A stretch of DNA of 55,381 nt from a virus: the IMG/VR virus record IMGVR_UViG_3300044644_001874, positions 1-55,381 of that record; one strand, written 5' to 3'. Position numbers and translations under genes: made by a program. The notes under the pieces were generated by a model, which saw nothing but the letters and a program-made list of their open reading frames with translations, did not search any database and was not told where the DNA came from. Below, in pieces: positions 1 through 55,381 of this stretch. Positions within the stretch are counted from its first letter, which is position 1. Each line of letters starts with the position of its first letter.

Positions 1-1905
1 GTTCCTGTCGTACCGCTAGTACCAGATGTTCCGCTAGTTCCTGAAGTTCCTGAAGTACCAGTCGTCCCTGATGTTCCACTAGTTCCTGTTGTACCGCTAG
101 TACCTGAAGTACCAGTTGTTCCACTAGTTCCTGATGTTCCGCTAGTTCCTGTTGTTCCGCTAGTACCAGATGTTCCATCTATTCCGCTAGTTCCTGAAGA
201 ACCTGAAGTTCCACTAGTTCCATCTATTCCGCTAGTACCTGACGTTCCGCTAGTACCTGAAGTACCAGTTGTTCCTGATGTTCCGCTAGTTCCTGAAGTT
301 CCGTGTGTTCCTGAAGAACCTGAAGTTCCACTAGTTCCATCTATTCCGCTAGTTCCCGAAGAACCTGAAGTTCCTGAAGAACCTGAAGTTCCACTAGTTC
401 CATCTATTCCGCTAGTACCCGATGTTCCGTGTGTTCCTGAAGAACCTGAAGTTCCACTAGTTCCATCTATTCCGCTAGTTCCTGAAGAACCTGAAGTTCC
501 ACTAGTTCCATCTATTCCGCTAGTACCCGATGTTCCGTGTGTTCCTGAAGTACCAGATGTTCCGCTAGTTCCTGAGGTACCAGTTGTACCTGATGTTCCA
601 CTAGTACCAGTTGTTCCACTAGTTCCGCTAGTACCTGAAGTACCAGTTGTTCCACTAGTTCCTGATGTTCCGCTAGTTCCTGTTGTACCGCTAGTACCAG
701 ATGTTCCGCTAGTTCCTGAAGTTCCGTGTGTTCCTGAAGAACCTGAAGTTCCACTAGTTCCTGATGTTCCGCTAGTTCCTGAAGTTCCACTAGTTCCATC
801 TATTCCGCTAGTACCCGATGTTCCGTGTGTTCCTGAAGTACCAGATGTTCCGCTAGTTCCTGTTGTACCGCTAGTTCCTGAAGTTCCACTAGTTCCTGAA
901 GAACCTGAAGTTCCACTAGTTCCGTCTATTCCGCTAGTTCCTGAAGAACCTGAAGTTCCGCTAGTTCCGTCTATTCCGCTAGTTCCTGAAGAACCTGAAG
1001 TTCCACTAGTTCCGTCTATTCCGCTAGTTCCTGAAGAACCTGAAGTTCCGCTAGTTCCGTCTATTCCGCTAGTCCCTGATGAACCTGAAGTTCCACTAGT
1101 TCCGTCTATTCCACTAGTTCCTGAAGAACCTGAAGTTCCACTAGTTCCGTCTATTCCACTAGTTCCTGAAGAACCTGAAGTTCCATCTATTCCGCTAGTT
1201 CCTGAAGAACCTGAAGTTCCACTAGTTCCTGAAGTTCCGTCTATTCCGCTAGTTCCCGAAGAACCTGAAGTTCCACTAGTTCCATCTGTACCGCTAGTTC
1301 CTGAAGAACCTGAAGTTCCATCTATTCCGCTAGTCCCTGAGGTACCAGTTGTTCCGCTAGTTCCTGAGGTACCAGTTGTTCCGCTAGTTCCTGAAGAACC
1401 TGAAGTTCCGTCTATTCCGCTAGTCCCTGAGGTACCAGTTGTACCGCTAGTTCCTGAAGTTCCGTCTATTCCGCTAGTACCCGATGTTCCGTGTGTTCCT
1501 GAAGAACCTGAAGTTCCATCTATTCCGCTAGTTCCTGAGGTACCAGATGTTCCTGAAATACCTGAAGTTCCGCTAGTTCCTGACGATCCATCAGTACCAT
1601 CAACTCCACTTATACCGCTAGATCCAGATGTTCCAGAGATTCCTGAAGTACCACTTGTTCCATCAGTTCCACTAGTTCCTGAAGTACCAGATGTTCCGCT
1701 AGATCCAGATGTACCAGTTGTTCCTGAAGAACCAGATGTACCTGATGAACCACTAGTTCCTGATGAACCATTAGTACCATCAACTCCACTTATTCCGCTA
1801 GATCCAGATGTTCCGTCAGTTCCTGATGTGCCACTTGTTCCTCCAGTTCCTGATGTACCACTTGTTCCTCCAGTTCCTGAAGTTCCACTAGTACCCGAGG
1901 TACCA
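1..1905 (-). repeat. Minisatellite-like DNA repeat encoding Gly-X-Y array
   Basis: About 1.9 kb is built from 9-bp units (minus strand GGAACTAGC, GGAACATCT and close variants), grouped into longer higher-order units, for example the recurring block that encodes GTSGIDGTSGSSGTSG. The higher-order unit repeats almost exactly many times between about 860 and 1320. All unit lengths are multiples of 3, so the frame survives gain or loss of units. The array probably varies in length by slippage or recombination, and short-read assembly here may be collapsed. Confidence 0.9.
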
Positions 1906-2780
1906 CTTGAACAACATGTACCAGTTATTGTTACAGTGATGTTTCCATCACCGTCGTTTGTTACTGAGGCTCCACTAAATGTAATTCCTGAAACATTAGT
2001 TACCGGTGTTCCACCGTCTCCAACGGATAAGGCCGATCCAGACCCTGAAGTTATACCTGTAATTGATACTACACTACCATCACTATTATTAAGAGATAAC
2101 GTTGAAGTACCACTATTATAAGTTCCTCCCGTTACCGTTCCTGTAAATCCTGTGATAGTCACAGTTCCTCCGTAATTATCACGCAAATCTAAAGATGTTG
2201 TTGCCGAAAAATATGTACCACCTGTTATGATAGTATCGTTTAAGTCAGCAATTCTCCATCTCGCATTTTCTCTTGTAACACCACTAACACCTTCAATTGT
2301 TGAACCTGTCCAAGCGTTTTGGAAAGCTTGTCCACCTGCCTCTGTGTTCAAAACTTGATATCCTGTTGAAAATTCAAAGATGTCTCCATCCGCTAAAGCA
2401 ACATTCCACAATGACTCGTAGTTAGGTATGGTATATTGATATGTTTGCTGAGTTTCTTGCACAAACACCAACATTCCCAATCTTCTTCTACCTGAAGAAA
2501 TTCCGTCATTATTCAAATCTAATTGACTTATTATCGGGGCTGGTCCGTCTCCTCCATAATTGAATGAAATAGGGATACTATTACCTGAATATAACACATA
2601 TCCACCGTCTATTTTTGTTTGTTCGGGTATCTGCCAATTTAAGTCTGAAAGACTCCAAACTTCCATGTAACCACCTATGCTATCAACACTAAAGTTAGTG
2701 CCTGTATCAGAATCTCTTAAAACCGAATTAGGTCCTGTAAGTAGTGTTCCTGATGTTGGATTTTTATATTCGAAACTCAT
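1..2780 (-). CDS. Collagen-like tail fibre protein, partial (C-terminus outside window)
   Basis: The frame opens at ATG 2780 (begins MSFEYKNPTSGTLL) and stays open to the left edge, giving at least 926 residues. Residues 1 to about 290 look like a globular virion-attachment region rich in G, T, S and N with many short beta-strand-like stretches. From about residue 292 to the edge the protein is an uninterrupted Gly-X-Y array of about 210 triplets, almost all GTS, GSS, GTT, GID, GTD or GTH, with no proline. Collagen-like Gly-X-Y stretches are known in phage fibres, where they form trimeric shafts; a receptor-binding tip would then lie beyond the window. A late-promoter-like sequence lies just upstream (2797-2804). 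It is the last visible gene of the tail-periphery cluster. The fibre role is inferred from repeat type and context; the reading frame is certain. Confidence 0.85.
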   Translation of the reverse strand, partial: MSFEYKNPTSGTLLTGPNSVLRDSDTGTNFSVDSIGGYMEVWSLSDLNWQIPEQTKIDGGYVLYSGNSIPISFNYGGDGPAPIISQLDLNNDGISSGRRRLGMLVFVQETQQTYQYTIPNYESLWNVALADGDIFEFSTGYQVLNTEAGGQAFQNAWTGSTIEGVSGVTRENARWRIADLNDTIITGGTYFSATTSLDLRDNYGGTVTITGFTGTVTGGTYNSGTSTLSLNNSDGSVVSITGITSGSGSALSVGDGGTPVTNVSGITFSGASVTNDGDGNITVTITGTCCSSGTSGTSGTSGTGGTSGTSGTGGTSGTSGTDGTSGSSGISGVDGTNGSSGTSGSSGTSGSSGTTGTSGSSGTSGTSGTSGTDGTSGTSGISGTSGSSGISGVDGTDGSSGTSGTSGISGTSGTSGTSGIDGTSGSSGTHGTSGTSGIDGTSGTSGTTGTSGTSGIDGTSGSSGTSGTTGTSGTSGTTGTSGTSGIDGTSGSSGTSGTDGTSGTSGSSGTSGIDGTSGTSGTSGSSGTSGIDGTSGSSGTSGIDGTSGTSGSSGTSGIDGTSGTSGSSGTSGIDGTSGTSGSSGTSGIDGTSGTSGSSGTSGIDGTSGTSGSSGTSGIDGTSGTSGSSGTSGTSGTSGTTGTSGTSGTSGTHGTSGTSGIDGTSGTSGTSGTSGTSGTSGSSGTHGTSGTSGTSGTSGTTGTSGTSGTSGTTGTSGTSGTSGTTGTSGTSGTTGTSGTSGTSGTSGTHGTSGTSGIDGTSGTSGSSGTSGIDGTSGTSGSSGTHGTSGTSGIDGTSGTSGSSGTSGSSGTSGIDGTSGTSGSSGTHGTSGTSGTSGTTGTSGTSGTSGTSGIDGTSGTSGSSGTSGIDGTSGTSGTTGTSGTSGTSGTTGTSGTSGTTGTSGTSGTTGTSGTSGTSGTSGTSGTTG

Positions 2781-2796
2781 TTTTTTCTTTTTTTTT

Positions 2797-2804
2797 TATT
2801 TATA
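2797..2804 (-). promoter_or_regulatory. Late-promoter-like site, TATAAATA / GATTTAT variant
   Basis: The minus strand reads GATTTATAAATAAAA, 16 nt before ATG 2780. It contains TATAAATA, identical to the T4 late-promoter core, and a one-mismatch copy of the TATTTAT motif found upstream of other late genes here. An A-rich leader follows and runs directly into the start codon. Confidence 0.45.
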
Positions 2805-2808
2805 AATC

Positions 2809-4707
2809 TTATGTTAGTGTTCCACCTCTATAGTACTGTGGTAAATTTCCAGTTAATGGCCTAAATTCAGTTCCAGTAATTGATGAATACATTTTATAAA
2901 CCCCTGGAGGTATCGTTGTACCACTATAATTAATAACTAACCCAAGATAAGTCGCAGGTAGGGTTAACGTAGTTGTTGCAGCGGCGGTAGGACCATAATT
3001 TATTGTTGAATATGTTTGACCATTCGTTGCCGCAGTGGATACAAACCAGGTAACGAATGCATTGGTTCCTGAGAAAGATCCTGTAGGTAAAACCGCTGTT
3101 TGGAATTTATATGCCTGTATAGCTTGTCCTTGAAGGTCTGTTCCAACTGACGTTGAAGTAATACCTGTAATCACAATTGCCGGATTATAAACCCCCCATC
3201 CTGTATAACTAAGATAAGCATTCATTTGAGAATCAAATGTTGATTGTACAGTGCTTGGTGTTGAACTGCCCGCAACATTAAATCCTTTGAAAGTACTTCC
3301 TTGAGCGGTCATCCAAGCATTTAAGTTATTTCTTGGTGCCGCAGCTCCTTGGTCAATAAATGCATAAGCAAATAATGGTTGATTAGTAGGTGTAGGTGAA
3401 GGGGTATTAGTTGGTGTTGTTGTATTAGTTGGTGTCTGTGTTTGTGTTACCGTTGGAGTATTTGTTGGCGTCTCAGTAGGAGTTGAAGTTACAGTCGCAG
3501 TTTGAGTAGGAGTTGCCGTCTCAGTAGGAGTTGCAGTAGCCGTTGGTGTAGGAGTTTCAGTAGATGTTGCAGTTACGGTTGGTGTAGGAGTTTCAGTCGC
3601 CGTAGCAGTTACTGTTGCAGTATTAGTTGGAGTAGGTGTTGATGTTGCAGTTTCAGTAGGTGTTGGAGTTAAAGTCGCAGTCGCCGTTGCAGTAACACTT
3701 GGTGTAGGTGTATTTGTTGGAGTTTCGGTTGGTGTATTTGTAGGTGTTTCAGTTGGTGTCGATGTAGGAGTTTCAGTATTAGTAGGAGTATTGGTTGGAG
3801 TTTCGGTTGGTGTATTTGTAGGTGTCTCCGTATTGGTTGGAGTAGGCGTGCTTGTTTCTGTCGCCGTCAAACTTGGTGTTGGCGTATTAGTTGGAGTTGG
3901 TGTTTCAGTTGGAGTTTCGGTATTTGTCGGAGTTTGAGTACTAGTATTTGTAGGCGTGTTAGTTGGAGTTTCGGTTGGTGTCGATGTAGGAGTTTCAGTA
4001 TTTGTAGGTGTATTAGTTGGAGTTTCGGTTGGTGTATTTGTAGGTGTCTCCGTATTTGTAGGCGTGTTAGTTGGAGTTTCAGTTGGTGTAGATGTTGGAG
4101 TTTCAGTATTTGTTGGAGTTTGAGTTGTAGTGTTTGTAGGTGTATTAGTTGGTGTTTCTGATGGAGTATTTGTCGGTGTCGAAGTCTGAGTAGCAGTATT
4201 AGTAGGCGTATTTGTTGGTGTCTCAGTTGGAGTTTGAGTAGCAGTGTTTGTTGGCGTATTGGTTGGTGTAGGCGTATTTGTTGGTGTCTCAGTTGGAGTT
4301 GTAGTCGGAGTTGGAGTACTTGTCGCAGTATTAGTTGGAGTTGGTGAAGACGTAGCCGATGGTGTTCCCGTTGGTGTTTCACTAGGTGTCTGTGTCGGCG
4401 TTTCAGTTGGAGTAGGCGATGTTCCAACTGTTGCAGTTGGAGATGGTGTTAATGAAGGTGTTGGTGTTACTGTTGGTGTTGGCGTTACACACGCCAAAGA
4501 AACGACAATACCATTGAACATTTCATTTCTCGTAGCAGCAGAATAATAGATTACATCATCAACAAAAATGTTGAATGGTCCCAAAGCGTTTGAATTAGAT
4601 GCCAATCTAACTATATATGAAGTACAACCAGTTACTGTTAGTTGTTGTTCAATTTCCGTAGAGCACCCGGGTGCGTTGTTCGTGACTAAAATAGAATATA
4701 TGGACAT
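2809..4707 (-). CDS. Thr/Pro-repeat virion protein (probable tail fibre or decoration)
   Basis: 632 residues with three parts. Residues 1-72 form a small Cys-containing domain. Residues 73 to about 440 are a low-complexity stalk of TPT, TET, TNT and TAT units (for example [13 protein letters not shown]), almost only T, P, E, N, S and A. Residues about 440-632 form a globular domain rich in aromatic and small residues, ending in RGGTLT. The long Thr/Pro stalk is expected to be extended and is mucin-like, so it could be O-glycosylated; that is inference. It sits between the collagen-like fibre and the SprB-repeat protein, so an outer tail role is likely. Start ATG 4707 follows a TATTTAT motif by 16 nt. 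I do not recognise a named family for the C-terminal domain. Confidence 0.8.
3390..4490 (-). repeat. Thr-Pro codon repeat array
   Basis: Degenerate tandem DNA encoding TPT-type hexa- and dodecapeptides. On the plus strand it appears as recurring GTTGGAGTTTCGGTTGGTGT-type blocks, with near-exact copies around 3720-3790, 3960-4090 and 4200-4290. The units stay in register with the reading frame. Open frames on other strands and frames inside it are by-products of the repeat. Confidence 0.85.
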
Positions 4708-4723
4708 CCGAGGTTTTTATTAA

Positions 4724-4730
4724 ATAAATA
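4724..4730 (-). promoter_or_regulatory. TATTTAT late-promoter-like motif
   Basis: The minus strand reads GGTATTTATTTAATAAAAA, 16 nt before ATG 4707, in the 107-nt gap after the 4815 gene. No clear terminator hairpin was seen in the rest of this gap. Confidence 0.5.
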
Positions 4731-4814
4731 CCACAAGTATTCTATTTGATTTCTTATATTATGAAAATTAGATGGGAATATTTTTTTTGGCTAAACTAAA
4801 ACAATGTCACAGTT

Positions 4815-5150
4815 CTAATCCGTAGTGTAAATTGAAAAATTACAATTAGACTCTTGGATGTCAATGTTAACAATACAAGATGCTAATTCAATTGTAATTT
4901 CGAAATCACATCCAAAAGTACATTGTAATATTTTGAATACTTCACAATTGTTACTGTCAACCATTTTCAACATGATTTCAGGAGCCGTTGAAAAAATCGA
5001 TGGTATTGTGGTATTATATTCTACCACAGGAGGAACTGGCCCCGAAGATATAGTACCTAATAGTGTTTGATTGTTTCCATATACATCTGATATGTAAACA
5101 CTTATAGGGTATGTACCTCCCGATATTTCTGTAATTCTTACCTGATTCAT
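4815..5150 (-). CDS. Small conserved-looking virion-cluster protein, 111 aa
   Basis: I chose the start at 5150 (MNQVRITEISGG) because its ATG overlaps the TGA of the upstream SprB-repeat gene as ATGA, the usual sign of translational coupling; an ATG three codons earlier exists but is less attractive. The protein is short, beta-rich by composition, and contains several Cys (for example CEVFKILQC and FGCDFE). The opening GGTYPISVYISD resembles one strand pair of the SprB-type repeats encoded just upstream, so it may be a single stand-alone domain of that type. No known function recognised. Its place in the tail-fibre cluster suggests a virion or fibre-assembly component. Confidence 0.75.
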   Translation of the reverse strand: MNQVRITEISGGTYPISVYISDVYGNNQTLLGTISSGPVPPVVEYNTTIPSIFSTAPEIMLKMVDSNNCEVFKILQCTFGCDFEITIELASCIVNIDIQESNCNFSIYTTD

Positions 5151-7282
5151 GATAAACAAATTATATCGTAGTTTATAATCAAGTCGATGACAATTTCTTG
5201 ACCCTCGAGGGAAGTATTATTTCTACTTGTTTCGATTGTTATTTGATTATTTAGTTGGTCGATAATCACGTTACCAACACCTGGAATTCCTAATAACAAA
5301 GTTCGAATAGTATCATACCACTGATTATCTGTTGGAACCTGAACTAATGATGTCGATGTAAAGAAATTTTGGCTAGCAATTATACCTGAAGGATTTACGG
5401 AAACTTTGGCAGTAAATACCGCATTTATTAAGTCACAATTTGTATTCTCCGATGTCAAATCAAAAAATCCTTCATTTAACATTTGTAATAAACCAAACTT
5501 GGTCGGTGATTCTATGTTAAATACCTCAGCCCCCATCACATAAGTTTGATATGATGTTGAGTTTGTACTACAAGTTATTGTGGTATTTCTTGTTAATGAA
5601 CATCCATTACTGTCTACTACAGTCAAAAAATAAGTGCCACCAGTTAATCCACTCACTTGTATTTGTTGCGGTTCATTTGGCACATTGTCTGACCAATTAA
5701 AACTGAATGGTGGTTCACCTGAGGTTATGAACGCGGTAATTTTACCACTAGATCCACTGCCACAAGAAGTACTATATAAAGTATAGTTTAATGGTTGACT
5801 ACTTGGTACTAAAATGTTTGTAGTTTGAACACATCCATCCGCGTCAGTTACAGTAACAACATGAGTACCTGAAGTTAAATTATTGAATGTGACCGCAGTT
5901 AAATTTGTATCTATTACATTTTGAATTCCGTCAACAGAATAATCTAATGGTAAAGTTCCTCCACTTGTTGTGAAAATTGTAACCGACCCATTATTTTGAT
6001 TACAACTCGTGCCCACTACTTGAGTTGAAATAGTGTATTTATTTTGAGCGACTAAATTCACTTCTTGTAAATAAGAACATCCACTATTGTCGGTAACACC
6101 TACGGTATATGTACCCCCACTTAGATTTCCAAATATTTGAGTACTCTGGGAATTACTTATATTCAACTGATTACCCGTTGGGCTAATCAAAGTATATGTA
6201 TATGGTATTGTTCCTCCAACCACATTTATAGTAATCGAACCGTTATTACTTGAACAAGTCGAATTTTGTCCTTGAACTGAAACACTTGTTATTCCTCCAG
6301 GTGTTTCAAGAGTTGTTCCCGCAAACATTTGACACAAACCCGCGTCTGTCACTTGAAAGTTATATTGTCCTGCGGATAATCCTGAAATTGAAAAAGTTCT
6401 TGAATAAGATACCAATACATTACCAGTAGATGCCGAATAATAGAATGGAGCAGTACCACCTGTAATGGTTAAGTTAATTACCCCATTGGACTGAAGACAT
6501 GTCGGAGCGGTAGAAGTGAATACTCCAAACCCAATCGGATTCACATTGGTAATTGTTGCCGATTTGGTCAATGAACAACCATAAGCGTCAGTGACATCAA
6601 CAGAATAATTACCCGAAGTTAATCCTGTAATCGTACTACCAGTTTGTCCATTACTCCACAAATAACTATAAGGAGATAGACCTGTTTGTCCTGTCACAAA
6701 AATTTTACCTATTGGAGTTCCACCACAACTTGAGTTTGGTACAACATACAATCCATAATCTAAACTTTCAGATTCTTGGACTATAAATGTCGGAGTAAAT
6801 GCCGTACATCCTCCCAAATCAGTTACACCTAAATAATATGTTCCAGCGCTTAATCCACCAAAAACAACCGCATCTGTATTAGTTATTGCAGAGGTTAGAT
6901 AATTGTCATTAATATCAAACAAAGAAAAACTGGTTGATGAATATAAAGATGTTGACGAACCTGTAACAGATCCATTATTGACTCCACAAGTTGTATTTTG
7001 AACCGCAGTTACTGATCCACATACTCCACTAGAAATTGGGATATTAACTAAAAACTCGCTGTTTACAGGTAAAGTACTATCGTTTACTCTAATTTGATAA
7101 ACATTACTTGCCAACCCTACCAAAGATGCAGGTTGTGCCACAATAGTTTGAGATGGATAAGACGGAGTAATAAACTCTATTGTATACGGTGGCGTTCCCG
7201 CACTAACAAATAGATTGAATGCCCCCGAATTATTATTAGAGCAATCACCTGTTACCGTTATATTATAATTTAATACCGCCAT
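5147..7282 (-). CDS. SprB-repeat tail protein (adhesin-like)
   Basis: 711 residues. Residues about 1-575 contain six or seven tandem domains of roughly 75-85 aa. Each begins with Cys and NNGS or a similar turn, continues through a GG(T/E)xPxxY/F turn, and ends in a G(T/N)Y..xVTDxxGC signature (seen as GVTDLGGC, DVTDAYGC, GVTDNSGC, TVTDADGC, TVVDSNGC). This is the pattern of the SprB repeat, known from surface adhesins of gliding Bacteroidota. Residues about 590-711 form a C-terminal domain resembling the end of the neighbouring 994-aa protein. Start 7282 overlaps that gene's stop as TAATG. Likely role: an Ig-like stalk or receptor-binding component of the tail. Family resemblance is fairly clear by eye; virion location is inferred from context. 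Confidence 0.8.
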   Translation of the reverse strand: MAVLNYNITVTGDCSNNNSGAFNLFVSAGTPPYTIEFITPSYPSQTIVAQPASLVGLASNVYQIRVNDSTLPVNSEFLVNIPISSGVCGSVTAVQNTTCGVNNGSVTGSSTSLYSSTSFSLFDINDNYLTSAITNTDAVVFGGLSAGTYYLGVTDLGGCTAFTPTFIVQESESLDYGLYVVPNSSCGGTPIGKIFVTGQTGLSPYSYLWSNGQTGSTITGLTSGNYSVDVTDAYGCSLTKSATITNVNPIGFGVFTSTAPTCLQSNGVINLTITGGTAPFYYSASTGNVLVSYSRTFSISGLSAGQYNFQVTDAGLCQMFAGTTLETPGGITSVSVQGQNSTCSSNNGSITINVVGGTIPYTYTLISPTGNQLNISNSQSTQIFGNLSGGTYTVGVTDNSGCSYLQEVNLVAQNKYTISTQVVGTSCNQNNGSVTIFTTSGGTLPLDYSVDGIQNVIDTNLTAVTFNNLTSGTHVVTVTDADGCVQTTNILVPSSQPLNYTLYSTSCGSGSSGKITAFITSGEPPFSFNWSDNVPNEPQQIQVSGLTGGTYFLTVVDSNGCSLTRNTTITCSTNSTSYQTYVMGAEVFNIESPTKFGLLQMLNEGFFDLTSENTNCDLINAVFTAKVSVNPSGIIASQNFFTSTSLVQVPTDNQWYDTIRTLLLGIPGVGNVIIDQLNNQITIETSRNNTSLEGQEIVIDLIINYDIICLS

Positions 7283-10266
7283 TAACCGTTACAATTTATA
7301 CTTATATTTATTCCCGAGTTTAATGAAAGTGTTTCACCAATATTTCTTTCAGTACAAGTAAGACTTGTAATTGTTAATATGTTACCGTTTAAGAAAAATG
7401 TGAACCCATAATCATATAGTTGTGGAAGATATTGTATCAATGCATTTCTCCACATTGTATTAGTTGGGACATCAGTCAAACCATATCCAACATAAAACAA
7501 CTCTTTAATTATAACATCCCCACCAATTCTCAAATCAACATACCAAGTACTTTGAACTGAGTTTTGTATACAATCATTCAATGTTAACCCACTTTGGGCT
7601 AACATATTGTTAACTCTATTGGATAATATACTACTAAAATTACTAACATCAACATCTCCGTTTAACCAAGGAAATATATTAAAATCGGTGTATTCTGTAG
7701 TACAGGTATAATCAAATATACTTGAAATAATGAAACATGGATCGACAGGTACTGGTATAAATCGACATCCTCTTTGTCTTCTATAAACAAACTTCTGTCT
7801 TTGGAATATTGAATTCTCCATCCTAACTCCTGTATTCCATATTGTTGTTGCCGGAATCATTTGTTCCACTAACTTCATCCAATATGGGCCAATACCATTG
7901 ACGTAGTCAATTAATTTTTGATAGGTGTATTTGTTATTGGGTAATCCAACCGTGCTTTCCGATTCAATATATTTCCAAAAGATTGATTGTAAGATGGGAT
8001 ATCCACCTGTTTTACCATCTGTAATATATTGACGGTTTCTTACGTTAATCATATTCTCCCAAAAAGTTTGAGAAAATTCAAAAAACGTTTTCTTTTTTGG
8101 CTGTGGATTTATAAAAGTAGAATCAACTCCTCCAGGTACTGGATAACCAACTGTTAATCCTGATTCAGGTATCGGATAGTCATATCTTCTTGATTCTTCC
8201 CAAACATCATAAACTAAACCTTGTGCTGGATTCAAGAAAAGGTCTACGTTTTTAACATTCAATACTAACTTTTCATTATCAACAAAATAATAGGCATTAT
8301 AATCCGCACTATTTGAAATTCTAATTCTGTCGTCTTCTTCCAACCATGATTTATTATTATCAACCACTTTCTTAAGTTTGAACCCTTCAGTCATATATGG
8401 AAAATCTCTGAATCTATTAAGATATGGTTGTCCATAAGTGAAAGGAGTTAATTGTGATTGTATGTTAAAATTTTGACCAGTGAATACCTGACCTGTTACA
8501 ACTACCTCATCAGGACTTCTATGCGAAGGTGTTGATTCATACCATCCAGATCCTATCTGAAAGAAATAACTTTCAGTATTTTCAGGAGCTTTAGGAAACC
8601 CTTCTAAATCAACAGGGTAATCCTCCAATCTGGTGTTTACATCTTGATATGTTGCAGTTGAAGTGAACGCACTAAATGTTTGACCCTTTATCTTATAAGT
8701 TGAACCTGGAATAAAACTTGGAGTATTTTCAACATAAGTACCACCTGAAATAGCCGCCCATTGAATACCAAATTGATCCATGTTTATTTTTTGGTCAGCC
8801 AAATAGATATGTTCATTGAATTCAATTAAAGAATCGGGAGCTCCGATTAATCTTAACATAAATTCAACTGAACGTCTAGTTCCCTTAGATTTGAATAAGT
8901 AAGATGCGTTAAGAATAAGATTACGGTAGAATGCATAATTCAATTCCGTAGGTGTTAGTGCCCTAGCATAACCAGGATAGGTTGGTGTTGATGTATTTCC
9001 GAATACAGAACTTAAAAAGTCCTCATTAGTAATTGGCGAGAAATTAGAACTCCATCCAAGTGTTTGTGCCAAATTCACTAAAAGTTGTGATGGAATATCA
9101 TTAGAAGGATTGTAACTAACAGAGTTCATGTATGCCAAGGCATCTATGAATTGTTTGATTTGGTCAAAACTTCTACCATAAATTTGAAATATCTTTTCAA
9201 CTTTTTGTCCTAATGTATCAAATTCCTTCAAAGAATCTGTAACCAAAAATCTTGAGATTAAATTTGTTTTGAAGGAATCCAAATTAATCGCAATTTCCTC
9301 AAGTTGGCTCAAGTAATTCTCAAACAAAAATGACCTAATATCCAAATTCCACGGCCCATCTTTAGGCCATGTTACTTGTTGAAAATTAGTATAAAATTGT
9401 CCGGCTTCATTTTGTTGTGGCACTTGAAATACCGCAGTATACTCCGGTCTTATAAGTCGGTTTAATAAAAATTTTTGTACCTCATCAAAATCTTCAGCAA
9501 AAATTCTATCAACAACAAAATCATTTGGCCTTATTTGAAATTCTTCGTTAGATGTAGTTGCTGTCACCCCAAATGGTGAACCTGAAACAATGAATTCGAT
9601 GAATCCTGTTGTCAGTGTTTGTGATGGAGTAAATGAAACAATATTAAAAATATTGTCATTGATTGACACACAATAATCCAAATAAGTATTATACAAATTT
9701 CTATACGGAGAAACGGTTATTTCTCTTACAGATAAATTTGTTGCAGCACTTAAAGAATAATCAATATCGAATGGATTATTAATTCTACTTACATTAATAC
9801 GGAATGATGTTTCATTCAATACGGAATCATAAGATATATTAGTAGCAGTCGAACCTGTTATAAAATTATCATTGTTGAATACTATATCTAATGAAGCCGG
9901 AAATCTATGTATAATTTCAGTAATAGATACTTGAAATCTTTTACTTAAAGATCCATACATAGAAAAGTTTAGAACTTGAGACACATCATAGTTCGGATAT
10001 ACTCTGAACTGTGTCGCCATAATTCTTCTACTCTCATTAACGTCACCAATATTCAATCCCTCCAAACTTATAGGTTCAGAGAAAGCCCCAACATTAAAGG
10101 TTCTATTAACTTTTTCAGTAACCGAAGTTGTAAACTCAAAGTTACCTTGCGTGAGTCCTCCCCCTTCAACTGTTTGTAATCCTACAATATTGTCAGAGAA
10201 GGTCGCAGCACCACTACCGGGTCGTGGCGGATAAAAAAATTTAGTAGTACCTTGAGTCGTAGCCAT
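7282..10266 (-). CDS. Large tail/baseplate-periphery protein, 994 aa
   Basis: Residues about 450-475 carry a phrase (FKSKGTRRSVEFMLRLIGAP) of a type I associate with phage tail proteins that join fibres to the baseplate (gpI-like); that link is from memory and not secure. The middle is rich in Tyr, Asn and Pro. Residues about 845-994 form a C-terminal domain with VPTNTMW and NGNILTITS phrases, repeated in diverged form at the end of the SprB-repeat protein. Start (MATTQGTTKF) and stop each overlap neighbours by one base (TAATG), so it is translated in a coupled chain with the 302-aa and 711-aa genes. It may be the baseplate-proximal adaptor for the fibres encoded to its left. Unlikely to be an enzyme: no catalytic motif seen. 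Confidence 0.75.
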   Translation of the reverse strand: MATTQGTTKFFYPPRPGSGAATFSDNIVGLQTVEGGGLTQGNFEFTTSVTEKVNRTFNVGAFSEPISLEGLNIGDVNESRRIMATQFRVYPNYDVSQVLNFSMYGSLSKRFQVSITEIIHRFPASLDIVFNNDNFITGSTATNISYDSVLNETSFRINVSRINNPFDIDYSLSAATNLSVREITVSPYRNLYNTYLDYCVSINDNIFNIVSFTPSQTLTTGFIEFIVSGSPFGVTATTSNEEFQIRPNDFVVDRIFAEDFDEVQKFLLNRLIRPEYTAVFQVPQQNEAGQFYTNFQQVTWPKDGPWNLDIRSFLFENYLSQLEEIAINLDSFKTNLISRFLVTDSLKEFDTLGQKVEKIFQIYGRSFDQIKQFIDALAYMNSVSYNPSNDIPSQLLVNLAQTLGWSSNFSPITNEDFLSSVFGNTSTPTYPGYARALTPTELNYAFYRNLILNASYLFKSKGTRRSVEFMLRLIGAPDSLIEFNEHIYLADQKINMDQFGIQWAAISGGTYVENTPSFIPGSTYKIKGQTFSAFTSTATYQDVNTRLEDYPVDLEGFPKAPENTESYFFQIGSGWYESTPSHRSPDEVVVTGQVFTGQNFNIQSQLTPFTYGQPYLNRFRDFPYMTEGFKLKKVVDNNKSWLEEDDRIRISNSADYNAYYFVDNEKLVLNVKNVDLFLNPAQGLVYDVWEESRRYDYPIPESGLTVGYPVPGGVDSTFINPQPKKKTFFEFSQTFWENMINVRNRQYITDGKTGGYPILQSIFWKYIESESTVGLPNNKYTYQKLIDYVNGIGPYWMKLVEQMIPATTIWNTGVRMENSIFQRQKFVYRRQRGCRFIPVPVDPCFIISSIFDYTCTTEYTDFNIFPWLNGDVDVSNFSSILSNRVNNMLAQSGLTLNDCIQNSVQSTWYVDLRIGGDVIIKELFYVGYGLTDVPTNTMWRNALIQYLPQLYDYGFTFFLNGNILTITSLTCTERNIGETLSLNSGINISINCNG

Positions 10267-11174
10267 TAACTAGTTATATTTGTAAAGTTTTTACTGAAAT
10301 CAATATTATTACCTCTGCTTTGTCTAACCTCATAAAGAAGAGCATTAAATTGGTCTCTAATTTCGTATAGGTTGTACTGTCTGTATATGTTATCATTAGC
10401 ATCGTAGATAGTGTAGATACCATCATCGATAGATTTGGTTTGATTACCATATAGAGCAATAGCAAGAGAAGAAATATCGTACTCAACCATTTCAATCTCT
10501 ACAGATACAGGATTGAAAAAGGTATTAGTGATTATAATATTTTGGTCAGGCTGTCCAATGTACGGAGTTGCATTTGGTTTGTTTGTTGGTGATGATGACG
10601 GTGATAGTGTTAGAAATATTAGATTTGAATCTCCATCAACATATCTATATCTTATCGCCTTTTGTGTCGTGTTAACCTCATTTGTTACAACAGGCTCACA
10701 AAAGAAACTTGATGTAACAACTCTGAAGAAATTAGGTATTTTAGAACCATCAGGATTAAGATATTCAACTCTGAATCCGACTAATCCTTGAGGTACAAAT
10801 TTGTTTTGATATTGTGTAGGAACATTAGAAATGTCAATAATAATACCTTTGACGTTAGGTAACGCACTTAAAACACCACAATCACTAATTACCGTTCTGA
10901 TTTCCGCAGGTCTTATATATAATGTGTAAATTCCCAACGCATTGAATTGATTTGCGGGTAATGTTAAATTGTAAAGTCCCCCCAATACTTCAACACCAGC
11001 GTTTCCTCCTGTTTCAGAGTTTGCGAAGTAGGGTCTCAATATAGTTTGAGCGTCCAACTTTGTTAAAACAAATTGGTCTGTAACGTCCCTTGTGGGCGTA
11101 AAATTAAGAATTATCTCTACATCAGCGGGACTAACGTCTGATGGTCTTATTGTTCCATAGCTCCCAATTGCCAT
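10266..11174 (-). CDS. Hypothetical tail-cluster protein, 302 aa
   Basis: Starts MAIGSYGTIRPSDVSPADVE; ATG 11174 lies three bases after the stop of the HNH endonuclease gene. The sequence is Asn/Tyr/Ile rich, with no signal peptide, membrane segment or enzyme motif. The C-terminal third (YTIYDANDNIYRQYNLYEIR) is polar. Its stop overlaps the start of the 994-aa gene as TAATG. By position it belongs to the structural tail cluster; I do not recognise the family. Confidence 0.75.
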   Translation of the reverse strand: MAIGSYGTIRPSDVSPADVEIILNFTPTRDVTDQFVLTKLDAQTILRPYFANSETGGNAGVEVLGGLYNLTLPANQFNALGIYTLYIRPAEIRTVISDCGVLSALPNVKGIIIDISNVPTQYQNKFVPQGLVGFRVEYLNPDGSKIPNFFRVVTSSFFCEPVVTNEVNTTQKAIRYRYVDGDSNLIFLTLSPSSSPTNKPNATPYIGQPDQNIIITNTFFNPVSVEIEMVEYDISSLAIALYGNQTKSIDDGIYTIYDANDNIYRQYNLYEIRDQFNALLYEVRQSRGNNIDFSKNFTNITS

Positions 11175-11176
11175 TA

Positions 11177-11821
11177 TTATGTCGCTTGTTTAATTAATTT
11201 ATTTCCTTTTCTTAAGTTATCTTCAGCCCACAAAGGTTGAAGATTGGTATAATGACACAATTTATAAATTTCATCTTCTGTTTTTGCAGAGGATAAAGGT
11301 ATAATGTGGTCAATATGCCATTCCCCATAATTACCCCAAGACATCCCTTGAAAAAATTGTTTTTCGAGGTGTTCTTTCAATTCTTTCGGAGTAATGCCGA
11401 CCAAATCGAAAGTTTTATTTGACTTAATTATACTCTTATTTTTCAAAAATTTGTTCAATCTCTTTCTAACATTAAAAGCCAATTTGAATAATGGTTCGTT
11501 TTTTCTTCTATCCACCATATATTGGTTATATTTTTCAGTGTTTTTACTTCTCCACTTCAAAGTGTATTGAACTGCCTTTTCTCTATTTTCCTCATTCCAT
11601 TTTTTTAATGTGGAATCACGTTTATCTTTGTTTTTTATAGACCATTTTTTTTGATATTCAGGATTATCCTTATATCTTTTTTTACTATATTCACGATATT
11701 TTTCTGAATTATTCAAATATTTAATTCTATCGTATTCCTTTGTACACAGTTTACAGGATCCTCTACCTTTATTAAAATCTTCGAATGGTTTTTCAATATT
11801 ACATTTACTACAAACTTTCAT
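11177..11821 (-). CDS. Free-standing HNH homing endonuclease
   Basis: 214 residues. An N-terminal zinc finger (C4, C7, C23, C26 in MKVCSKCNIEKPFEDF...CKLC) is followed by a highly basic region with repeated Tyr/Trp/Lys units (about 28-115), then a C-terminal HNH nuclease motif: HIDHIIPL (H169, D171, H172), TNLQPLW (N193) and NLRKGNK (N202). All expected HNH residues are present, so it looks active. It lies between two otherwise tightly packed tail genes and has its own TATTTAT motif only 5 nt before the ATG, like T4 free-standing homing endonucleases that bring their own promoter. It would cut a cognate site in related phages lacking it; the target is unknown. Lys-rich composition differs from the Thr/Asn-rich neighbours, fitting horizontal arrival. 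Confidence 0.92.
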   Translation of the reverse strand: MKVCSKCNIEKPFEDFNKGRGSCKLCTKEYDRIKYLNNSEKYREYSKKRYKDNPEYQKKWSIKNKDKRDSTLKKWNEENREKAVQYTLKWRSKNTEKYNQYMVDRRKNEPLFKLAFNVRKRLNKFLKNKSIIKSNKTFDLVGITPKELKEHLEKQFFQGMSWGNYGEWHIDHIIPLSSAKTEDEIYKLCHYTNLQPLWAEDNLRKGNKLIKQAT

Positions 11822-11826
11822 CTTCT

Positions 11827-11833
11827 ATAAATA
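11827..11833 (-). promoter_or_regulatory. TATTTAT late-promoter-like motif
   Basis: The minus strand reads AGTATTTATAGAAG and then ATG 11821, a gap of only 5 nt. If this is a promoter core, the transcript would be leaderless or nearly so. Confidence 0.4.
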
Positions 11834-11848
11834 CTTTATTTCCTTTTT

Positions 11849-12943
11849 TCAATTAGTACTTTCTTTATTAACTACGTTAAAGAATCCATATCCATAGTTA
11901 ATCATATCTCCCAAATTGTCAACCTCACCCAATCTCATAACTCTTTCATAAGCACTATTTTTTCCTCTTTCAACAAATACGTTGGTTTGTATTTGTGCTT
12001 GGTCAATTACTTTTAGAAGAACTTCTTCTTTAGTAATAGGTTGTGCCGTCAAATTATTTGAAGTTAGTCCAGATGATTGTTGGAAAAATATTGTAGTCCC
12101 ATCATTATAATCATAGTAATGAACTCCAGTAATTGTATAGGCAGTGTACACAGGATTTATATCTGATATTGCCCCCCATATTTGTCCATTACTGATTACA
12201 GGAACTCCAACTCGGAATTTTGGACTACCGTACAATGCCAGTTCATTTATTCTCGATCTGGTATTACCCGAAACTGTAAATGGAACCGTGACATAATTAT
12301 TTGATGTTTGTGCCGAAACTACATTCACAGCATCTCCTGAAAAAATATAGTTATATGATACAGGAGTATTAATCCAGTTACCAGCACTAGGTATGAAAAA
12401 AGATTCACCATTTGGGTTGTAAATAACAACATCAGTGAAAGGTACGTTGATTTTCTTAGAAACTTTTGTCACACCCCACGGATTTGTTTGTTCCAATGTT
12501 ATGGTATATTGTTTAATTGCCGTTGGGTAAGTATGACTTATTGAATTAGGGGTATAACTTGTTATTGTTTGTTTTGGACTACCGTCCCCCCAATCTACTT
12601 TATACGCAGATAGTTCCAAAAACTTTTGAAATTCATCAGAAGTATTGTAAATATTCCAAACGTATGGACTATTTGTAGTTGATGAAAATATAAAATTGGT
12701 AACTACATCTTTTTGTAGTACCGCTCCATCGAATGGACTATAGTATCCCGCATCAACCGCAGTTTGTCTTAATAATATAGGCACCGATAAATTGGTTAAC
12801 AAAGAAGTACCACTAGGCCCCGAACTAACAACTTGTGTCATAGCAGAATAAACCCCAACAGGAGTACCACTGTAATTTACAACGGATAAATCCCTGGCAA
12901 CATTCTCAGGTGAGACAATAAATCTATAAGTATCCTGTGACAT
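11849..12943 (-). CDS. PKD-domain tail protein, 364 aa
   Basis: Residues about 110-170 show a PKD-type beta-sandwich pattern: VDWGDGSPKQ, then ISHTYPTAIKQYTITLE and a following NPWG turn. PKD folds serve as spacers or sugar- and protein-binding modules in many surface and virion proteins. The C-terminal part (VFVERGKNSAYERVMRLGEV) is more charged and possibly helical, which could be the attachment end. Its start overlaps the stop of the 276-aa gene (TAATG). No catalytic motif. A fibre or baseplate-periphery role is inferred from neighbours. Confidence 0.75.
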   Translation of the reverse strand: MSQDTYRFIVSPENVARDLSVVNYSGTPVGVYSAMTQVVSSGPSGTSLLTNLSVPILLRQTAVDAGYYSPFDGAVLQKDVVTNFIFSSTTNSPYVWNIYNTSDEFQKFLELSAYKVDWGDGSPKQTITSYTPNSISHTYPTAIKQYTITLEQTNPWGVTKVSKKINVPFTDVVIYNPNGESFFIPSAGNWINTPVSYNYIFSGDAVNVVSAQTSNNYVTVPFTVSGNTRSRINELALYGSPKFRVGVPVISNGQIWGAISDINPVYTAYTITGVHYYDYNDGTTIFFQQSSGLTSNNLTAQPITKEEVLLKVIDQAQIQTNVFVERGKNSAYERVMRLGEVDNLGDMINYGYGFFNVVNKESTN

Positions 12944-13773
12944 TATTGTGGAGGGTTTACATATTCATACCATTTTATGGGAATGTTGGTTCCCAACCTT
13001 TGTCCACTCGTATTTAACACTTGGTAAGTTTGTGTTTCATAATCAAGTTTAACCGTATAATATAAAAATTGTGTGTTATCAAAAGCATATTTATTTCCTG
13101 TCAAATAAACCTGAGGGCCATTTGTCAAGTCCAATGGATTTGTGCCTCTACCTGTCATCATTCTTGTGAATTGTCCAGTTTTAGCATTGAAAAACTTTGC
13201 AGACATATAGAATGTATTGATATTAAGAAAATTTCTTTTCTTTAACCAATAGATAAAAAACCCTTCTTTATCTCCAACATAATCCAAAATAAACTGTGGT
13301 TTTCTAATATTAACCATAGTTCTCTGCATTTGAGTTTCCATCATTAATCCTTGTTGAGTTGGCAATATTATCGTAAGATAATTTGTTTGTTGTTTCTCAT
13401 CAGGAGTATCGTAAAAATCCAACTTGAAAAATGAATTGGAAAATACGTTATCATAATAATATACTTCTTGTGGTGTAAATCCTTCACTTAAATAATTGAT
13501 TCTCCAATTACTCAGGTCATTCAGAGACCCTCCAGAATAAAAATAAAATTCATAATTGATTAATGTATCATTCGTAGTTCCTGTAGCAGGTGCGTGAGCA
13601 AATCTTGAAACCTCAAAATCTCTACCGTCACCAATGACTTCTTTAATTACTTTGGTTTCATACTCATCAATAGCCAAGTCCAATCCCAAATAATCCCACT
13701 TGAGTTCTACAGGTATGTTGATTTGTTTGTCAACACCAACATCTTGTCTAATTACAAATCTATTCACACTCAT
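12943..13773 (-). CDS. Hypothetical tail-cluster protein, 276 aa
   Basis: Starts MSVNRFVIRQDVGVDKQINI. The N-terminal phrase GVDKQINIPVELKWDYL resembles the opening of the 1617-aa protein two genes upstream (GINKSINVQLDQEFEFLEIL), suggesting a shared docking segment. The rest is Tyr/Phe/Asn rich with no recognised domain. It overlaps the upstream 565-aa gene by 14 bases and the downstream 364-aa gene by one base, so it is part of a coupled four-gene set. Confidence 0.72.
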   Translation of the reverse strand: MSVNRFVIRQDVGVDKQINIPVELKWDYLGLDLAIDEYETKVIKEVIGDGRDFEVSRFAHAPATGTTNDTLINYEFYFYSGGSLNDLSNWRINYLSEGFTPQEVYYYDNVFSNSFFKLDFYDTPDEKQQTNYLTIILPTQQGLMMETQMQRTMVNIRKPQFILDYVGDKEGFFIYWLKKRNFLNINTFYMSAKFFNAKTGQFTRMMTGRGTNPLDLTNGPQVYLTGNKYAFDNTQFLYYTVKLDYETQTYQVLNTSGQRLGTNIPIKWYEYVNPPQ

Positions 13774-15457
13774 CTATTAGTGGTTTTATTGCGAAGTCAA
13801 ATCCGTCAAGATTATCGTTATAATTTATTCCTTCAGGAATCAATCTAAAAATCGCCTGAGTATAAGGATAATGGGCTGAGTTTAAGTAAGGATAATCTAC
13901 ACCACGTCCCAAGTTGTCTATAAACCCATAGGTATAAATATCCCTCCATCGAAACTCTTGGTCGGTAGTTGAATAAAATGCCCAACTCGGAACATTGTCA
14001 ATTTCCCCAAGTTCCGCAGTTTCAATATAATCCGAAAACACTTTCAATACCATTGAGTTATGGGGTTTATAATAATAACCTGGTGAGTTCGTAGAAAAAT
14101 TGTTTGTTGTTTGGAATACCGTTTGATTGAACTTTATCTTATGGTAATATGGTGATACAACACGTTCAACTTGTTCATAGTCATTCCACTCACAGAAATC
14201 ACCGTCCATTATATCACCAGGTTTCAAATCTAAATTATAATTAAATGTTTTTGTCGCACCATTGGTGAGAGTATATGCTGAAACAGGTATGTTTGTATTT
14301 GACCTTTGATTATTCAAATCCCACCAAGGAGTTGGAGTTTTTGCCAAATTGAACCCCCACCCTTGTTTCAATCCAACACTATTGAATGGTTGATTAAAAT
14401 ATCCTGAATATCCTTTATTAACTATTGTTAAACTAATTTCATTCAATGGTCTTTTTTGATTATCCAACAAACCCGCAAAGTTCAAGTCATAGTTAGATGT
14501 TACGTCATAAGTGTTACTACTTGTCTTTTGAGATATTCTTGTAACATTGTTTGGTGTTATCGAACTATATTCAAGTTTCCTCTCTTCACCAAACACATTT
14601 TTTTCAAATCCCGCCTTAGTAATTGCAAGGTCAGTAAGGTTAGTTAAGACCTTATATTTCTTAACATAATATTTAGATCTTGTTTCTGTTAAGTTGTCGG
14701 GATTAATAACTCTTCTAAATGTTCCAATTGTCCCGTTATTAAATGTAGAACCTGTAAATCCAATATTAAATAAGTTGAACACATGTTTGTCACTTCCATA
14801 TAATCCATTACCAATAGAATAAACTTGGAATATGTTAGACCCACGATAGGTTAACGATAATTCCACATATTGTCCTATCGTCAAACCATGAGGGGCAATA
14901 CAAATAAAAGAAACCAAACCATTACCATTCTGAGTATTATTTACGATTGAGAATGGTATTCCACTTGAAGCAATCCAATTCACATCATTGTTACTCGTGG
15001 AGTAATATGTTAGTTGTCTATCACTATCATTTTCATAAGGGTAGGTCAAATAGTACATCCAGTTATATGTGTAAGCACTCTTTGCTTTGTATTGAAAATG
15101 ACTATCTCCTATATTAGGTCTATAAAAATCGAATTCATAATATTGCGGAAATCCTCTCCATATTCCACTTTGTTTTGAATTTGCTGGATCACTATAGTAT
15201 AAATTATATTGGAAAGGTAAATAAGTTGTAGTACCTGTATAGGTGTTATCATACAAGTATGTTATCTTAAATGTTGGTCTAAATATTGTACTTTCTTGTC
15301 TTTCATCGTCATAAATCTGAGCAAGATTTAACGTAGATGTCCTATCGTACTCAGTGAGTTCTTGACTTTGCTCTTGAAGAGTCAAAGATATTTCCTCGTC
15401 TAATGAAGGAGCACCCTTATATCTAAGTCCACTTGGTATTATCGTATACTTATTCAT
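13760..15457 (-). CDS. Hypothetical large tail-cluster protein, 565 aa
   Basis: Starts MNKYTIIPSGLRYKGAPSLD. Tyr, Asn and Thr are very abundant, there is no signal peptide or hydrophobic helix, and no enzyme motif was seen. The start overlaps the end of the 1617-aa gene by 8 bases and the end overlaps the next gene by 14, indicating coupled translation and probably roughly equal amounts. The composition fits a beta-rich virion protein; I do not recognise the family. Confidence 0.72.
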   Translation of the reverse strand: MNKYTIIPSGLRYKGAPSLDEEISLTLQEQSQELTEYDRTSTLNLAQIYDDERQESTIFRPTFKITYLYDNTYTGTTTYLPFQYNLYYSDPANSKQSGIWRGFPQYYEFDFYRPNIGDSHFQYKAKSAYTYNWMYYLTYPYENDSDRQLTYYSTSNNDVNWIASSGIPFSIVNNTQNGNGLVSFICIAPHGLTIGQYVELSLTYRGSNIFQVYSIGNGLYGSDKHVFNLFNIGFTGSTFNNGTIGTFRRVINPDNLTETRSKYYVKKYKVLTNLTDLAITKAGFEKNVFGEERKLEYSSITPNNVTRISQKTSSNTYDVTSNYDLNFAGLLDNQKRPLNEISLTIVNKGYSGYFNQPFNSVGLKQGWGFNLAKTPTPWWDLNNQRSNTNIPVSAYTLTNGATKTFNYNLDLKPGDIMDGDFCEWNDYEQVERVVSPYYHKIKFNQTVFQTTNNFSTNSPGYYYKPHNSMVLKVFSDYIETAELGEIDNVPSWAFYSTTDQEFRWRDIYTYGFIDNLGRGVDYPYLNSAHYPYTQAIFRLIPEGINYNDNLDGFDFAIKPLIDECE

Positions 15458-18400
15458 CTACAGAATACTTAGTCTTAAATTTATCCAAAGCGGTTTCACC
15501 GACTATGGTTCCAAAATAAAATTGGTAAGGAGCACCTACCACAAATTTTTGTTTCAACGCTCCTGTTGATTTATATTGACCATCTCCAACAGTTCCATCA
15601 ACATTAAAAATATACCCACGTGCGTTCAAGTCATTGGATTCTGAATTGTCACTATAGAAATATGGTGTGTCGGAGGCATACCTATCTAACGATTGGTACC
15701 TAACATTTTGAACAATATCCGATTGTGAAGTTGCCCATGTGTTAAATTGATCTCCAAAAATAAGCTTAGTATTATTCAATTTCCATTGGTAGAAAGGTAC
15801 AACTTGAGATTTAATTCCGTAAGGATATGGATAATACCCAATATCATCAGTACCTCTAAAATTAATTCTACCAGGTGTTAAATAATCTTTGGTTTGTAAA
15901 TCCTCTGTGGTCGATGAAAACCAAACCGCTATTGTAGGATTCTTCGCGGTTCCAAGAATTTGCGTTGGTTGATTTGTTGCACCAGTTAGAACATCATAAT
16001 ACTCAGGTGAAAAATTAATATTACCTATTTCGCTGTTGATAGACATCAGTTGTGCCAAATCTCCATCAATTCTTAATTCCGGTCTTGAAAATAGTTGATT
16101 TATACCGTTATCTCCTAAAGGTATTAATTGCTCTAAGAAATTTTCGTCAGTAATTCTTGACACCACAAACAAATTTACTAAGTCGGAAGTATCTCCATAA
16201 CTTGTAGGATTTATGTTAGGAATAATATATCCTTTTGTTGTTGGGTCAAATGTAATTTCTGAGTAGAATATATCCTTCATACCCATGTTAACTAAAGTGG
16301 TTGGAAACAACAAATTCAATTCATTTACTCTTCCATCATTATTTGTTCGTTTTCCAACAAAGGTGTTTGTAATCTCATTGTAAGGACTACTTCTGTAATA
16401 GAAATTATTACTATCTGTGTTGAAATAAACAACGTCCTTACAATATTCCACTTTACCCACTTTATTTTGTTTATTATAGAAGGTGTCAACTTGTATTGGG
16501 AACATATAAAGAGTTCCATTAACCCAATTATTCATAAATGATTGAGCGAGAACCCCCCTGCACAGTCCATAAAAGAATCTGAATCTATATGCCCATTCAT
16601 TAAAGTTCGAAAGGTCTTTTCCTAAATCAGCTAAGGGTCTTCTTAAAAACAAATAACAACCTTTATACACATTGTCCTTTGTAGTACACTCTTGGTTTAT
16701 CTTGAAATTGTCACCAAATCCTTCATAACAATCTAACCCAACCATATTTTCACAACTAAATGTTGAGAACACAGTTAAATTATTTGGTAGTCCATCAAGA
16801 TCCTCAGTTGGTATCTCAGCTCCCGTTGTATATGATGCCAAATCTAATGGTTGATCAAGGTCAGGAATACTGTAAAAAATAAAATTATTATTTTGTTGAA
16901 GTAATGCCGGATTAGTTTCCCACGAACTACCATTCAATACATCGGATGATGGTAATCTATCAGTCCTCATAACATTGTTATTTTTGGAGGAGATTGGCAT
17001 CGGATTTGCTAATAACCGAGGATACCCGTTTGGTGTAAAATATTGATATCTAACATCATTATAATTGAAATTGACTGCAAATATTGCCGCGAATACCGCC
17101 GCTACTGCCGCTCCAATTAGGAGGATAGTTATTATTGGGAAAAAAGGCGCAAGAGCCACGAATGGTAATAAAGTTGCCCCCACTCCAGCAGATGCTCCCA
17201 AAACTACAACAGATAATGGGTCTAAAGAAAACGCAGTAATATTAGAGAAAATATAAGATGCTCCCGAAACATCTTCAGCCTCATCATATTTAGCAGAATT
17301 TTGATTTGAAGAATAAAAGTCATTGTTGGTTTTACTAACCATAGTAGTGACTCCTCCAATATTTTTAGGACTCAACCTGTTGTTATTAGAAGTAGCATCC
17401 AAACTTCCATAATAACCTACAGTAGATGTCGTAAATCCAGAAAAATCATTTCCAGCCTCAAAGAAATACGATGGATAAAACATACCATTTTGGGTAAATG
17501 GTTGTACTGATATATTAGTTTGAGTTAATTTTTGTATCGGTATATTTAATCTTGTTTGGGCAGTAATCGTTAATCCAGGGTCATCAATATTTTTTCCAAA
17601 TATTCTTCCAAGTCGATATTCATTTGTATATTTTGGAGAATACGGGTCAACCCCCCTTTGTAAAATAAGAATATACTGATTTTCAATATCACTGAAAGCA
17701 TTCAAAGGACTAATAAGAAAATCCTTATCGTTTCTACGATACCCTCTCAACCTTTTTTTAGCTAAAATTAATCGTGATGGTGCGGCTAATACATTTGGAA
17801 AAGTTTCTAATTCCCCTAAATTCCATATTTTAATAGCGTCTGAAACAGTAATTGCCGTTACGACTTGGTAGTATTCTCTGTCTTGTGGATATGATTGTCT
17901 TGTTATGGTGCTTCCCGTTGGTAATGAATATAAAACAGTTTGGTCAGATGTTTGAGTTACAGCATAGTCAACATTAACAGACGTTGCCGCCTGAATTGTA
18001 GTACCGGTAACACCATTAACAACACCATTTTCAGTTTGAGCAGTATATAAAAAGTTTTTATCTGTTGTTGTTGCCGGATTTACAGATGTTAATAATTGAC
18101 CTGAGTCATAAAACTGGTTTGATAAAACTGTAATTGTATTATCAAAGTGGAATTTACCAAAGTTTGAACTCTGAGCAAAAGTAACTTTTATTTTATTCAG
18201 ATTATCAAAATATGATTTTCTAGTATTAAATATATTGATTCGTTCTCCAACAGTTAAACTTTCAGAAAAAGCGAAATGCTTATCTTCATCTGACTCATCA
18301 GATAAAAATCTTACAACAGATGATTTTGGAGTTTTGAAAATATCCAAGTCAGATACTGAGTCGTTATTACCTGCGATTGCTTGTGCAAAAATTGAAGATT

Positions 18401-20303
18401 TTATTGGTACATCTTCAGAAGGAGTTCCGTCAGCCCCAAAAATTAATTCTAGCCCCTCAAAATAACTTTCAGGAAATGACACGTAAGATAGAACCCCCGA
18501 AGTTCCTCCTAAAACTGCTTCAGAATTTACTTTTGTCTCATTACATGAACAAGATTGACACTCAGGATAAGTAATCATTGGTAATCTAATAGTAAAATCC
18601 TTAGTTTCACACTTTAATCTTAAAGCGTTACAAATAAACGCAAATGGTCTAGTCCTAAGAATTCTAACACCGCACAAGAAACATAATGCCCGTATTACTG
18701 TCGTATAAATAAACAATATAAAGTGGGATACTACTAATAGTGCCACTCCAACAAACTGAAGAACTGTGAATATTATTGAAAACAAAAAAAACAATAAATC
18801 AAAGTTTTTGAATCCGTCATTTACAGGAAATTTGTTTATTGTACTATCACAGGTATCGTCATCAATTTCTTTAATCCCAATAAATCTTCCTCTACCTCCT
18901 TTTTTATATTGATCAATTAACGATGATACAGTGTATACCCTATTGAATTGAAACTCGTAAAATGTATCTTCACAATTTATGATTTCATCAAGTCTTTCAA
19001 TTTGTTCTGACCCGACAAATCCATCGGTATAACCACTCCACGCCAATCCAAAATAGTACGAACTTTGTTGTTTTCTTTTATTTATTTGATTAAAAAAATA
19101 AGTTGGGTCTGTATTTGAATTCTCCCATCCATATTCTTTAACATTAGGTAGTAAATAATGCGGTCGTCTACTTTGTATTGTTAAGTCAGTTGGTTGCGTC
19201 CATTTAACCTTAAACCTAAATTTTGATTTAGTGGGTATACCAATTGATTGGTCATTTGAAACAACTCTTTCTCCAAATTCATTGGTTATAACATAATCCA
19301 AATTCATCGGTAATTCTGTCAACCATGTTCCATCTCCATCAATAATGTTACCCGCTTGTTCCAATTCGAATACTTCCAAGACAGGATTACCATCTACATC
19401 CTGATCTGCGGTTTGTCTAATTGCTAATATTTGACCAGGTCCAGAAGTCAAATCACACAAATTACCCATATTATCTTTGGGTTTACAATTTTTTCTTAAC
19501 CTAAACTTGTCAGGAGTAGAAAAAACAGAACCCATAAAAACCGCAGTCGGTTGTATATCAACGTTAGCATCGTCTCTTAAATCGAAATCTAATCTGTTAA
19601 TTGATATATCACATATTTCAGGGTCACCCCACAAAGGAGAAATCTCAGCATTTTTAGTTAAATTAATAATCTGAGGTAAAGAATTCAAATCATTTGATGT
19701 TCGAAATCTGTTACCCGCAACTTGTGCTTCTGTGGCTAAACCGATTCTAATTAAATCTTGAGGTGTTAAAGAAAATTCCCCGATGTCAGAAAGGTCAACA
19801 TCCATGACTATCGTTCGTTCCCCCAACGGAACACCCATAATCATATAATCTCCACTATCATTAGTTTTTGTTGTAAACCTATAATATTTGTCGTAAATTT
19901 CTACGGCAGTACTTCCTGTTAGAACATCCGATTTTGTTGGTAATGTTCCAGTCGCAGCATGTTTTGAATAAGAAGGTGTATATGGTAATAGATTGTATCG
20001 ATACCCATCACTATTTTTGTCATTTGGTGATTTGTATGGATAGATACTTGTTATTAATGGATTTGATTCGTCAACCTGTTCAATAGGTATGAATATAGAA
20101 ACTCTAGCATTAGGTACCCCAAATCCATTATTTGCGGTGACCCTACCAACTAAAACACCATAATTAGCACAACTTCTTGTGTAGATATCTGTTTGTTGTA
20201 TTTTAAGAGATAAAATTTCTAAGAACTCAAATTCTTGGTCTAACTGTACATTAATTGATTTGTTAATACCAAGTTCGGTCCTAATTCTATATGAATCACC
20301 CAT
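15450..20303 (-). CDS. Giant tail-cluster protein with internal hydrophobic segments, 1617 aa
   Basis: The N-terminal phrase (ELGINKSINVQLDQEFEFLE) is followed at about residues 45-170 by a carboxypeptidase-regulatory or Cna-B-like beta fold (GVLVGRVTANNGFGVPNARV; later SGDYMIMGVPLGERTI). Two long hydrophobic stretches lie inside the protein: about 498-548 (FLFSIIFTVLQFVGVALLVV and following) and about 1026-1078 (Ala/Ile/Leu-rich, including FFPIITILLIGAAVAAVFAA). Between the first hydrophobic stretch and the rest is a Cys cluster (CQSCSCNE near 577). Hydrophobic segments of this length are unusual in a tail protein; they may be buried in assembly or inserted into the host envelope at infection. 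ATG 20303 follows a TATTTAT motif by 16 nt. It heads a coupled set with the 565-, 276- and 364-aa genes. Function unknown. Confidence 0.78.
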   Translation of the reverse strand: MGDSYRIRTELGINKSINVQLDQEFEFLEILSLKIQQTDIYTRSCANYGVLVGRVTANNGFGVPNARVSIFIPIEQVDESNPLITSIYPYKSPNDKNSDGYRYNLLPYTPSYSKHAATGTLPTKSDVLTGSTAVEIYDKYYRFTTKTNDSGDYMIMGVPLGERTIVMDVDLSDIGEFSLTPQDLIRIGLATEAQVAGNRFRTSNDLNSLPQIINLTKNAEISPLWGDPEICDISINRLDFDLRDDANVDIQPTAVFMGSVFSTPDKFRLRKNCKPKDNMGNLCDLTSGPGQILAIRQTADQDVDGNPVLEVFELEQAGNIIDGDGTWLTELPMNLDYVITNEFGERVVSNDQSIGIPTKSKFRFKVKWTQPTDLTIQSRRPHYLLPNVKEYGWENSNTDPTYFFNQINKRKQQSSYYFGLAWSGYTDGFVGSEQIERLDEIINCEDTFYEFQFNRVYTVSSLIDQYKKGGRGRFIGIKEIDDDTCDSTINKFPVNDGFKNFDLLFFLFSIIFTVLQFVGVALLVVSHFILFIYTTVIRALCFLCGVRILRTRPFAFICNALRLKCETKDFTIRLPMITYPECQSCSCNETKVNSEAVLGGTSGVLSYVSFPESYFEGLELIFGADGTPSEDVPIKSSIFAQAIAGNNDSVSDLDIFKTPKSSVVRFLSDESDEDKHFAFSESLTVGERINIFNTRKSYFDNLNKIKVTFAQSSNFGKFHFDNTITVLSNQFYDSGQLLTSVNPATTTDKNFLYTAQTENGVVNGVTGTTIQAATSVNVDYAVTQTSDQTVLYSLPTGSTITRQSYPQDREYYQVVTAITVSDAIKIWNLGELETFPNVLAAPSRLILAKKRLRGYRRNDKDFLISPLNAFSDIENQYILILQRGVDPYSPKYTNEYRLGRIFGKNIDDPGLTITAQTRLNIPIQKLTQTNISVQPFTQNGMFYPSYFFEAGNDFSGFTTSTVGYYGSLDATSNNNRLSPKNIGGVTTMVSKTNNDFYSSNQNSAKYDEAEDVSGASYIFSNITAFSLDPLSVVVLGASAGVGATLLPFVALAPFFPIITILLIGAAVAAVFAAIFAVNFNYNDVRYQYFTPNGYPRLLANPMPISSKNNNVMRTDRLPSSDVLNGSSWETNPALLQQNNNFIFYSIPDLDQPLDLASYTTGAEIPTEDLDGLPNNLTVFSTFSCENMVGLDCYEGFGDNFKINQECTTKDNVYKGCYLFLRRPLADLGKDLSNFNEWAYRFRFFYGLCRGVLAQSFMNNWVNGTLYMFPIQVDTFYNKQNKVGKVEYCKDVVYFNTDSNNFYYRSSPYNEITNTFVGKRTNNDGRVNELNLLFPTTLVNMGMKDIFYSEITFDPTTKGYIIPNINPTSYGDTSDLVNLFVVSRITDENFLEQLIPLGDNGINQLFSRPELRIDGDLAQLMSINSEIGNINFSPEYYDVLTGATNQPTQILGTAKNPTIAVWFSSTTEDLQTKDYLTPGRINFRGTDDIGYYPYPYGIKSQVVPFYQWKLNNTKLIFGDQFNTWATSQSDIVQNVRYQSLDRYASDTPYFYSDNSESNDLNARGYIFNVDGTVGDGQYKSTGALKQKFVVGAPYQFYFGTIVGETALDKFKTKYSVDE

Positions 20304-20319
20304 GTAATATCTTTAATTT

Positions 20320-20326
20320 ATAAATA
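20320..20326 (-). promoter_or_regulatory. TATTTAT late-promoter-like motif
   Basis: The minus strand reads CTATTTATAAATTAAAG, 16 nt before ATG 20303; the overlapping TATAAATT is one base from the T4 late core. It lies in the 98-nt gap after the gp6-like gene, where no clear hairpin was seen. Confidence 0.55.
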
Positions 20327-20401
20327 GTTTATGTGTAATTTTTAAGAAACAAATAGACACACATTGTAAATTATAAACCAAAGCTTAGGATAATAAACCT
20401 A

Positions 20402-22240
20402 TTAAGAGAATGTTGTGGATTGGAAGTTTACTACTGAAACTTTAATATCCTTATTTGGATATCTTATTTGATAAACTTGTGAAGGCTGAGCAAAAATAGT
20501 GTCGGCAACAGGAGCAATTTGTCTCGTTTCAGGATCAGAATATTGCATAGATGTTTCAGCCGAAGAATATTGTCCACCCACATTATTGAATACCTTAATT
20601 CCTGCTACTGTAAGTACACCATTTTGGTTCTGTACAATACTTTGTATCTCAGACAAATAAACATTCTGTCCTAATTCCCTCACTTGTGGATTAAAGTAAG
20701 TCGAAATTCTGTCTACAACATCAGCAATAACTTGTCCTGAATTCTGTGCCGAAGTTAATACAACTGATACCTCAACACTAAGATCAATTACTTCAGCAGT
20801 CAAAATGGAAATATAGTCATTAATCATTCTATAATTAGAAAGATAGGTTGCAACATTTTGTCTCAAGGTGTTCGATACAATATTAGTTAATTTACCAGAG
20901 GTATCGTAAGACAACAATTGAATTAAAATTTTATTATCGTTTTCTGTAACTGAAACTTTTGCAGGTGCTCCAAATTCTGAAGGCATATTCCTGATGATAG
21001 ATTCGTAGTCTTGAACTGTCACCGCTCTCTTCTGTGCGGAAAAGTTGAATGATACATAATTTCTAATTTCTTCCAAAGATGGTAACCCTGCTCCACCAAT
21101 TGCAGCAGTAACGTTGTTACATCTCAAAGAATTAACTACCGATGAGTTTGTTAGTTCTGATGGACCATTAACAAAGAAAGATACAGTACCAATCTGAGTG
21201 ATAACATTTGTTCCCAAGTTAGTACCTAAACCACCCCCAACTCTATATTGAACAAACAGAGTTGAATTCGGAGTTAAAGCCGAACCCAAAGATAAATTGT
21301 TTGAATATCTTTGTAGGTCTATCGTTGCCCCTAATGTTGTAAATTGATTTAACGCATCTTGTGCCGTATTGGTTCCTCCACCAAAAGTTAATTTCTTAAA
21401 CCCTTCAGGAGTGTATTCACTAATGAATCTATTTTGTGTTTGAATATATCTACCAACTTTAATTCCTGGTTGGTCGGAAACTTTTGTAGGGTCTTCAATA
21501 AAAACTCTATCTTCGGCAAGGGCATCTACTTCATACCATTTGTTAGGAACTCCTAAGAATTCCGCCGCTGTAGGTATGTTTGTATATTCAGTACCACTTT
21601 TAAGTAATACACTTGTGATTCCTAATACATTTTTTTCAGGTAAGAATAATTCAAAAAATGGCTTAACATCGTTTGGAGTAATAACCCTTTTGAAAACTTT
21701 AGTAATACCATTAACAACTAATTCTCTCTTGGTAATAGTATAATTAACCAAAACATTATTGGCATTGAAGTTAGGTATTTTTAATCTGTTGGGAAACCCT
21801 TGGGCATTATATGGTGATGTAAAATCAACGTCATATATGTTTTCAAATATTATACCAGCACCTGACACTTGAGACCCTCTCGCTAAAGTTCCAAGATATC
21901 TCTCATCTTCTTTATCTCCAAAGGCAGGTACGGTAATTGAAAAATCTACTAAAGATACTGATGGTCTTTGTCCAGGAAGTTTTAATCCATAAGTTCTCGC
22001 AATATTATATATTGAAGATCTTTGTTGCGCATATTGAAGTACTGTTTCTTGAATACTTCTATCTATGTGATAATGTAAGTTATCAGCAACCGCAGCATTC
22101 AAGTCCAAAAATACCGAGAATACAGATGCGTCATTAAAATCCTGAATCAATTCAGGATAGTATGTTCTTACATAGTTTAATAACTCAGTTCTTATCCCCT
22201 GATAATCTCTAGTTGTATATGAAATTTTACGATTTGCCAT
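20402..22240 (-). CDS. Baseplate wedge protein, gp6 / gpJ family
   Basis: 612 residues, close to T4 gp6 (660). The opening (ISYTTRDYQGIRTELLNYVR) and the following LNAAVADNLHYHIDRSIQE are typical of gp6/gpJ-type wedge proteins that form the baseplate inner ring. The middle has the usual K-L-x-FGGG and QYRVGGG turns, and YEAII-like YESIIRNMP appears near residue 420. The C-terminal third is the domain that dimerises between wedges. The gene starts 5 nt after the gp25-like stop, so the two wedge genes are co-transcribed as in many myoviruses. Confidence 0.88.
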   Translation of the reverse strand: MANRKISYTTRDYQGIRTELLNYVRTYYPELIQDFNDASVFSVFLDLNAAVADNLHYHIDRSIQETVLQYAQQRSSIYNIARTYGLKLPGQRPSVSLVDFSITVPAFGDKEDERYLGTLARGSQVSGAGIIFENIYDVDFTSPYNAQGFPNRLKIPNFNANNVLVNYTITKRELVVNGITKVFKRVITPNDVKPFFELFLPEKNVLGITSVLLKSGTEYTNIPTAAEFLGVPNKWYEVDALAEDRVFIEDPTKVSDQPGIKVGRYIQTQNRFISEYTPEGFKKLTFGGGTNTAQDALNQFTTLGATIDLQRYSNNLSLGSALTPNSTLFVQYRVGGGLGTNLGTNVITQIGTVSFFVNGPSELTNSSVVNSLRCNNVTAAIGGAGLPSLEEIRNYVSFNFSAQKRAVTVQDYESIIRNMPSEFGAPAKVSVTENDNKILIQLLSYDTSGKLTNIVSNTLRQNVATYLSNYRMINDYISILTAEVIDLSVEVSVVLTSAQNSGQVIADVVDRISTYFNPQVRELGQNVYLSEIQSIVQNQNGVLTVAGIKVFNNVGGQYSSAETSMQYSDPETRQIAPVADTIFAQPSQVYQIRYPNKDIKVSVVNFQSTTFS

Positions 22241-22245
22241 CTATA

Positions 22246-22716
22246 TTAAATATTAATAATAACAAAATCACTTTGAGCAAAAGTCGATCTGTTGTTCGAG
22301 TAATCTATTCTAATTTTAGCGGTATATTCCGAAGTTCCTTTTCCAGGTAATCTATAAATTGGAGACTCGCTTGTTCCAAGTGTATTTTCACCTAACATGG
22401 TATCAACTTCTTCCATTGGGTCAGCAGGTGTGATTGATATTTGATTCAATAACAGGTTTGGCATATAAACTTGAACAGCATCTCTTATATCTGATTGTAT
22501 TGCATCAAAAGTTAAACCATCAAATGGCTCAAATAAAAATTCATACAGTCTTGTTCCAAAATCAGGTAAAAAATACCTACTACCTTTTCTAGTTAAAAGA
22601 AGGTGAATTAAGTCAGATTTAATTTGCTGAGATTCTAATTGGGTAAGTTCTAAAAAATCACCCCGTCTCGAATCTCTGAAAGGAAAGTTTATTCCATATG
22701 TTACTCCGTTCGCCAT
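22246..22716 (-). CDS. Baseplate wedge protein, gp25 family
   Basis: I chose ATG 22716 (MANGVTYGINFPFRDSRRGD), giving 156 aa; a longer frame from a TTG adds a 15-aa hydrophobic stretch unlike the family. T4 gp25 has 132 aa. The core signature GSRYFLPDFGTRLYEFLFEP matches the GxRxxxPxFGTxLxxxLFEP pattern of gp25/TssE proteins, which clamp the sheath to the baseplate. The C-terminus (TAKIRIDYSNNRSTFAQSDF) is a beta strand region. Two TATTTAT motifs lie upstream, after the NrdA terminator, so this gene starts a new late transcript that continues into the gp6-like gene. Confidence 0.88.
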   Translation of the reverse strand: MANGVTYGINFPFRDSRRGDFLELTQLESQQIKSDLIHLLLTRKGSRYFLPDFGTRLYEFLFEPFDGLTFDAIQSDIRDAVQVYMPNLLLNQISITPADPMEEVDTMLGENTLGTSESPIYRLPGKGTSEYTAKIRIDYSNNRSTFAQSDFVIINI

Positions 22717-22720
22717 AAAG

Positions 22721-22727
22721 ATAAATA
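22721..22727 (-). promoter_or_regulatory. TATTTAT late-promoter-like motif (proximal)
   Basis: The minus strand reads CTTATATTTATCTTTATG, 4 nt from ATG 22716. It is the nearer of two copies in this gap; the spacing resembles that at the HNH gene. Confidence 0.35.
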
Positions 22728-22747
22728 TAAGACCCTTGTTTTTCCTT

Positions 22748-22754
22748 ATAAATA
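22748..22754 (-). promoter_or_regulatory. TATTTAT late-promoter-like motif (distal)
   Basis: The minus strand reads GGCTATTTATAAGGAAAAAC, 31 nt before ATG 22716 and about 10 nt after the U-tract of the NrdA terminator. A promoter directly after a terminator makes sense as the start of the wedge-gene transcript. Confidence 0.55.
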
Positions 22755-22763
22755 GCCACAAAT

Positions 22764-22789
22764 AAAAAATCCCGATATATATCGGGATT
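22764..22789 (-). terminator. Intrinsic terminator after nrdA
   Basis: The minus-strand palindrome AATCCCGATATATATCGGGATT (a 9-bp stem AATCCCGAT/ATCGGGATT) is followed by TTTTTT. It lies 11 nt after the NrdA stop codon and closes the replication operon. Confidence 0.85.
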
Positions 22790-22799
22790 AATTATTTAA

Positions 22800-25226
22800 T
22801 TAGGAAGAACAACCGAAACATTCAATTTCAATTCCTTCTGGTTTTGGTGGTAAATTCATACTACTATAATCAACTTTAGGAACTTCAACATTTGGTTTTG
22901 GTTTTTGTGCCTTTGACATATCCAACGCTAAGTGTTTAGCCCCTGTTGAAATTGCCTTAGTCCTTACATAATAACACAATGTTTTCAAACCTTTTTCCCA
23001 CGAGTGAAAGTGAGATGATGTAATTTTAGACAACGTAGGGTTCGACATATATATGTTCATAGACTGAGACTGATCAATGAATGGTGCTCTATCTGCCGCC
23101 ATATTAATCAAATCTCTCTGAGAAATCTCCCAAATTGTTTTATACTTAGGAATTAAATGCTCAATTCTCTTAACCTTTTTGTTATAGTTTTTGTCTTCAG
23201 GGTCAAGGTATTGATTGAAGTTAATGTTTTGAATTGAACCTTCATTCATAATAATTTCATTCTTCAAATCTTCGGACCAAATACCAATTTTTTCAAAGTC
23301 ATTAATCAAGTACTTGTTCACAATCATAATCTCCCCACCAACAACTCTTCTATTAAACAATGCGGAATGTGCTGGTTCGGTCATCTCAAATGAACCAGTA
23401 ATTTTTGCTGAAGACGCGACTGGCATCTGAGCAGTGAATAAGGAGTTACAAACACCAAATTCTTGTACGTCTTTTTTCAACGTTTCCCAATCCAAGAATA
23501 ATTCAGAGTCATTCAACCCCCACATATCAAATTGGAAAATCCCTTTCGACATTGGAGAACCTTTGAAGAATTCGTAAGGGTGTCTAATTCCTTTCTTACA
23601 CAAATCATTACTTTCAGTGATTGCCGCATAATAAATTGCCTCAAAAATATTCTTATTCAAAGTTTTAGCTTCATCTGAAGTGAATACATAGTCCAATAAA
23701 CAGAATACGTCAGCTAAACCTTGTACCCCAATACCAATCGCTCTTTGTTCTAAACCTCCTTTAAGACCTTTTTCAGTTGAATAATTATTCTTGTCGATAA
23801 CATTGTTCAACGCTCTAACCGCCTTTCTAACTTCTTCAATCAATAGTTTGTAATCAAACTTACCATCAACAATAAAGTTTTTAAGTACGATTGATGATAG
23901 TGTACAAATCGCAGTTGTATTCTCATCAGTATACTGATAGATTTCATTACATAGGTTAGATTGTTTAATCACACCAATGTTTTGATGATTTGTTTTTTTG
24001 TTCGCACTATCTTTAGCACATAAGTAAGGTACACCAGTTTCAACTTGAGATTCAATGACTTTACTCCAAATCTCTTGTGCTTTTACTTTTCGACCGATTC
24101 CTGCTTTTACCGCCAACTGATAGTTTCTTTCATATTCATCACCGAAACATTCCTGTAATGGTTTAATACCCGCTTTGATAATATCATTCGGACAGAACAA
24201 ATACCAATCTTCATTGTTTTTAACTGCTCTCATGAAGTTATCAGGAATCCAAAGTGCGGTAAATAAATCTCTCGCTCTTAATTCTTCAGCACCTGTATTC
24301 TTTTTGATATCCAATAAATCAAAAATATCTTTGTGCCATGGTTCCAAGTATATCGCAGCACTACCAGGTCTTCTTCCTTGTTGGTTAAAGAATCTCAATG
24401 ATTCGTTTACAATCTTAAGATATTTTAACAATCCACCAGCAAAACCACCAGATGATTTGATTCTACTTTCTTTACTTCTGATGTTTGACATAGACAATCC
24501 AATACCCGCAGCATCTGAAGAATAGGTTGAGATGTCATTCAAGGTTTTTAGTAATCCTTCTCTTGAATCTGAATTATTATAATGTAACACACAAGACGCT
24601 AACTGAGGAACTTTGGTTCCTGAGTTAATCATAATTGGTGTTGCCTTAGAAATTCTCTGACTTGATAATGAATGATAATATTCTACCGCTTCTTCGAATG
24701 AATTAGTTACCCATAGAGCAACTCTCATATACATATGTTGTGGTCTTTCGATTACTTTACCCTGAGGAGTTTTCAACAAGTACATTTCTTGTAGTGATCT
24801 CCATCCAAAGTAATCAAAATTGTAATCATTCTCATGATTGATTACCTCATCAATCTTAGACGGACCATACTTTTCAATCACCTCCATTAGGTCATCATGA
24901 ACTACACCATCAACATGAAGGGTGTGCATTACATTTGAAAAACTTGGATCGGTATCTTTATGATACGATGAAATCGCAACTGAAGCCGCAAGTCTAGAAT
25001 AATCATAATGACTACCAGTATATGCCGCAGCGATTTCATAAACAAGTTTATCTAACTCTTTTGTGGTTATATTACCTTCAGTTGGTACTGATGTAATAAC
25101 TTTAATGAATATTTCATCAGAGTTAACAGTCAAACCCTTAGCAGCTCGTTTAATTCTATTATAAATTTTTTGTGGATTGAAGGCAACATCCTCCCCTCCT
25201 CTTTTTTTAATTTTTAATGACATCAT
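22800..25226 (-). CDS. nrdA: Class I ribonucleotide reductase, large (alpha) subunit
   Basis: 808 residues. An N-terminal ATP-cone (LKIKKRGGEDVAFNPQKIYN) binds the activity effector. Catalytic residues are visible: C212 in ASCVL, N424/C426/E428 in SNLCNE, C441 in AICTLSS, a Tyr pair in TLCYYVRT, and the C-terminal redox pair CFGC (C803, C806). It reduces ribonucleoside diphosphates to deoxynucleotides for phage DNA synthesis, with radical supplied by NrdB. Starts ATG ATG (25226 or 25223), 18 nt after nrdB. The sequence looks complete and functional, with no intein or intron. It is the last gene of the replication operon and is followed by a strong terminator. Confidence 0.96.
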   Translation of the reverse strand: MMSLKIKKRGGEDVAFNPQKIYNRIKRAAKGLTVNSDEIFIKVITSVPTEGNITTKELDKLVYEIAAAYTGSHYDYSRLAASVAISSYHKDTDPSFSNVMHTLHVDGVVHDDLMEVIEKYGPSKIDEVINHENDYNFDYFGWRSLQEMYLLKTPQGKVIERPQHMYMRVALWVTNSFEEAVEYYHSLSSQRISKATPIMINSGTKVPQLASCVLHYNNSDSREGLLKTLNDISTYSSDAAGIGLSMSNIRSKESRIKSSGGFAGGLLKYLKIVNESLRFFNQQGRRPGSAAIYLEPWHKDIFDLLDIKKNTGAEELRARDLFTALWIPDNFMRAVKNNEDWYLFCPNDIIKAGIKPLQECFGDEYERNYQLAVKAGIGRKVKAQEIWSKVIESQVETGVPYLCAKDSANKKTNHQNIGVIKQSNLCNEIYQYTDENTTAICTLSSIVLKNFIVDGKFDYKLLIEEVRKAVRALNNVIDKNNYSTEKGLKGGLEQRAIGIGVQGLADVFCLLDYVFTSDEAKTLNKNIFEAIYYAAITESNDLCKKGIRHPYEFFKGSPMSKGIFQFDMWGLNDSELFLDWETLKKDVQEFGVCNSLFTAQMPVASSAKITGSFEMTEPAHSALFNRRVVGGEIMIVNKYLINDFEKIGIWSEDLKNEIIMNEGSIQNINFNQYLDPEDKNYNKKVKRIEHLIPKYKTIWEISQRDLINMAADRAPFIDQSQSMNIYMSNPTLSKITSSHFHSWEKGLKTLCYYVRTKAISTGAKHLALDMSKAQKPKPNVEVPKVDYSSMNLPPKPEGIEIECFGCSS

Positions 25227-25244
25227 AGATATAAAAGTATTAAA

Positions 25245-26192
25245 TTAAAAATCAGAATCAAATGATAACTCTTCGTTTAGTTTAGCTTTTTGGTATTCCA
25301 TTGTTCTTGACTCAAAGAAGTTACCCTTTGTTTCAACTGCAATTTGTTCCATAAACTTGAATGGTTGTTCAACATTGAATTCTTTTTTACATCCAAACTT
25401 AACCAACAATCCATCAGTAACGAATTCCAAATATTGTTTCATAAGATTGGAGTTCATACCAATAAGTGAAACAGGTAATGATTCAGTGATGAATTCTTTT
25501 TCAATCTCCAATGCAGACAATAGAATTTCTTTGATTCTTTTTTCTGATGGTTTAGTCTCCAAGTGATTATTAACCAAGTGAATTGCAAAGTCACAGTGAA
25601 GATTCTCGTCTTTGAAAATCAAACTATTTGCATTACACAAACCTTGCATAATACCTCTCGACTTCAACCAGAAAATTGAACAGAAAGACCCTGAAAAGAA
25701 GATACCTTCAACCGCAGCGAATGCCACAAGTCTCTCTTGGAAGGATGCGTTTTCAATCCAATCAAGAGCCCACTTAGCCTTCTTTTGAACTGCAGGTAGA
25801 TTATCTAATGCTGTAAAACAAAGTTGTTTTTCTTTTTCGTTTGAGATATATGTATCGATGAGTAATGAATACATCAAGCTATGAATGTTTTCCATCATCA
25901 ACTGAAATCCATAGAAAAATTTAGCCTCAGGATATTGTACTTCCTTTAAGAAATTTTCTGCAAGATTTTCATTAACAATACCATCAGAAGCTGCGAAGAA
26001 TGATAAAATATTTTTAACGAAATATTGTTCATTTTCAGTAAGATTATTCCAATCTCTAATATCGTTAGTCAAATCTACCTCTTCAGCAGTCCAAAATGCT
26101 GCTTGATGTTGTTTGTAAAATTCCCAAATATCATTGTGCTCAATGGGGAATATAACGAATCTGTTGGGATTCTCTATTAAAATTTTTTCCAT
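25245..26192 (-). CDS. nrdB: Class I ribonucleotide reductase, small (beta) subunit
   Basis: 315 residues. Metal ligands and radical Tyr are all present with normal spacing: D70, E101, H104, Y108 ([16 protein letters not shown]), E162 ([10 protein letters not shown]), E196 and H199 (DENLHCDF). It forms the diiron-tyrosyl radical cofactor for NrdA. The phrases [13 protein letters not shown] and [17 protein letters not shown] closely match eukaryotic-type R2 rather than E. coli NrdB. The C-terminal tail LSFDSDF resembles the R1-docking peptide of that group. It lies between the helicase gene and nrdA. Confidence 0.96.
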
Positions 26193-26207
26193 AATTAATT
26201 GTGTGTT

Positions 26208-27584
26208 TTATAATTGTTGTTGTTCCTTTTGTTTTCTCTTCTCCATCAATTCTTTGACTCTGTCTCTCTTCTTCTCTTCTTGTTGTTCCTCAAATCCTAA
26301 GAACGTCACCGAACTTTCAGTATCAATTTCAAGAAGTTCATTGTTGAATTTACAGTTCTCGAATACAACCCCATCCTTTCCAAGACGAGACTTTGTTATC
26401 GCGATTGTCGCCAAATTCATTTCTTTCTGTTGAAGTGTCTTTGCCACCGTGATGATGACGTGTCCAACTTGGGCCTTTTTGATTGACCCTCCCATTTGGT
26501 CAGTGGTTACCACCTCTGAAGAAATAGAACTTCTATTCCCTTGAGTTGCAGTCCAACCAACCAAGTTGAGTTCGTGGCACATTGCCTCAAACCCTCTCAT
26601 TACCGAACCTTCAGCTTTCCACTCATCCTTTGATGATGACTCAGGTAATACACAGTCGATATAATCTAACATAATCATATCAATTTTGTTTCCATCCGCA
26701 ATCATTTTTCTAACCTGATTTTTAAGTTGGTTCATTGTCATAGTATCAGATGCCAACTTCTTCAATACAAGTTTGTTTTTCATTGTCTCTTGTATTTCAG
26801 TAATCTTAGACATCACATCTTCTCTATGTTTTGCCAACTCATCAGGTGGAATACCTGTCCATATTGTGAAGTGTTTCCTTTGGACAATTTTAGGATTGTC
26901 TTCGAAGAATACCTGAAGGACATTGTATCCCAAGTTGAATGCGGTATTCGCAATCTTGGTCAAGATAGTTGTCTTACCAACACCAGTTGGAGCAAGGATT
27001 ACACCTATCTCTCCCTTCGCTAAACCACCCTTAAGTAGTTTATCAATACCTGGTATACCCATAGGTATTGGATGTCTATAGTCTTCATCCAAAACGGTTT
27101 CAAGTCCATAGAAAATATCCGTCTGTCCTTTGTCTATCTCCCCTACTTGTAGTGCCTCTCTAACTAACCCCTCCACTTTATCGTAAGATTCAAAATCTCC
27201 TTGAGTGATAATTTTTTGTGCCTTATCCATAGCCTTTTGAAGTTCCTGTTGTTTACAGAATTTCAAAGCCTTTTCTTGGACAAATTGTGTTCCTTCGAAT
27301 GGTGCTTCCTTTACTTGTTTTAGTGTATCCAAAACAATTTTAGCAACCAATTCTTGAGAAACTTCAGACTTGATAATTTGTTCGAGAGTTTCGAAGTTAG
27401 GGGTTGATTCATACTTCACATAGTACTCCTTAATCATTTGTAAAATGATTTTGAAATACTTGTTATCAAAGTATGTTGACTCGATGACATCAAGAATAGA
27501 TGATGAAAAATCTTTATCTACCACAATCTGATTCAATAACTGAATCTGGAAAGTGTTCCCTAAGTAATCGAAATTTTTGTTCAT
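26208..27584 (-). CDS. DnaB-type replicative helicase (gp41-like)
   Basis: 458 residues. An N-terminal helical domain (1-140) precedes a RecA-type ATPase core with Walker A APTGVGKTT (K204), Walker B-like MIMLDYID, an ATQGNRSS sensor-like loop and KSRLGKDG near the end, all typical of DnaB/gp41 helicases that unwind DNA at the phage fork. The C-terminus is a charged, coiled tail (KRDRVKELMEKRKQKEQQQL). ATG 27584 has a possible Shine-Dalgarno GGGGAG 12-15 nt upstream, one of few in the window. No separate primase gene lies in this window. Confidence 0.92.
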   Translation of the reverse strand: MNKNFDYLGNTFQIQLLNQIVVDKDFSSSILDVIESTYFDNKYFKIILQMIKEYYVKYESTPNFETLEQIIKSEVSQELVAKIVLDTLKQVKEAPFEGTQFVQEKALKFCKQQELQKAMDKAQKIITQGDFESYDKVEGLVREALQVGEIDKGQTDIFYGLETVLDEDYRHPIPMGIPGIDKLLKGGLAKGEIGVILAPTGVGKTTILTKIANTAFNLGYNVLQVFFEDNPKIVQRKHFTIWTGIPPDELAKHREDVMSKITEIQETMKNKLVLKKLASDTMTMNQLKNQVRKMIADGNKIDMIMLDYIDCVLPESSSKDEWKAEGSVMRGFEAMCHELNLVGWTATQGNRSSISSEVVTTDQMGGSIKKAQVGHVIITVAKTLQQKEMNLATIAITKSRLGKDGVVFENCKFNNELLEIDTESSVTFLGFEEQQEEKKRDRVKELMEKRKQKEQQQL

Positions 27585-27619
27585 ATATTTGTATTGCTCC
27601 CCTGTGTATTATTAAATAC

Positions 27620-28072
27620 TCACTTACTCAAATCAAAATCCAAATATTGATAAGATAATCTCTGTTCTGAAAAAATGTCAGTCAATTCTCTGAGAATGTC
27701 TTTCAAAAATGGTCGTACGTCAACGGTATAACGAACCTTGGGTGGAAAATATTTTCCATCAAAAATTCTATGACAAATTGTCGTGTCCCCATTCTTAACA
27801 AAGATGTTAAAGATTTCTGGTCCATCAGTATAAGAGGTGTCCATAACTGATGGGTCATGCATGATAGATTCACTATTGTCCGTCATGTAAATCACAGTCT
27901 TCATTTTCAAATGATACTGTAAGTCATCCTTGATTTCATTAATCAAGTTATAGAATTCAATTGAGTTTTTTGCGTTAGGATTATAACCTCTAACATTGAA
28001 ATACCTTTGAACTACAATGTTGTCGTTAAGGGTTAGAAGGAATTCCATTTTAGTACTGTCTTGCTCTTTCAT
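27620..28072 (-). CDS. Hypothetical protein in replication operon, 150 aa
   Basis: Starts MKEQDSTKMEFLLTLNDNIV 7 nt after the exonuclease stop. Mixed alpha/beta composition, a long basic/hydrophobic middle (YNLINEIKDDLQYHLKMKTV) and an acidic end. No recognised motif. Its place between the 5'-3' exonuclease and the helicase suggests a replication accessory protein or helicase-loading factor, but nothing in the sequence proves this; T4 gp59 is not obviously similar. Confidence 0.75.
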   Translation of the reverse strand: MKEQDSTKMEFLLTLNDNIVVQRYFNVRGYNPNAKNSIEFYNLINEIKDDLQYHLKMKTVIYMTDNSESIMHDPSVMDTSYTDGPEIFNIFVKNGDTTICHRIFDGKYFPPKVRYTVDVRPFLKDILRELTDIFSEQRLSYQYLDFDLSK

Positions 28073-28079
28073 AAAGTTT

Positions 28080-29081
28080 TTAATTTTTGTTTGTGTTTCT
28101 TTTTTCTTTTCGTGTAAGTTTCATAAATGGTTTGAGGAAATTTACCCAAGCTTCATCATTCTTGGGTAGATACTTGAAGAGTCCGTCCTCCATCATCATT
28201 CTCATCAAGTTTTTGTATCCACGGTCTGTGGGGTCTATTGTGTCTGTATGAATTTGTTCCACCAATTCTTTTCCTTCTTCAGTAATCAAAGGGTTATGTA
28301 GGTCAACGATTTTTTTGTTTGTATCATAGAAATCTTGGCCAAATGTACCGCTTTTAGTTTTACCAATCAAAATGTTTTCTAACGCCTTTGGTTTTTTCTT
28401 TTGCTCGATACTTCGTGCGTTATCCAAGATTTCTTCGATAGTACATGATTTCTCTAACAATTCGGGAAACAATTTGACCAAAGTCTTTTCTCCCAGCATT
28501 TCTATACCATCTATGTTATCAGACTTATCCCCTGTCATAATCTTGGTTAATAAGACGTTTTGGTGGGGTATGTTGACCTTATTAATAGTAATCATGTCTC
28601 CATGCCTATAATATTGTTTAGAGGTCGGAGAATAGATGGTTACCCGTTCTGATATAAGTTGAGTTAAGTCTTTGTCGGCAGAAAAAATTATGATTTCTTC
28701 ATCGATAGATAATTTGGTATAGTAAGCTATAAGGTCATCTGCTTCGTTGTTAATCATTTCAACTTGACGCACGAATATCTCCTCAAGGTATTGTTTGACC
28801 CGAGACTTCTGTTGAAGATATGATTCGTACTTAAACTCATTCATATCTTGACGACGATTTGCTTTGTATTGAGGATATATGGATTTCCTTATGGAGGAAT
28901 TGGAGTTTCCATCCCAAAATACCACAACCTTATCATGATTGTGTTCTTCTAAAAATTTTCTCAAGATGTTTATAAAATGGTAGATTCCACCTAAGTGGTC
29001 TCCACCATTATACAACTCCTTTACTCCATGAAATCCAATTTTGAACAGATTGTCTCCGTCCACTAATAACGTTTTAATCAC
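28080..29081 (-). CDS. 5'-3' exonuclease / FEN family (T4 RNase H-like)
   Basis: 333 residues from a GTG start at 29081. Acidic metal-binding positions are in order: LLVDGDN (D8, D10), VVFWDGNS (D57), NNEADDLIAY, SADKDLTQL, then MTGDKSDNIDGIEMLGEKT with the helix-hairpin-helix DNA-binding loop. This is the flap/5'-3' exonuclease family that removes RNA primers from lagging-strand fragments. The C-terminus is basic (KLTRKEKRNTNKN). It lies between uvsX and the 150-aa gene. The GTG start, unusual in this window, may reduce translation. Confidence 0.92.
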   Translation of the reverse strand: MIKTLLVDGDNLFKIGFHGVKELYNGGDHLGGIYHFINILRKFLEEHNHDKVVVFWDGNSNSSIRKSIYPQYKANRRQDMNEFKYESYLQQKSRVKQYLEEIFVRQVEMINNEADDLIAYYTKLSIDEEIIIFSADKDLTQLISERVTIYSPTSKQYYRHGDMITINKVNIPHQNVLLTKIMTGDKSDNIDGIEMLGEKTLVKLFPELLEKSCTIEEILDNARSIEQKKKPKALENILIGKTKSGTFGQDFYDTNKKIVDLHNPLITEEGKELVEQIHTDTIDPTDRGYKNLMRMMMEDGLFKYLPKNDEAWVNFLKPFMKLTRKEKRNTNKN

Positions 29082-29109
29082 AATTCGTGATTTAAGTGTG
29101 AATAATAAA

Positions 29110-30111
29110 CTAGTCTTCTTTTTCTTCTTTCAGAGTAAAATCACCATCAGTTCCGATAATATCTTTCCAATAGTCAGCATACTCTTTTTTGTATTTCTCC
29201 AATGAAACTTTCTCTTCAGCGGCCTCTTTACCTCCAATGAATCCGTGTGGAGTAACAATAATTTTCCCATCATCATAACCCAATCCGTTGATGTGGTTTT
29301 TCATTACAGAAATTTTTGTCCTTGACGCAAACTTAATCGTCCTTTTGTCTTTAGTTGCAGTAATCTTAGTTGTTCCTGCCCCCTTTTGATTTCCAAATAG
29401 AAATACCAAAGATGAGTTCAACCAAATTGCTTCACCTCCTTTTGCTTTAATTTTTGGTTGACCAAAAGGATTATCAGGAAGTTCAACCCAAGGCTGATTA
29501 ACAATTACTAAAGTATTTTCATACTTAGAATCTGCTTTACGAGACCCTGAAATACGTTGATTAATTCCCATACCAATTTTATCAGCCAAGGTAGACGCAT
29601 TGTGTTGCTTTCCACCCTTTCCCTCGTAAGTCATCTTACAAGGAACTGAACCAACAGAATCCCAAAGGAATAATAAACTATAATCCAACTCACCCTTTTC
29701 TTGAGCATCTAACAAACTATTAATGTAGTCAGTTATTTGTTCAATATAATCAAAGTTATTATTGAATATATAAAATCCATCCCAATCCAATTCACCTGTT
29801 TCTTCATCTACAACTTCTTCACATTGGAATCCCATCAACTTGGCGTGTTCGAAGGACCACTTCTGTTCCGTAATAATGAACACAGGAAGAATACCTTTTT
29901 TCTGAGCATCGACCGCAGCCTTTACCAAAGCCGTAGTCTTACCAGTATCGGAATGGCCCAAGAACATGTTAAGATGTCCAATGGCAGGACCAGGAAGTCC
30001 AACGGCATCCAAGAAATCAGATCCTAAGTCAAGGAATCTTTGGGGTTTATACTTTGCTGAAGTAGAAAATTTTTTCTTCAGACTTTCGAAATCGTTTTTC
30101 TTAATTGCCAT
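29110..30111 (-). CDS. uvsX: RecA-like recombinase, UvsX family
   Basis: 333 residues from ATG 30111 (MAIKKNDFESLKKKF). An ATG ten codons earlier lies inside a hairpin and would give an atypical extension, so I reject it. Walker A is GHSDTGKTT, Walker B-like LLFLWDSVGSVP, followed by NQRISGSRK and VIVNQPW loops, in the order expected of RecA/UvsX. The C-terminus is acidic (GTDGDFTLKEEKED), as in UvsX. It drives strand exchange for recombination-dependent replication and works with the ssDNA-binding protein encoded immediately upstream. Confidence 0.93.
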   Translation of the reverse strand: MAIKKNDFESLKKKFSTSAKYKPQRFLDLGSDFLDAVGLPGPAIGHLNMFLGHSDTGKTTALVKAAVDAQKKGILPVFIITEQKWSFEHAKLMGFQCEEVVDEETGELDWDGFYIFNNNFDYIEQITDYINSLLDAQEKGELDYSLLFLWDSVGSVPCKMTYEGKGGKQHNASTLADKIGMGINQRISGSRKADSKYENTLVIVNQPWVELPDNPFGQPKIKAKGGEAIWLNSSLVFLFGNQKGAGTTKITATKDKRTIKFASRTKISVMKNHINGLGYDDGKIIVTPHGFIGGKEAAEEKVSLEKYKKEYADYWKDIIGTDGDFTLKEEKED

Positions 30112-30127
30112 AAGGTTAGGGAAATGA

Positions 30128-30156
30128 AACTCGGACACCATAATAGTATCCGAGTT
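30128..30156 (-). terminator. Hairpin between ssDNA-binding protein gene and uvsX (possible attenuator)
   Basis: The minus strand has AACTCGGA...TCCGAGTT, an 8-bp stem with a 13-nt loop, 11 nt after the ssDNA-binding protein stop and 16 nt before the uvsX ATG. Only a weak T-tract (TTTCATTT) follows, so partial rather than full termination is likely. Confidence 0.55.
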
Positions 30157-30167
30157 ATTTTATTTAA

Positions 30168-31019
30168 TTAGAACGGAAGGTCTCCGTCAGGTTCGTCGTT
30201 AGATTGTGGGTCTACATATGTAGATTTTTTGGAACCTCCACCGAATGATTCGGTTTCAACTGAACTGTCACCATAAACGTAACCACCTTTTTCTGAATCC
30301 CACTTAGGAGTTTCTCCTCTTGCGATTGCCTCAAGGTAATCAACAGGTTTCTTAGAATAAACATCCAACCATGTCAACTCATCTTCCATCCAAGCCTTTG
30401 CTTGTTGTTTATCACTATGTACTGGTGCAGGGTCGTCATACATAATAGTTGAAACTGTAGTATACTCTTTACCCTTAGGAGTCTTTGCTTTAGCAAGTTC
30501 AATGACTAAGTCACGTCCTTTTTCAGGGTCAGTAATGTCTCCTTTGTTTCTCCAAATAGGAATAATTTTGTCGAGAATACCATCATTCTTGAAGTTGTGT
30601 TTGAATCTCCAAAACTTTGGACCATCTTCTTCGTGGTCTCTATCAATTACCTTTACAATATAGAATTTTCGTGAACGATACTGAGACGCCAATAATTTGT
30701 CAGACTCTTTACCTGTAGACATCAACTCCTCATAAACCTCATTCAACGGAGAACGTTCGTTGTCGTTTTTTCCTGGATCGTAGAACTTTTGCCACTGACC
30801 CCCCACTTGAATTTCGTGGTACCATGCTTCTTTGAATGGTGATGAACCATCTGAAGTTGGAAGAATTCTCACTCTTCTCTGTCCTGATTTCTCTTTGTCT
30901 CCTAAGATTAAAGCGAAATACTTTTTCATTCTTTCGTCTTGCGACATTTTCGATTGGGCCCCGCCCCCTTGTTGTGATTTTTCGTACTGTGCCAATACGG
31001 CGTCTAATGAACTCATCAT
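30168..31019 (-). CDS. Single-stranded DNA-binding protein, gp32-like
   Basis: 283 residues starting MMSSLDAVLAQYEKSQ. The N-terminal basic segment is followed by an OB-fold-like core with RRVRILPTSDG and a central FWRFKHNFKND phrase, then a Gly/Ser linker and an acidic tail ending EPDGDLPF, the kind of tip that SSBs use to recruit partners. It coats ssDNA at forks and recombination sites. T4 gp32 holds zinc through one His and three Cys; no Cys is present here, so this protein appears zinc-free. It is the first gene of the replication operon, behind a Bacteroidota-type promoter and followed by a hairpin. Confidence 0.9.
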   Translation of the reverse strand: MMSSLDAVLAQYEKSQQGGGAQSKMSQDERMKKYFALILGDKEKSGQRRVRILPTSDGSSPFKEAWYHEIQVGGQWQKFYDPGKNDNERSPLNEVYEELMSTGKESDKLLASQYRSRKFYIVKVIDRDHEEDGPKFWRFKHNFKNDGILDKIIPIWRNKGDITDPEKGRDLVIELAKAKTPKGKEYTTVSTIMYDDPAPVHSDKQQAKAWMEDELTWLDVYSKKPVDYLEAIARGETPKWDSEKGGYVYGDSSVETESFGGGSKKSTYVDPQSNDEPDGDLPF

Positions 31020-31053
31020 GTTTTTTATAGATTAAATTAATAAATTGTTTATA

Positions 31054-31084
31054 CAAAAATAAGAAAAAAGATGACAAAGTCAAA
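31054..31084 (-). promoter_or_regulatory. Bacteroidota sigma-ABfr-type promoter of the replication operon
   Basis: The minus strand reads TTTG (31084-31081), 19 nt, then TATTTTTG (31061-31054), an exact fit to the Bacteroidota consensus TTTG-N19/21-TAnnTTTG. Transcription should begin near 31048, about 30 nt before ATG 31019. It lies directly after the terminator of the preceding late operon. Early expression by unmodified host RNA polymerase is expected. Confidence 0.8.
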
Positions 31085-31085
31085 C

Positions 31086-31114
31086 AAAAAAAAAGGTACC
31101 GAGAGGTACCTTTT
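31086..31114 (-). terminator. Strong intrinsic terminator after the 228-aa gene
   Basis: The minus-strand stem AAAAGGTACC/GGTACCTTTT (10 bp, loop TCTC) runs into a tract of nine T. It closes the hub-gene late operon just before the replication promoter. Confidence 0.9.
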
Positions 31115-31131
31115 ATGTAGTTTGTTCGATA

Positions 31132-31818
31132 TTACCTGAACGATGTTTTGTATACTTCATTGTCTAACCCTCCACCAGGTTGGAACGAATTTTTTACATC
31201 ATTAACGTTTATATCTGTAACCTCATCCGAAGTTAAAACATAATCATTTTTTCCTGTCTTTTCCATTTCCTCTTGCTTATCATCAAAAAATTGTGAAAGT
31301 TTTTGACTGAACGGATAAGAGTCATACGATCTTAACTCTAACTTTTCTTGTGGAGTTTTTTCTCTATACTTCTCTATTTTATTTTCAAGAGAGTTAAGTT
31401 TATTCATAATGTTATCCATCTCACTTAACTTAGATTGTAAATCATTAAGTTGATTGAATAAATTGTTGAAGTATTCTTCTTGTTTGGTTTCGATATTTTT
31501 TTGTGAATCTACCAATTCAGTAATATCTAATTCTTCAGAACCTGATTCATCTCCTTTTTCTTGTGATTCACCTTCATCGTCAATTTTCTCAACGTCAGGA
31601 TCTGATTCAACATCAATTGGTTGTGACTCAGTTGCTCCTGCTTCAGGTGCTGGTGGAGGTGTTGCTTCTGCGGGTGCTGGCGCTGGTTCCGCTCCTGGTG
31701 CAGGTGCTAATGCTCCTAACGCATCTTGTTCTGGTGTCGCTCCGACTTGCTCTAATATATACTGATTGATTTTTCTATGCCTTTCAATCTCCTTAATAAT
31801 TTTTTTATCTAAACTCAT
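31132..31818 (-). CDS. Acidic coiled-coil protein with Pro/Ala linker, 228 aa
   Basis: Residues 1-25 form a charged helix (MSLDKKIIKEIERHRKINQY). Residues about 30-65 are a Pro/Ala/Glu-rich linker (APAPGAEPAPAPAEATPPPA) with locally higher GC than the surroundings. Residues about 66-105 are strongly acidic, about 105-155 are a heptad-like coiled coil (LNDLQSKLSEMDNIMNKLNS), and the end is globular. It is the last gene of the hub operon, 3 nt after the 74-aa gene, with a strong terminator behind it. It may be a virion or assembly protein; no family recognised. Confidence 0.75.
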   Translation of the reverse strand: MSLDKKIIKEIERHRKINQYILEQVGATPEQDALGALAPAPGAEPAPAPAEATPPPAPEAGATESQPIDVESDPDVEKIDDEGESQEKGDESGSEELDITELVDSQKNIETKQEEYFNNLFNQLNDLQSKLSEMDNIMNKLNSLENKIEKYREKTPQEKLELRSYDSYPFSQKLSQFFDDKQEEMEKTGKNDYVLTSDEVTDINVNDVKNSFQPGGGLDNEVYKTSFR

Positions 31819-31821
31819 GGT

Positions 31822-32046
31822 TTAACCGTTTAATAATGTTTTTATTCCGTTGGCGGTTTCTACTCTAACCTTTCGGTTTGCTGTAGTCTGATGACCAGCT
31901 CTTTCGATAAGTCCATCCCTTTCTCTTACTGTGTAGCAATCTCCTGTATCTAAATCACAAACTTGTTTAGTTCCATCTCCATTGTCCTCCTGAGAAAATC
32001 TTACAGATTTACCCAGATAATTGTCTAATGCTGTTTTTATGTTCAT
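31822..32046 (-). CDS. Hypothetical small protein, 74 aa
   Basis: Starts MNIKTALDNYLGKSVRFSQE. It contains two Cys in VCDLDTGDCYTVRERDGL and a basic end. No known domain. ATG 32046 follows a TATTTAT motif by 14 nt, and its stop is 3 nt before the 228-aa gene, so the two form a short late unit after the 2472-aa gene. Confidence 0.65.
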   Translation of the reverse strand: MNIKTALDNYLGKSVRFSQEDNGDGTKQVCDLDTGDCYTVRERDGLIERAGHQTTANRKVRVETANGIKTLLNG

Positions 32047-32060
32047 AAAAATCTTTTTAT

Positions 32061-32067
32061 ATAAATA
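32061..32067 (-). promoter_or_regulatory. TATTTAT late-promoter-like motif
   Basis: The minus strand reads CATATTTATATAAAAAG, 14 nt before ATG 32046, within the 39-nt gap after the 2472-aa gene. Confidence 0.5.
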
Positions 32068-32085
32068 TGTGGGTTATGAATTAAG

Positions 32086-35000
32086 TTACTTAAGAATTAC
32101 CGTGATGTTAAATGATTGAATCACAGTTTCAATTATGTCGTCAGGATTATTAGTTTCATTAAATTTCACATACGTATCGTCGTGATTACATCTGAATATT
32201 ATTATATTATTTATTCTACTAACTTTACTAATATCATTTTCTTCATCAAGACTTCTACTTACAATATCGACAATATTAAAATCAGTAACAAAAAATGATT
32301 TCCCATCAGTCGAAAGATATCCTTCCAATTGCCTACTATCAGTTCTACTACCTATAATTTTCTCTACAAATGTATTGTTCGGACCAGGTACAGTACCAAC
32401 CGCTCTCCAACTCCATTCTACAGGAGTATAAATTTTCCAAGGCCCTGCATCGGGATTAACACCCACTCTTAAAGAAGTATCACCTCCAAGTAAACTACCA
32501 ATCGTTCGTCCTGTCAATACAACTGGCCCAGTTTCTTGTGGTTGTGTATTAGCGTTTGGAATACCAGGGGCAATTTGAGGTGGAATCGATGCTGAAGGCC
32601 CTTGAGCGGTAGTAGGTTGTGCCGATGTTGGAATCGTCACCATAGTCGGGTCATATGTGAAATTATTGATACTAGTTGTTGTACCATAATCCGTAGTCAA
32701 ACTAATCTTTTCTTGTATTTTAACTCCCTCCCCAACTTGAGGTACAGTAAATCTAATTGTTCCAGAATTCAAAATTGTCACGCCTGAGAACGGTACAATT
32801 GTAGTACCGATTTTAATTTCTTTAGTTGTTTCAAAATTAGAACCGTTTATCTGAACAATAGTACCTATGTTACCAATTGTAGGCGAGAATGATGCAATTA
32901 TTGCCGGAGGACAAGTGGAACCAGGATTAACTGGAATTACTGTTGGTGTTGGAGTAACTCCTGGAGTTTTACCCTTACTTTCAGTATTTTCAATCTTATT
33001 TTTTAATTCAATAGACAAATTAGTATCTGATAAACCAACTTCTAGCGCCGATTTGAGGGCTTCATACATTGTGTCTTTGGTTTGTTTGAAAGTGCCTATA
33101 TTTGAATCATAATAACTTTCTTGTATATTCGTTGTTGGCCAATAACATACATAGTACTTTACCAATCCAAGATTCAATATTTGGGGTTCTCGTGGTGTCA
33201 ATCTACCCGACATAAAATTTATGTATGAATCCAAAGATGCAAAATGGGCAACTGGCTGAGAAGAATTAGACGCAGGACTTGTTTTAATATTTACACAACT
33301 ATAGGTTTTTTGAATTTGAGAAACTTGTCCTGACAAATTTGTTTCTAAAGAAATTGTACAAAGATTGTAATTCCAGGCATTAAAACTTCCAATTTTTGTG
33401 GTTGCGTCTGGTTGAAATGTTCTAATATATGAAATACAATATATAATAGTTTGTAGAATAGGGTTGTTTGGTATTATTCTTTTTAGAGCATCTGCCAATT
33501 CTTTAGGAGTAACTTTCGTTGATACTCCGTTTTCTGCGACATATCCACCGTTTACATAAACAGGGTCAGTTATTTTAGATGTACAAGAATTTGTTGTATC
33601 CAAAGTGTTATCAGCTTTCTGTACTATTTGTGTTGCCTTTACATTATTTGTAGTCGCACTAACCGTAACTTGGTCTTTATTAATTTTTAACAATTCCTCA
33701 AGTCTCGTAATTAAATTTTGATTGATACTTTGTAAGAAACTATCAATCGCAGGCAAATCAAAGATACCTTGACGAATACCATCAAATGTAGTTTGAAATG
33801 ATCCAGGTTGAATTGAATGGCTAACGCTAGTAATCATATAAGGACCATTAAACATTGGAACATGCCTCACATTGAAATACATTGTTGGTTGTATCAACGC
33901 ATTACCTAAACTTGTAACAGTAGATTTATAAGATCTATTTTTGTATAAATTATACAAACTATTATTTTGAGTTGCCACTGCCCTACCAGATGCTTGGTCT
34001 ACCATGTTCAATTGGGTATTAATAGATTCTGAAGTTGCCACTCCATTATCTTGAGACACGGTAAACGAATAAAATATATTTTGATTTCTGGTTCCAACAT
34101 CAACATTAAATCCAACACACTTGTTTGACTTATCATAATCTTTTTTACCATCCTGATTTTCCAAAAGAGGATTTTCAGACGCTCTTCTCATATCAAAAGA
34201 ATCATCTCTGAATCTAAAATTCCCTTTAGGTAAATTCAAATATTGTGAAGGTTTACCAGTATAAAAACAAATCATTTTTGGGCCCGAATTTCTGTAGTCC
34301 ACATTTAAGAATGTTCCCCATAAGTTGTTTGCAAATTCTAATGACCCCTCAGGCTTGGCAGTTGCAACACCACCAACATCTTGGACGTTGTAAAAATTAA
34401 CGTATGCTGGTAATGGCATCACAGTAAAATTATTCTTAATTAAAATTCCACTTACGAATGTAAACACACTCATCGCTTGATTAAGTGAATATTCTCCCGG
34501 CTCTCCGCCAACACCAAACATGCTTTTCAAATCGAATATATCAAGTAATATTGTATCTCCAATATTTCTTGATGCTCTATCCAAAAACAAAAAGTCCTCA
34601 AACAAGGTTTTGGTTTTATAATCGCCACCAGCAATCCACTTATCATTAAGTGCTTTGAATACTTCGTAGTTTTCAACCTTACTTTGTTCTCCCGTTATTA
34701 CGCTATTAACTACACGTTCGGGTAGTTGTTGTTGATTTGGAAGTGCTTTTCTCAATCCTGTAAGAACTCCGTTCAAAAAATTATTTTGAAGACCTGTTTC
34801 TTGACGTAAGTATTGGCTTAGTTGAGTTTGAAACTGTGATGCGGTTATACCCGGATTATTTAATTTTTGTGTCGCATACATTTTAATAATCGGAGCCAAT
34901 AATGTCACGTTTTGACTTGTAAACTCAATATTATTATCTATAAAAAAGTCAGTAATGTAAGACCCCAAAGAACTATATCTTACATTAAGTATAGTTGAAA

Positions 35001-38000
35001 ATCCCACTTCAGTTTCAAGAGCAAACCACGCTTGTCTATTATTTGCTTGGGATTGGCTTAACGTCAAATTACTTCCCGCTTGAGGTAGGGAATTGGGAAC
35101 ATAAGGATTGAATGTAATTGGGTCGACAACTACTTCAGTATTATTATGAGATAAATAAGAATCAAATATTCTTCTTTCGTAATTTGAAGGATTACCATAC
35201 TTGAATATTACGTCATAATCCATAAACGATCTTATCCCACTTTGAAAAAGAGAATATTGATTGTTTATTGTATTTGTAAAATATTGTTCCTCTGTTTCAC
35301 TTTGTAACTTAACAGGCACTGTCATCAAACTCTTGAAAAGAGATTGAAAGTTTTTGAAGTTAGCATTCAAATTAACCGTGGATTGCCCAAACGTGGACAC
35401 ATCTTTACTTACGGAAGCATTACTAATAGGTCTACAAAAATTCAAAAACTCCAATTCAAATGAGTCCAAAATTTCCTTTTCAAAAACTGAGAAAACCTCT
35501 TCAATTTTTGTATATCTGTTTTGACTCAAAAAGTGTAATGGTGTCTGAGAGGTCGAACCTGTTGTAATAAAGTTTAAGTAAGAATCAGGTTCAGGAAACG
35601 CTAATTGATTATTATCAAAATATCCAAAATTTGGCGCTGGCCATAGACATCGAACAGACCCGTTATAAACACTAGTATTGTTAGTCAAATCAACTCTAGT
35701 TACAGGATTAGTTGTTTCATTTTGAATACACGAATTTACTGTTTGATTAAATGGTGTACCAAACGAAGGTACTACAAAATAATCCCCCCCTTTAGTATTA
35801 TCTTTAGGATTACAATCGATAGGCACTTCAGGACTCAAATTCGGTAATAAGACTGACCATGTACTTAACCTCAAATTTTTATCACCCTGTTTAGCGTTTA
35901 CAATGTTCGATGTACTGAAATTATATAACTTCATTCCAGCGTTTACACTGTTTTGAATTTCACTATCGGTATAGTTTTGATATAAGTCATATCCATTGTA
36001 AAATACATTGAAGTCATTAATTAGTTTGGGATAAAATCCAACTTGCATTTGTATTTGTGTTGGTCCTTCACTTTGTAAACTAATTCTGGTATCTACATTA
36101 GAATATTTGAAAGAGTACGTTTGGGTTATCGAACTTGTTGGAGGATAATAATTCTCAGCGTAACCGAAATTACCCCAGGCAGTTTCCAATATATCTACAT
36201 TAGATTCTTTATATTTTTTGTATCTGTGCCATATTGACCCATATTTCAATATCCAAGCATACGGTAACTTATGTATTGCTCCGAATTTTTTCAGTGAGGA
36301 AGATATGTAATCCAAATCTGAAACAACATCATTAGAAACTGATTTATATTTTTCCCTCAAAGTTGCCAAGGGTAACGAATTTAGGAACAAATAAGCCGCC
36401 TGAACGTATGGATATGTATTTCCTGAAATCCTAGAGTTATATACTCCGTTTTGAATTGCGTTTACAAAGTAAGGAGTGTTCAACATTGAAGTACTATACC
36501 TAACTCCTAAAGCAGTCGCAAGTCCAAAAGAACCAGCCAAATTTGGAGTAATTCCATCTACATATCCTTCTGTCGCAATAAAATTATCAGGACTTCTTTG
36601 GAAAAAGAATGATGCCAAATTATTGTTTCCTGAATTAAGAACTCCATCGGTTGAAGCCTCTACAGAAGGGTTACGATTTAATAGATATGAAAAATTTGTT
36701 ACAGGTCTATTAGTCGTGTAATCATATACATCAGTAAAGTTAGCAATTATTTTTCTTGGCTCAAAAATAGTTAAAGATTTGTTCGTACTGTACACTTCAT
36801 TCGAAGCAGCACTATTTCCTTGATTCAAATTATTCAAACACCAAGTTGGGTCAGTGTAAGGTAAGGTATCAACTATTAAAGGTGTATTAGACGCGTTATT
36901 TAATAATGACCTCAAAGCATCAGATTTAGTTGAAACTTGTGGTATTTTTCCAATATCAGAAGCATTAAGAATGGCAAAAGAATTTTCAGTAATACCTTTG
37001 ATATAAGGTGTTACAAAAAAGTCTCTGATGTAATCTTGATACGATCTACCTGTACCAGAATTCGATATTGTTCTAAGGAAATTTGGATAATTGGTAGCAT
37101 CAAGATTGAAATTTTTAAGTTTCAATGTTAAATACGGAGAACTTAAACCAAGTTTAGTTATAATATTATTAACCTCAGTTTCAATATTTAACTTAATCAA
37201 TTCATCAACTTGATTCAAATTTGCTCTTACCAACCCAGAATAATGTGACGTTAAAAATTGTCTCTCCCATATCTCATAGAAAAATTTTATTTCTTCTTTA
37301 TTTGTGTATGGTATCCCCAAAGATGGAAATTCGATAGCATTAATATTAATTATATTAGTATCACGTTCATTATCCAAAGGTGGAGGAGCTGTAGGGTTTT
37401 GAAACTTTTGAGTCAAACCCTTCATATATTCTTCCACAAATTCAACTTCAGGCCATTTGTCAAAAAGATATCCTTGAGTAGTATCCACCACTGTTGGATC
37501 GGCCAAATACTTAAGTTGGAACCTTCCTTTCTTATCATCGGGAGATTCCACAAAATATTGAGGCCACGGATAAACAGGTATTTGAGAATTATTTACAATA
37601 TCGTCAAGTTGATTTTGATTAACTAAAGTTGCAGGGTCTCTCACCACTTGGTCAACAGTTTCAGAACTTGGCGCTGATGCAGGATTATCTAATATCGCAT
37701 TTTTTCTAATAGGGTCGTATTTTACATTCCAAGCGTTTGTGTGTACATCATCCAATAATCTTATAAATCCTTCTGCGGAAGCCATGATTACTGCAATAAT
37801 ATTTCTTACAGTAGGTGTAAATCCAATACCTGTAGCAGTGTCTTCAATTTTTCTTAATAATAACGCAGATATTTCACTTTCATAATCTGAAAGTTTTTTA
37901 TTGGCTTGGGTCTCAAGTAAATTAATTTCTTTATCAAATCTTCCATCACCTTCAAATACAAACCATTTTTCGGCTACTTCATTGTATGATTTTTTACCAC

Positions 38001-39504
38001 TGACAGTAGTTTCTTGAATAACAGGTTTCCATAAATAGGCATACAAATTTTGAGTTTTAAGCTCATCCTCAGCGGTTGGGTTTGCAATTCCTGTTTGAAC
38101 TCTAGTGGTCTCTTTCCAATCAATTTCTGTTTTGGGTGGAGGTACAATCACAATCATATTTGTTTTTATTGGGTTTGGTATCGAATCAGTACCTCTTGAC
38201 CCCAATGTCGGGTTTTCTGCCAATGAACTATTAAACTCAGTAATGTTACTCTGTAACTCTGAAACCGCAGTATCTTTTATTGATTGTGATAATTCTTTGA
38301 AGACATAGACATTTTTATTTCCAGTTAAAACAATAGGTTTTGGATTTAGGTACGTATTGAACCATGAATTATTTGCACCTCGTACTCGAGCAAAATATTG
38401 AGTTAATATTCCTTTGTAGTTTCTAATATTAGTTAATGACTCTACCTCAGTTTTATCAAATGAATTAACTATATTTTGTTCAAAATTTTCTAACTTGTTC
38501 ATCAACTGAACTAATGTTAGTTCAGGAAAATTCGGATTTATAAGACCCTTGGCCTTGTATTCACTGTAAACTTCAACAATTTTTTGATAACCTTTTTCCG
38601 CAACAATTTGTGTAACGACTGCCTGATTAGAACCCAAATTGTTCGCTCCCTTTTCCGCTTGAGTACTTGCCTGTGATTCCGCAGATTTGTTCGATTGTTG
38701 TGGACCCTCTACTGTTTGGCTGATATCAAACCTTTGACTATACATGTGTGGAGCAGCTAATAAATGCCCCATAGCAACTTCATTCAGAATATTAAATTTA
38801 TATCCTTTGAAGGTTAATCGAACTAAATAGTTTCCACTGAATCCATTGAAGGACGCATGGAATTTTTCCAAGTTCAACTGATACCTTACAGCTTGTCCAT
38901 AATATCCTTTCAATGTAAGATAAAATTGTGGATATGGTAAATTAAAAAAGGCTGAGTATGGAGAATTATTTCCTAATTCAAATAATCCTTTTCCTTGTAT
39001 ATCTTCTAATAATATTTCTACTTGAGGTACAAAGCTACTATTTGTTTGAATGTTAATAGATGTAATTCCTAATAAACCATTATCTATAACATTTGTTTCA
39101 TCTACGACTGTATTTCGGATATAAGCATCGATTCCATTATTTCCGGGAACTCCTTGTTCCTTTGGTTGATTCTCCCCATTAAATTTTGTGGAATTACTTC
39201 CAGTTAATTGGTCGTAATATCCAGCACCTAAATACGAATTTTTTGTTGGTTTTAGAAAATTAATTTTTGCAACCGAAATGGTTCTAATTCTATCTTCAGG
39301 ACTTCCTCCCGCGGCTAATTTGGTTCTTGGTAAGACATCCGCTTCCAAGTTAGCATACATTACAAGACTCTCGTGGTCAACAAGCCTCTCTTTAATATTA
39401 CCAAAATCATCTATGGTTTTATTCGGGTCAACCACAATAATATTGTTGTAGTCAAATTCTACATAAATATTTCCACTTGTGTCCGCTTGTATGTTACCTG
39501 CCAT
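32086..39504 (-). CDS. Giant baseplate-hub-like protein with IPT/TIG domain, 2472 aa
   Basis: The N-terminal 270 residues (for example LLEDIQGKGLFELGNNSPYS, YPQFYLTLKGYYGQAVRYQL) look like the structured hub/tube region of a tail protein. Near residues 1880-1920 the phrase GPYMITSVSHSIQPGSFQTT resembles the terminal beta barrel of gpD/gp27-type hub proteins. About 2196-2286 is an IPT/TIG Ig-like domain (SFSPTIGNIGTIVQINGSNF). The remainder is Asn/Ser/Tyr rich and could contain repeats or insertions. It overlaps the 107-aa LysM-like gene by 11 bases. T4 spreads this role over gp27, gp5 and gp48; here a single very long chain may combine several parts. Hub role is inferred, moderate confidence. 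Confidence 0.75.
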   Translation of the reverse strand: MAGNIQADTSGNIYVEFDYNNIIVVDPNKTIDDFGNIKERLVDHESLVMYANLEADVLPRTKLAAGGSPEDRIRTISVAKINFLKPTKNSYLGAGYYDQLTGSNSTKFNGENQPKEQGVPGNNGIDAYIRNTVVDETNVIDNGLLGITSINIQTNSSFVPQVEILLEDIQGKGLFELGNNSPYSAFFNLPYPQFYLTLKGYYGQAVRYQLNLEKFHASFNGFSGNYLVRLTFKGYKFNILNEVAMGHLLAAPHMYSQRFDISQTVEGPQQSNKSAESQASTQAEKGANNLGSNQAVVTQIVAEKGYQKIVEVYSEYKAKGLINPNFPELTLVQLMNKLENFEQNIVNSFDKTEVESLTNIRNYKGILTQYFARVRGANNSWFNTYLNPKPIVLTGNKNVYVFKELSQSIKDTAVSELQSNITEFNSSLAENPTLGSRGTDSIPNPIKTNMIVIVPPPKTEIDWKETTRVQTGIANPTAEDELKTQNLYAYLWKPVIQETTVSGKKSYNEVAEKWFVFEGDGRFDKEINLLETQANKKLSDYESEISALLLRKIEDTATGIGFTPTVRNIIAVIMASAEGFIRLLDDVHTNAWNVKYDPIRKNAILDNPASAPSSETVDQVVRDPATLVNQNQLDDIVNNSQIPVYPWPQYFVESPDDKKGRFQLKYLADPTVVDTTQGYLFDKWPEVEFVEEYMKGLTQKFQNPTAPPPLDNERDTNIININAIEFPSLGIPYTNKEEIKFFYEIWERQFLTSHYSGLVRANLNQVDELIKLNIETEVNNIITKLGLSSPYLTLKLKNFNLDATNYPNFLRTISNSGTGRSYQDYIRDFFVTPYIKGITENSFAILNASDIGKIPQVSTKSDALRSLLNNASNTPLIVDTLPYTDPTWCLNNLNQGNSAASNEVYSTNKSLTIFEPRKIIANFTDVYDYTTNRPVTNFSYLLNRNPSVEASTDGVLNSGNNNLASFFFQRSPDNFIATEGYVDGITPNLAGSFGLATALGVRYSTSMLNTPYFVNAIQNGVYNSRISGNTYPYVQAAYLFLNSLPLATLREKYKSVSNDVVSDLDYISSSLKKFGAIHKLPYAWILKYGSIWHRYKKYKESNVDILETAWGNFGYAENYYPPTSSITQTYSFKYSNVDTRISLQSEGPTQIQMQVGFYPKLINDFNVFYNGYDLYQNYTDSEIQNSVNAGMKLYNFSTSNIVNAKQGDKNLRLSTWSVLLPNLSPEVPIDCNPKDNTKGGDYFVVPSFGTPFNQTVNSCIQNETTNPVTRVDLTNNTSVYNGSVRCLWPAPNFGYFDNNQLAFPEPDSYLNFITTGSTSQTPLHFLSQNRYTKIEEVFSVFEKEILDSFELEFLNFCRPISNASVSKDVSTFGQSTVNLNANFKNFQSLFKSLMTVPVKLQSETEEQYFTNTINNQYSLFQSGIRSFMDYDVIFKYGNPSNYERRIFDSYLSHNNTEVVVDPITFNPYVPNSLPQAGSNLTLSQSQANNRQAWFALETEVGFSTILNVRYSSLGSYITDFFIDNNIEFTSQNVTLLAPIIKMYATQKLNNPGITASQFQTQLSQYLRQETGLQNNFLNGVLTGLRKALPNQQQLPERVVNSVITGEQSKVENYEVFKALNDKWIAGGDYKTKTLFEDFLFLDRASRNIGDTILLDIFDLKSMFGVGGEPGEYSLNQAMSVFTFVSGILIKNNFTVMPLPAYVNFYNVQDVGGVATAKPEGSLEFANNLWGTFLNVDYRNSGPKMICFYTGKPSQYLNLPKGNFRFRDDSFDMRRASENPLLENQDGKKDYDKSNKCVGFNVDVGTRNQNIFYSFTVSQDNGVATSESINTQLNMVDQASGRAVATQNNSLYNLYKNRSYKSTVTSLGNALIQPTMYFNVRHVPMFNGPYMITSVSHSIQPGSFQTTFDGIRQGIFDLPAIDSFLQSINQNLITRLEELLKINKDQVTVSATTNNVKATQIVQKADNTLDTTNSCTSKITDPVYVNGGYVAENGVSTKVTPKELADALKRIIPNNPILQTIIYCISYIRTFQPDATTKIGSFNAWNYNLCTISLETNLSGQVSQIQKTYSCVNIKTSPASNSSQPVAHFASLDSYINFMSGRLTPREPQILNLGLVKYYVCYWPTTNIQESYYDSNIGTFKQTKDTMYEALKSALEVGLSDTNLSIELKNKIENTESKGKTPGVTPTPTVIPVNPGSTCPPAIIASFSPTIGNIGTIVQINGSNFETTKEIKIGTTIVPFSGVTILNSGTIRFTVPQVGEGVKIQEKISLTTDYGTTTSINNFTYDPTMVTIPTSAQPTTAQGPSASIPPQIAPGIPNANTQPQETGPVVLTGRTIGSLLGGDTSLRVGVNPDAGPWKIYTPVEWSWRAVGTVPGPNNTFVEKIIGSRTDSRQLEGYLSTDGKSFFVTDFNIVDIVSRSLDEENDISKVSRINNIIIFRCNHDDTYVKFNETNNPDDIIETVIQSFNITVILK

Positions 39505-39817
39505 AATAATAAAAATGATTTTCTAATGCCGCCTTGTAGTCTTGTATTGATGGTAGTAGCGGAAATGGGATAATCAATACCGCACCGTCATAAATATTAT
39601 TTTCAAGACCACCAAATTGTGGATTAGCTTGAAGTATTAACCATCCGAACACAGGCGAATTATAAAATTCTTGTGAAACTTTATCTAATCTACTTTTAGC
39701 AACTTTATAGATAAAAGCTTTGTCTGTCGGCTTTGGAGGCAAGTAGACAAAAGGAACAACAGTTTGTTCCCCATTGATTAAAAAATCACTGTATCGATTC
39801 CAATATTGATATGCCAT
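39494..39817 (-). CDS. Small baseplate protein, LysM/gp53-like
   Basis: 107 residues. The phrase SPVFGWLILQANPQFGGLEN followed by a GAVLIIPFPL strand fits the pattern of small tail proteins with a LysM-like fold (T4 gp53, gpX-type), in which a gene-product core reads YWxLLxxNP...GxxLxIP. Such proteins bridge the tube tip and baseplate. Start overlaps the 1704-aa stop (TAATG); the end overlaps the 2472-aa start. Similarity is short, so the name is tentative; the gene itself is secure from tight coupling. Confidence 0.65.
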   Translation of the reverse strand: MAYQYWNRYSDFLINGEQTVVPFVYLPPKPTDKAFIYKVAKSRLDKVSQEFYNSPVFGWLILQANPQFGGLENNIYDGAVLIIPFPLLPSIQDYKAALENHFYYYGR

Positions 39818-42800
39818 TAGTTCAGTTTTGCTTTAGATATCCACGCTCCAGTAGCATTTCCATTATTATCATTCCACCTTAACACATTTGTGTTTTGATT
39901 AGTAGTATTCCCCAAACCTTTAATCATACTTTCTTGAGATTTTTTCTGCCCATCGTCTGCAGAATTTTCAGTTGAAAACGTCAAATTCCTTTGTTTGGTA
40001 GTATCAAATGGTGTATAAATTAAATAATCTTTCAAATCATTTTTTTCTAAGTTTTCTATAAATGATTTTGTAATATTATTCTCTTCCAAGAAAACAGGTC
40101 TTGCGGTTGTTAACCAATATGTATCAAATATTCGTTCAATGTCAACAGACCCATTACCAAGTAACGCCTGATTTCCGAGTATGTTTCCTATTAATTGTTG
40201 TTTGAATGTTTCGTATTTTTTATCATCAATTACATCATCAGAAATAATCATGTAAACTCTTCTAAAAGGATAACTTTCCACATTATCAGCAAATAAAGAA
40301 TTTGTACTGAATGGTAAAAAGACCTTTTCGACTGAAACTTCTTTTGATTTTCCATTAGCAACCTCGAAAACTAAAGTACCTTCGTATTGAGTACCACTGG
40401 CGGCATATGTAAACTTTTTCTTACTTTGTATTATTGTATTAAATTCTTTAATACTTTGTTTAATCTTTACAGTATCTTCAACCAATTCTAACCATGTATT
40501 TGTACTTGTTGATGTCGGATGTACATCTGTAGTACCTGAAGTCACATATATTGTCACAGGGCCATTTTTAGCCTGTAATCCATCTGTACCATTATTCAAA
40601 GCTGTAGGGTCGAAAAGTATTGTGTTTAATCTACCAAGAGTTTGAATGTAAGTTTGCTCTTGATTAACTAAAACTTGTGATATACTTGAAATCCCATTTT
40701 GGAATGACCCACGTTTTCTAGATACAAAATTAAAATAATTGTCCTTAAGTGTCCTAATCAAAGGAGCAGGTAAATTTTTTGATGGTTCCGAAATGTATTG
40801 GACAAATCCTTCAGTTCCATTTTTTATGTTATTTTCAAGTTGTACGAATATCTCATCAAATCGTTTTTCAACATTGTTAGGTTTACCAAATAAGACCACA
40901 AATTCATTCGGGTCACCAACATTGAAATTTCCTTCAGTATAGTTTCTCTCCAACATCCATTGTTGTCTTACCGCATTATTGTATTGATTAACAGTTTCTT
41001 TAGATTTATTAACCACATTAGTAAAGTATGTTTGTGTATCGGAAACAACTCTACTCATAAAGCTACTATAACTGATTACACCTGTAGTAATACCACTGGT
41101 ATTTGTCTCAGAACTTATTATGTTACCTATTGTGTTATTATTATCTTGACCGCTATTTGGGGCGGCACTGTTAGCTCCTGGTATAGGAGGAGGAATTTGT
41201 CCCGCTAAGAAAAATTGGTCTAATACTTTTAATGCATCTGCCGACTCTGTATCTGTGGTATCCGCTCTATCATCATAAATTTCAGTGTTCGCATAATAGT
41301 TGAATGTTAAGGCATTTTGTAATTTATCAACAGACTCTTTCAAACCGCTTCCTCCAACAAAGTTAAAACTCAAAGTGACGTTAGCAATCATTGGCTGAAC
41401 CCCAATACCTTCAGGGTTAATATCTAATCCTTCGTATTGAAACTGAAGACCAGTTGGTATAATTTTCGTATTGTAAAAATCGCCAACTCTCAAAACTAAC
41501 ACCGGTGGGGCACCAAATGATGTATTGGTAGCATTGTTATAAACCAATTCCGGTTTACTATTTTGTGTTGGTTGTTTAATGGTAGGTATTGTATCTCCAG
41601 GTCGCATACATTGTTGTAAAAATGTTAACCTTGAATTCAATCCCTCAGGTGTCATCGAGTGAAATGATGGTTGAAAAAACTTTAATTTGTCTTTCAAATT
41701 ATCATAAACCATAGGTGTTTCCGCTTTGATGGTTTCAAAGTAATCACACTCAGACAATAATGCCCTTATAACTCTTTTGGTTATATTATCTCTTGGTTTC
41801 CATTCTTCAGTTACTTCTTCAGTTCTAATAGTTTCAGTAATGACATTTCCTACCAAAACGTCTACTCTATTCGGTGTTGGGTCAGATTTTGGGGCTTGTA
41901 TTGTTGTAGATACACTTTTGATAAATGCTCTTCTACACGCCATTGAAGGAACGGTAAAAATATCGTTACTTCCAGATTGAGTATCTCCCCCAACCGTATT
42001 TTGGTCTTTATCGGTACAATTAAAAGTTCTACCTAAATCAGTCAAGCTATCAACATTATAAGATTGTTTCCCCGCTTCCCCTCTTTTCACTTGAGAAGAC
42101 TCTGCGGTTCCTCCTGAACCCTCAATAGTGGCTTCTTCCCCAAGTGGTGTACCTCCCAAAACTAATAATCTTTTTGGTGATGAATTTACATATTTTTGTA
42201 ATAATGTGTTATTTGTAAAAAATTCCACCATAGATTGAATCCTTCTTCTAGAAAGTTCTACGTTATAAGCCTTTGTTGCCGGAGCCGAACAACTAGAATC
42301 AACATTTAACGTTATTGTCCCTTCAGTATTAGTTGTAAGTATTTTATCTAATTCAATACAAAATTGTTCTGCAACTTTGTAATTTGGAGTAACTACAGTA
42401 TCAAAAAATGAACTTGTCGCCTCGGCATTTGGTTTCGTATTATAAAATTGTCTATTTGATGATGAAGTGTATCTATTATATTCTGTAGTATAATTAACAG
42501 TTCCTTTTGGTTTTGGGTAATCATTTCCAAAATACAAACCTAAATTAAGATATTTTTCGAGCAATGATTGAACTTCGGTATTAATAGTTGCCTGAGAAAT
42601 TGAATCATCTGCCCCGTTTGGAGAATTAACTCCGGTTTCGATAGTTTTTCTAGTAAACTCAATTTGTTCCCTAGTCATTTCTTTTGAAGTAATTGCTTCT
42701 TGTAATTGAAACAAATCATTAGGGTTTACTGTAACATATTTTTTGGCTAACTCGTAGATATCATATTTTCTACAACCAGCAAAAAATGATTCTAAAATAC

Positions 42801-44931
42801 TATCAATACGAACTTTGTTTGTTTCATTTCCTAATACTTTATTTACAATAACATTAAGTACTGATGGATGGTCGACAACAATTTTCCAAGATAAAGTACC
42901 AGTTCTACTTGTATTTTTATAGGTATATATAGGCTCAGGTCTTCCTAAGAAATCAGATGGATTCCAATTCGCACTCACGTTTTCACTAAATGTTAACCCA
43001 TATGGAGGAAACCACATAACTCTACCTCCATTTGGGCCTCTTTCGCAAACAGGTAAATCTGAAGTTGAGAATCCTGGTGTACTAGAGGTTCTCCATGCCA
43101 AGTTTTCTAATGAAAACATATATTTCTTGGCGACTGCATTATTAATTGTTCCAACAATATTTGATGAACCTTGTCCACCTTCCTGTTTGTTTGGAACAAT
43201 ATTCAAGTTATAAGTCTTGTCCAAAACGGAATATGAAAATCTTCGGTTCTCGGTAGTAATACCATCTTGTTTTTGTAAGTCATTGTACTGAAGATAAGGA
43301 ATATCCTTAGCAAAAACACGGCAATATTCTGTACCAACCTCTTGACCAATAGCACCTTCATAACGATAAACTCTTGAACCTTTGGTCAACTCTTTATATC
43401 CGTCATTAAATACTTTACTCACTTGGTCAATAGCATTTCCAACGTGCTGGAGACGTTTACCTCCCTGAGGTTGACTATCTATTATTCTTTGTGTTTGGTC
43501 AAGTATAGAACCTTCTTTGAGTGGTATTCCAACAGATTCTGTATTAACATATGATGAAGGTCTAAAGTCCTCATCTTGATTTGTAACCTCTCCACCAATA
43601 CCTACTTTCTTTCCAGCATTACCTCTATACTTTGGTGATACCCAAGTAAATCCTCCTTCAATACCTCCACCATTACTATATGTTGGTCCGTTGGCGCCAA
43701 GTCTTACAGATTGGCTTGGCCCTTCATATAGTTGGGCCAATTCCGAAGGACCATAAACAGGTGATTGTTGTTCAGTACCAAATTGATTTACAGGAACTTG
43801 ACCTGAAGGAGAAAAAATTTGGGATGGGTTAGAAGTAATACTTCCAACATAAAAATTACTATTATCTGAAACTGTACCCGTAAGTGCTCCACCAACTCTT
43901 TGGAAAAAGTTTCTGGGGAAATTCGGCTTATATCTGTTGAAATCAATGTTCTTAAAAAGTCTCGATCTTTGACCTGCTCCCATGTTGTTGAACATGATTT
44001 GAGATCCAGTATCACCTCCTCCCATTAATCTATTTACAAATTTCCCAACACCGCTTTGTCTAAAAGCATTACCTAATTGTTGTATAGTTGTTGGTTGACC
44101 TAAAATAATATTAGGATCGAAATATGAACCTGGTATTGGAGACACGGGTAAAATACTACCACCAAGTCTTAACGCAAAATTGGCCGCTGCCAATATTGGG
44201 TTTGCCGTTACCGTAATAGTATAAACAGGTTCTATTATAGGTACAACACCTGTCAGTATATTAACTAAGTCAGTACCACTACTAACATTGAGGATGTTTG
44301 CTCTTCCTAAAGTATCTTGTCGTATTTGTGCGGCAATTCTTTGTTCAAACTCTCTTCTCAAAGTTTGAGCGCCTAAACGAGCAATAAATGAATCTTGACT
44401 CAATAAACCATTATTTCCACTCGGATCAGGGGATAATAATATTGATACAGGTGTATAATTGGAAGATACAAATGTTGTTGGATATGGTTGGTTGTTATTA
44501 CTATTGGTAGTTAGTGGCCTATTTAATGACCCGAAAAACTCCGCACTATCCAACTGAACCTGATTTCCATTTGAAAAAACATTAAGTGGTTTCCACTTTT
44601 GAGATTCAGGTAATGATTGACTAACTATATTCGCGTCTTGATATCCGTATTCACCCTCATTGGATTTTGTATTTAGTAAAGCTCCTGGGTCTGGTACTTG
44701 TTCATATCCACCTTCATTACCATATTGGTTAAGCGGATATAGTTTGTTGGCAAAAGATGGAACATCAATTAATTGATCTGGGCTGTCTTGTACAGATGTA
44801 TCCGACTGAACATATTCAGTATTGATAGGTTGCGTTGGTCTATTAGGAGCCTTAGCATATGGAGTTAAGTTCCTAACAATAAGTTTCTTTCTAAACCCTT
44901 CTGAATTTACAAAATCTAACGGACTTGACAT
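39817..44931 (-). CDS. Large baseplate/hub protein with OmpA-like domain, 1704 aa
   Basis: Starts MSSPLDFVNSEGFRKKLIVR. The N-terminal 700 residues are Pro/Gly/Asn rich, with a conserved-looking segment around MWFPPYGLTFSENVSANWNP that resembles tail tube initiator or hub proteins. Residues about 850-935 look like an OmpA-like peptidoglycan-binding domain (VDSSCSAPATKAYNVELSRR, then RIQSMVEFF). The C-terminal half has alternating polar and beta-like stretches. ATG 44931 follows a TATTTAT motif by 16 nt; the stop overlaps the LysM-like gene. Its order (tape measure, this gene, LysM-like, hub) fits a baseplate centre/tube-tip protein. Confidence 0.75.
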   Translation of the reverse strand: MSSPLDFVNSEGFRKKLIVRNLTPYAKAPNRPTQPINTEYVQSDTSVQDSPDQLIDVPSFANKLYPLNQYGNEGGYEQVPDPGALLNTKSNEGEYGYQDANIVSQSLPESQKWKPLNVFSNGNQVQLDSAEFFGSLNRPLTTNSNNNQPYPTTFVSSNYTPVSILLSPDPSGNNGLLSQDSFIARLGAQTLRREFEQRIAAQIRQDTLGRANILNVSSGTDLVNILTGVVPIIEPVYTITVTANPILAAANFALRLGGSILPVSPIPGSYFDPNIILGQPTTIQQLGNAFRQSGVGKFVNRLMGGGDTGSQIMFNNMGAGQRSRLFKNIDFNRYKPNFPRNFFQRVGGALTGTVSDNSNFYVGSITSNPSQIFSPSGQVPVNQFGTEQQSPVYGPSELAQLYEGPSQSVRLGANGPTYSNGGGIEGGFTWVSPKYRGNAGKKVGIGGEVTNQDEDFRPSSYVNTESVGIPLKEGSILDQTQRIIDSQPQGGKRLQHVGNAIDQVSKVFNDGYKELTKGSRVYRYEGAIGQEVGTEYCRVFAKDIPYLQYNDLQKQDGITTENRRFSYSVLDKTYNLNIVPNKQEGGQGSSNIVGTINNAVAKKYMFSLENLAWRTSSTPGFSTSDLPVCERGPNGGRVMWFPPYGLTFSENVSANWNPSDFLGRPEPIYTYKNTSRTGTLSWKIVVDHPSVLNVIVNKVLGNETNKVRIDSILESFFAGCRKYDIYELAKKYVTVNPNDLFQLQEAITSKEMTREQIEFTRKTIETGVNSPNGADDSISQATINTEVQSLLEKYLNLGLYFGNDYPKPKGTVNYTTEYNRYTSSSNRQFYNTKPNAEATSSFFDTVVTPNYKVAEQFCIELDKILTTNTEGTITLNVDSSCSAPATKAYNVELSRRRIQSMVEFFTNNTLLQKYVNSSPKRLLVLGGTPLGEEATIEGSGGTAESSQVKRGEAGKQSYNVDSLTDLGRTFNCTDKDQNTVGGDTQSGSNDIFTVPSMACRRAFIKSVSTTIQAPKSDPTPNRVDVLVGNVITETIRTEEVTEEWKPRDNITKRVIRALLSECDYFETIKAETPMVYDNLKDKLKFFQPSFHSMTPEGLNSRLTFLQQCMRPGDTIPTIKQPTQNSKPELVYNNATNTSFGAPPVLVLRVGDFYNTKIIPTGLQFQYEGLDINPEGIGVQPMIANVTLSFNFVGGSGLKESVDKLQNALTFNYYANTEIYDDRADTTDTESADALKVLDQFFLAGQIPPPIPGANSAAPNSGQDNNNTIGNIISSETNTSGITTGVISYSSFMSRVVSDTQTYFTNVVNKSKETVNQYNNAVRQQWMLERNYTEGNFNVGDPNEFVVLFGKPNNVEKRFDEIFVQLENNIKNGTEGFVQYISEPSKNLPAPLIRTLKDNYFNFVSRKRGSFQNGISSISQVLVNQEQTYIQTLGRLNTILFDPTALNNGTDGLQAKNGPVTIYVTSGTTDVHPTSTSTNTWLELVEDTVKIKQSIKEFNTIIQSKKKFTYAASGTQYEGTLVFEVANGKSKEVSVEKVFLPFSTNSLFADNVESYPFRRVYMIISDDVIDDKKYETFKQQLIGNILGNQALLGNGSVDIERIFDTYWLTTARPVFLEENNITKSFIENLEKNDLKDYLIYTPFDTTKQRNLTFSTENSADDGQKKSQESMIKGLGNTTNQNTNVLRWNDNNGNATGAWISKAKLN

Positions 44932-44947
44932 CTATGTTTTTTTATAG

Positions 44948-44954
44948 ATAAATA
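44948..44954 (-). promoter_or_regulatory. TATTTAT late-promoter-like motif
   Basis: The minus strand reads CTATTTATCTATAAAAAAAC, 16 nt before ATG 44931. The extended form TATTTATCTATAAAA recurs exactly at 48326, upstream of the tail tube gene. Confidence 0.6.
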
Positions 44955-44992
44955 GGTTGATTAAAGTTTTTTAATTTTAATAACACCTACTA

Positions 44993-46792
44993 TTATGGAT
45001 AATTGGTTTGTACTGGAGACATTGGATTGCCCTGTTTATTCAAGTTAATTATTAAAGTTTGGAAACTTGGTGAGTTGAATGCGTCATATAACGCTCTTTC
45101 AATCATTTTAGGATCCGTTCCTGTTGGAGCCATAACTTCTACTTTTATTGTTCCTCCTACGTCAACGGTAGATTTCGACATACCAGTAGTACTGGCGGTG
45201 TTTCTAACAACCTCCTGAACTTGTGTTTGTTTTCCTTCCAATAAACTTGATATGGGTTGATTACCCGCGGCTTGTTGTGATGCTTCTGTCTCACCAATTT
45301 TTCCCCGAAGCATATCTGTCAATTTTTGTTCATACGACCCGTATCCAAAACCTTGACTTATTTTTTCTCCAGTTTCCTCCAAAGATTTTTTGAAGTCTGA
45401 TTCAATATCACCAAGTAATTTTCCAGACCTCTCTAAATAATTTGCGACATCCTCTGTGTAATTATCACCCTCTTTCAAATCATCTATAAGTTTTTTGATA
45501 TCACTAAGTCCAGTTTCCACAGGTTTTCTCACACTTGCGGTGTCTCCCATTTTTGAAAACTCTCCGGTTACGTTTGTTATTCCACTCCGTACATCTTCTT
45601 CTCCTCGTACTATTGGACCTGCACTAACAACTCCACCAACAAATTTAGCCTTTATAGCCGCAATATCTGACACCATTACTTGAGAAAGTTTCATTTGAGA
45701 TCTTGCGATTCCCTCCATGTCTTTGGGGGCTTTTTTTTGTTCATCTATTAATTTGTCGAATTCTGGTTGTGATAGTTCCGCAAGTTCTTTCTTAGTTCCA
45801 TCTTCTAAAGTTACTTTGTAAGTTCCTTCCTCCATTTTAGCAATATTTGCCAAATATTGTTTGTCTTCTTCATTTACAATAGTAAGTCCTGCGGCATTAA
45901 TTTCCGACAATCTCATGTCTAATTCTGCCGCCGCCAACCCTAATCTAGACATTTCTTTAGCGGAAACACCTGTTTGGTCTTGCATCTCCTTGAGAGTTAG
46001 AACCCCTTGAGGATTTATCTTAAATGTTTTTGTTTTCTCGTCAAAGTATGTAAACTGTTTAGCAACATCAACTAAACTATCTTGTAAAGCACCTGGATCA
46101 TTTATTGAAGCATTCATCAAAGCAAATGGGTCAACTAAAGTACCTGCAGCAACACCTAGTCGTTGGAACGCTCCCGCAGTCTCTATTGCTTTTTCAGGAG
46201 ATAAAACATCTTCGGCAAGCTTAAACGTTGTACTCATATCAAATCGTAAAAGAGAAGCTTGAGCAGCCATCTTTGTTAAACCTAGCACTCCACCCTCGAA
46301 TTGATATCGATTCATTTGTTCCATATTGGCGTTAACATCTTTCATCACTGCTTCAGCGTTACCCCCAATACTTTGAATGTAGTTTACAGATTCTTCTAAT
46401 GTATCACCAATAGTTTCTACACCACGACCAACATTCAAAAACGAGTTAGTTAATACATCAGCTCCTAACCCTAAAACTTTTTCTGCTGCATATAATTTTT
46501 CAACTTCTTCACTGGTCGCTACAACGTTTCGTCTAGACGCATCCGCAACTTCTCCCATAATAGTTGCTGCTTCTGCCATGCTACCTCCCAATCTAGTAAC
46601 ATTCGGAGTCGCATCAGCTAAAGCAGTTTTAAGTTCGACTATCCTTTGTCTTCCCTGAGTGAAAAATTTATTTACTTGATTAGCGTAATCAGATAAGTCA
46701 CCTGACGCTTTCAAAAAAGATTCAGTATCAACTTTTAATTCGTTAAGTAGGTCTTCTTTGAATTGGGCTATTGTACTTTTTTCATTTGCCAT
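44993..46792 (-). CDS. Probable tail tape-measure protein, 599 aa
   Basis: Starts MANEKSTIAQFKEDLLNELK. Long helical, Ala/Glu/Lys/Gly-rich stretches (TRLGGSMAEAATIMGEVADA, LGLGADVLTNSFLNVGRGVE) resemble tape-measure proteins; length is close to T4 gp29 (590). It lies between the tube/chaperone genes and hub genes, exactly where a tape measure is expected, and its transcript begins after a terminator. No transmembrane stretch was seen. The C-terminal 60 residues (DVGGTIKVEVMAPTGTDPKM) are a different, beta-type domain of the kind found at the end of tape-measure proteins. It would set tail length inside the tube. Confidence 0.78.
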   Translation of the reverse strand: MANEKSTIAQFKEDLLNELKVDTESFLKASGDLSDYANQVNKFFTQGRQRIVELKTALADATPNVTRLGGSMAEAATIMGEVADASRRNVVATSEEVEKLYAAEKVLGLGADVLTNSFLNVGRGVETIGDTLEESVNYIQSIGGNAEAVMKDVNANMEQMNRYQFEGGVLGLTKMAAQASLLRFDMSTTFKLAEDVLSPEKAIETAGAFQRLGVAAGTLVDPFALMNASINDPGALQDSLVDVAKQFTYFDEKTKTFKINPQGVLTLKEMQDQTGVSAKEMSRLGLAAAELDMRLSEINAAGLTIVNEEDKQYLANIAKMEEGTYKVTLEDGTKKELAELSQPEFDKLIDEQKKAPKDMEGIARSQMKLSQVMVSDIAAIKAKFVGGVVSAGPIVRGEEDVRSGITNVTGEFSKMGDTASVRKPVETGLSDIKKLIDDLKEGDNYTEDVANYLERSGKLLGDIESDFKKSLEETGEKISQGFGYGSYEQKLTDMLRGKIGETEASQQAAGNQPISSLLEGKQTQVQEVVRNTASTTGMSKSTVDVGGTIKVEVMAPTGTDPKMIERALYDAFNSPSFQTLIINLNKQGNPMSPVQTNYP

Positions 46793-46813
46793 ATTGCATT
46801 AATTCTATATATT

Positions 46814-46820
46814 ATAAATA
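46814..46820 (-). promoter_or_regulatory. TATTTAT late-promoter-like motif
   Basis: The minus strand reads TTGTATTTATAATATATAG, 21 nt before the tape-measure ATG 46792, immediately downstream of the hairpin terminator at 46822-46847. This terminator-then-promoter arrangement supports the promoter reading. Confidence 0.6.
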
Positions 46821-46821
46821 C

Positions 46822-46847
46822 AAAAGGACTGATTTTTCAGTCCTTTT
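46822..46847. terminator. Bidirectional-looking intrinsic terminator before the tape-measure gene
   Basis: The stem AAAAGGACTGA/TCAGTCCTTTT (11 bp, 4-nt loop) has A and T tracts on both sides, so it could work on either strand. It includes the stop codon of the 59-aa ORF on the minus strand. Confidence 0.85.
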
Positions 46848-47016
46848 TGTTTTCTTCCACCCATTTGTCCAAAAGATATTTTCTGATAAATAAGGGCATA
46901 ATTAAAAAATCTTGGTATGAGATGTTCAATAATTTAGTCAAATAGTAAAACTCATCTATTTGAGATTTTCTATAATTAGAAGAAAGGGCGAAAAAAGTCC
47001 ACCCCAAATCCAACAT
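46837..47016 (-). CDS. Overlapping 59-aa ORF at 3' end of gp26-like gene (possible gp51-like or frameshift product)
   Basis: ATG 47016 lies inside the gp26-like gene, in the +1 frame relative to it, and the two frames overlap for about 40 bases. The product begins MLDLGWTFFALSSNYRKSQI and contains an aromatic helix (DEFYYLTKLLNISYQDFLIM). It starts two codons after an in-frame stop, so it may begin at its own ATG (AGGAGA 14 nt upstream), or be reached by ribosome slippage near CTTTTTTC as a fused extension. T4 encodes gp51 near gp26, and many tail chaperones have an overlapping second product. The ORF fills the gap up to the terminator, which contains its TGA. Function not proven. Confidence 0.6.
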   Translation of the reverse strand: MLDLGWTFFALSSNYRKSQIDEFYYLTKLLNISYQDFLIMPLFIRKYLLDKWVEENKKD

Positions 47017-47719
47017 TGACTGTTAGCTTCTCTCCTGATGGGGCTATTACTGTTCTCGTTAAATCTAATCTAGGTTCATTGTCGTCCATGAACTTTCTTA
47101 TGTATTTTGAATCGGCAATCGGCATTTGGTCAATAAATTTTGAAATTTCTGATCTATCTGTTACACCATTAATTTCTAAAATTTGTTTGTTTAATCTCCA
47201 AGTAACTTTTGGTGCCGTTCTTCCTTGAGGATATGACTCTCCCATTTTTTGAACCTCGAGTATTTCACCATAACTCATAGGTTTTAACTTCACAGTAGTT
47301 TGAGACTTTGGTAACGTGGTAATGAATGTACCATCATCTGAAGGTTGTTGTCCTTTAGTAATATTTAACTCGTCTAATCTAACATTACCTTTGAAAGGTT
47401 TTTTTGTGACAGGATCTGTTAAATTCAATTCCATTTCAGGTCCGAACGCAGTATTTCTTAAAAAAATTAAAATTGCCTCAACATCACCTTCCATTAAATC
47501 TTCAACACGAACGTCTGGTTCATATATCTTAGAACGTAACAACGTCTGAGTCATGTCATTTCCACCCGCCATCAAGATGTTTTCATCGTTTGCGGTTAGG
47601 TATCCGACTTTAAGTGATTTTTTTTTGTTTTTGTAAAATACTCCGTTTGTTGGTAAAGGAACAACATCGTGTGGTAACGAAAAATTTGATTGTCCGTATT
47701 CTTTTGCTTGATTATCCAT
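46976..47719 (-). CDS. Baseplate hub/tail chaperone protein, gp26 (T4_baseplate) family
   Basis: 247 residues (T4 gp26 has 208). The N-terminal LPTNGVFYKNKKKSLKVGYL, then TANDENILMAGG and LLRSKI, match the LPSxGxxY...vRpmTxxdEdxLl pattern of T4 gp26-type baseplate proteins. The end GFGVDFFRPFF is also typical. Family members act in hub assembly or as tail chaperones. ATG 47719 is only 6 nt after a strong terminator that closes the tail tube unit, so it is probably made only by read-through or from the upstream motif at 47781, keeping its amount below that of the tube. Confidence 0.8.
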   Translation of the reverse strand: MDNQAKEYGQSNFSLPHDVVPLPTNGVFYKNKKKSLKVGYLTANDENILMAGGNDMTQTLLRSKIYEPDVRVEDLMEGDVEAILIFLRNTAFGPEMELNLTDPVTKKPFKGNVRLDELNITKGQQPSDDGTFITTLPKSQTTVKLKPMSYGEILEVQKMGESYPQGRTAPKVTWRLNKQILEINGVTDRSEISKFIDQMPIADSKYIRKFMDDNEPRLDLTRTVIAPSGEKLTVNVGFGVDFFRPFF

Positions 47720-47725
47720 ATAAAA

Positions 47726-47760
47726 ATTTAACCGTAAAGTTTAGTGCTTTACGGTTAAAT
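47726..47760 (-). terminator. Strong hairpin terminator after tail tube gene
   Basis: The minus-strand stem ATTTAACCGTAAAG/CTTTACGGTTAAAT has 14 perfect pairs and a 7-nt loop, then TTTTTATA. It lies 40 nt after the tail tube stop and 6 nt before the next ATG. Confidence 0.85.
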
Positions 47761-47780
47761 ATAAAAGTGTTTTAATTTTA

Positions 47781-47787
47781 ATAAATA
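47781..47787 (-). promoter_or_regulatory. TATTTAT motif upstream of the tube terminator
   Basis: The minus strand reads CTATTTATTAAAATTAAAAC. It lies between the tail tube stop and the hairpin at 47726-47760, 61 nt before ATG 47719. As a promoter its RNA would begin with the hairpin, so this copy is the least certain. Confidence 0.3.
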
Positions 47788-47800
47788 GTTTTTCGATAAA

Positions 47801-48289
47801 TCAATAAACAAGTACGCAACGATCCATTCTAAGTGTAGCGTTGATTGTTGCTAATCCATCCTGAGCATAACTCAAAGAGTTGAAGTTCACATCGGTCAAG
47901 AATGTTCCGTATAAAATCCACTTTTCAACAACAACACCGGTTGGGTCAAGCATTTCAAGGTCAATATCTTTTTTATAACCTGCAGCATAACCCATACGAC
48001 CTGTTACAGATTCTGCGTGTAAACGTACCCATTCCATCAATGCTTGAGCCGCAGATGGTCCGATTGGGTCTCTGAACACAGCAGGAATTGTTTGCCAATT
48101 GAACTTACCTGCAACATATGTTTCAGTGTTCAAAAAAGGAATTGGAACTGGGTTTATAATAATATGTGGTCTTGCAGCAGATTCAACAAACCATTCATTT
48201 ATACCTAGAGATGATGGAAACCTTAAGATAAAACGATTCTGTCGTTTTGGCTCATAAGGAATCGGCATTTTCATTAATAAATCAGCCAT
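47801..48289 (-). CDS. Tail tube protein, gp19 family
   Basis: 162 residues, almost the same length as T4 gp19 (163). The opening MADLLMKMPIPYEPKRQNRF and RFPSSLGINEWFVESAARPH, then WQTIPAVFRDPIGPSAAQAL and a C-terminal MDRCVLVY strand, are typical of gp19-type tube subunits, which polymerise into the inner tail tube. ATG 48289 has a TATTTAT motif 36 nt upstream, and a strong terminator follows, so it forms its own short, presumably abundant transcript. Confidence 0.93.
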   Translation of the reverse strand: MADLLMKMPIPYEPKRQNRFILRFPSSLGINEWFVESAARPHIIINPVPIPFLNTETYVAGKFNWQTIPAVFRDPIGPSAAQALMEWVRLHAESVTGRMGYAAGYKKDIDLEMLDPTGVVVEKWILYGTFLTDVNFNSLSYAQDGLATINATLRMDRCVLVY

Positions 48290-48325
48290 GTGTTTTTAAT
48301 TTTTTTTGTTTCAGTTATTTTATAG

Positions 48326-48332
48326 ATAAATA
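48326..48332 (-). promoter_or_regulatory. TATTTAT late-promoter-like motif
   Basis: The minus strand reads ATATTTATCTATAAAATAAC, 36 nt before the tail tube ATG 48289. TATTTATCTATAAAA is the same extended sequence as at 44948. Confidence 0.6.
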
Positions 48333-48383
48333 TATCCGTTCTCAAAAATTTTTCTATTTACTTTTTTTTTGAAATTCGTATTC

Positions 48384-49214
48384 TTAATTTACTTCTTTCT
48401 TATAGCCTCCGGCAGTAGAATAAGTTTTAACAATATTATCTGGTTTATTTTTGAAATGCTTATGCATTACTTCTATATTTTTTGGATCGTCGTCACTAAA
48501 TCCTATTGATAAGTTTTCTGGATTAAATTTATTAGCAATATCCTTTTTTAAGAATGCTTTTTTATTAAGTACTGCTGCCATTCCTCTAATATAGCTTACA
48601 AAATCTTCCATAGCAGATACCTTAGCCTCTTCAGGATTTACCGCCCCTTTGTCATCCCCAAAAGATACCGGATGATACTTATTAAGTTCTAAATACGATT
48701 TTATAAGTTCCTCATCCGTCATTTCATCTTCACCCACAAAAGACCTATATTTTTTTAGATTTTTGATTAACTCATCTTTGTCGATTCCGTTGAACCCTTC
48801 TATAATATAGTTATAAATTGCTTCTTTTATAGTGTTAGGATTGTGTCCTCTCGCAGTTATTATCGCAAATATTGAACCATTATTAATCGCTTCTCTGAAA
48901 TCATCAAATGCCGGTCCTTTTTTTGCCCTTAAAGAGTCAACCAAAAAATCTTTGTCCCCTTCAGTTCTAAAGTTTCTAAATGGTGAATTCGCATATCCGA
49001 CAATTTTATTACCTTTATATGTAAATGGTTCTTGACCAATCTTATGTCTAAACTCCGCGAAATCATCTGTGGACATCCCTACCTCATTACCATCTTCATC
49101 TTGAACCAAAATTTTTGTTGGCATGTGAACAATATTATCGTCCCAATCGAACGCATAATACTTGAGATCTGGTGTCCCCTCATTTTTGAATCCTTCTGTA
49201 AATTCTTTTCTCAT
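48384..49214 (-). CDS. HAD-superfamily enzyme in the tail gene cluster, 276 aa
   Basis: HAD motifs are in order: YAFDWDDNIVH (nucleophile D23, acid/base D25), AIITARGHN (T120), a Lys candidate K198 in PEEAKVSAM, and SIGFSDDDPKN (D241, D242). This is the pattern of phosphatases or nucleotidases of the haloacid dehalogenase superfamily; the substrate cannot be read from the sequence. An inserted region (30-110) between motifs I and II may act as a cap. It lies between sheath and tube genes, where T4 has no enzyme. ATG 49214 is 9 nt after a GC-rich hairpin, suggesting lower expression than the sheath. It could be a morphogenesis-time enzyme, a virion-packaged phosphatase or a cargo gene. Confidence 0.8.
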   Translation of the reverse strand: MRKEFTEGFKNEGTPDLKYYAFDWDDNIVHMPTKILVQDEDGNEVGMSTDDFAEFRHKIGQEPFTYKGNKIVGYANSPFRNFRTEGDKDFLVDSLRAKKGPAFDDFREAINNGSIFAIITARGHNPNTIKEAIYNYIIEGFNGIDKDELIKNLKKYRSFVGEDEMTDEELIKSYLELNKYHPVSFGDDKGAVNPEEAKVSAMEDFVSYIRGMAAVLNKKAFLKKDIANKFNPENLSIGFSDDDPKNIEVMHKHFKNKPDNIVKTYSTAGGYKKEVN

Positions 49215-49223
49215 TTGGCTAAA

Positions 49224-49242
49224 GGGGGGATATTATCCCCCC
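49224..49242 (-). terminator. GC hairpin after sheath gene (possible attenuator)
   Basis: The minus strand reads GGGGGGATAATATCCCCCC, an 8-bp stem with a 3-nt loop, followed by only TTTAG. It lies 12 nt after the sheath stop and 9 nt before the HAD gene ATG. It is notable as the most GC-rich patch in this region. Confidence 0.6.
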
Positions 49243-49254
49243 ATATTTAATTTA

Positions 49255-52200
49255 TTAGATATTTTCAAACGAAGCTCCTGTTGGAGTGATGAAGAATTCG
49301 ATATCGATGAATTCTAATGCCTTCGTTGGTTTTAAGTATATCTTACCTGTTAATGTATTTCTATCTAAGTCTTCAGGTGTAGAAGAAACTGTTACTCTGA
49401 AGTCATAAAGACCTCTATCTCTTCTAATTGAATCTAAGATAGGGTTAACACTATCCAAGAATTGTTGTCTAACGATTTGGTCGTTTTGTTCGAACAACAA
49501 TCTTACTGCTACTGCTGAAATTAACTTTCTTGCTTGAAGTAACAATCTTCTTACGTTCAATCTGTTAAGTGCGGTATCAGCAACTTGTAAAGTTTTGTTA
49601 CCCCAAATTACAGTTCCCACATCAGAGAAAGTTGCGATAGGGTTAATTCTACCTTGATAAAGTGTATCTCTATCTTCTTGAGTCAACTTAACTCTTGCTT
49701 TGATTGAGTTTACAAGACCTCTTGTGTAACCCGCTGAAGCGAACCAAGGGAATGCGATGTTATCTGTTAACGCTAAGTTTCTACAAACTTCACCTGTTGC
49801 AGGTAAGTAGATTTGCGTATTATTAACAGTATCTCTTGTAAGAATCCAAGGATAATAAGTTGCGGTGTAGTTAGAATCAATTCCTGTGTTATCCAAGTTA
49901 TCAACTGCTTCTTGAGAGTAAATGATATCTTGAGGATTACTTGCATCAGGAGTATACATGTTGTAGTCAGGAGTAGTTGCGATATAAACTGAATCTGCTC
50001 TTGAGAATTGTACCATGTCAATAGCTTCTTCTACAAGGTTAGAGTTGTTTACATAATCAATACTTGATGTCGCAAATACGTTGATGTTTGTAGATTCAGG
50101 ATTTGCGAATGTCAAGATACCAAGTAAGTAAGCGTAGTAATCGGTGTTAGCAAAATCTTGAGTATTGTTAGCAACAACAATTCTTTTGAATAAACCATCA
50201 CCAGTTGCGTTTGGATATCTTGTTGAAGGTGCCGCACCTGCCAAGTAACCTGTTGCTCCTAATTGGAATCTATCTTGGTTAGTTCTAAACTCTCTGTAGA
50301 TATCCCATCCATCAAATCCACCCGCAAAACATACTGTATATTTTCTTGAGTAAATAAAGTAATATGGGTTTTCTTGTGATTCAGGGTCTCTTGTAAAGTC
50401 AGCAACACCACACTCAAATGCAGTTTGACCACTTGTTAAGGATGAGTTTGAGATTGTAACAACTGTAGCACCTGAGTCCATGTGGAAACCTTTACTTAAA
50501 TAGTTCCAAGCTGAACCATCAACAGGTAGTGGTGAATTCACCCAATTTATTGGATTCTGTGTTCCTTTATATTGTAAGAATGAATCATCAACTCCAAATT
50601 GACTTGAGAATCCTAAGTAGCTTCTTCTAACAATATCTCCTGAAGATTCAACAACATCAGTTGGTGCTCCAAAAGGAGGATTGTAAATTACTTCACCAGG
50701 GAAATAATATTTTGTTTTGAAAATTGGAACTGGTGACGGGTTTGTTACAGAAGAATATTCTCTTTGAGTATATCCGTAGAATCCACAAGGGATTGCGTCC
50801 ACAGGTGCTTCGTCCGCCATTTCAATCATTATGTATCTTGAAATCAACGCGTACTCTCCATCTGTAGAACCTATTTTCTTAGCAACGAAGTTGTTAGATA
50901 ATGGGTCCATGTTACAATTAGTAAATTTCTCAATAACAACAGGATTAGCATCGGTGTCAAAGAAATTTCTAACCAACACGTCAAATGTCATGTTATTGAA
51001 TGATAGATTACTTATTGAAACTTTAACCTCAGTGTTTGCTGCGTTACCATCAGAAATTGAAACGAACTTGAATAGGTTATAAACTTTATTACCTCTCAAT
51101 TCAGAAACCAAAAATGGTGTACTTGGTGATTTATATTGAGTTACGTTATAAGCAATTGAGGTTGAGTCCTCACTTCTAGCGTCAGGGAGAGCAATCAAAT
51201 TACAATTTAATCCACGAATATATCCTTGATTGTAAGCATATGTCAAAGTACTTGGATAAATTTCTTCAACATAAACAGGAACTTCATTTCTTGATTTACC
51301 GAAGTTATCAACACCTAATACCTTTGTAATATATTTCGAAGATGATGCAGACATTGAAGTTTCAAAAGAGAAATTGTCACCGTCTTTAGTTACACCTGAA
51401 ATTAAGAATGATTCAAAAGGTGATTGTGTTACTCCTGAATATTGTTCAGTACAATTCAAAGTCAAAGCAGATAATGCGTTAACTTCATATATTGGACCGT
51501 GATTGTCACTTGTTGTACTATTAGTAAATAAAGAGATACCTCTTGAACGTAAAGTTGCAACAACCATGTTGTTGTAATCCGAATAAGCAGTACCTGAATA
51601 ATTGTAAACTGTACCTGAAATGGTACCAGTGAATGTTGAAGACGCTCCTGAAGTTAAAGAACTAACATAATAGAAGAACGAATATCCTGAATAAGCATTT
51701 CCTGATGTAATATCAAAGTTAGCATAGTACCAAGGATCGTTTTCATCTGACGATAAGTCGTTTGTAGCAATATTTACGGTATCACAACCATATTCATTAA
51801 TCAAATTTGAATAATTGGCGGTCAAATCATAAAAATCATTTTCAGGAAGAACCCCATAAACAACCGCAGTATTTGCGGATAATGAAGGAGTATCCATTAT
51901 AGAATCTAAATTACTAGTAAAATCCAACGATAAAGTAGAAGTACTTCCATCTGACAGTCTGTATTGTGTATTGAGATTAGATTGGACAATTGGAGGTAAC
52001 GCCCCACCATTGAAGATTACAGTGTTACCAGTTGATGATCCTGAAAAGTTTGCAGACCATGTTGTTCCTGTTACAGGATTAAGACCAATTGTTAATGGGT
52101 CAACATTTGCAACAACTTTGATACTCCAGGAAGGTCCTGCGTCGTAACCAGAAAGACCCAAAATTCTTGTAACAAAAAGTTGGTTAGATTGTTGTAAATA

Positions 52201-52464
52201 TGATTTAGCAATATATGCCGCTTCATATTTTGGGATTTGTGTGTTTATAAATTTTGTAGGTTCAGTACCTCCAAAAAATGCTTGAAACTCATCGTAGTTC
52301 GTGATAAAGATAGGTTCGAAAGCGGGGCCTTTAATTGTTTCCCCCACTAAACCTAATGTAGTTACACCTACACTTTGAGCTACAAATGATAAGTCAGTTT
52401 CAGACGTATATACTCCAGGTGATACGTATACCTTTTGATTTACTTGTGTTGCTTGAAAAAACAT
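49255..52464 (-). CDS. Tail sheath protein, gp18 family, enlarged (1069 aa)
   Basis: The opening (VYVSPGVYTSETDLSFVAQS, then GVTTLGLVGETIKGPAFEP) and the C-terminal third (AFPWFASAGYTRGLVNSIKA, then GTVIWGNKTLQ and NVRRLLLQARK) are clear gp18-type sheath signatures. The C-terminal half is the conserved contractile core. T4 gp18 has 659 residues, so about 400 extra residues lie in the middle (about 130-600), rich in Ser, Asn and Tyr, presumably surface domains. ATG 52464 has a TATTTAT motif 35 nt upstream. Followed by a hairpin and the HAD gene. Confidence 0.93.
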   Translation of the reverse strand: MFFQATQVNQKVYVSPGVYTSETDLSFVAQSVGVTTLGLVGETIKGPAFEPIFITNYDEFQAFFGGTEPTKFINTQIPKYEAAYIAKSYLQQSNQLFVTRILGLSGYDAGPSWSIKVVANVDPLTIGLNPVTGTTWSANFSGSSTGNTVIFNGGALPPIVQSNLNTQYRLSDGSTSTLSLDFTSNLDSIMDTPSLSANTAVVYGVLPENDFYDLTANYSNLINEYGCDTVNIATNDLSSDENDPWYYANFDITSGNAYSGYSFFYYVSSLTSGASSTFTGTISGTVYNYSGTAYSDYNNMVVATLRSRGISLFTNSTTSDNHGPIYEVNALSALTLNCTEQYSGVTQSPFESFLISGVTKDGDNFSFETSMSASSSKYITKVLGVDNFGKSRNEVPVYVEEIYPSTLTYAYNQGYIRGLNCNLIALPDARSEDSTSIAYNVTQYKSPSTPFLVSELRGNKVYNLFKFVSISDGNAANTEVKVSISNLSFNNMTFDVLVRNFFDTDANPVVIEKFTNCNMDPLSNNFVAKKIGSTDGEYALISRYIMIEMADEAPVDAIPCGFYGYTQREYSSVTNPSPVPIFKTKYYFPGEVIYNPPFGAPTDVVESSGDIVRRSYLGFSSQFGVDDSFLQYKGTQNPINWVNSPLPVDGSAWNYLSKGFHMDSGATVVTISNSSLTSGQTAFECGVADFTRDPESQENPYYFIYSRKYTVCFAGGFDGWDIYREFRTNQDRFQLGATGYLAGAAPSTRYPNATGDGLFKRIVVANNTQDFANTDYYAYLLGILTFANPESTNINVFATSSIDYVNNSNLVEEAIDMVQFSRADSVYIATTPDYNMYTPDASNPQDIIYSQEAVDNLDNTGIDSNYTATYYPWILTRDTVNNTQIYLPATGEVCRNLALTDNIAFPWFASAGYTRGLVNSIKARVKLTQEDRDTLYQGRINPIATFSDVGTVIWGNKTLQVADTALNRLNVRRLLLQARKLISAVAVRLLFEQNDQIVRQQFLDSVNPILDSIRRDRGLYDFRVTVSSTPEDLDRNTLTGKIYLKPTKALEFIDIEFFITPTGASFENI

Positions 52465-52499
52465 AGTTCAAAATTATTGTTAGCAAATTTATTTTAATG

Positions 52500-52506
52500 A
52501 TAAATA
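52500..52506 (-). promoter_or_regulatory. TATTTAT late-promoter-like motif
   Basis: The minus strand reads GAATATTTATCATTAAAATA, 35 nt before the sheath ATG 52464. It lies in the 121-nt divergent gap shared with the plus-strand ribbon-helix-helix gene. Confidence 0.55.
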
Positions 52507-52585
52507 TTCATATCTATATGAAAAAACTTGACTTTTGAATATCTATTTGTAAGGAGTATGAATTTATTCTACCTTTTTTCTGCCT

Positions 52586-52747
52586 ATGAAAACAACCAAA
52601 GAAATAAAGAATATTAAAATATCCCCTGAAGCACACGAGATATTAAAAAAGTACTGTGAGAAGCGTGGGATAAAAATATATAAGTTTTTGGAAAATCTTA
52701 TAGTTGAGAAGTGTAAAGAAAAAAAAGATATCTACGGAGAGGATTAA
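52586..52747 (+). CDS. Small ribbon-helix-helix (CopG/Arc-like) DNA-binding protein, 53 aa
   Basis: The product MKTTKEIKNIKISPEAHEIL continues to YGED. One beta strand (KNIKIS), then a helix (PEAHEILKKYCEKR), a GI(K/R) turn and a second helix (YKFLENLIVEKCKEKK) is the ribbon-helix-helix layout of small phage and plasmid repressors. It is one of only two genes on the plus strand. It diverges from the sheath gene and converges with the 346-aa gene, the two stop codons overlapping in TTAA (52744-52747). No strong promoter was found; upstream there is an AAGGAG-rich run, too far from this ATG to be its ribosome site. It may repress late genes or act in the early phase. Confidence 0.65.
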   Translation: MKTTKEIKNIKISPEAHEILKKYCEKRGIKIYKFLENLIVEKCKEKKDIYGED

Positions 52748-53784
52748 ACCAATTGAGATTCGAACTTAATTGTTGACTCTAAAGTGTTATTGGTTTTAAC
52801 CACATCAATCCTTAAAATATCATTTGTGGTGATTTGAATTTCTGAAACATCAGTTCCAAAATAATCATCATTTATAAACACATCAAAACTATCTACGTTT
52901 GTGGTTCCTACCAAAGACATGTTGGCAGTAAAGTCAATTACTTCACTTAAACTATCGTTTCCTACAATGTATAAAAAGTTAGATAAAAACTCATCAGGGT
53001 TTTCAGGAAACTTTGGTCTTCTTCTTTTTAATACGGTAGTATCCAATTCCATAATTTGAGCAACTCTAGCTATTGCTGGTTTGACTTGGAATTCTTCTTC
53101 ATCGATTAGATAACCCAACATAGTAAAATCATAATTCTGAATAAAATATTTTCTGGATTCTAAAGTTGTTTGAGATTCGTCAGAAATATTGTTGAGAATA
53201 ATTGGAACATATTGTCCTTTAATAAAGGTATATGCTTGTCTTGAAGAAAACTTCTGCATGATAACCTTATTAAGTTGGTTCAACTCCCTCATTCTATTAC
53301 AAATAATTTTAACACTATAGTTAATATCTACAGGAACTGGTTGTGGAATTGTGTATATGTCCATACCCTGTTCATTACCATTCCAAGTTGGAACCGAAGC
53401 ATAATAAAATTGTTTTCTATTTGGAATTGTATATTGTAAAGAAGGATTAGTCCCAAACTTTACTTCAGGTTGTCTGACTACAGTAATGAATGGAGGTTCA
53501 GGATTGAAGTCAAGATTTGTAAATAAAGCGGTTTCCGTATATTGTGACCAGTTCTGAGTTGTAATAATAATGTCTATCATAGGAATGATTTTTCCTGCGG
53601 TTACAACCTGTAAATCTTCCTTAACAAAATCAAGCATACCTCTATCCAAATCAGCATGTAATACTGACTTTGGTAAATAAGTCCCATCTTTATTTATAAA
53701 CTCAAGAAGTTGTTCTCTTCTTGCTGATAAAGTTTTTTTTGGAACTAAAGGTAATGTAGGTTTTACTTGTTTTGGTAACGCCAT
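52744..53784 (-). CDS. Probable tail-completion/sheath-terminator protein, 346 aa
   Basis: Starts MALPKQVKPTLPLVPKKTLS. The middle (YSVKIICNRMRELNQLNKVI, then MQKFSSRQAYTF and FIQNYDFTMLGYLIDEEEFQ) looks like an oligomeric tail or neck protein; the C-terminal part is beta-like. It lies upstream of the sheath in transcription order, the position T4 uses for gp15 (sheath stabiliser, 272 aa). That is the main reason for the proposed role; no decisive motif was found. Stop overlaps the convergent ribbon-helix-helix gene. Starts 2 nt after the zinc-ribbon gene. Confidence 0.7.
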   Translation of the reverse strand: MALPKQVKPTLPLVPKKTLSARREQLLEFINKDGTYLPKSVLHADLDRGMLDFVKEDLQVVTAGKIIPMIDIIITTQNWSQYTETALFTNLDFNPEPPFITVVRQPEVKFGTNPSLQYTIPNRKQFYYASVPTWNGNEQGMDIYTIPQPVPVDINYSVKIICNRMRELNQLNKVIMQKFSSRQAYTFIKGQYVPIILNNISDESQTTLESRKYFIQNYDFTMLGYLIDEEEFQVKPAIARVAQIMELDTTVLKRRRPKFPENPDEFLSNFLYIVGNDSLSEVIDFTANMSLVGTTNVDSFDVFINDDYFGTDVSEIQITTNDILRIDVVKTNNTLESTIKFESQLV

Positions 53785-53785
53785 T

Positions 53786-53959
53786 TTATTTTTCTTCTAA
53801 GTTTTCAGAGTTATCGTGTCCACATTTATGACACATATATGGGTCTTTCCCTCCGTCAGATAATTCCCAAGACCAACCACAATTATCACAAATAACTTTA
53901 CCATCCACAACGGCTTCAATGATTTTATTCAATTGTGATTCAGTTATTATGTATCTCAT
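53786..53959 (-). CDS. Small zinc-ribbon protein, 57 aa
   Basis: The product MRYIITESQLNKIIEAVVDG is followed by VICDNCGWSW and MCHKCGHDNS: two CxxC pairs (C24, C27 and C43, C46) that should bind one zinc ion. The frame is closed by TAA at 53786-53788. Its ATG overlaps the upstream gene stop as TAATG and its stop is 1 nt before the next ATG, so coupling supports a real gene although it is short. Role unknown; possibly a transcription or assembly accessory. Confidence 0.75.
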   Translation of the reverse strand: MRYIITESQLNKIIEAVVDGKVICDNCGWSWELSDGGKDPYMCHKCGHDNSENLEEK

Positions 53960-54474
53960 TATATTCCCCTAAATTCATTTTCACTCACATAAGTTGCCAT
54001 TACAGTCCTATAGAAAGGTTTGTAACCACCATATGTATGCTTATTATCTGATTTTACAAATCCATCATCACTCACTACATAATATCTTACTCGGTCTTCA
54101 GATTCATAATATCCAAAATAATCCCCCAAAAATATTTGAACTCCCATGTCATCAAGAGTTTTTTGATATATACTAAACTTCATATTACCAGGTTCCTTCT
54201 GTTCAACTTTTGAATTACCAAGTAATTTAGTTGTAGGTGCCATGACTTGTACCAAACCTTTCAATTCAACAGGGGCAAGAAATTGAATCCCGTTTTCCAA
54301 AACCTCACCATACACATCATCAGTCTTTGTTTTTCTTCTATCAACACGATAAAGGATTACAGTGAAATTCATATCACCGATTAACCATTCTTCACCCATG
54401 CCAATATCCAAAGCATAATCCTCTGCTCCGAAAAATTTACCTAATCTTGTAATTGGAACTAACTTTTCTCCCAT
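53959..54474 (-). CDS. Hypothetical structural/neck-region protein, 171 aa
   Basis: Starts MGEKLVPITRLGKFFGAEDY. Mixed beta-rich composition with many aromatic residues (IFLGDYFGYYESEDRVRYYV), no signal or membrane segment. It opens the short operon that runs into the zinc ribbon and the 346-aa gene; a TATTTAT motif lies 44 nt upstream. By position, close to sheath and presumed sheath terminator, a neck or head-tail joining role (gp13/gp14-like) is possible. No family match recognised, so the role is a guess; the gene is secure. Confidence 0.7.
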   Translation of the reverse strand: MGEKLVPITRLGKFFGAEDYALDIGMGEEWLIGDMNFTVILYRVDRRKTKTDDVYGEVLENGIQFLAPVELKGLVQVMAPTTKLLGNSKVEQKEPGNMKFSIYQKTLDDMGVQIFLGDYFGYYESEDRVRYYVVSDDGFVKSDNKHTYGGYKPFYRTVMATYVSENEFRGI

Positions 54475-54484
54475 TATATATTTG
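54452..54484 (+). promoter_or_regulatory. Possible Bacteroidota-type promoter for the plus-strand helicase gene
   Basis: The plus strand has TATATTTG at 54477-54484, matching TAnnTTTG, with ATTG 21 nt upstream instead of TTTG. Transcription would begin about 80 nt before ATG 54569. One box is good, the other weak, and it overlaps the start of the 171-aa gene on the other strand. Confidence 0.3.
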
Positions 54485-54518
54485 TTTAATTATGAAAAGG
54501 GTAATATATCCTATATTG

Positions 54519-54525
54519 ATAAATA
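54519..54525 (-). promoter_or_regulatory. TATTTAT late-promoter-like motif
   Basis: The minus strand reads AGTATTTATCAATATAGGA, 44 nt before ATG 54474, in the 94-nt gap diverging from the plus-strand helicase gene. Confidence 0.5.
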
Positions 54526-54568
54526 CTCAGTTTATAACTATATTTTAGCCAAATATTTTTTCTTATAG

Positions 54569-55381
54569 ATGGATATAAGTTTAGAATCAAAAGCATTATC
54601 CCTATTGGAATCTTATGAAGGAGGAAACAATTATTTACTTGAACTAAAAAGGAAGTCTCAATTAAACAAAAGGTTCTATCCAACAAGAAGCCAATCGGAT
54701 TACATTATTAATAACCATAACACTCAACCTAAGGTTGCTAAAAAGTGGGTAATATTAGATGCGTACTTCGCAAAGAAGTTAGCAGACGATAAATTATATA
54801 CCGTAATCCCCGATAAAGTATGGGTTGAAAAATTATTGTGTGATACAGAAAAGGCATTCCACATTTGGGGTAAAGTATTTGAACACGAAGAATTCCACGA
54901 TTTTTGGTTACCCAAAGCCGCAATCATCAAAGATAATTCAGTTAAGGATGTTGTGATTGATTACGACAAATATTCTCATAGACCCCCACTTCAACATCAA
55001 AAAGAAGCAGTTCAAAAACTTGTAGAGAATAAAAAGTTTATTCTTGCCGATGACATGGGTTTGGGAAAAACTACCTCCACTATTATCGCAGCATTAGAGA
55101 CAGGGGCAAAGAAGATTCTTATCATCTGTCCTGCAACTCTTAAGATTAACTGGAAACGAGAAATAGAAAATTACTCTGACAGGTCCATATTCATATCTGA
55201 AGGAAAAACTTTTAGTACCGAACATGATTTTGTAATCATAAACTACGACATTATCAAAAACTTTCATGACACTAAGAAAAAAGATGAATCGCAAGTTATT
55301 GCTGCCAATTTTGATTTGGTGGTCGTTGACGAAGCTCACTATATCAAAAATCCTACGGCCCAAAGAACAAAACTAATAAAC
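54569..55381 (+). CDS. SNF2-family helicase, partial (C-terminus outside window)
   Basis: 271 residues visible from ATG 54569 (MDISLESKALSLLESYEGGN); the frame is open at the right edge. An N-terminal 135-residue region of unknown fold precedes the SNF2 ATPase start: PPLQHQKEAVQKL (Q-motif), ADDMGLGKTT (motif I, K167), LIICPATLKINWKREIENY (motif Ia) and VVVDEAHYIKNPTAQRT (DEAH, D254). This pattern is typical of SNF2/SMARCAL1-like DNA translocases that remodel forks or displace proteins. The second ATPase lobe is outside. It is on the plus strand, diverging from the minus-strand 171-aa gene. It may do the job of T4 UvsW-type helicases, but is of a different subfamily. Confidence 0.9.
   Translation, partial: MDISLESKALSLLESYEGGNNYLLELKRKSQLNKRFYPTRSQSDYIINNHNTQPKVAKKWVILDAYFAKKLADDKLYTVIPDKVWVEKLLCDTEKAFHIWGKVFEHEEFHDFWLPKAAIIKDNSVKDVVIDYDKYSHRPPLQHQKEAVQKLVENKKFILADDMGLGKTTSTIIAALETGAKKILIICPATLKINWKREIENYSDRSIFISEGKTFSTEHDFVIINYDIIKNFHDTKKKDESQVIAANFDLVVVDEAHYIKNPTAQRTKLIN

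Follow-up and report, generated by a model that had tools for sequence, protein, structure and literature searches.

SprB repeats (Pfam PF13573) are common to surface proteins of Bacteroidota, of which SprB of F. johnsoniae is one example. They are also enriched beside TANFOR polymorphic toxin genes of bacteria (PMC7073777), so they are better described as surface domains of Bacteroidota in general, with gliding adhesins as one case, than by the narrow label 'gliding adhesin'. One proposal for Flavobacterium, citing SprB and RemA work, makes the gliding machinery a phage receptor (PMC7345892). On the phage side, crAss-like phages carry BACON repeats (PMC6949934), and the one precedent found for phage genes with T9SS sorting domains is Cryophage, whose named domains are PA14 and enzymes (PMC7468147). 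A study of a phage SprB-repeat tail protein was not found in the open literature searched; the one paper there to mention both SprB repeats and phages deals with bacterial toxins.

The window analysed here comprises positions 1 to 55,381 of IMG/VR virus record IMGVR_UViG_3300044644_001874, a 55-kb stretch in which tail sheath, gp25, gp6, RecA-like and nrd genes are present. It encodes a SprB-repeat protein, hereafter P0001. A protein of the same kind has already been deposited as A0A6J5LD72, 'SprB repeat [uncultured Caudovirales phage]', with annotation by domain alone. This 714-aa protein is the best fold match to P0001 among viral proteins and matches it over its full length with 34% identity (E=2e-64, BFVD); the domain annotation is therefore not new.

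Domain architecture of P0001

The original prediction described the 711-residue product as a tail protein made mostly of six or seven SprB-type domains with the signature GTYxVxVTDxxGC. The ORF is real and lies on the minus strand (Table 1); an ORF check found the plus strand of the same interval full of stops. The SprB identity was borne out by HMM search, as PF13573 matched P0001 in six significant stretches with E=9.2e-21 and 73.6 bits, compared with the curated cut-off of 28 bits. The same profile was silent in all 14 control genomes scanned, so the match is not a chance one. Self-alignment resolved seven domains of 76-87 residues each, six of them with a GC (or LC) signature, in agreement with the predicted number. 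The exact motif occurs once, in repeat 5 (GTYTVGVTDNSGC), five further repeats carry near variants, and the N-terminal repeat 1 lacks the GC end. Repeat 3 is the nearest of the seven to host repeats, with a best host score of 175.

The expected Ig-like fold (Ig/PKD-like) was also predicted. An AlphaFold model built with 31 homologues (mean pLDDT 81) is a succession of beta-sandwich domains that ends in an alpha/beta domain at the C-terminus; the pTM of 0.36 means that the positions of the domains relative to each other are not predicted. The best solved relatives of the model are GhpA fragments; at the sequence level, no PDB entry was matched by P0001 or its profile (E<=0.01). By eye, the start MAVLNYNITV (MAVLNYNITVTGDCS) has no hydrophobic leader and no signal peptide was seen. 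A search for T9SS sorting domains found no CHU_C in P0001, and the Por_Secre_tail matches were sub-threshold and inside repeats 6-7. The best single PHROG match, to PHROG 3945 'Hoc-like head decoration' (E=1.3e-9), covered a generic Ig-like stretch about 100 residues long.

Table 1. Features of the SprB locus in the window, and second-class SprB proteins in other viral loci (L numbers)
Feature	Position	Strand	Remarks
P0001, SprB-repeat protein	5147-7282	minus	whole gene, 711 aa, ATG start to stop
Repeat 1, residues 1-87	7022-7282	minus	divergent SprB-like; alignment, predicted strands, own clade
Repeat 2, residues 88-173	6764-7021	minus	GTYYLGVTDLGGC; sequence, alignment, model
Repeat 3, residues 174-250	6533-6763	minus	SprB match 6641-6745
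Repeat 4, residues 251-330	6293-6532	minus	SprB match 6419-6520
Repeat 5, residues 331-413	6044-6292	minus	SprB match 6176-6268, 34 bits; exact GTYxVxVTDxxGC
Repeat 6, residues 414-497	5792-6043	minus	sequence, alignment, model
Repeat 7, residues 498-573	5564-5791	minus	SprB match 5684-5767
C-terminal module, residues 574-711	5150-5563	minus	phage-specific; order E-H-E-E-H-E-E-E
Collagen-like (SGT)n fibre protein	3-2780	minus	cut by window end
632-aa protein	2809-4707	minus	two small domains joined by long P/T-rich linker, fibre-like; phrog_15511
114-aa small protein p114	4815-5159	minus	adjoins SprB gene; TTG start listed, ATG at 5150 overlapping SprB stop
994-aa tail-cluster protein p994	7282-10266	minus	constant neighbour in relatives
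302-aa protein p302	10266-11174	minus	best-conserved gene of block
Baseplate wedge gp6/J-like	20402-22240	minus	Pfam Baseplate_J E=1e-7; PHROG 6 E=4e-23; tail-cluster anchor
Baseplate wedge gp25-like	22246-22761	minus	Pfam GPW_gp25 E=2e-10
Leader + SprB (often PKD) + CHU_C/Por_Secre_tail proteins	L283:2021-4291, L313:2366-4573, L300:3235-7293 and 7311-10805, L357:8518-10962, L361:3-2255, L347:1983-6401, L415:871-3390, L417:1846-5475, L418:758-2983, L421:864-5888

Gene neighbourhood and the C-terminal module

The gene order p1617-p565-p276-p364-p302-p994-SprB-p114 is conserved across relatives, with gp25 and gp6 upstream of the block and a collagen/S74 fibre downstream. The region after the block differs among relatives, encoding P/T-rich proteins, collagen-like (SGT)n fibres or a DUF285 (BspA-type) protein. 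One relative (L008:10525-15642) has there the equivalent of the (SGT)n protein of the window, a very long fibre capped by a Peptidase_S74 chaperone (Pfam matches to Collagen and Peptidase_S74, E=5e-16). In four relatives (L042, at 8001-11399, L043, L036 and L037), the C-terminus of the SprB protein is itself fused to a P/T-rich linker, which in L042 leads to a long folded tip, propeller-like by eye. The conserved tail gene order, the variable fibre-type neighbours and the P/T fusions together point to P0001 as a protein of the baseplate/fibre part of the tail. The tail position given in the original prediction is supported by gene order.

Several other features of these loci were observed. DUF285 (BspA-type) is a bacterial surface-protein repeat; in L051, the gene after the SprB protein (10622-14965) encodes such repeats (E=2e-141) in place of the collagen-like fibre. 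The antisense frame of the (SGT)n tract at 3-2780 in the window yields an artefactual plus-strand 'VPLVPEVP' ORF. An HNH endonuclease gene (11177-11821, minus) is inserted between p364 and p302; it is missing from most relatives shown, and a different HNH gene occupies the same site in L099/L100. The genes for the large and small subunits of ribonucleotide reductase (22800-26192, minus) directly adjoin gp25/gp6.

The C-terminal module of P0001 had no match in the 198 Bacteroidota genomes sampled. It matched the C-terminal ~140 aa of p994 weakly, in a consistent register and with HMM E-values down to 2.5e-4; a single hhalign comparison of the two modules gave E=7e-4 and a probability of 26%. 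Modelled separately, the two C-termini have the identical order strand-helix-strand-strand-helix-strand-strand-strand. The AlphaFold model of p994 has a pLDDT of 42 overall and is confident just at about 855-994, the C-terminal module, where the pLDDT is ~84. A fold search with this model returned one clear homologue, A0A6J5L8T1, and a PHROG scan of 31 p994 homologues gave no solid match. The weak sequence match and the shared strand/helix order suggest that the modules of P0001 and p994 are probably related and would form a common assembly or docking module.

Evolution of the repeats

The number of repeats is constant, exactly seven in all 64 distinct homologues counted. Comparison of the window protein with seven relatives gave repeat i as the best match of repeat i 49 times out of 49. 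A tree that included 66 host repeats placed every one of the seven phage positions in a clade of its own (support 80-100), and these clades were interspersed among host repeats at several places, which implies 6-8 changes. One origin of the phage repeats was not rejected (AU p=0.129, from few alignment columns). The suggestion that the domains were taken from a host is plausible.

Scores between sister repeats of P0001 averaged 115, close to the bottom of the range for host arrays (median 180, 5th percentile 105); the sisters are about as divergent as repeats in the more diverged of these arrays. All repeats but R2, six in total, scored higher against some host repeat than against any sister, the host pool being much larger. 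The dN/dS of the SprB protein was 0.069 overall and 0.04-0.09 in every domain, compared with 0.035-0.05 for the upstream neighbours p994, p302, p364 and p565; these ratios are rough because dS is near saturation, and the SprB protein appears somewhat faster. The fixed count, the positional orthology and a low dN/dS that shows purifying selection are together what an old structural part of constant form would display.

Distribution and host

Relatives of P0001 were found at 50 IMG/VR loci with the protein query and at no fewer than 462 loci with the alignment query, on contigs of up to 326 kb. Conserved peptide patterns retrieved no whole-protein relative from bacterial genomes and thus no sign of a prophage copy. 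P0001 matched a single entry among 50,697 phage records, the 642-kb LR756502, whose SprB protein belongs to the second class described below.

The repeats themselves lead to Bacteroidota. A DNA pattern of the motif, run against genomes from 84,980 species, gave at least 119 loci, and among the matches listed 118 of 119 were in Bacteroidota and one in Chlorobiota. Matches to P0001 were present in 58 of 198 genomes drawn from Bacteroidota, at ~30-46% identity over the repeats, and the top ones fell mostly at residues 139-571. Among the 50,697 phage records, relatives of the window RecA-like protein occurred solely in Flavobacterium phages. The Bacteroidota-specific motif, the genome matches, the GhpA fold relatives and the RecA-like relatives make a Bacteroidota host likely for the window phage. 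The link drawn earlier between SprB repeats and Bacteroidota surface proteins is upheld; their restriction to gliding adhesins is not.

A second class of phage SprB proteins

In motif-bearing viral contigs, the P0001 C-terminal module was present in 75 of 136 repeat-bearing ORFs, and 20 more adjoined its usual neighbours. Many of the other 41 have an N-terminal hydrophobic leader and a C-terminal T9SS sorting domain, CHU_C or Por_Secre_tail (Table 1). CHU_C was found in 9 of the 21 records checked; LR756502 and contigs of 149-291 kb are among the nine, and leaders could be made out by eye. The N-terminus QYCPxLGPDQxLPCGVNSTTLTADLSQCG is common to many of these proteins. Contigs G207 and G216 carry a terminase gene. 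On the jumbo phage contig G216 (L319; 290,887 bp), one SprB protein bears the tail-type module, and another, 840 aa long, has a leader and CHU_C. On these metagenomic contigs, the second-class proteins are apparently phage-encoded substrates of the host T9SS bound for the host surface.

SprB-repeat proteins of 829 aa (L416:892-3378, G214) and 958 aa (L419:1239-4112, G219) have no visible leader; their neighbours are fibre-like genes, some of them P/T-rich, and both phages encode a tail-type SprB protein as well.

Discussion

We somewhat favour the reading that P0001 is a fixed-length structural arm or spacer on the tail of a Bacteroidota phage. The constant layout suits such an arm better than it suits a receptor binder under fast evolution or an array taken lately from a host. 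P0001 would then be part of the virion structure of a T4-like phage with a contractile tail, presumably cytoplasmic in origin as no signal peptide was seen. Judged from domain size, the seven Ig/PKD-like SprB domains would give an arm of ~25-30 nm if stretched, projecting from the baseplate/fibre region. The C-terminal module would fit the protein into the tail, probably against the related C-terminus of p994, and the arm may serve as a brace or spacer, a role proposed for Ig-like domains of other phages. Most of the host specificity would lie in variable proteins whose genes adjoin that of the arm or that are fused to it, whether P/T-rich, collagen-like, propeller-like or of DUF285 type. The repeats were probably gained from a host lineage before the phage family diversified. 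Some results sit less easily with the arm, among them the weak sequence match of the two C-terminal modules and the Hoc-like PHROG match. The C-terminus bears fused P/T tips in some relatives, which suggests that it is not just buried, and either end of the protein may face the tail. The higher dN/dS of the SprB protein relative to its neighbours also fits surface exposure and binding.

The latter result also agrees with a receptor-binding role, in which the repeats would imitate a bacterial adhesin surface and bind host surface polysaccharide or SprB/RemA-type adhesins; mimicry of host adhesins and binding of surface polysaccharide had been considered in the original prediction. Homology to adhesin repeats, the tail-fibre neighbourhood of the gene and the proposal of the gliding machinery as a Flavobacterium phage receptor agree with this role, which we consider possible, though the weaker candidate. 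Seven fixed repeats with low dN/dS and no fast-evolving domain count against it, variable adhesive modules are encoded directly downstream, and a ligand of SprB repeats was not found in the literature searched; no evidence of mimicry or of receptor binding emerged from the analysis. The scatter of phage repeats among host repeats, and the closeness of six of them to some host repeat, would suit the recent capture of a ready-made adhesin array with exchange still ongoing. That account is improbable, given the low identity to host repeats, the divergence of the sister repeats and a single origin that was not rejected. Positional orthology and the constant repeat number led us to set aside both recent host capture and domain shuffling.

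The PHROG match raises the possibility of a head decoration protein, since Hoc is itself a chain of Ig-like domains. We think this quite unlikely, as the match spans a generic stretch, the module is probably common to P0001 and p994, the SprB gene lies between p994 and the fibre genes in a conserved tail block, and the linkers of the four fusions resemble those of fibre genes. Head decoration was set aside on gene order. Secretion of P0001 onto the surface of the infected host as a phage-encoded adhesin has a precedent in the leader peptides and CHU_C sorting domains of the second class in jumbo phages. For P0001 it is very hard to credit, as the protein starts without a leader, ends in a phage-specific module and has just sub-threshold sorting-domain matches within its repeats.

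Next to the structural tail arm, we raise the speculative idea that large Bacteroidota phages may use SprB proteins both on the tail and, through the host T9SS, on the infected cell surface, where the two could interact or compete. If so, the two types might act in superinfection exclusion, receptor masking or the control of host adhesion and gliding; should the sorted proteins reach the host surface, phages would alter the machinery thought to hold their own receptors. The P0001 family, with more than 460 loci and a constant seven-domain layout, indicates wide phage use of Bacteroidota surface-protein domains, and its SprB-repeat protein could serve as a sequence marker pointing many uncultured large phages to Bacteroidota hosts.

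Among known systems, the Flavobacterium phages immuto (MW353175-MW353177) resemble the window in having gp25-gp6 followed by fibre genes, with gp6 26% and the RecA-like protein 43% identical. Their fibre block differs, with no SprB repeat and no detectable homologue of p994, p302 or p364. The best solved fold match to P0001 (E=1e-18) is to fragments of GhpA from Aureispira sp. CCB-QB (PDB 9flp, 9fly, 9flw), likewise a chain of Ig-like domains, which is located on a surface appendage of a Bacteroidota, the grappling hook; unlike P0001, GhpA is a giant cellular protein. With the PF13573 surface proteins, P0001 shares the profile, repeats of ~75-85 aa, the TC...GC cysteines and the beta-sandwich fold. 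It differs from them in having just seven, strongly diverged repeats of constant count, in lacking a signal peptide or T9SS sorting domain, and in its phage-specific C-terminal module. The virion Ig-like domains of Hoc and fibres and the BACON repeats of crAss-like phages are, as in P0001, Ig-like or host-associated repeats in phage proteins. P0001 is set apart from these by the SprB class of its repeats, its constant seven domains and a C-terminal module that is probably common to p994.
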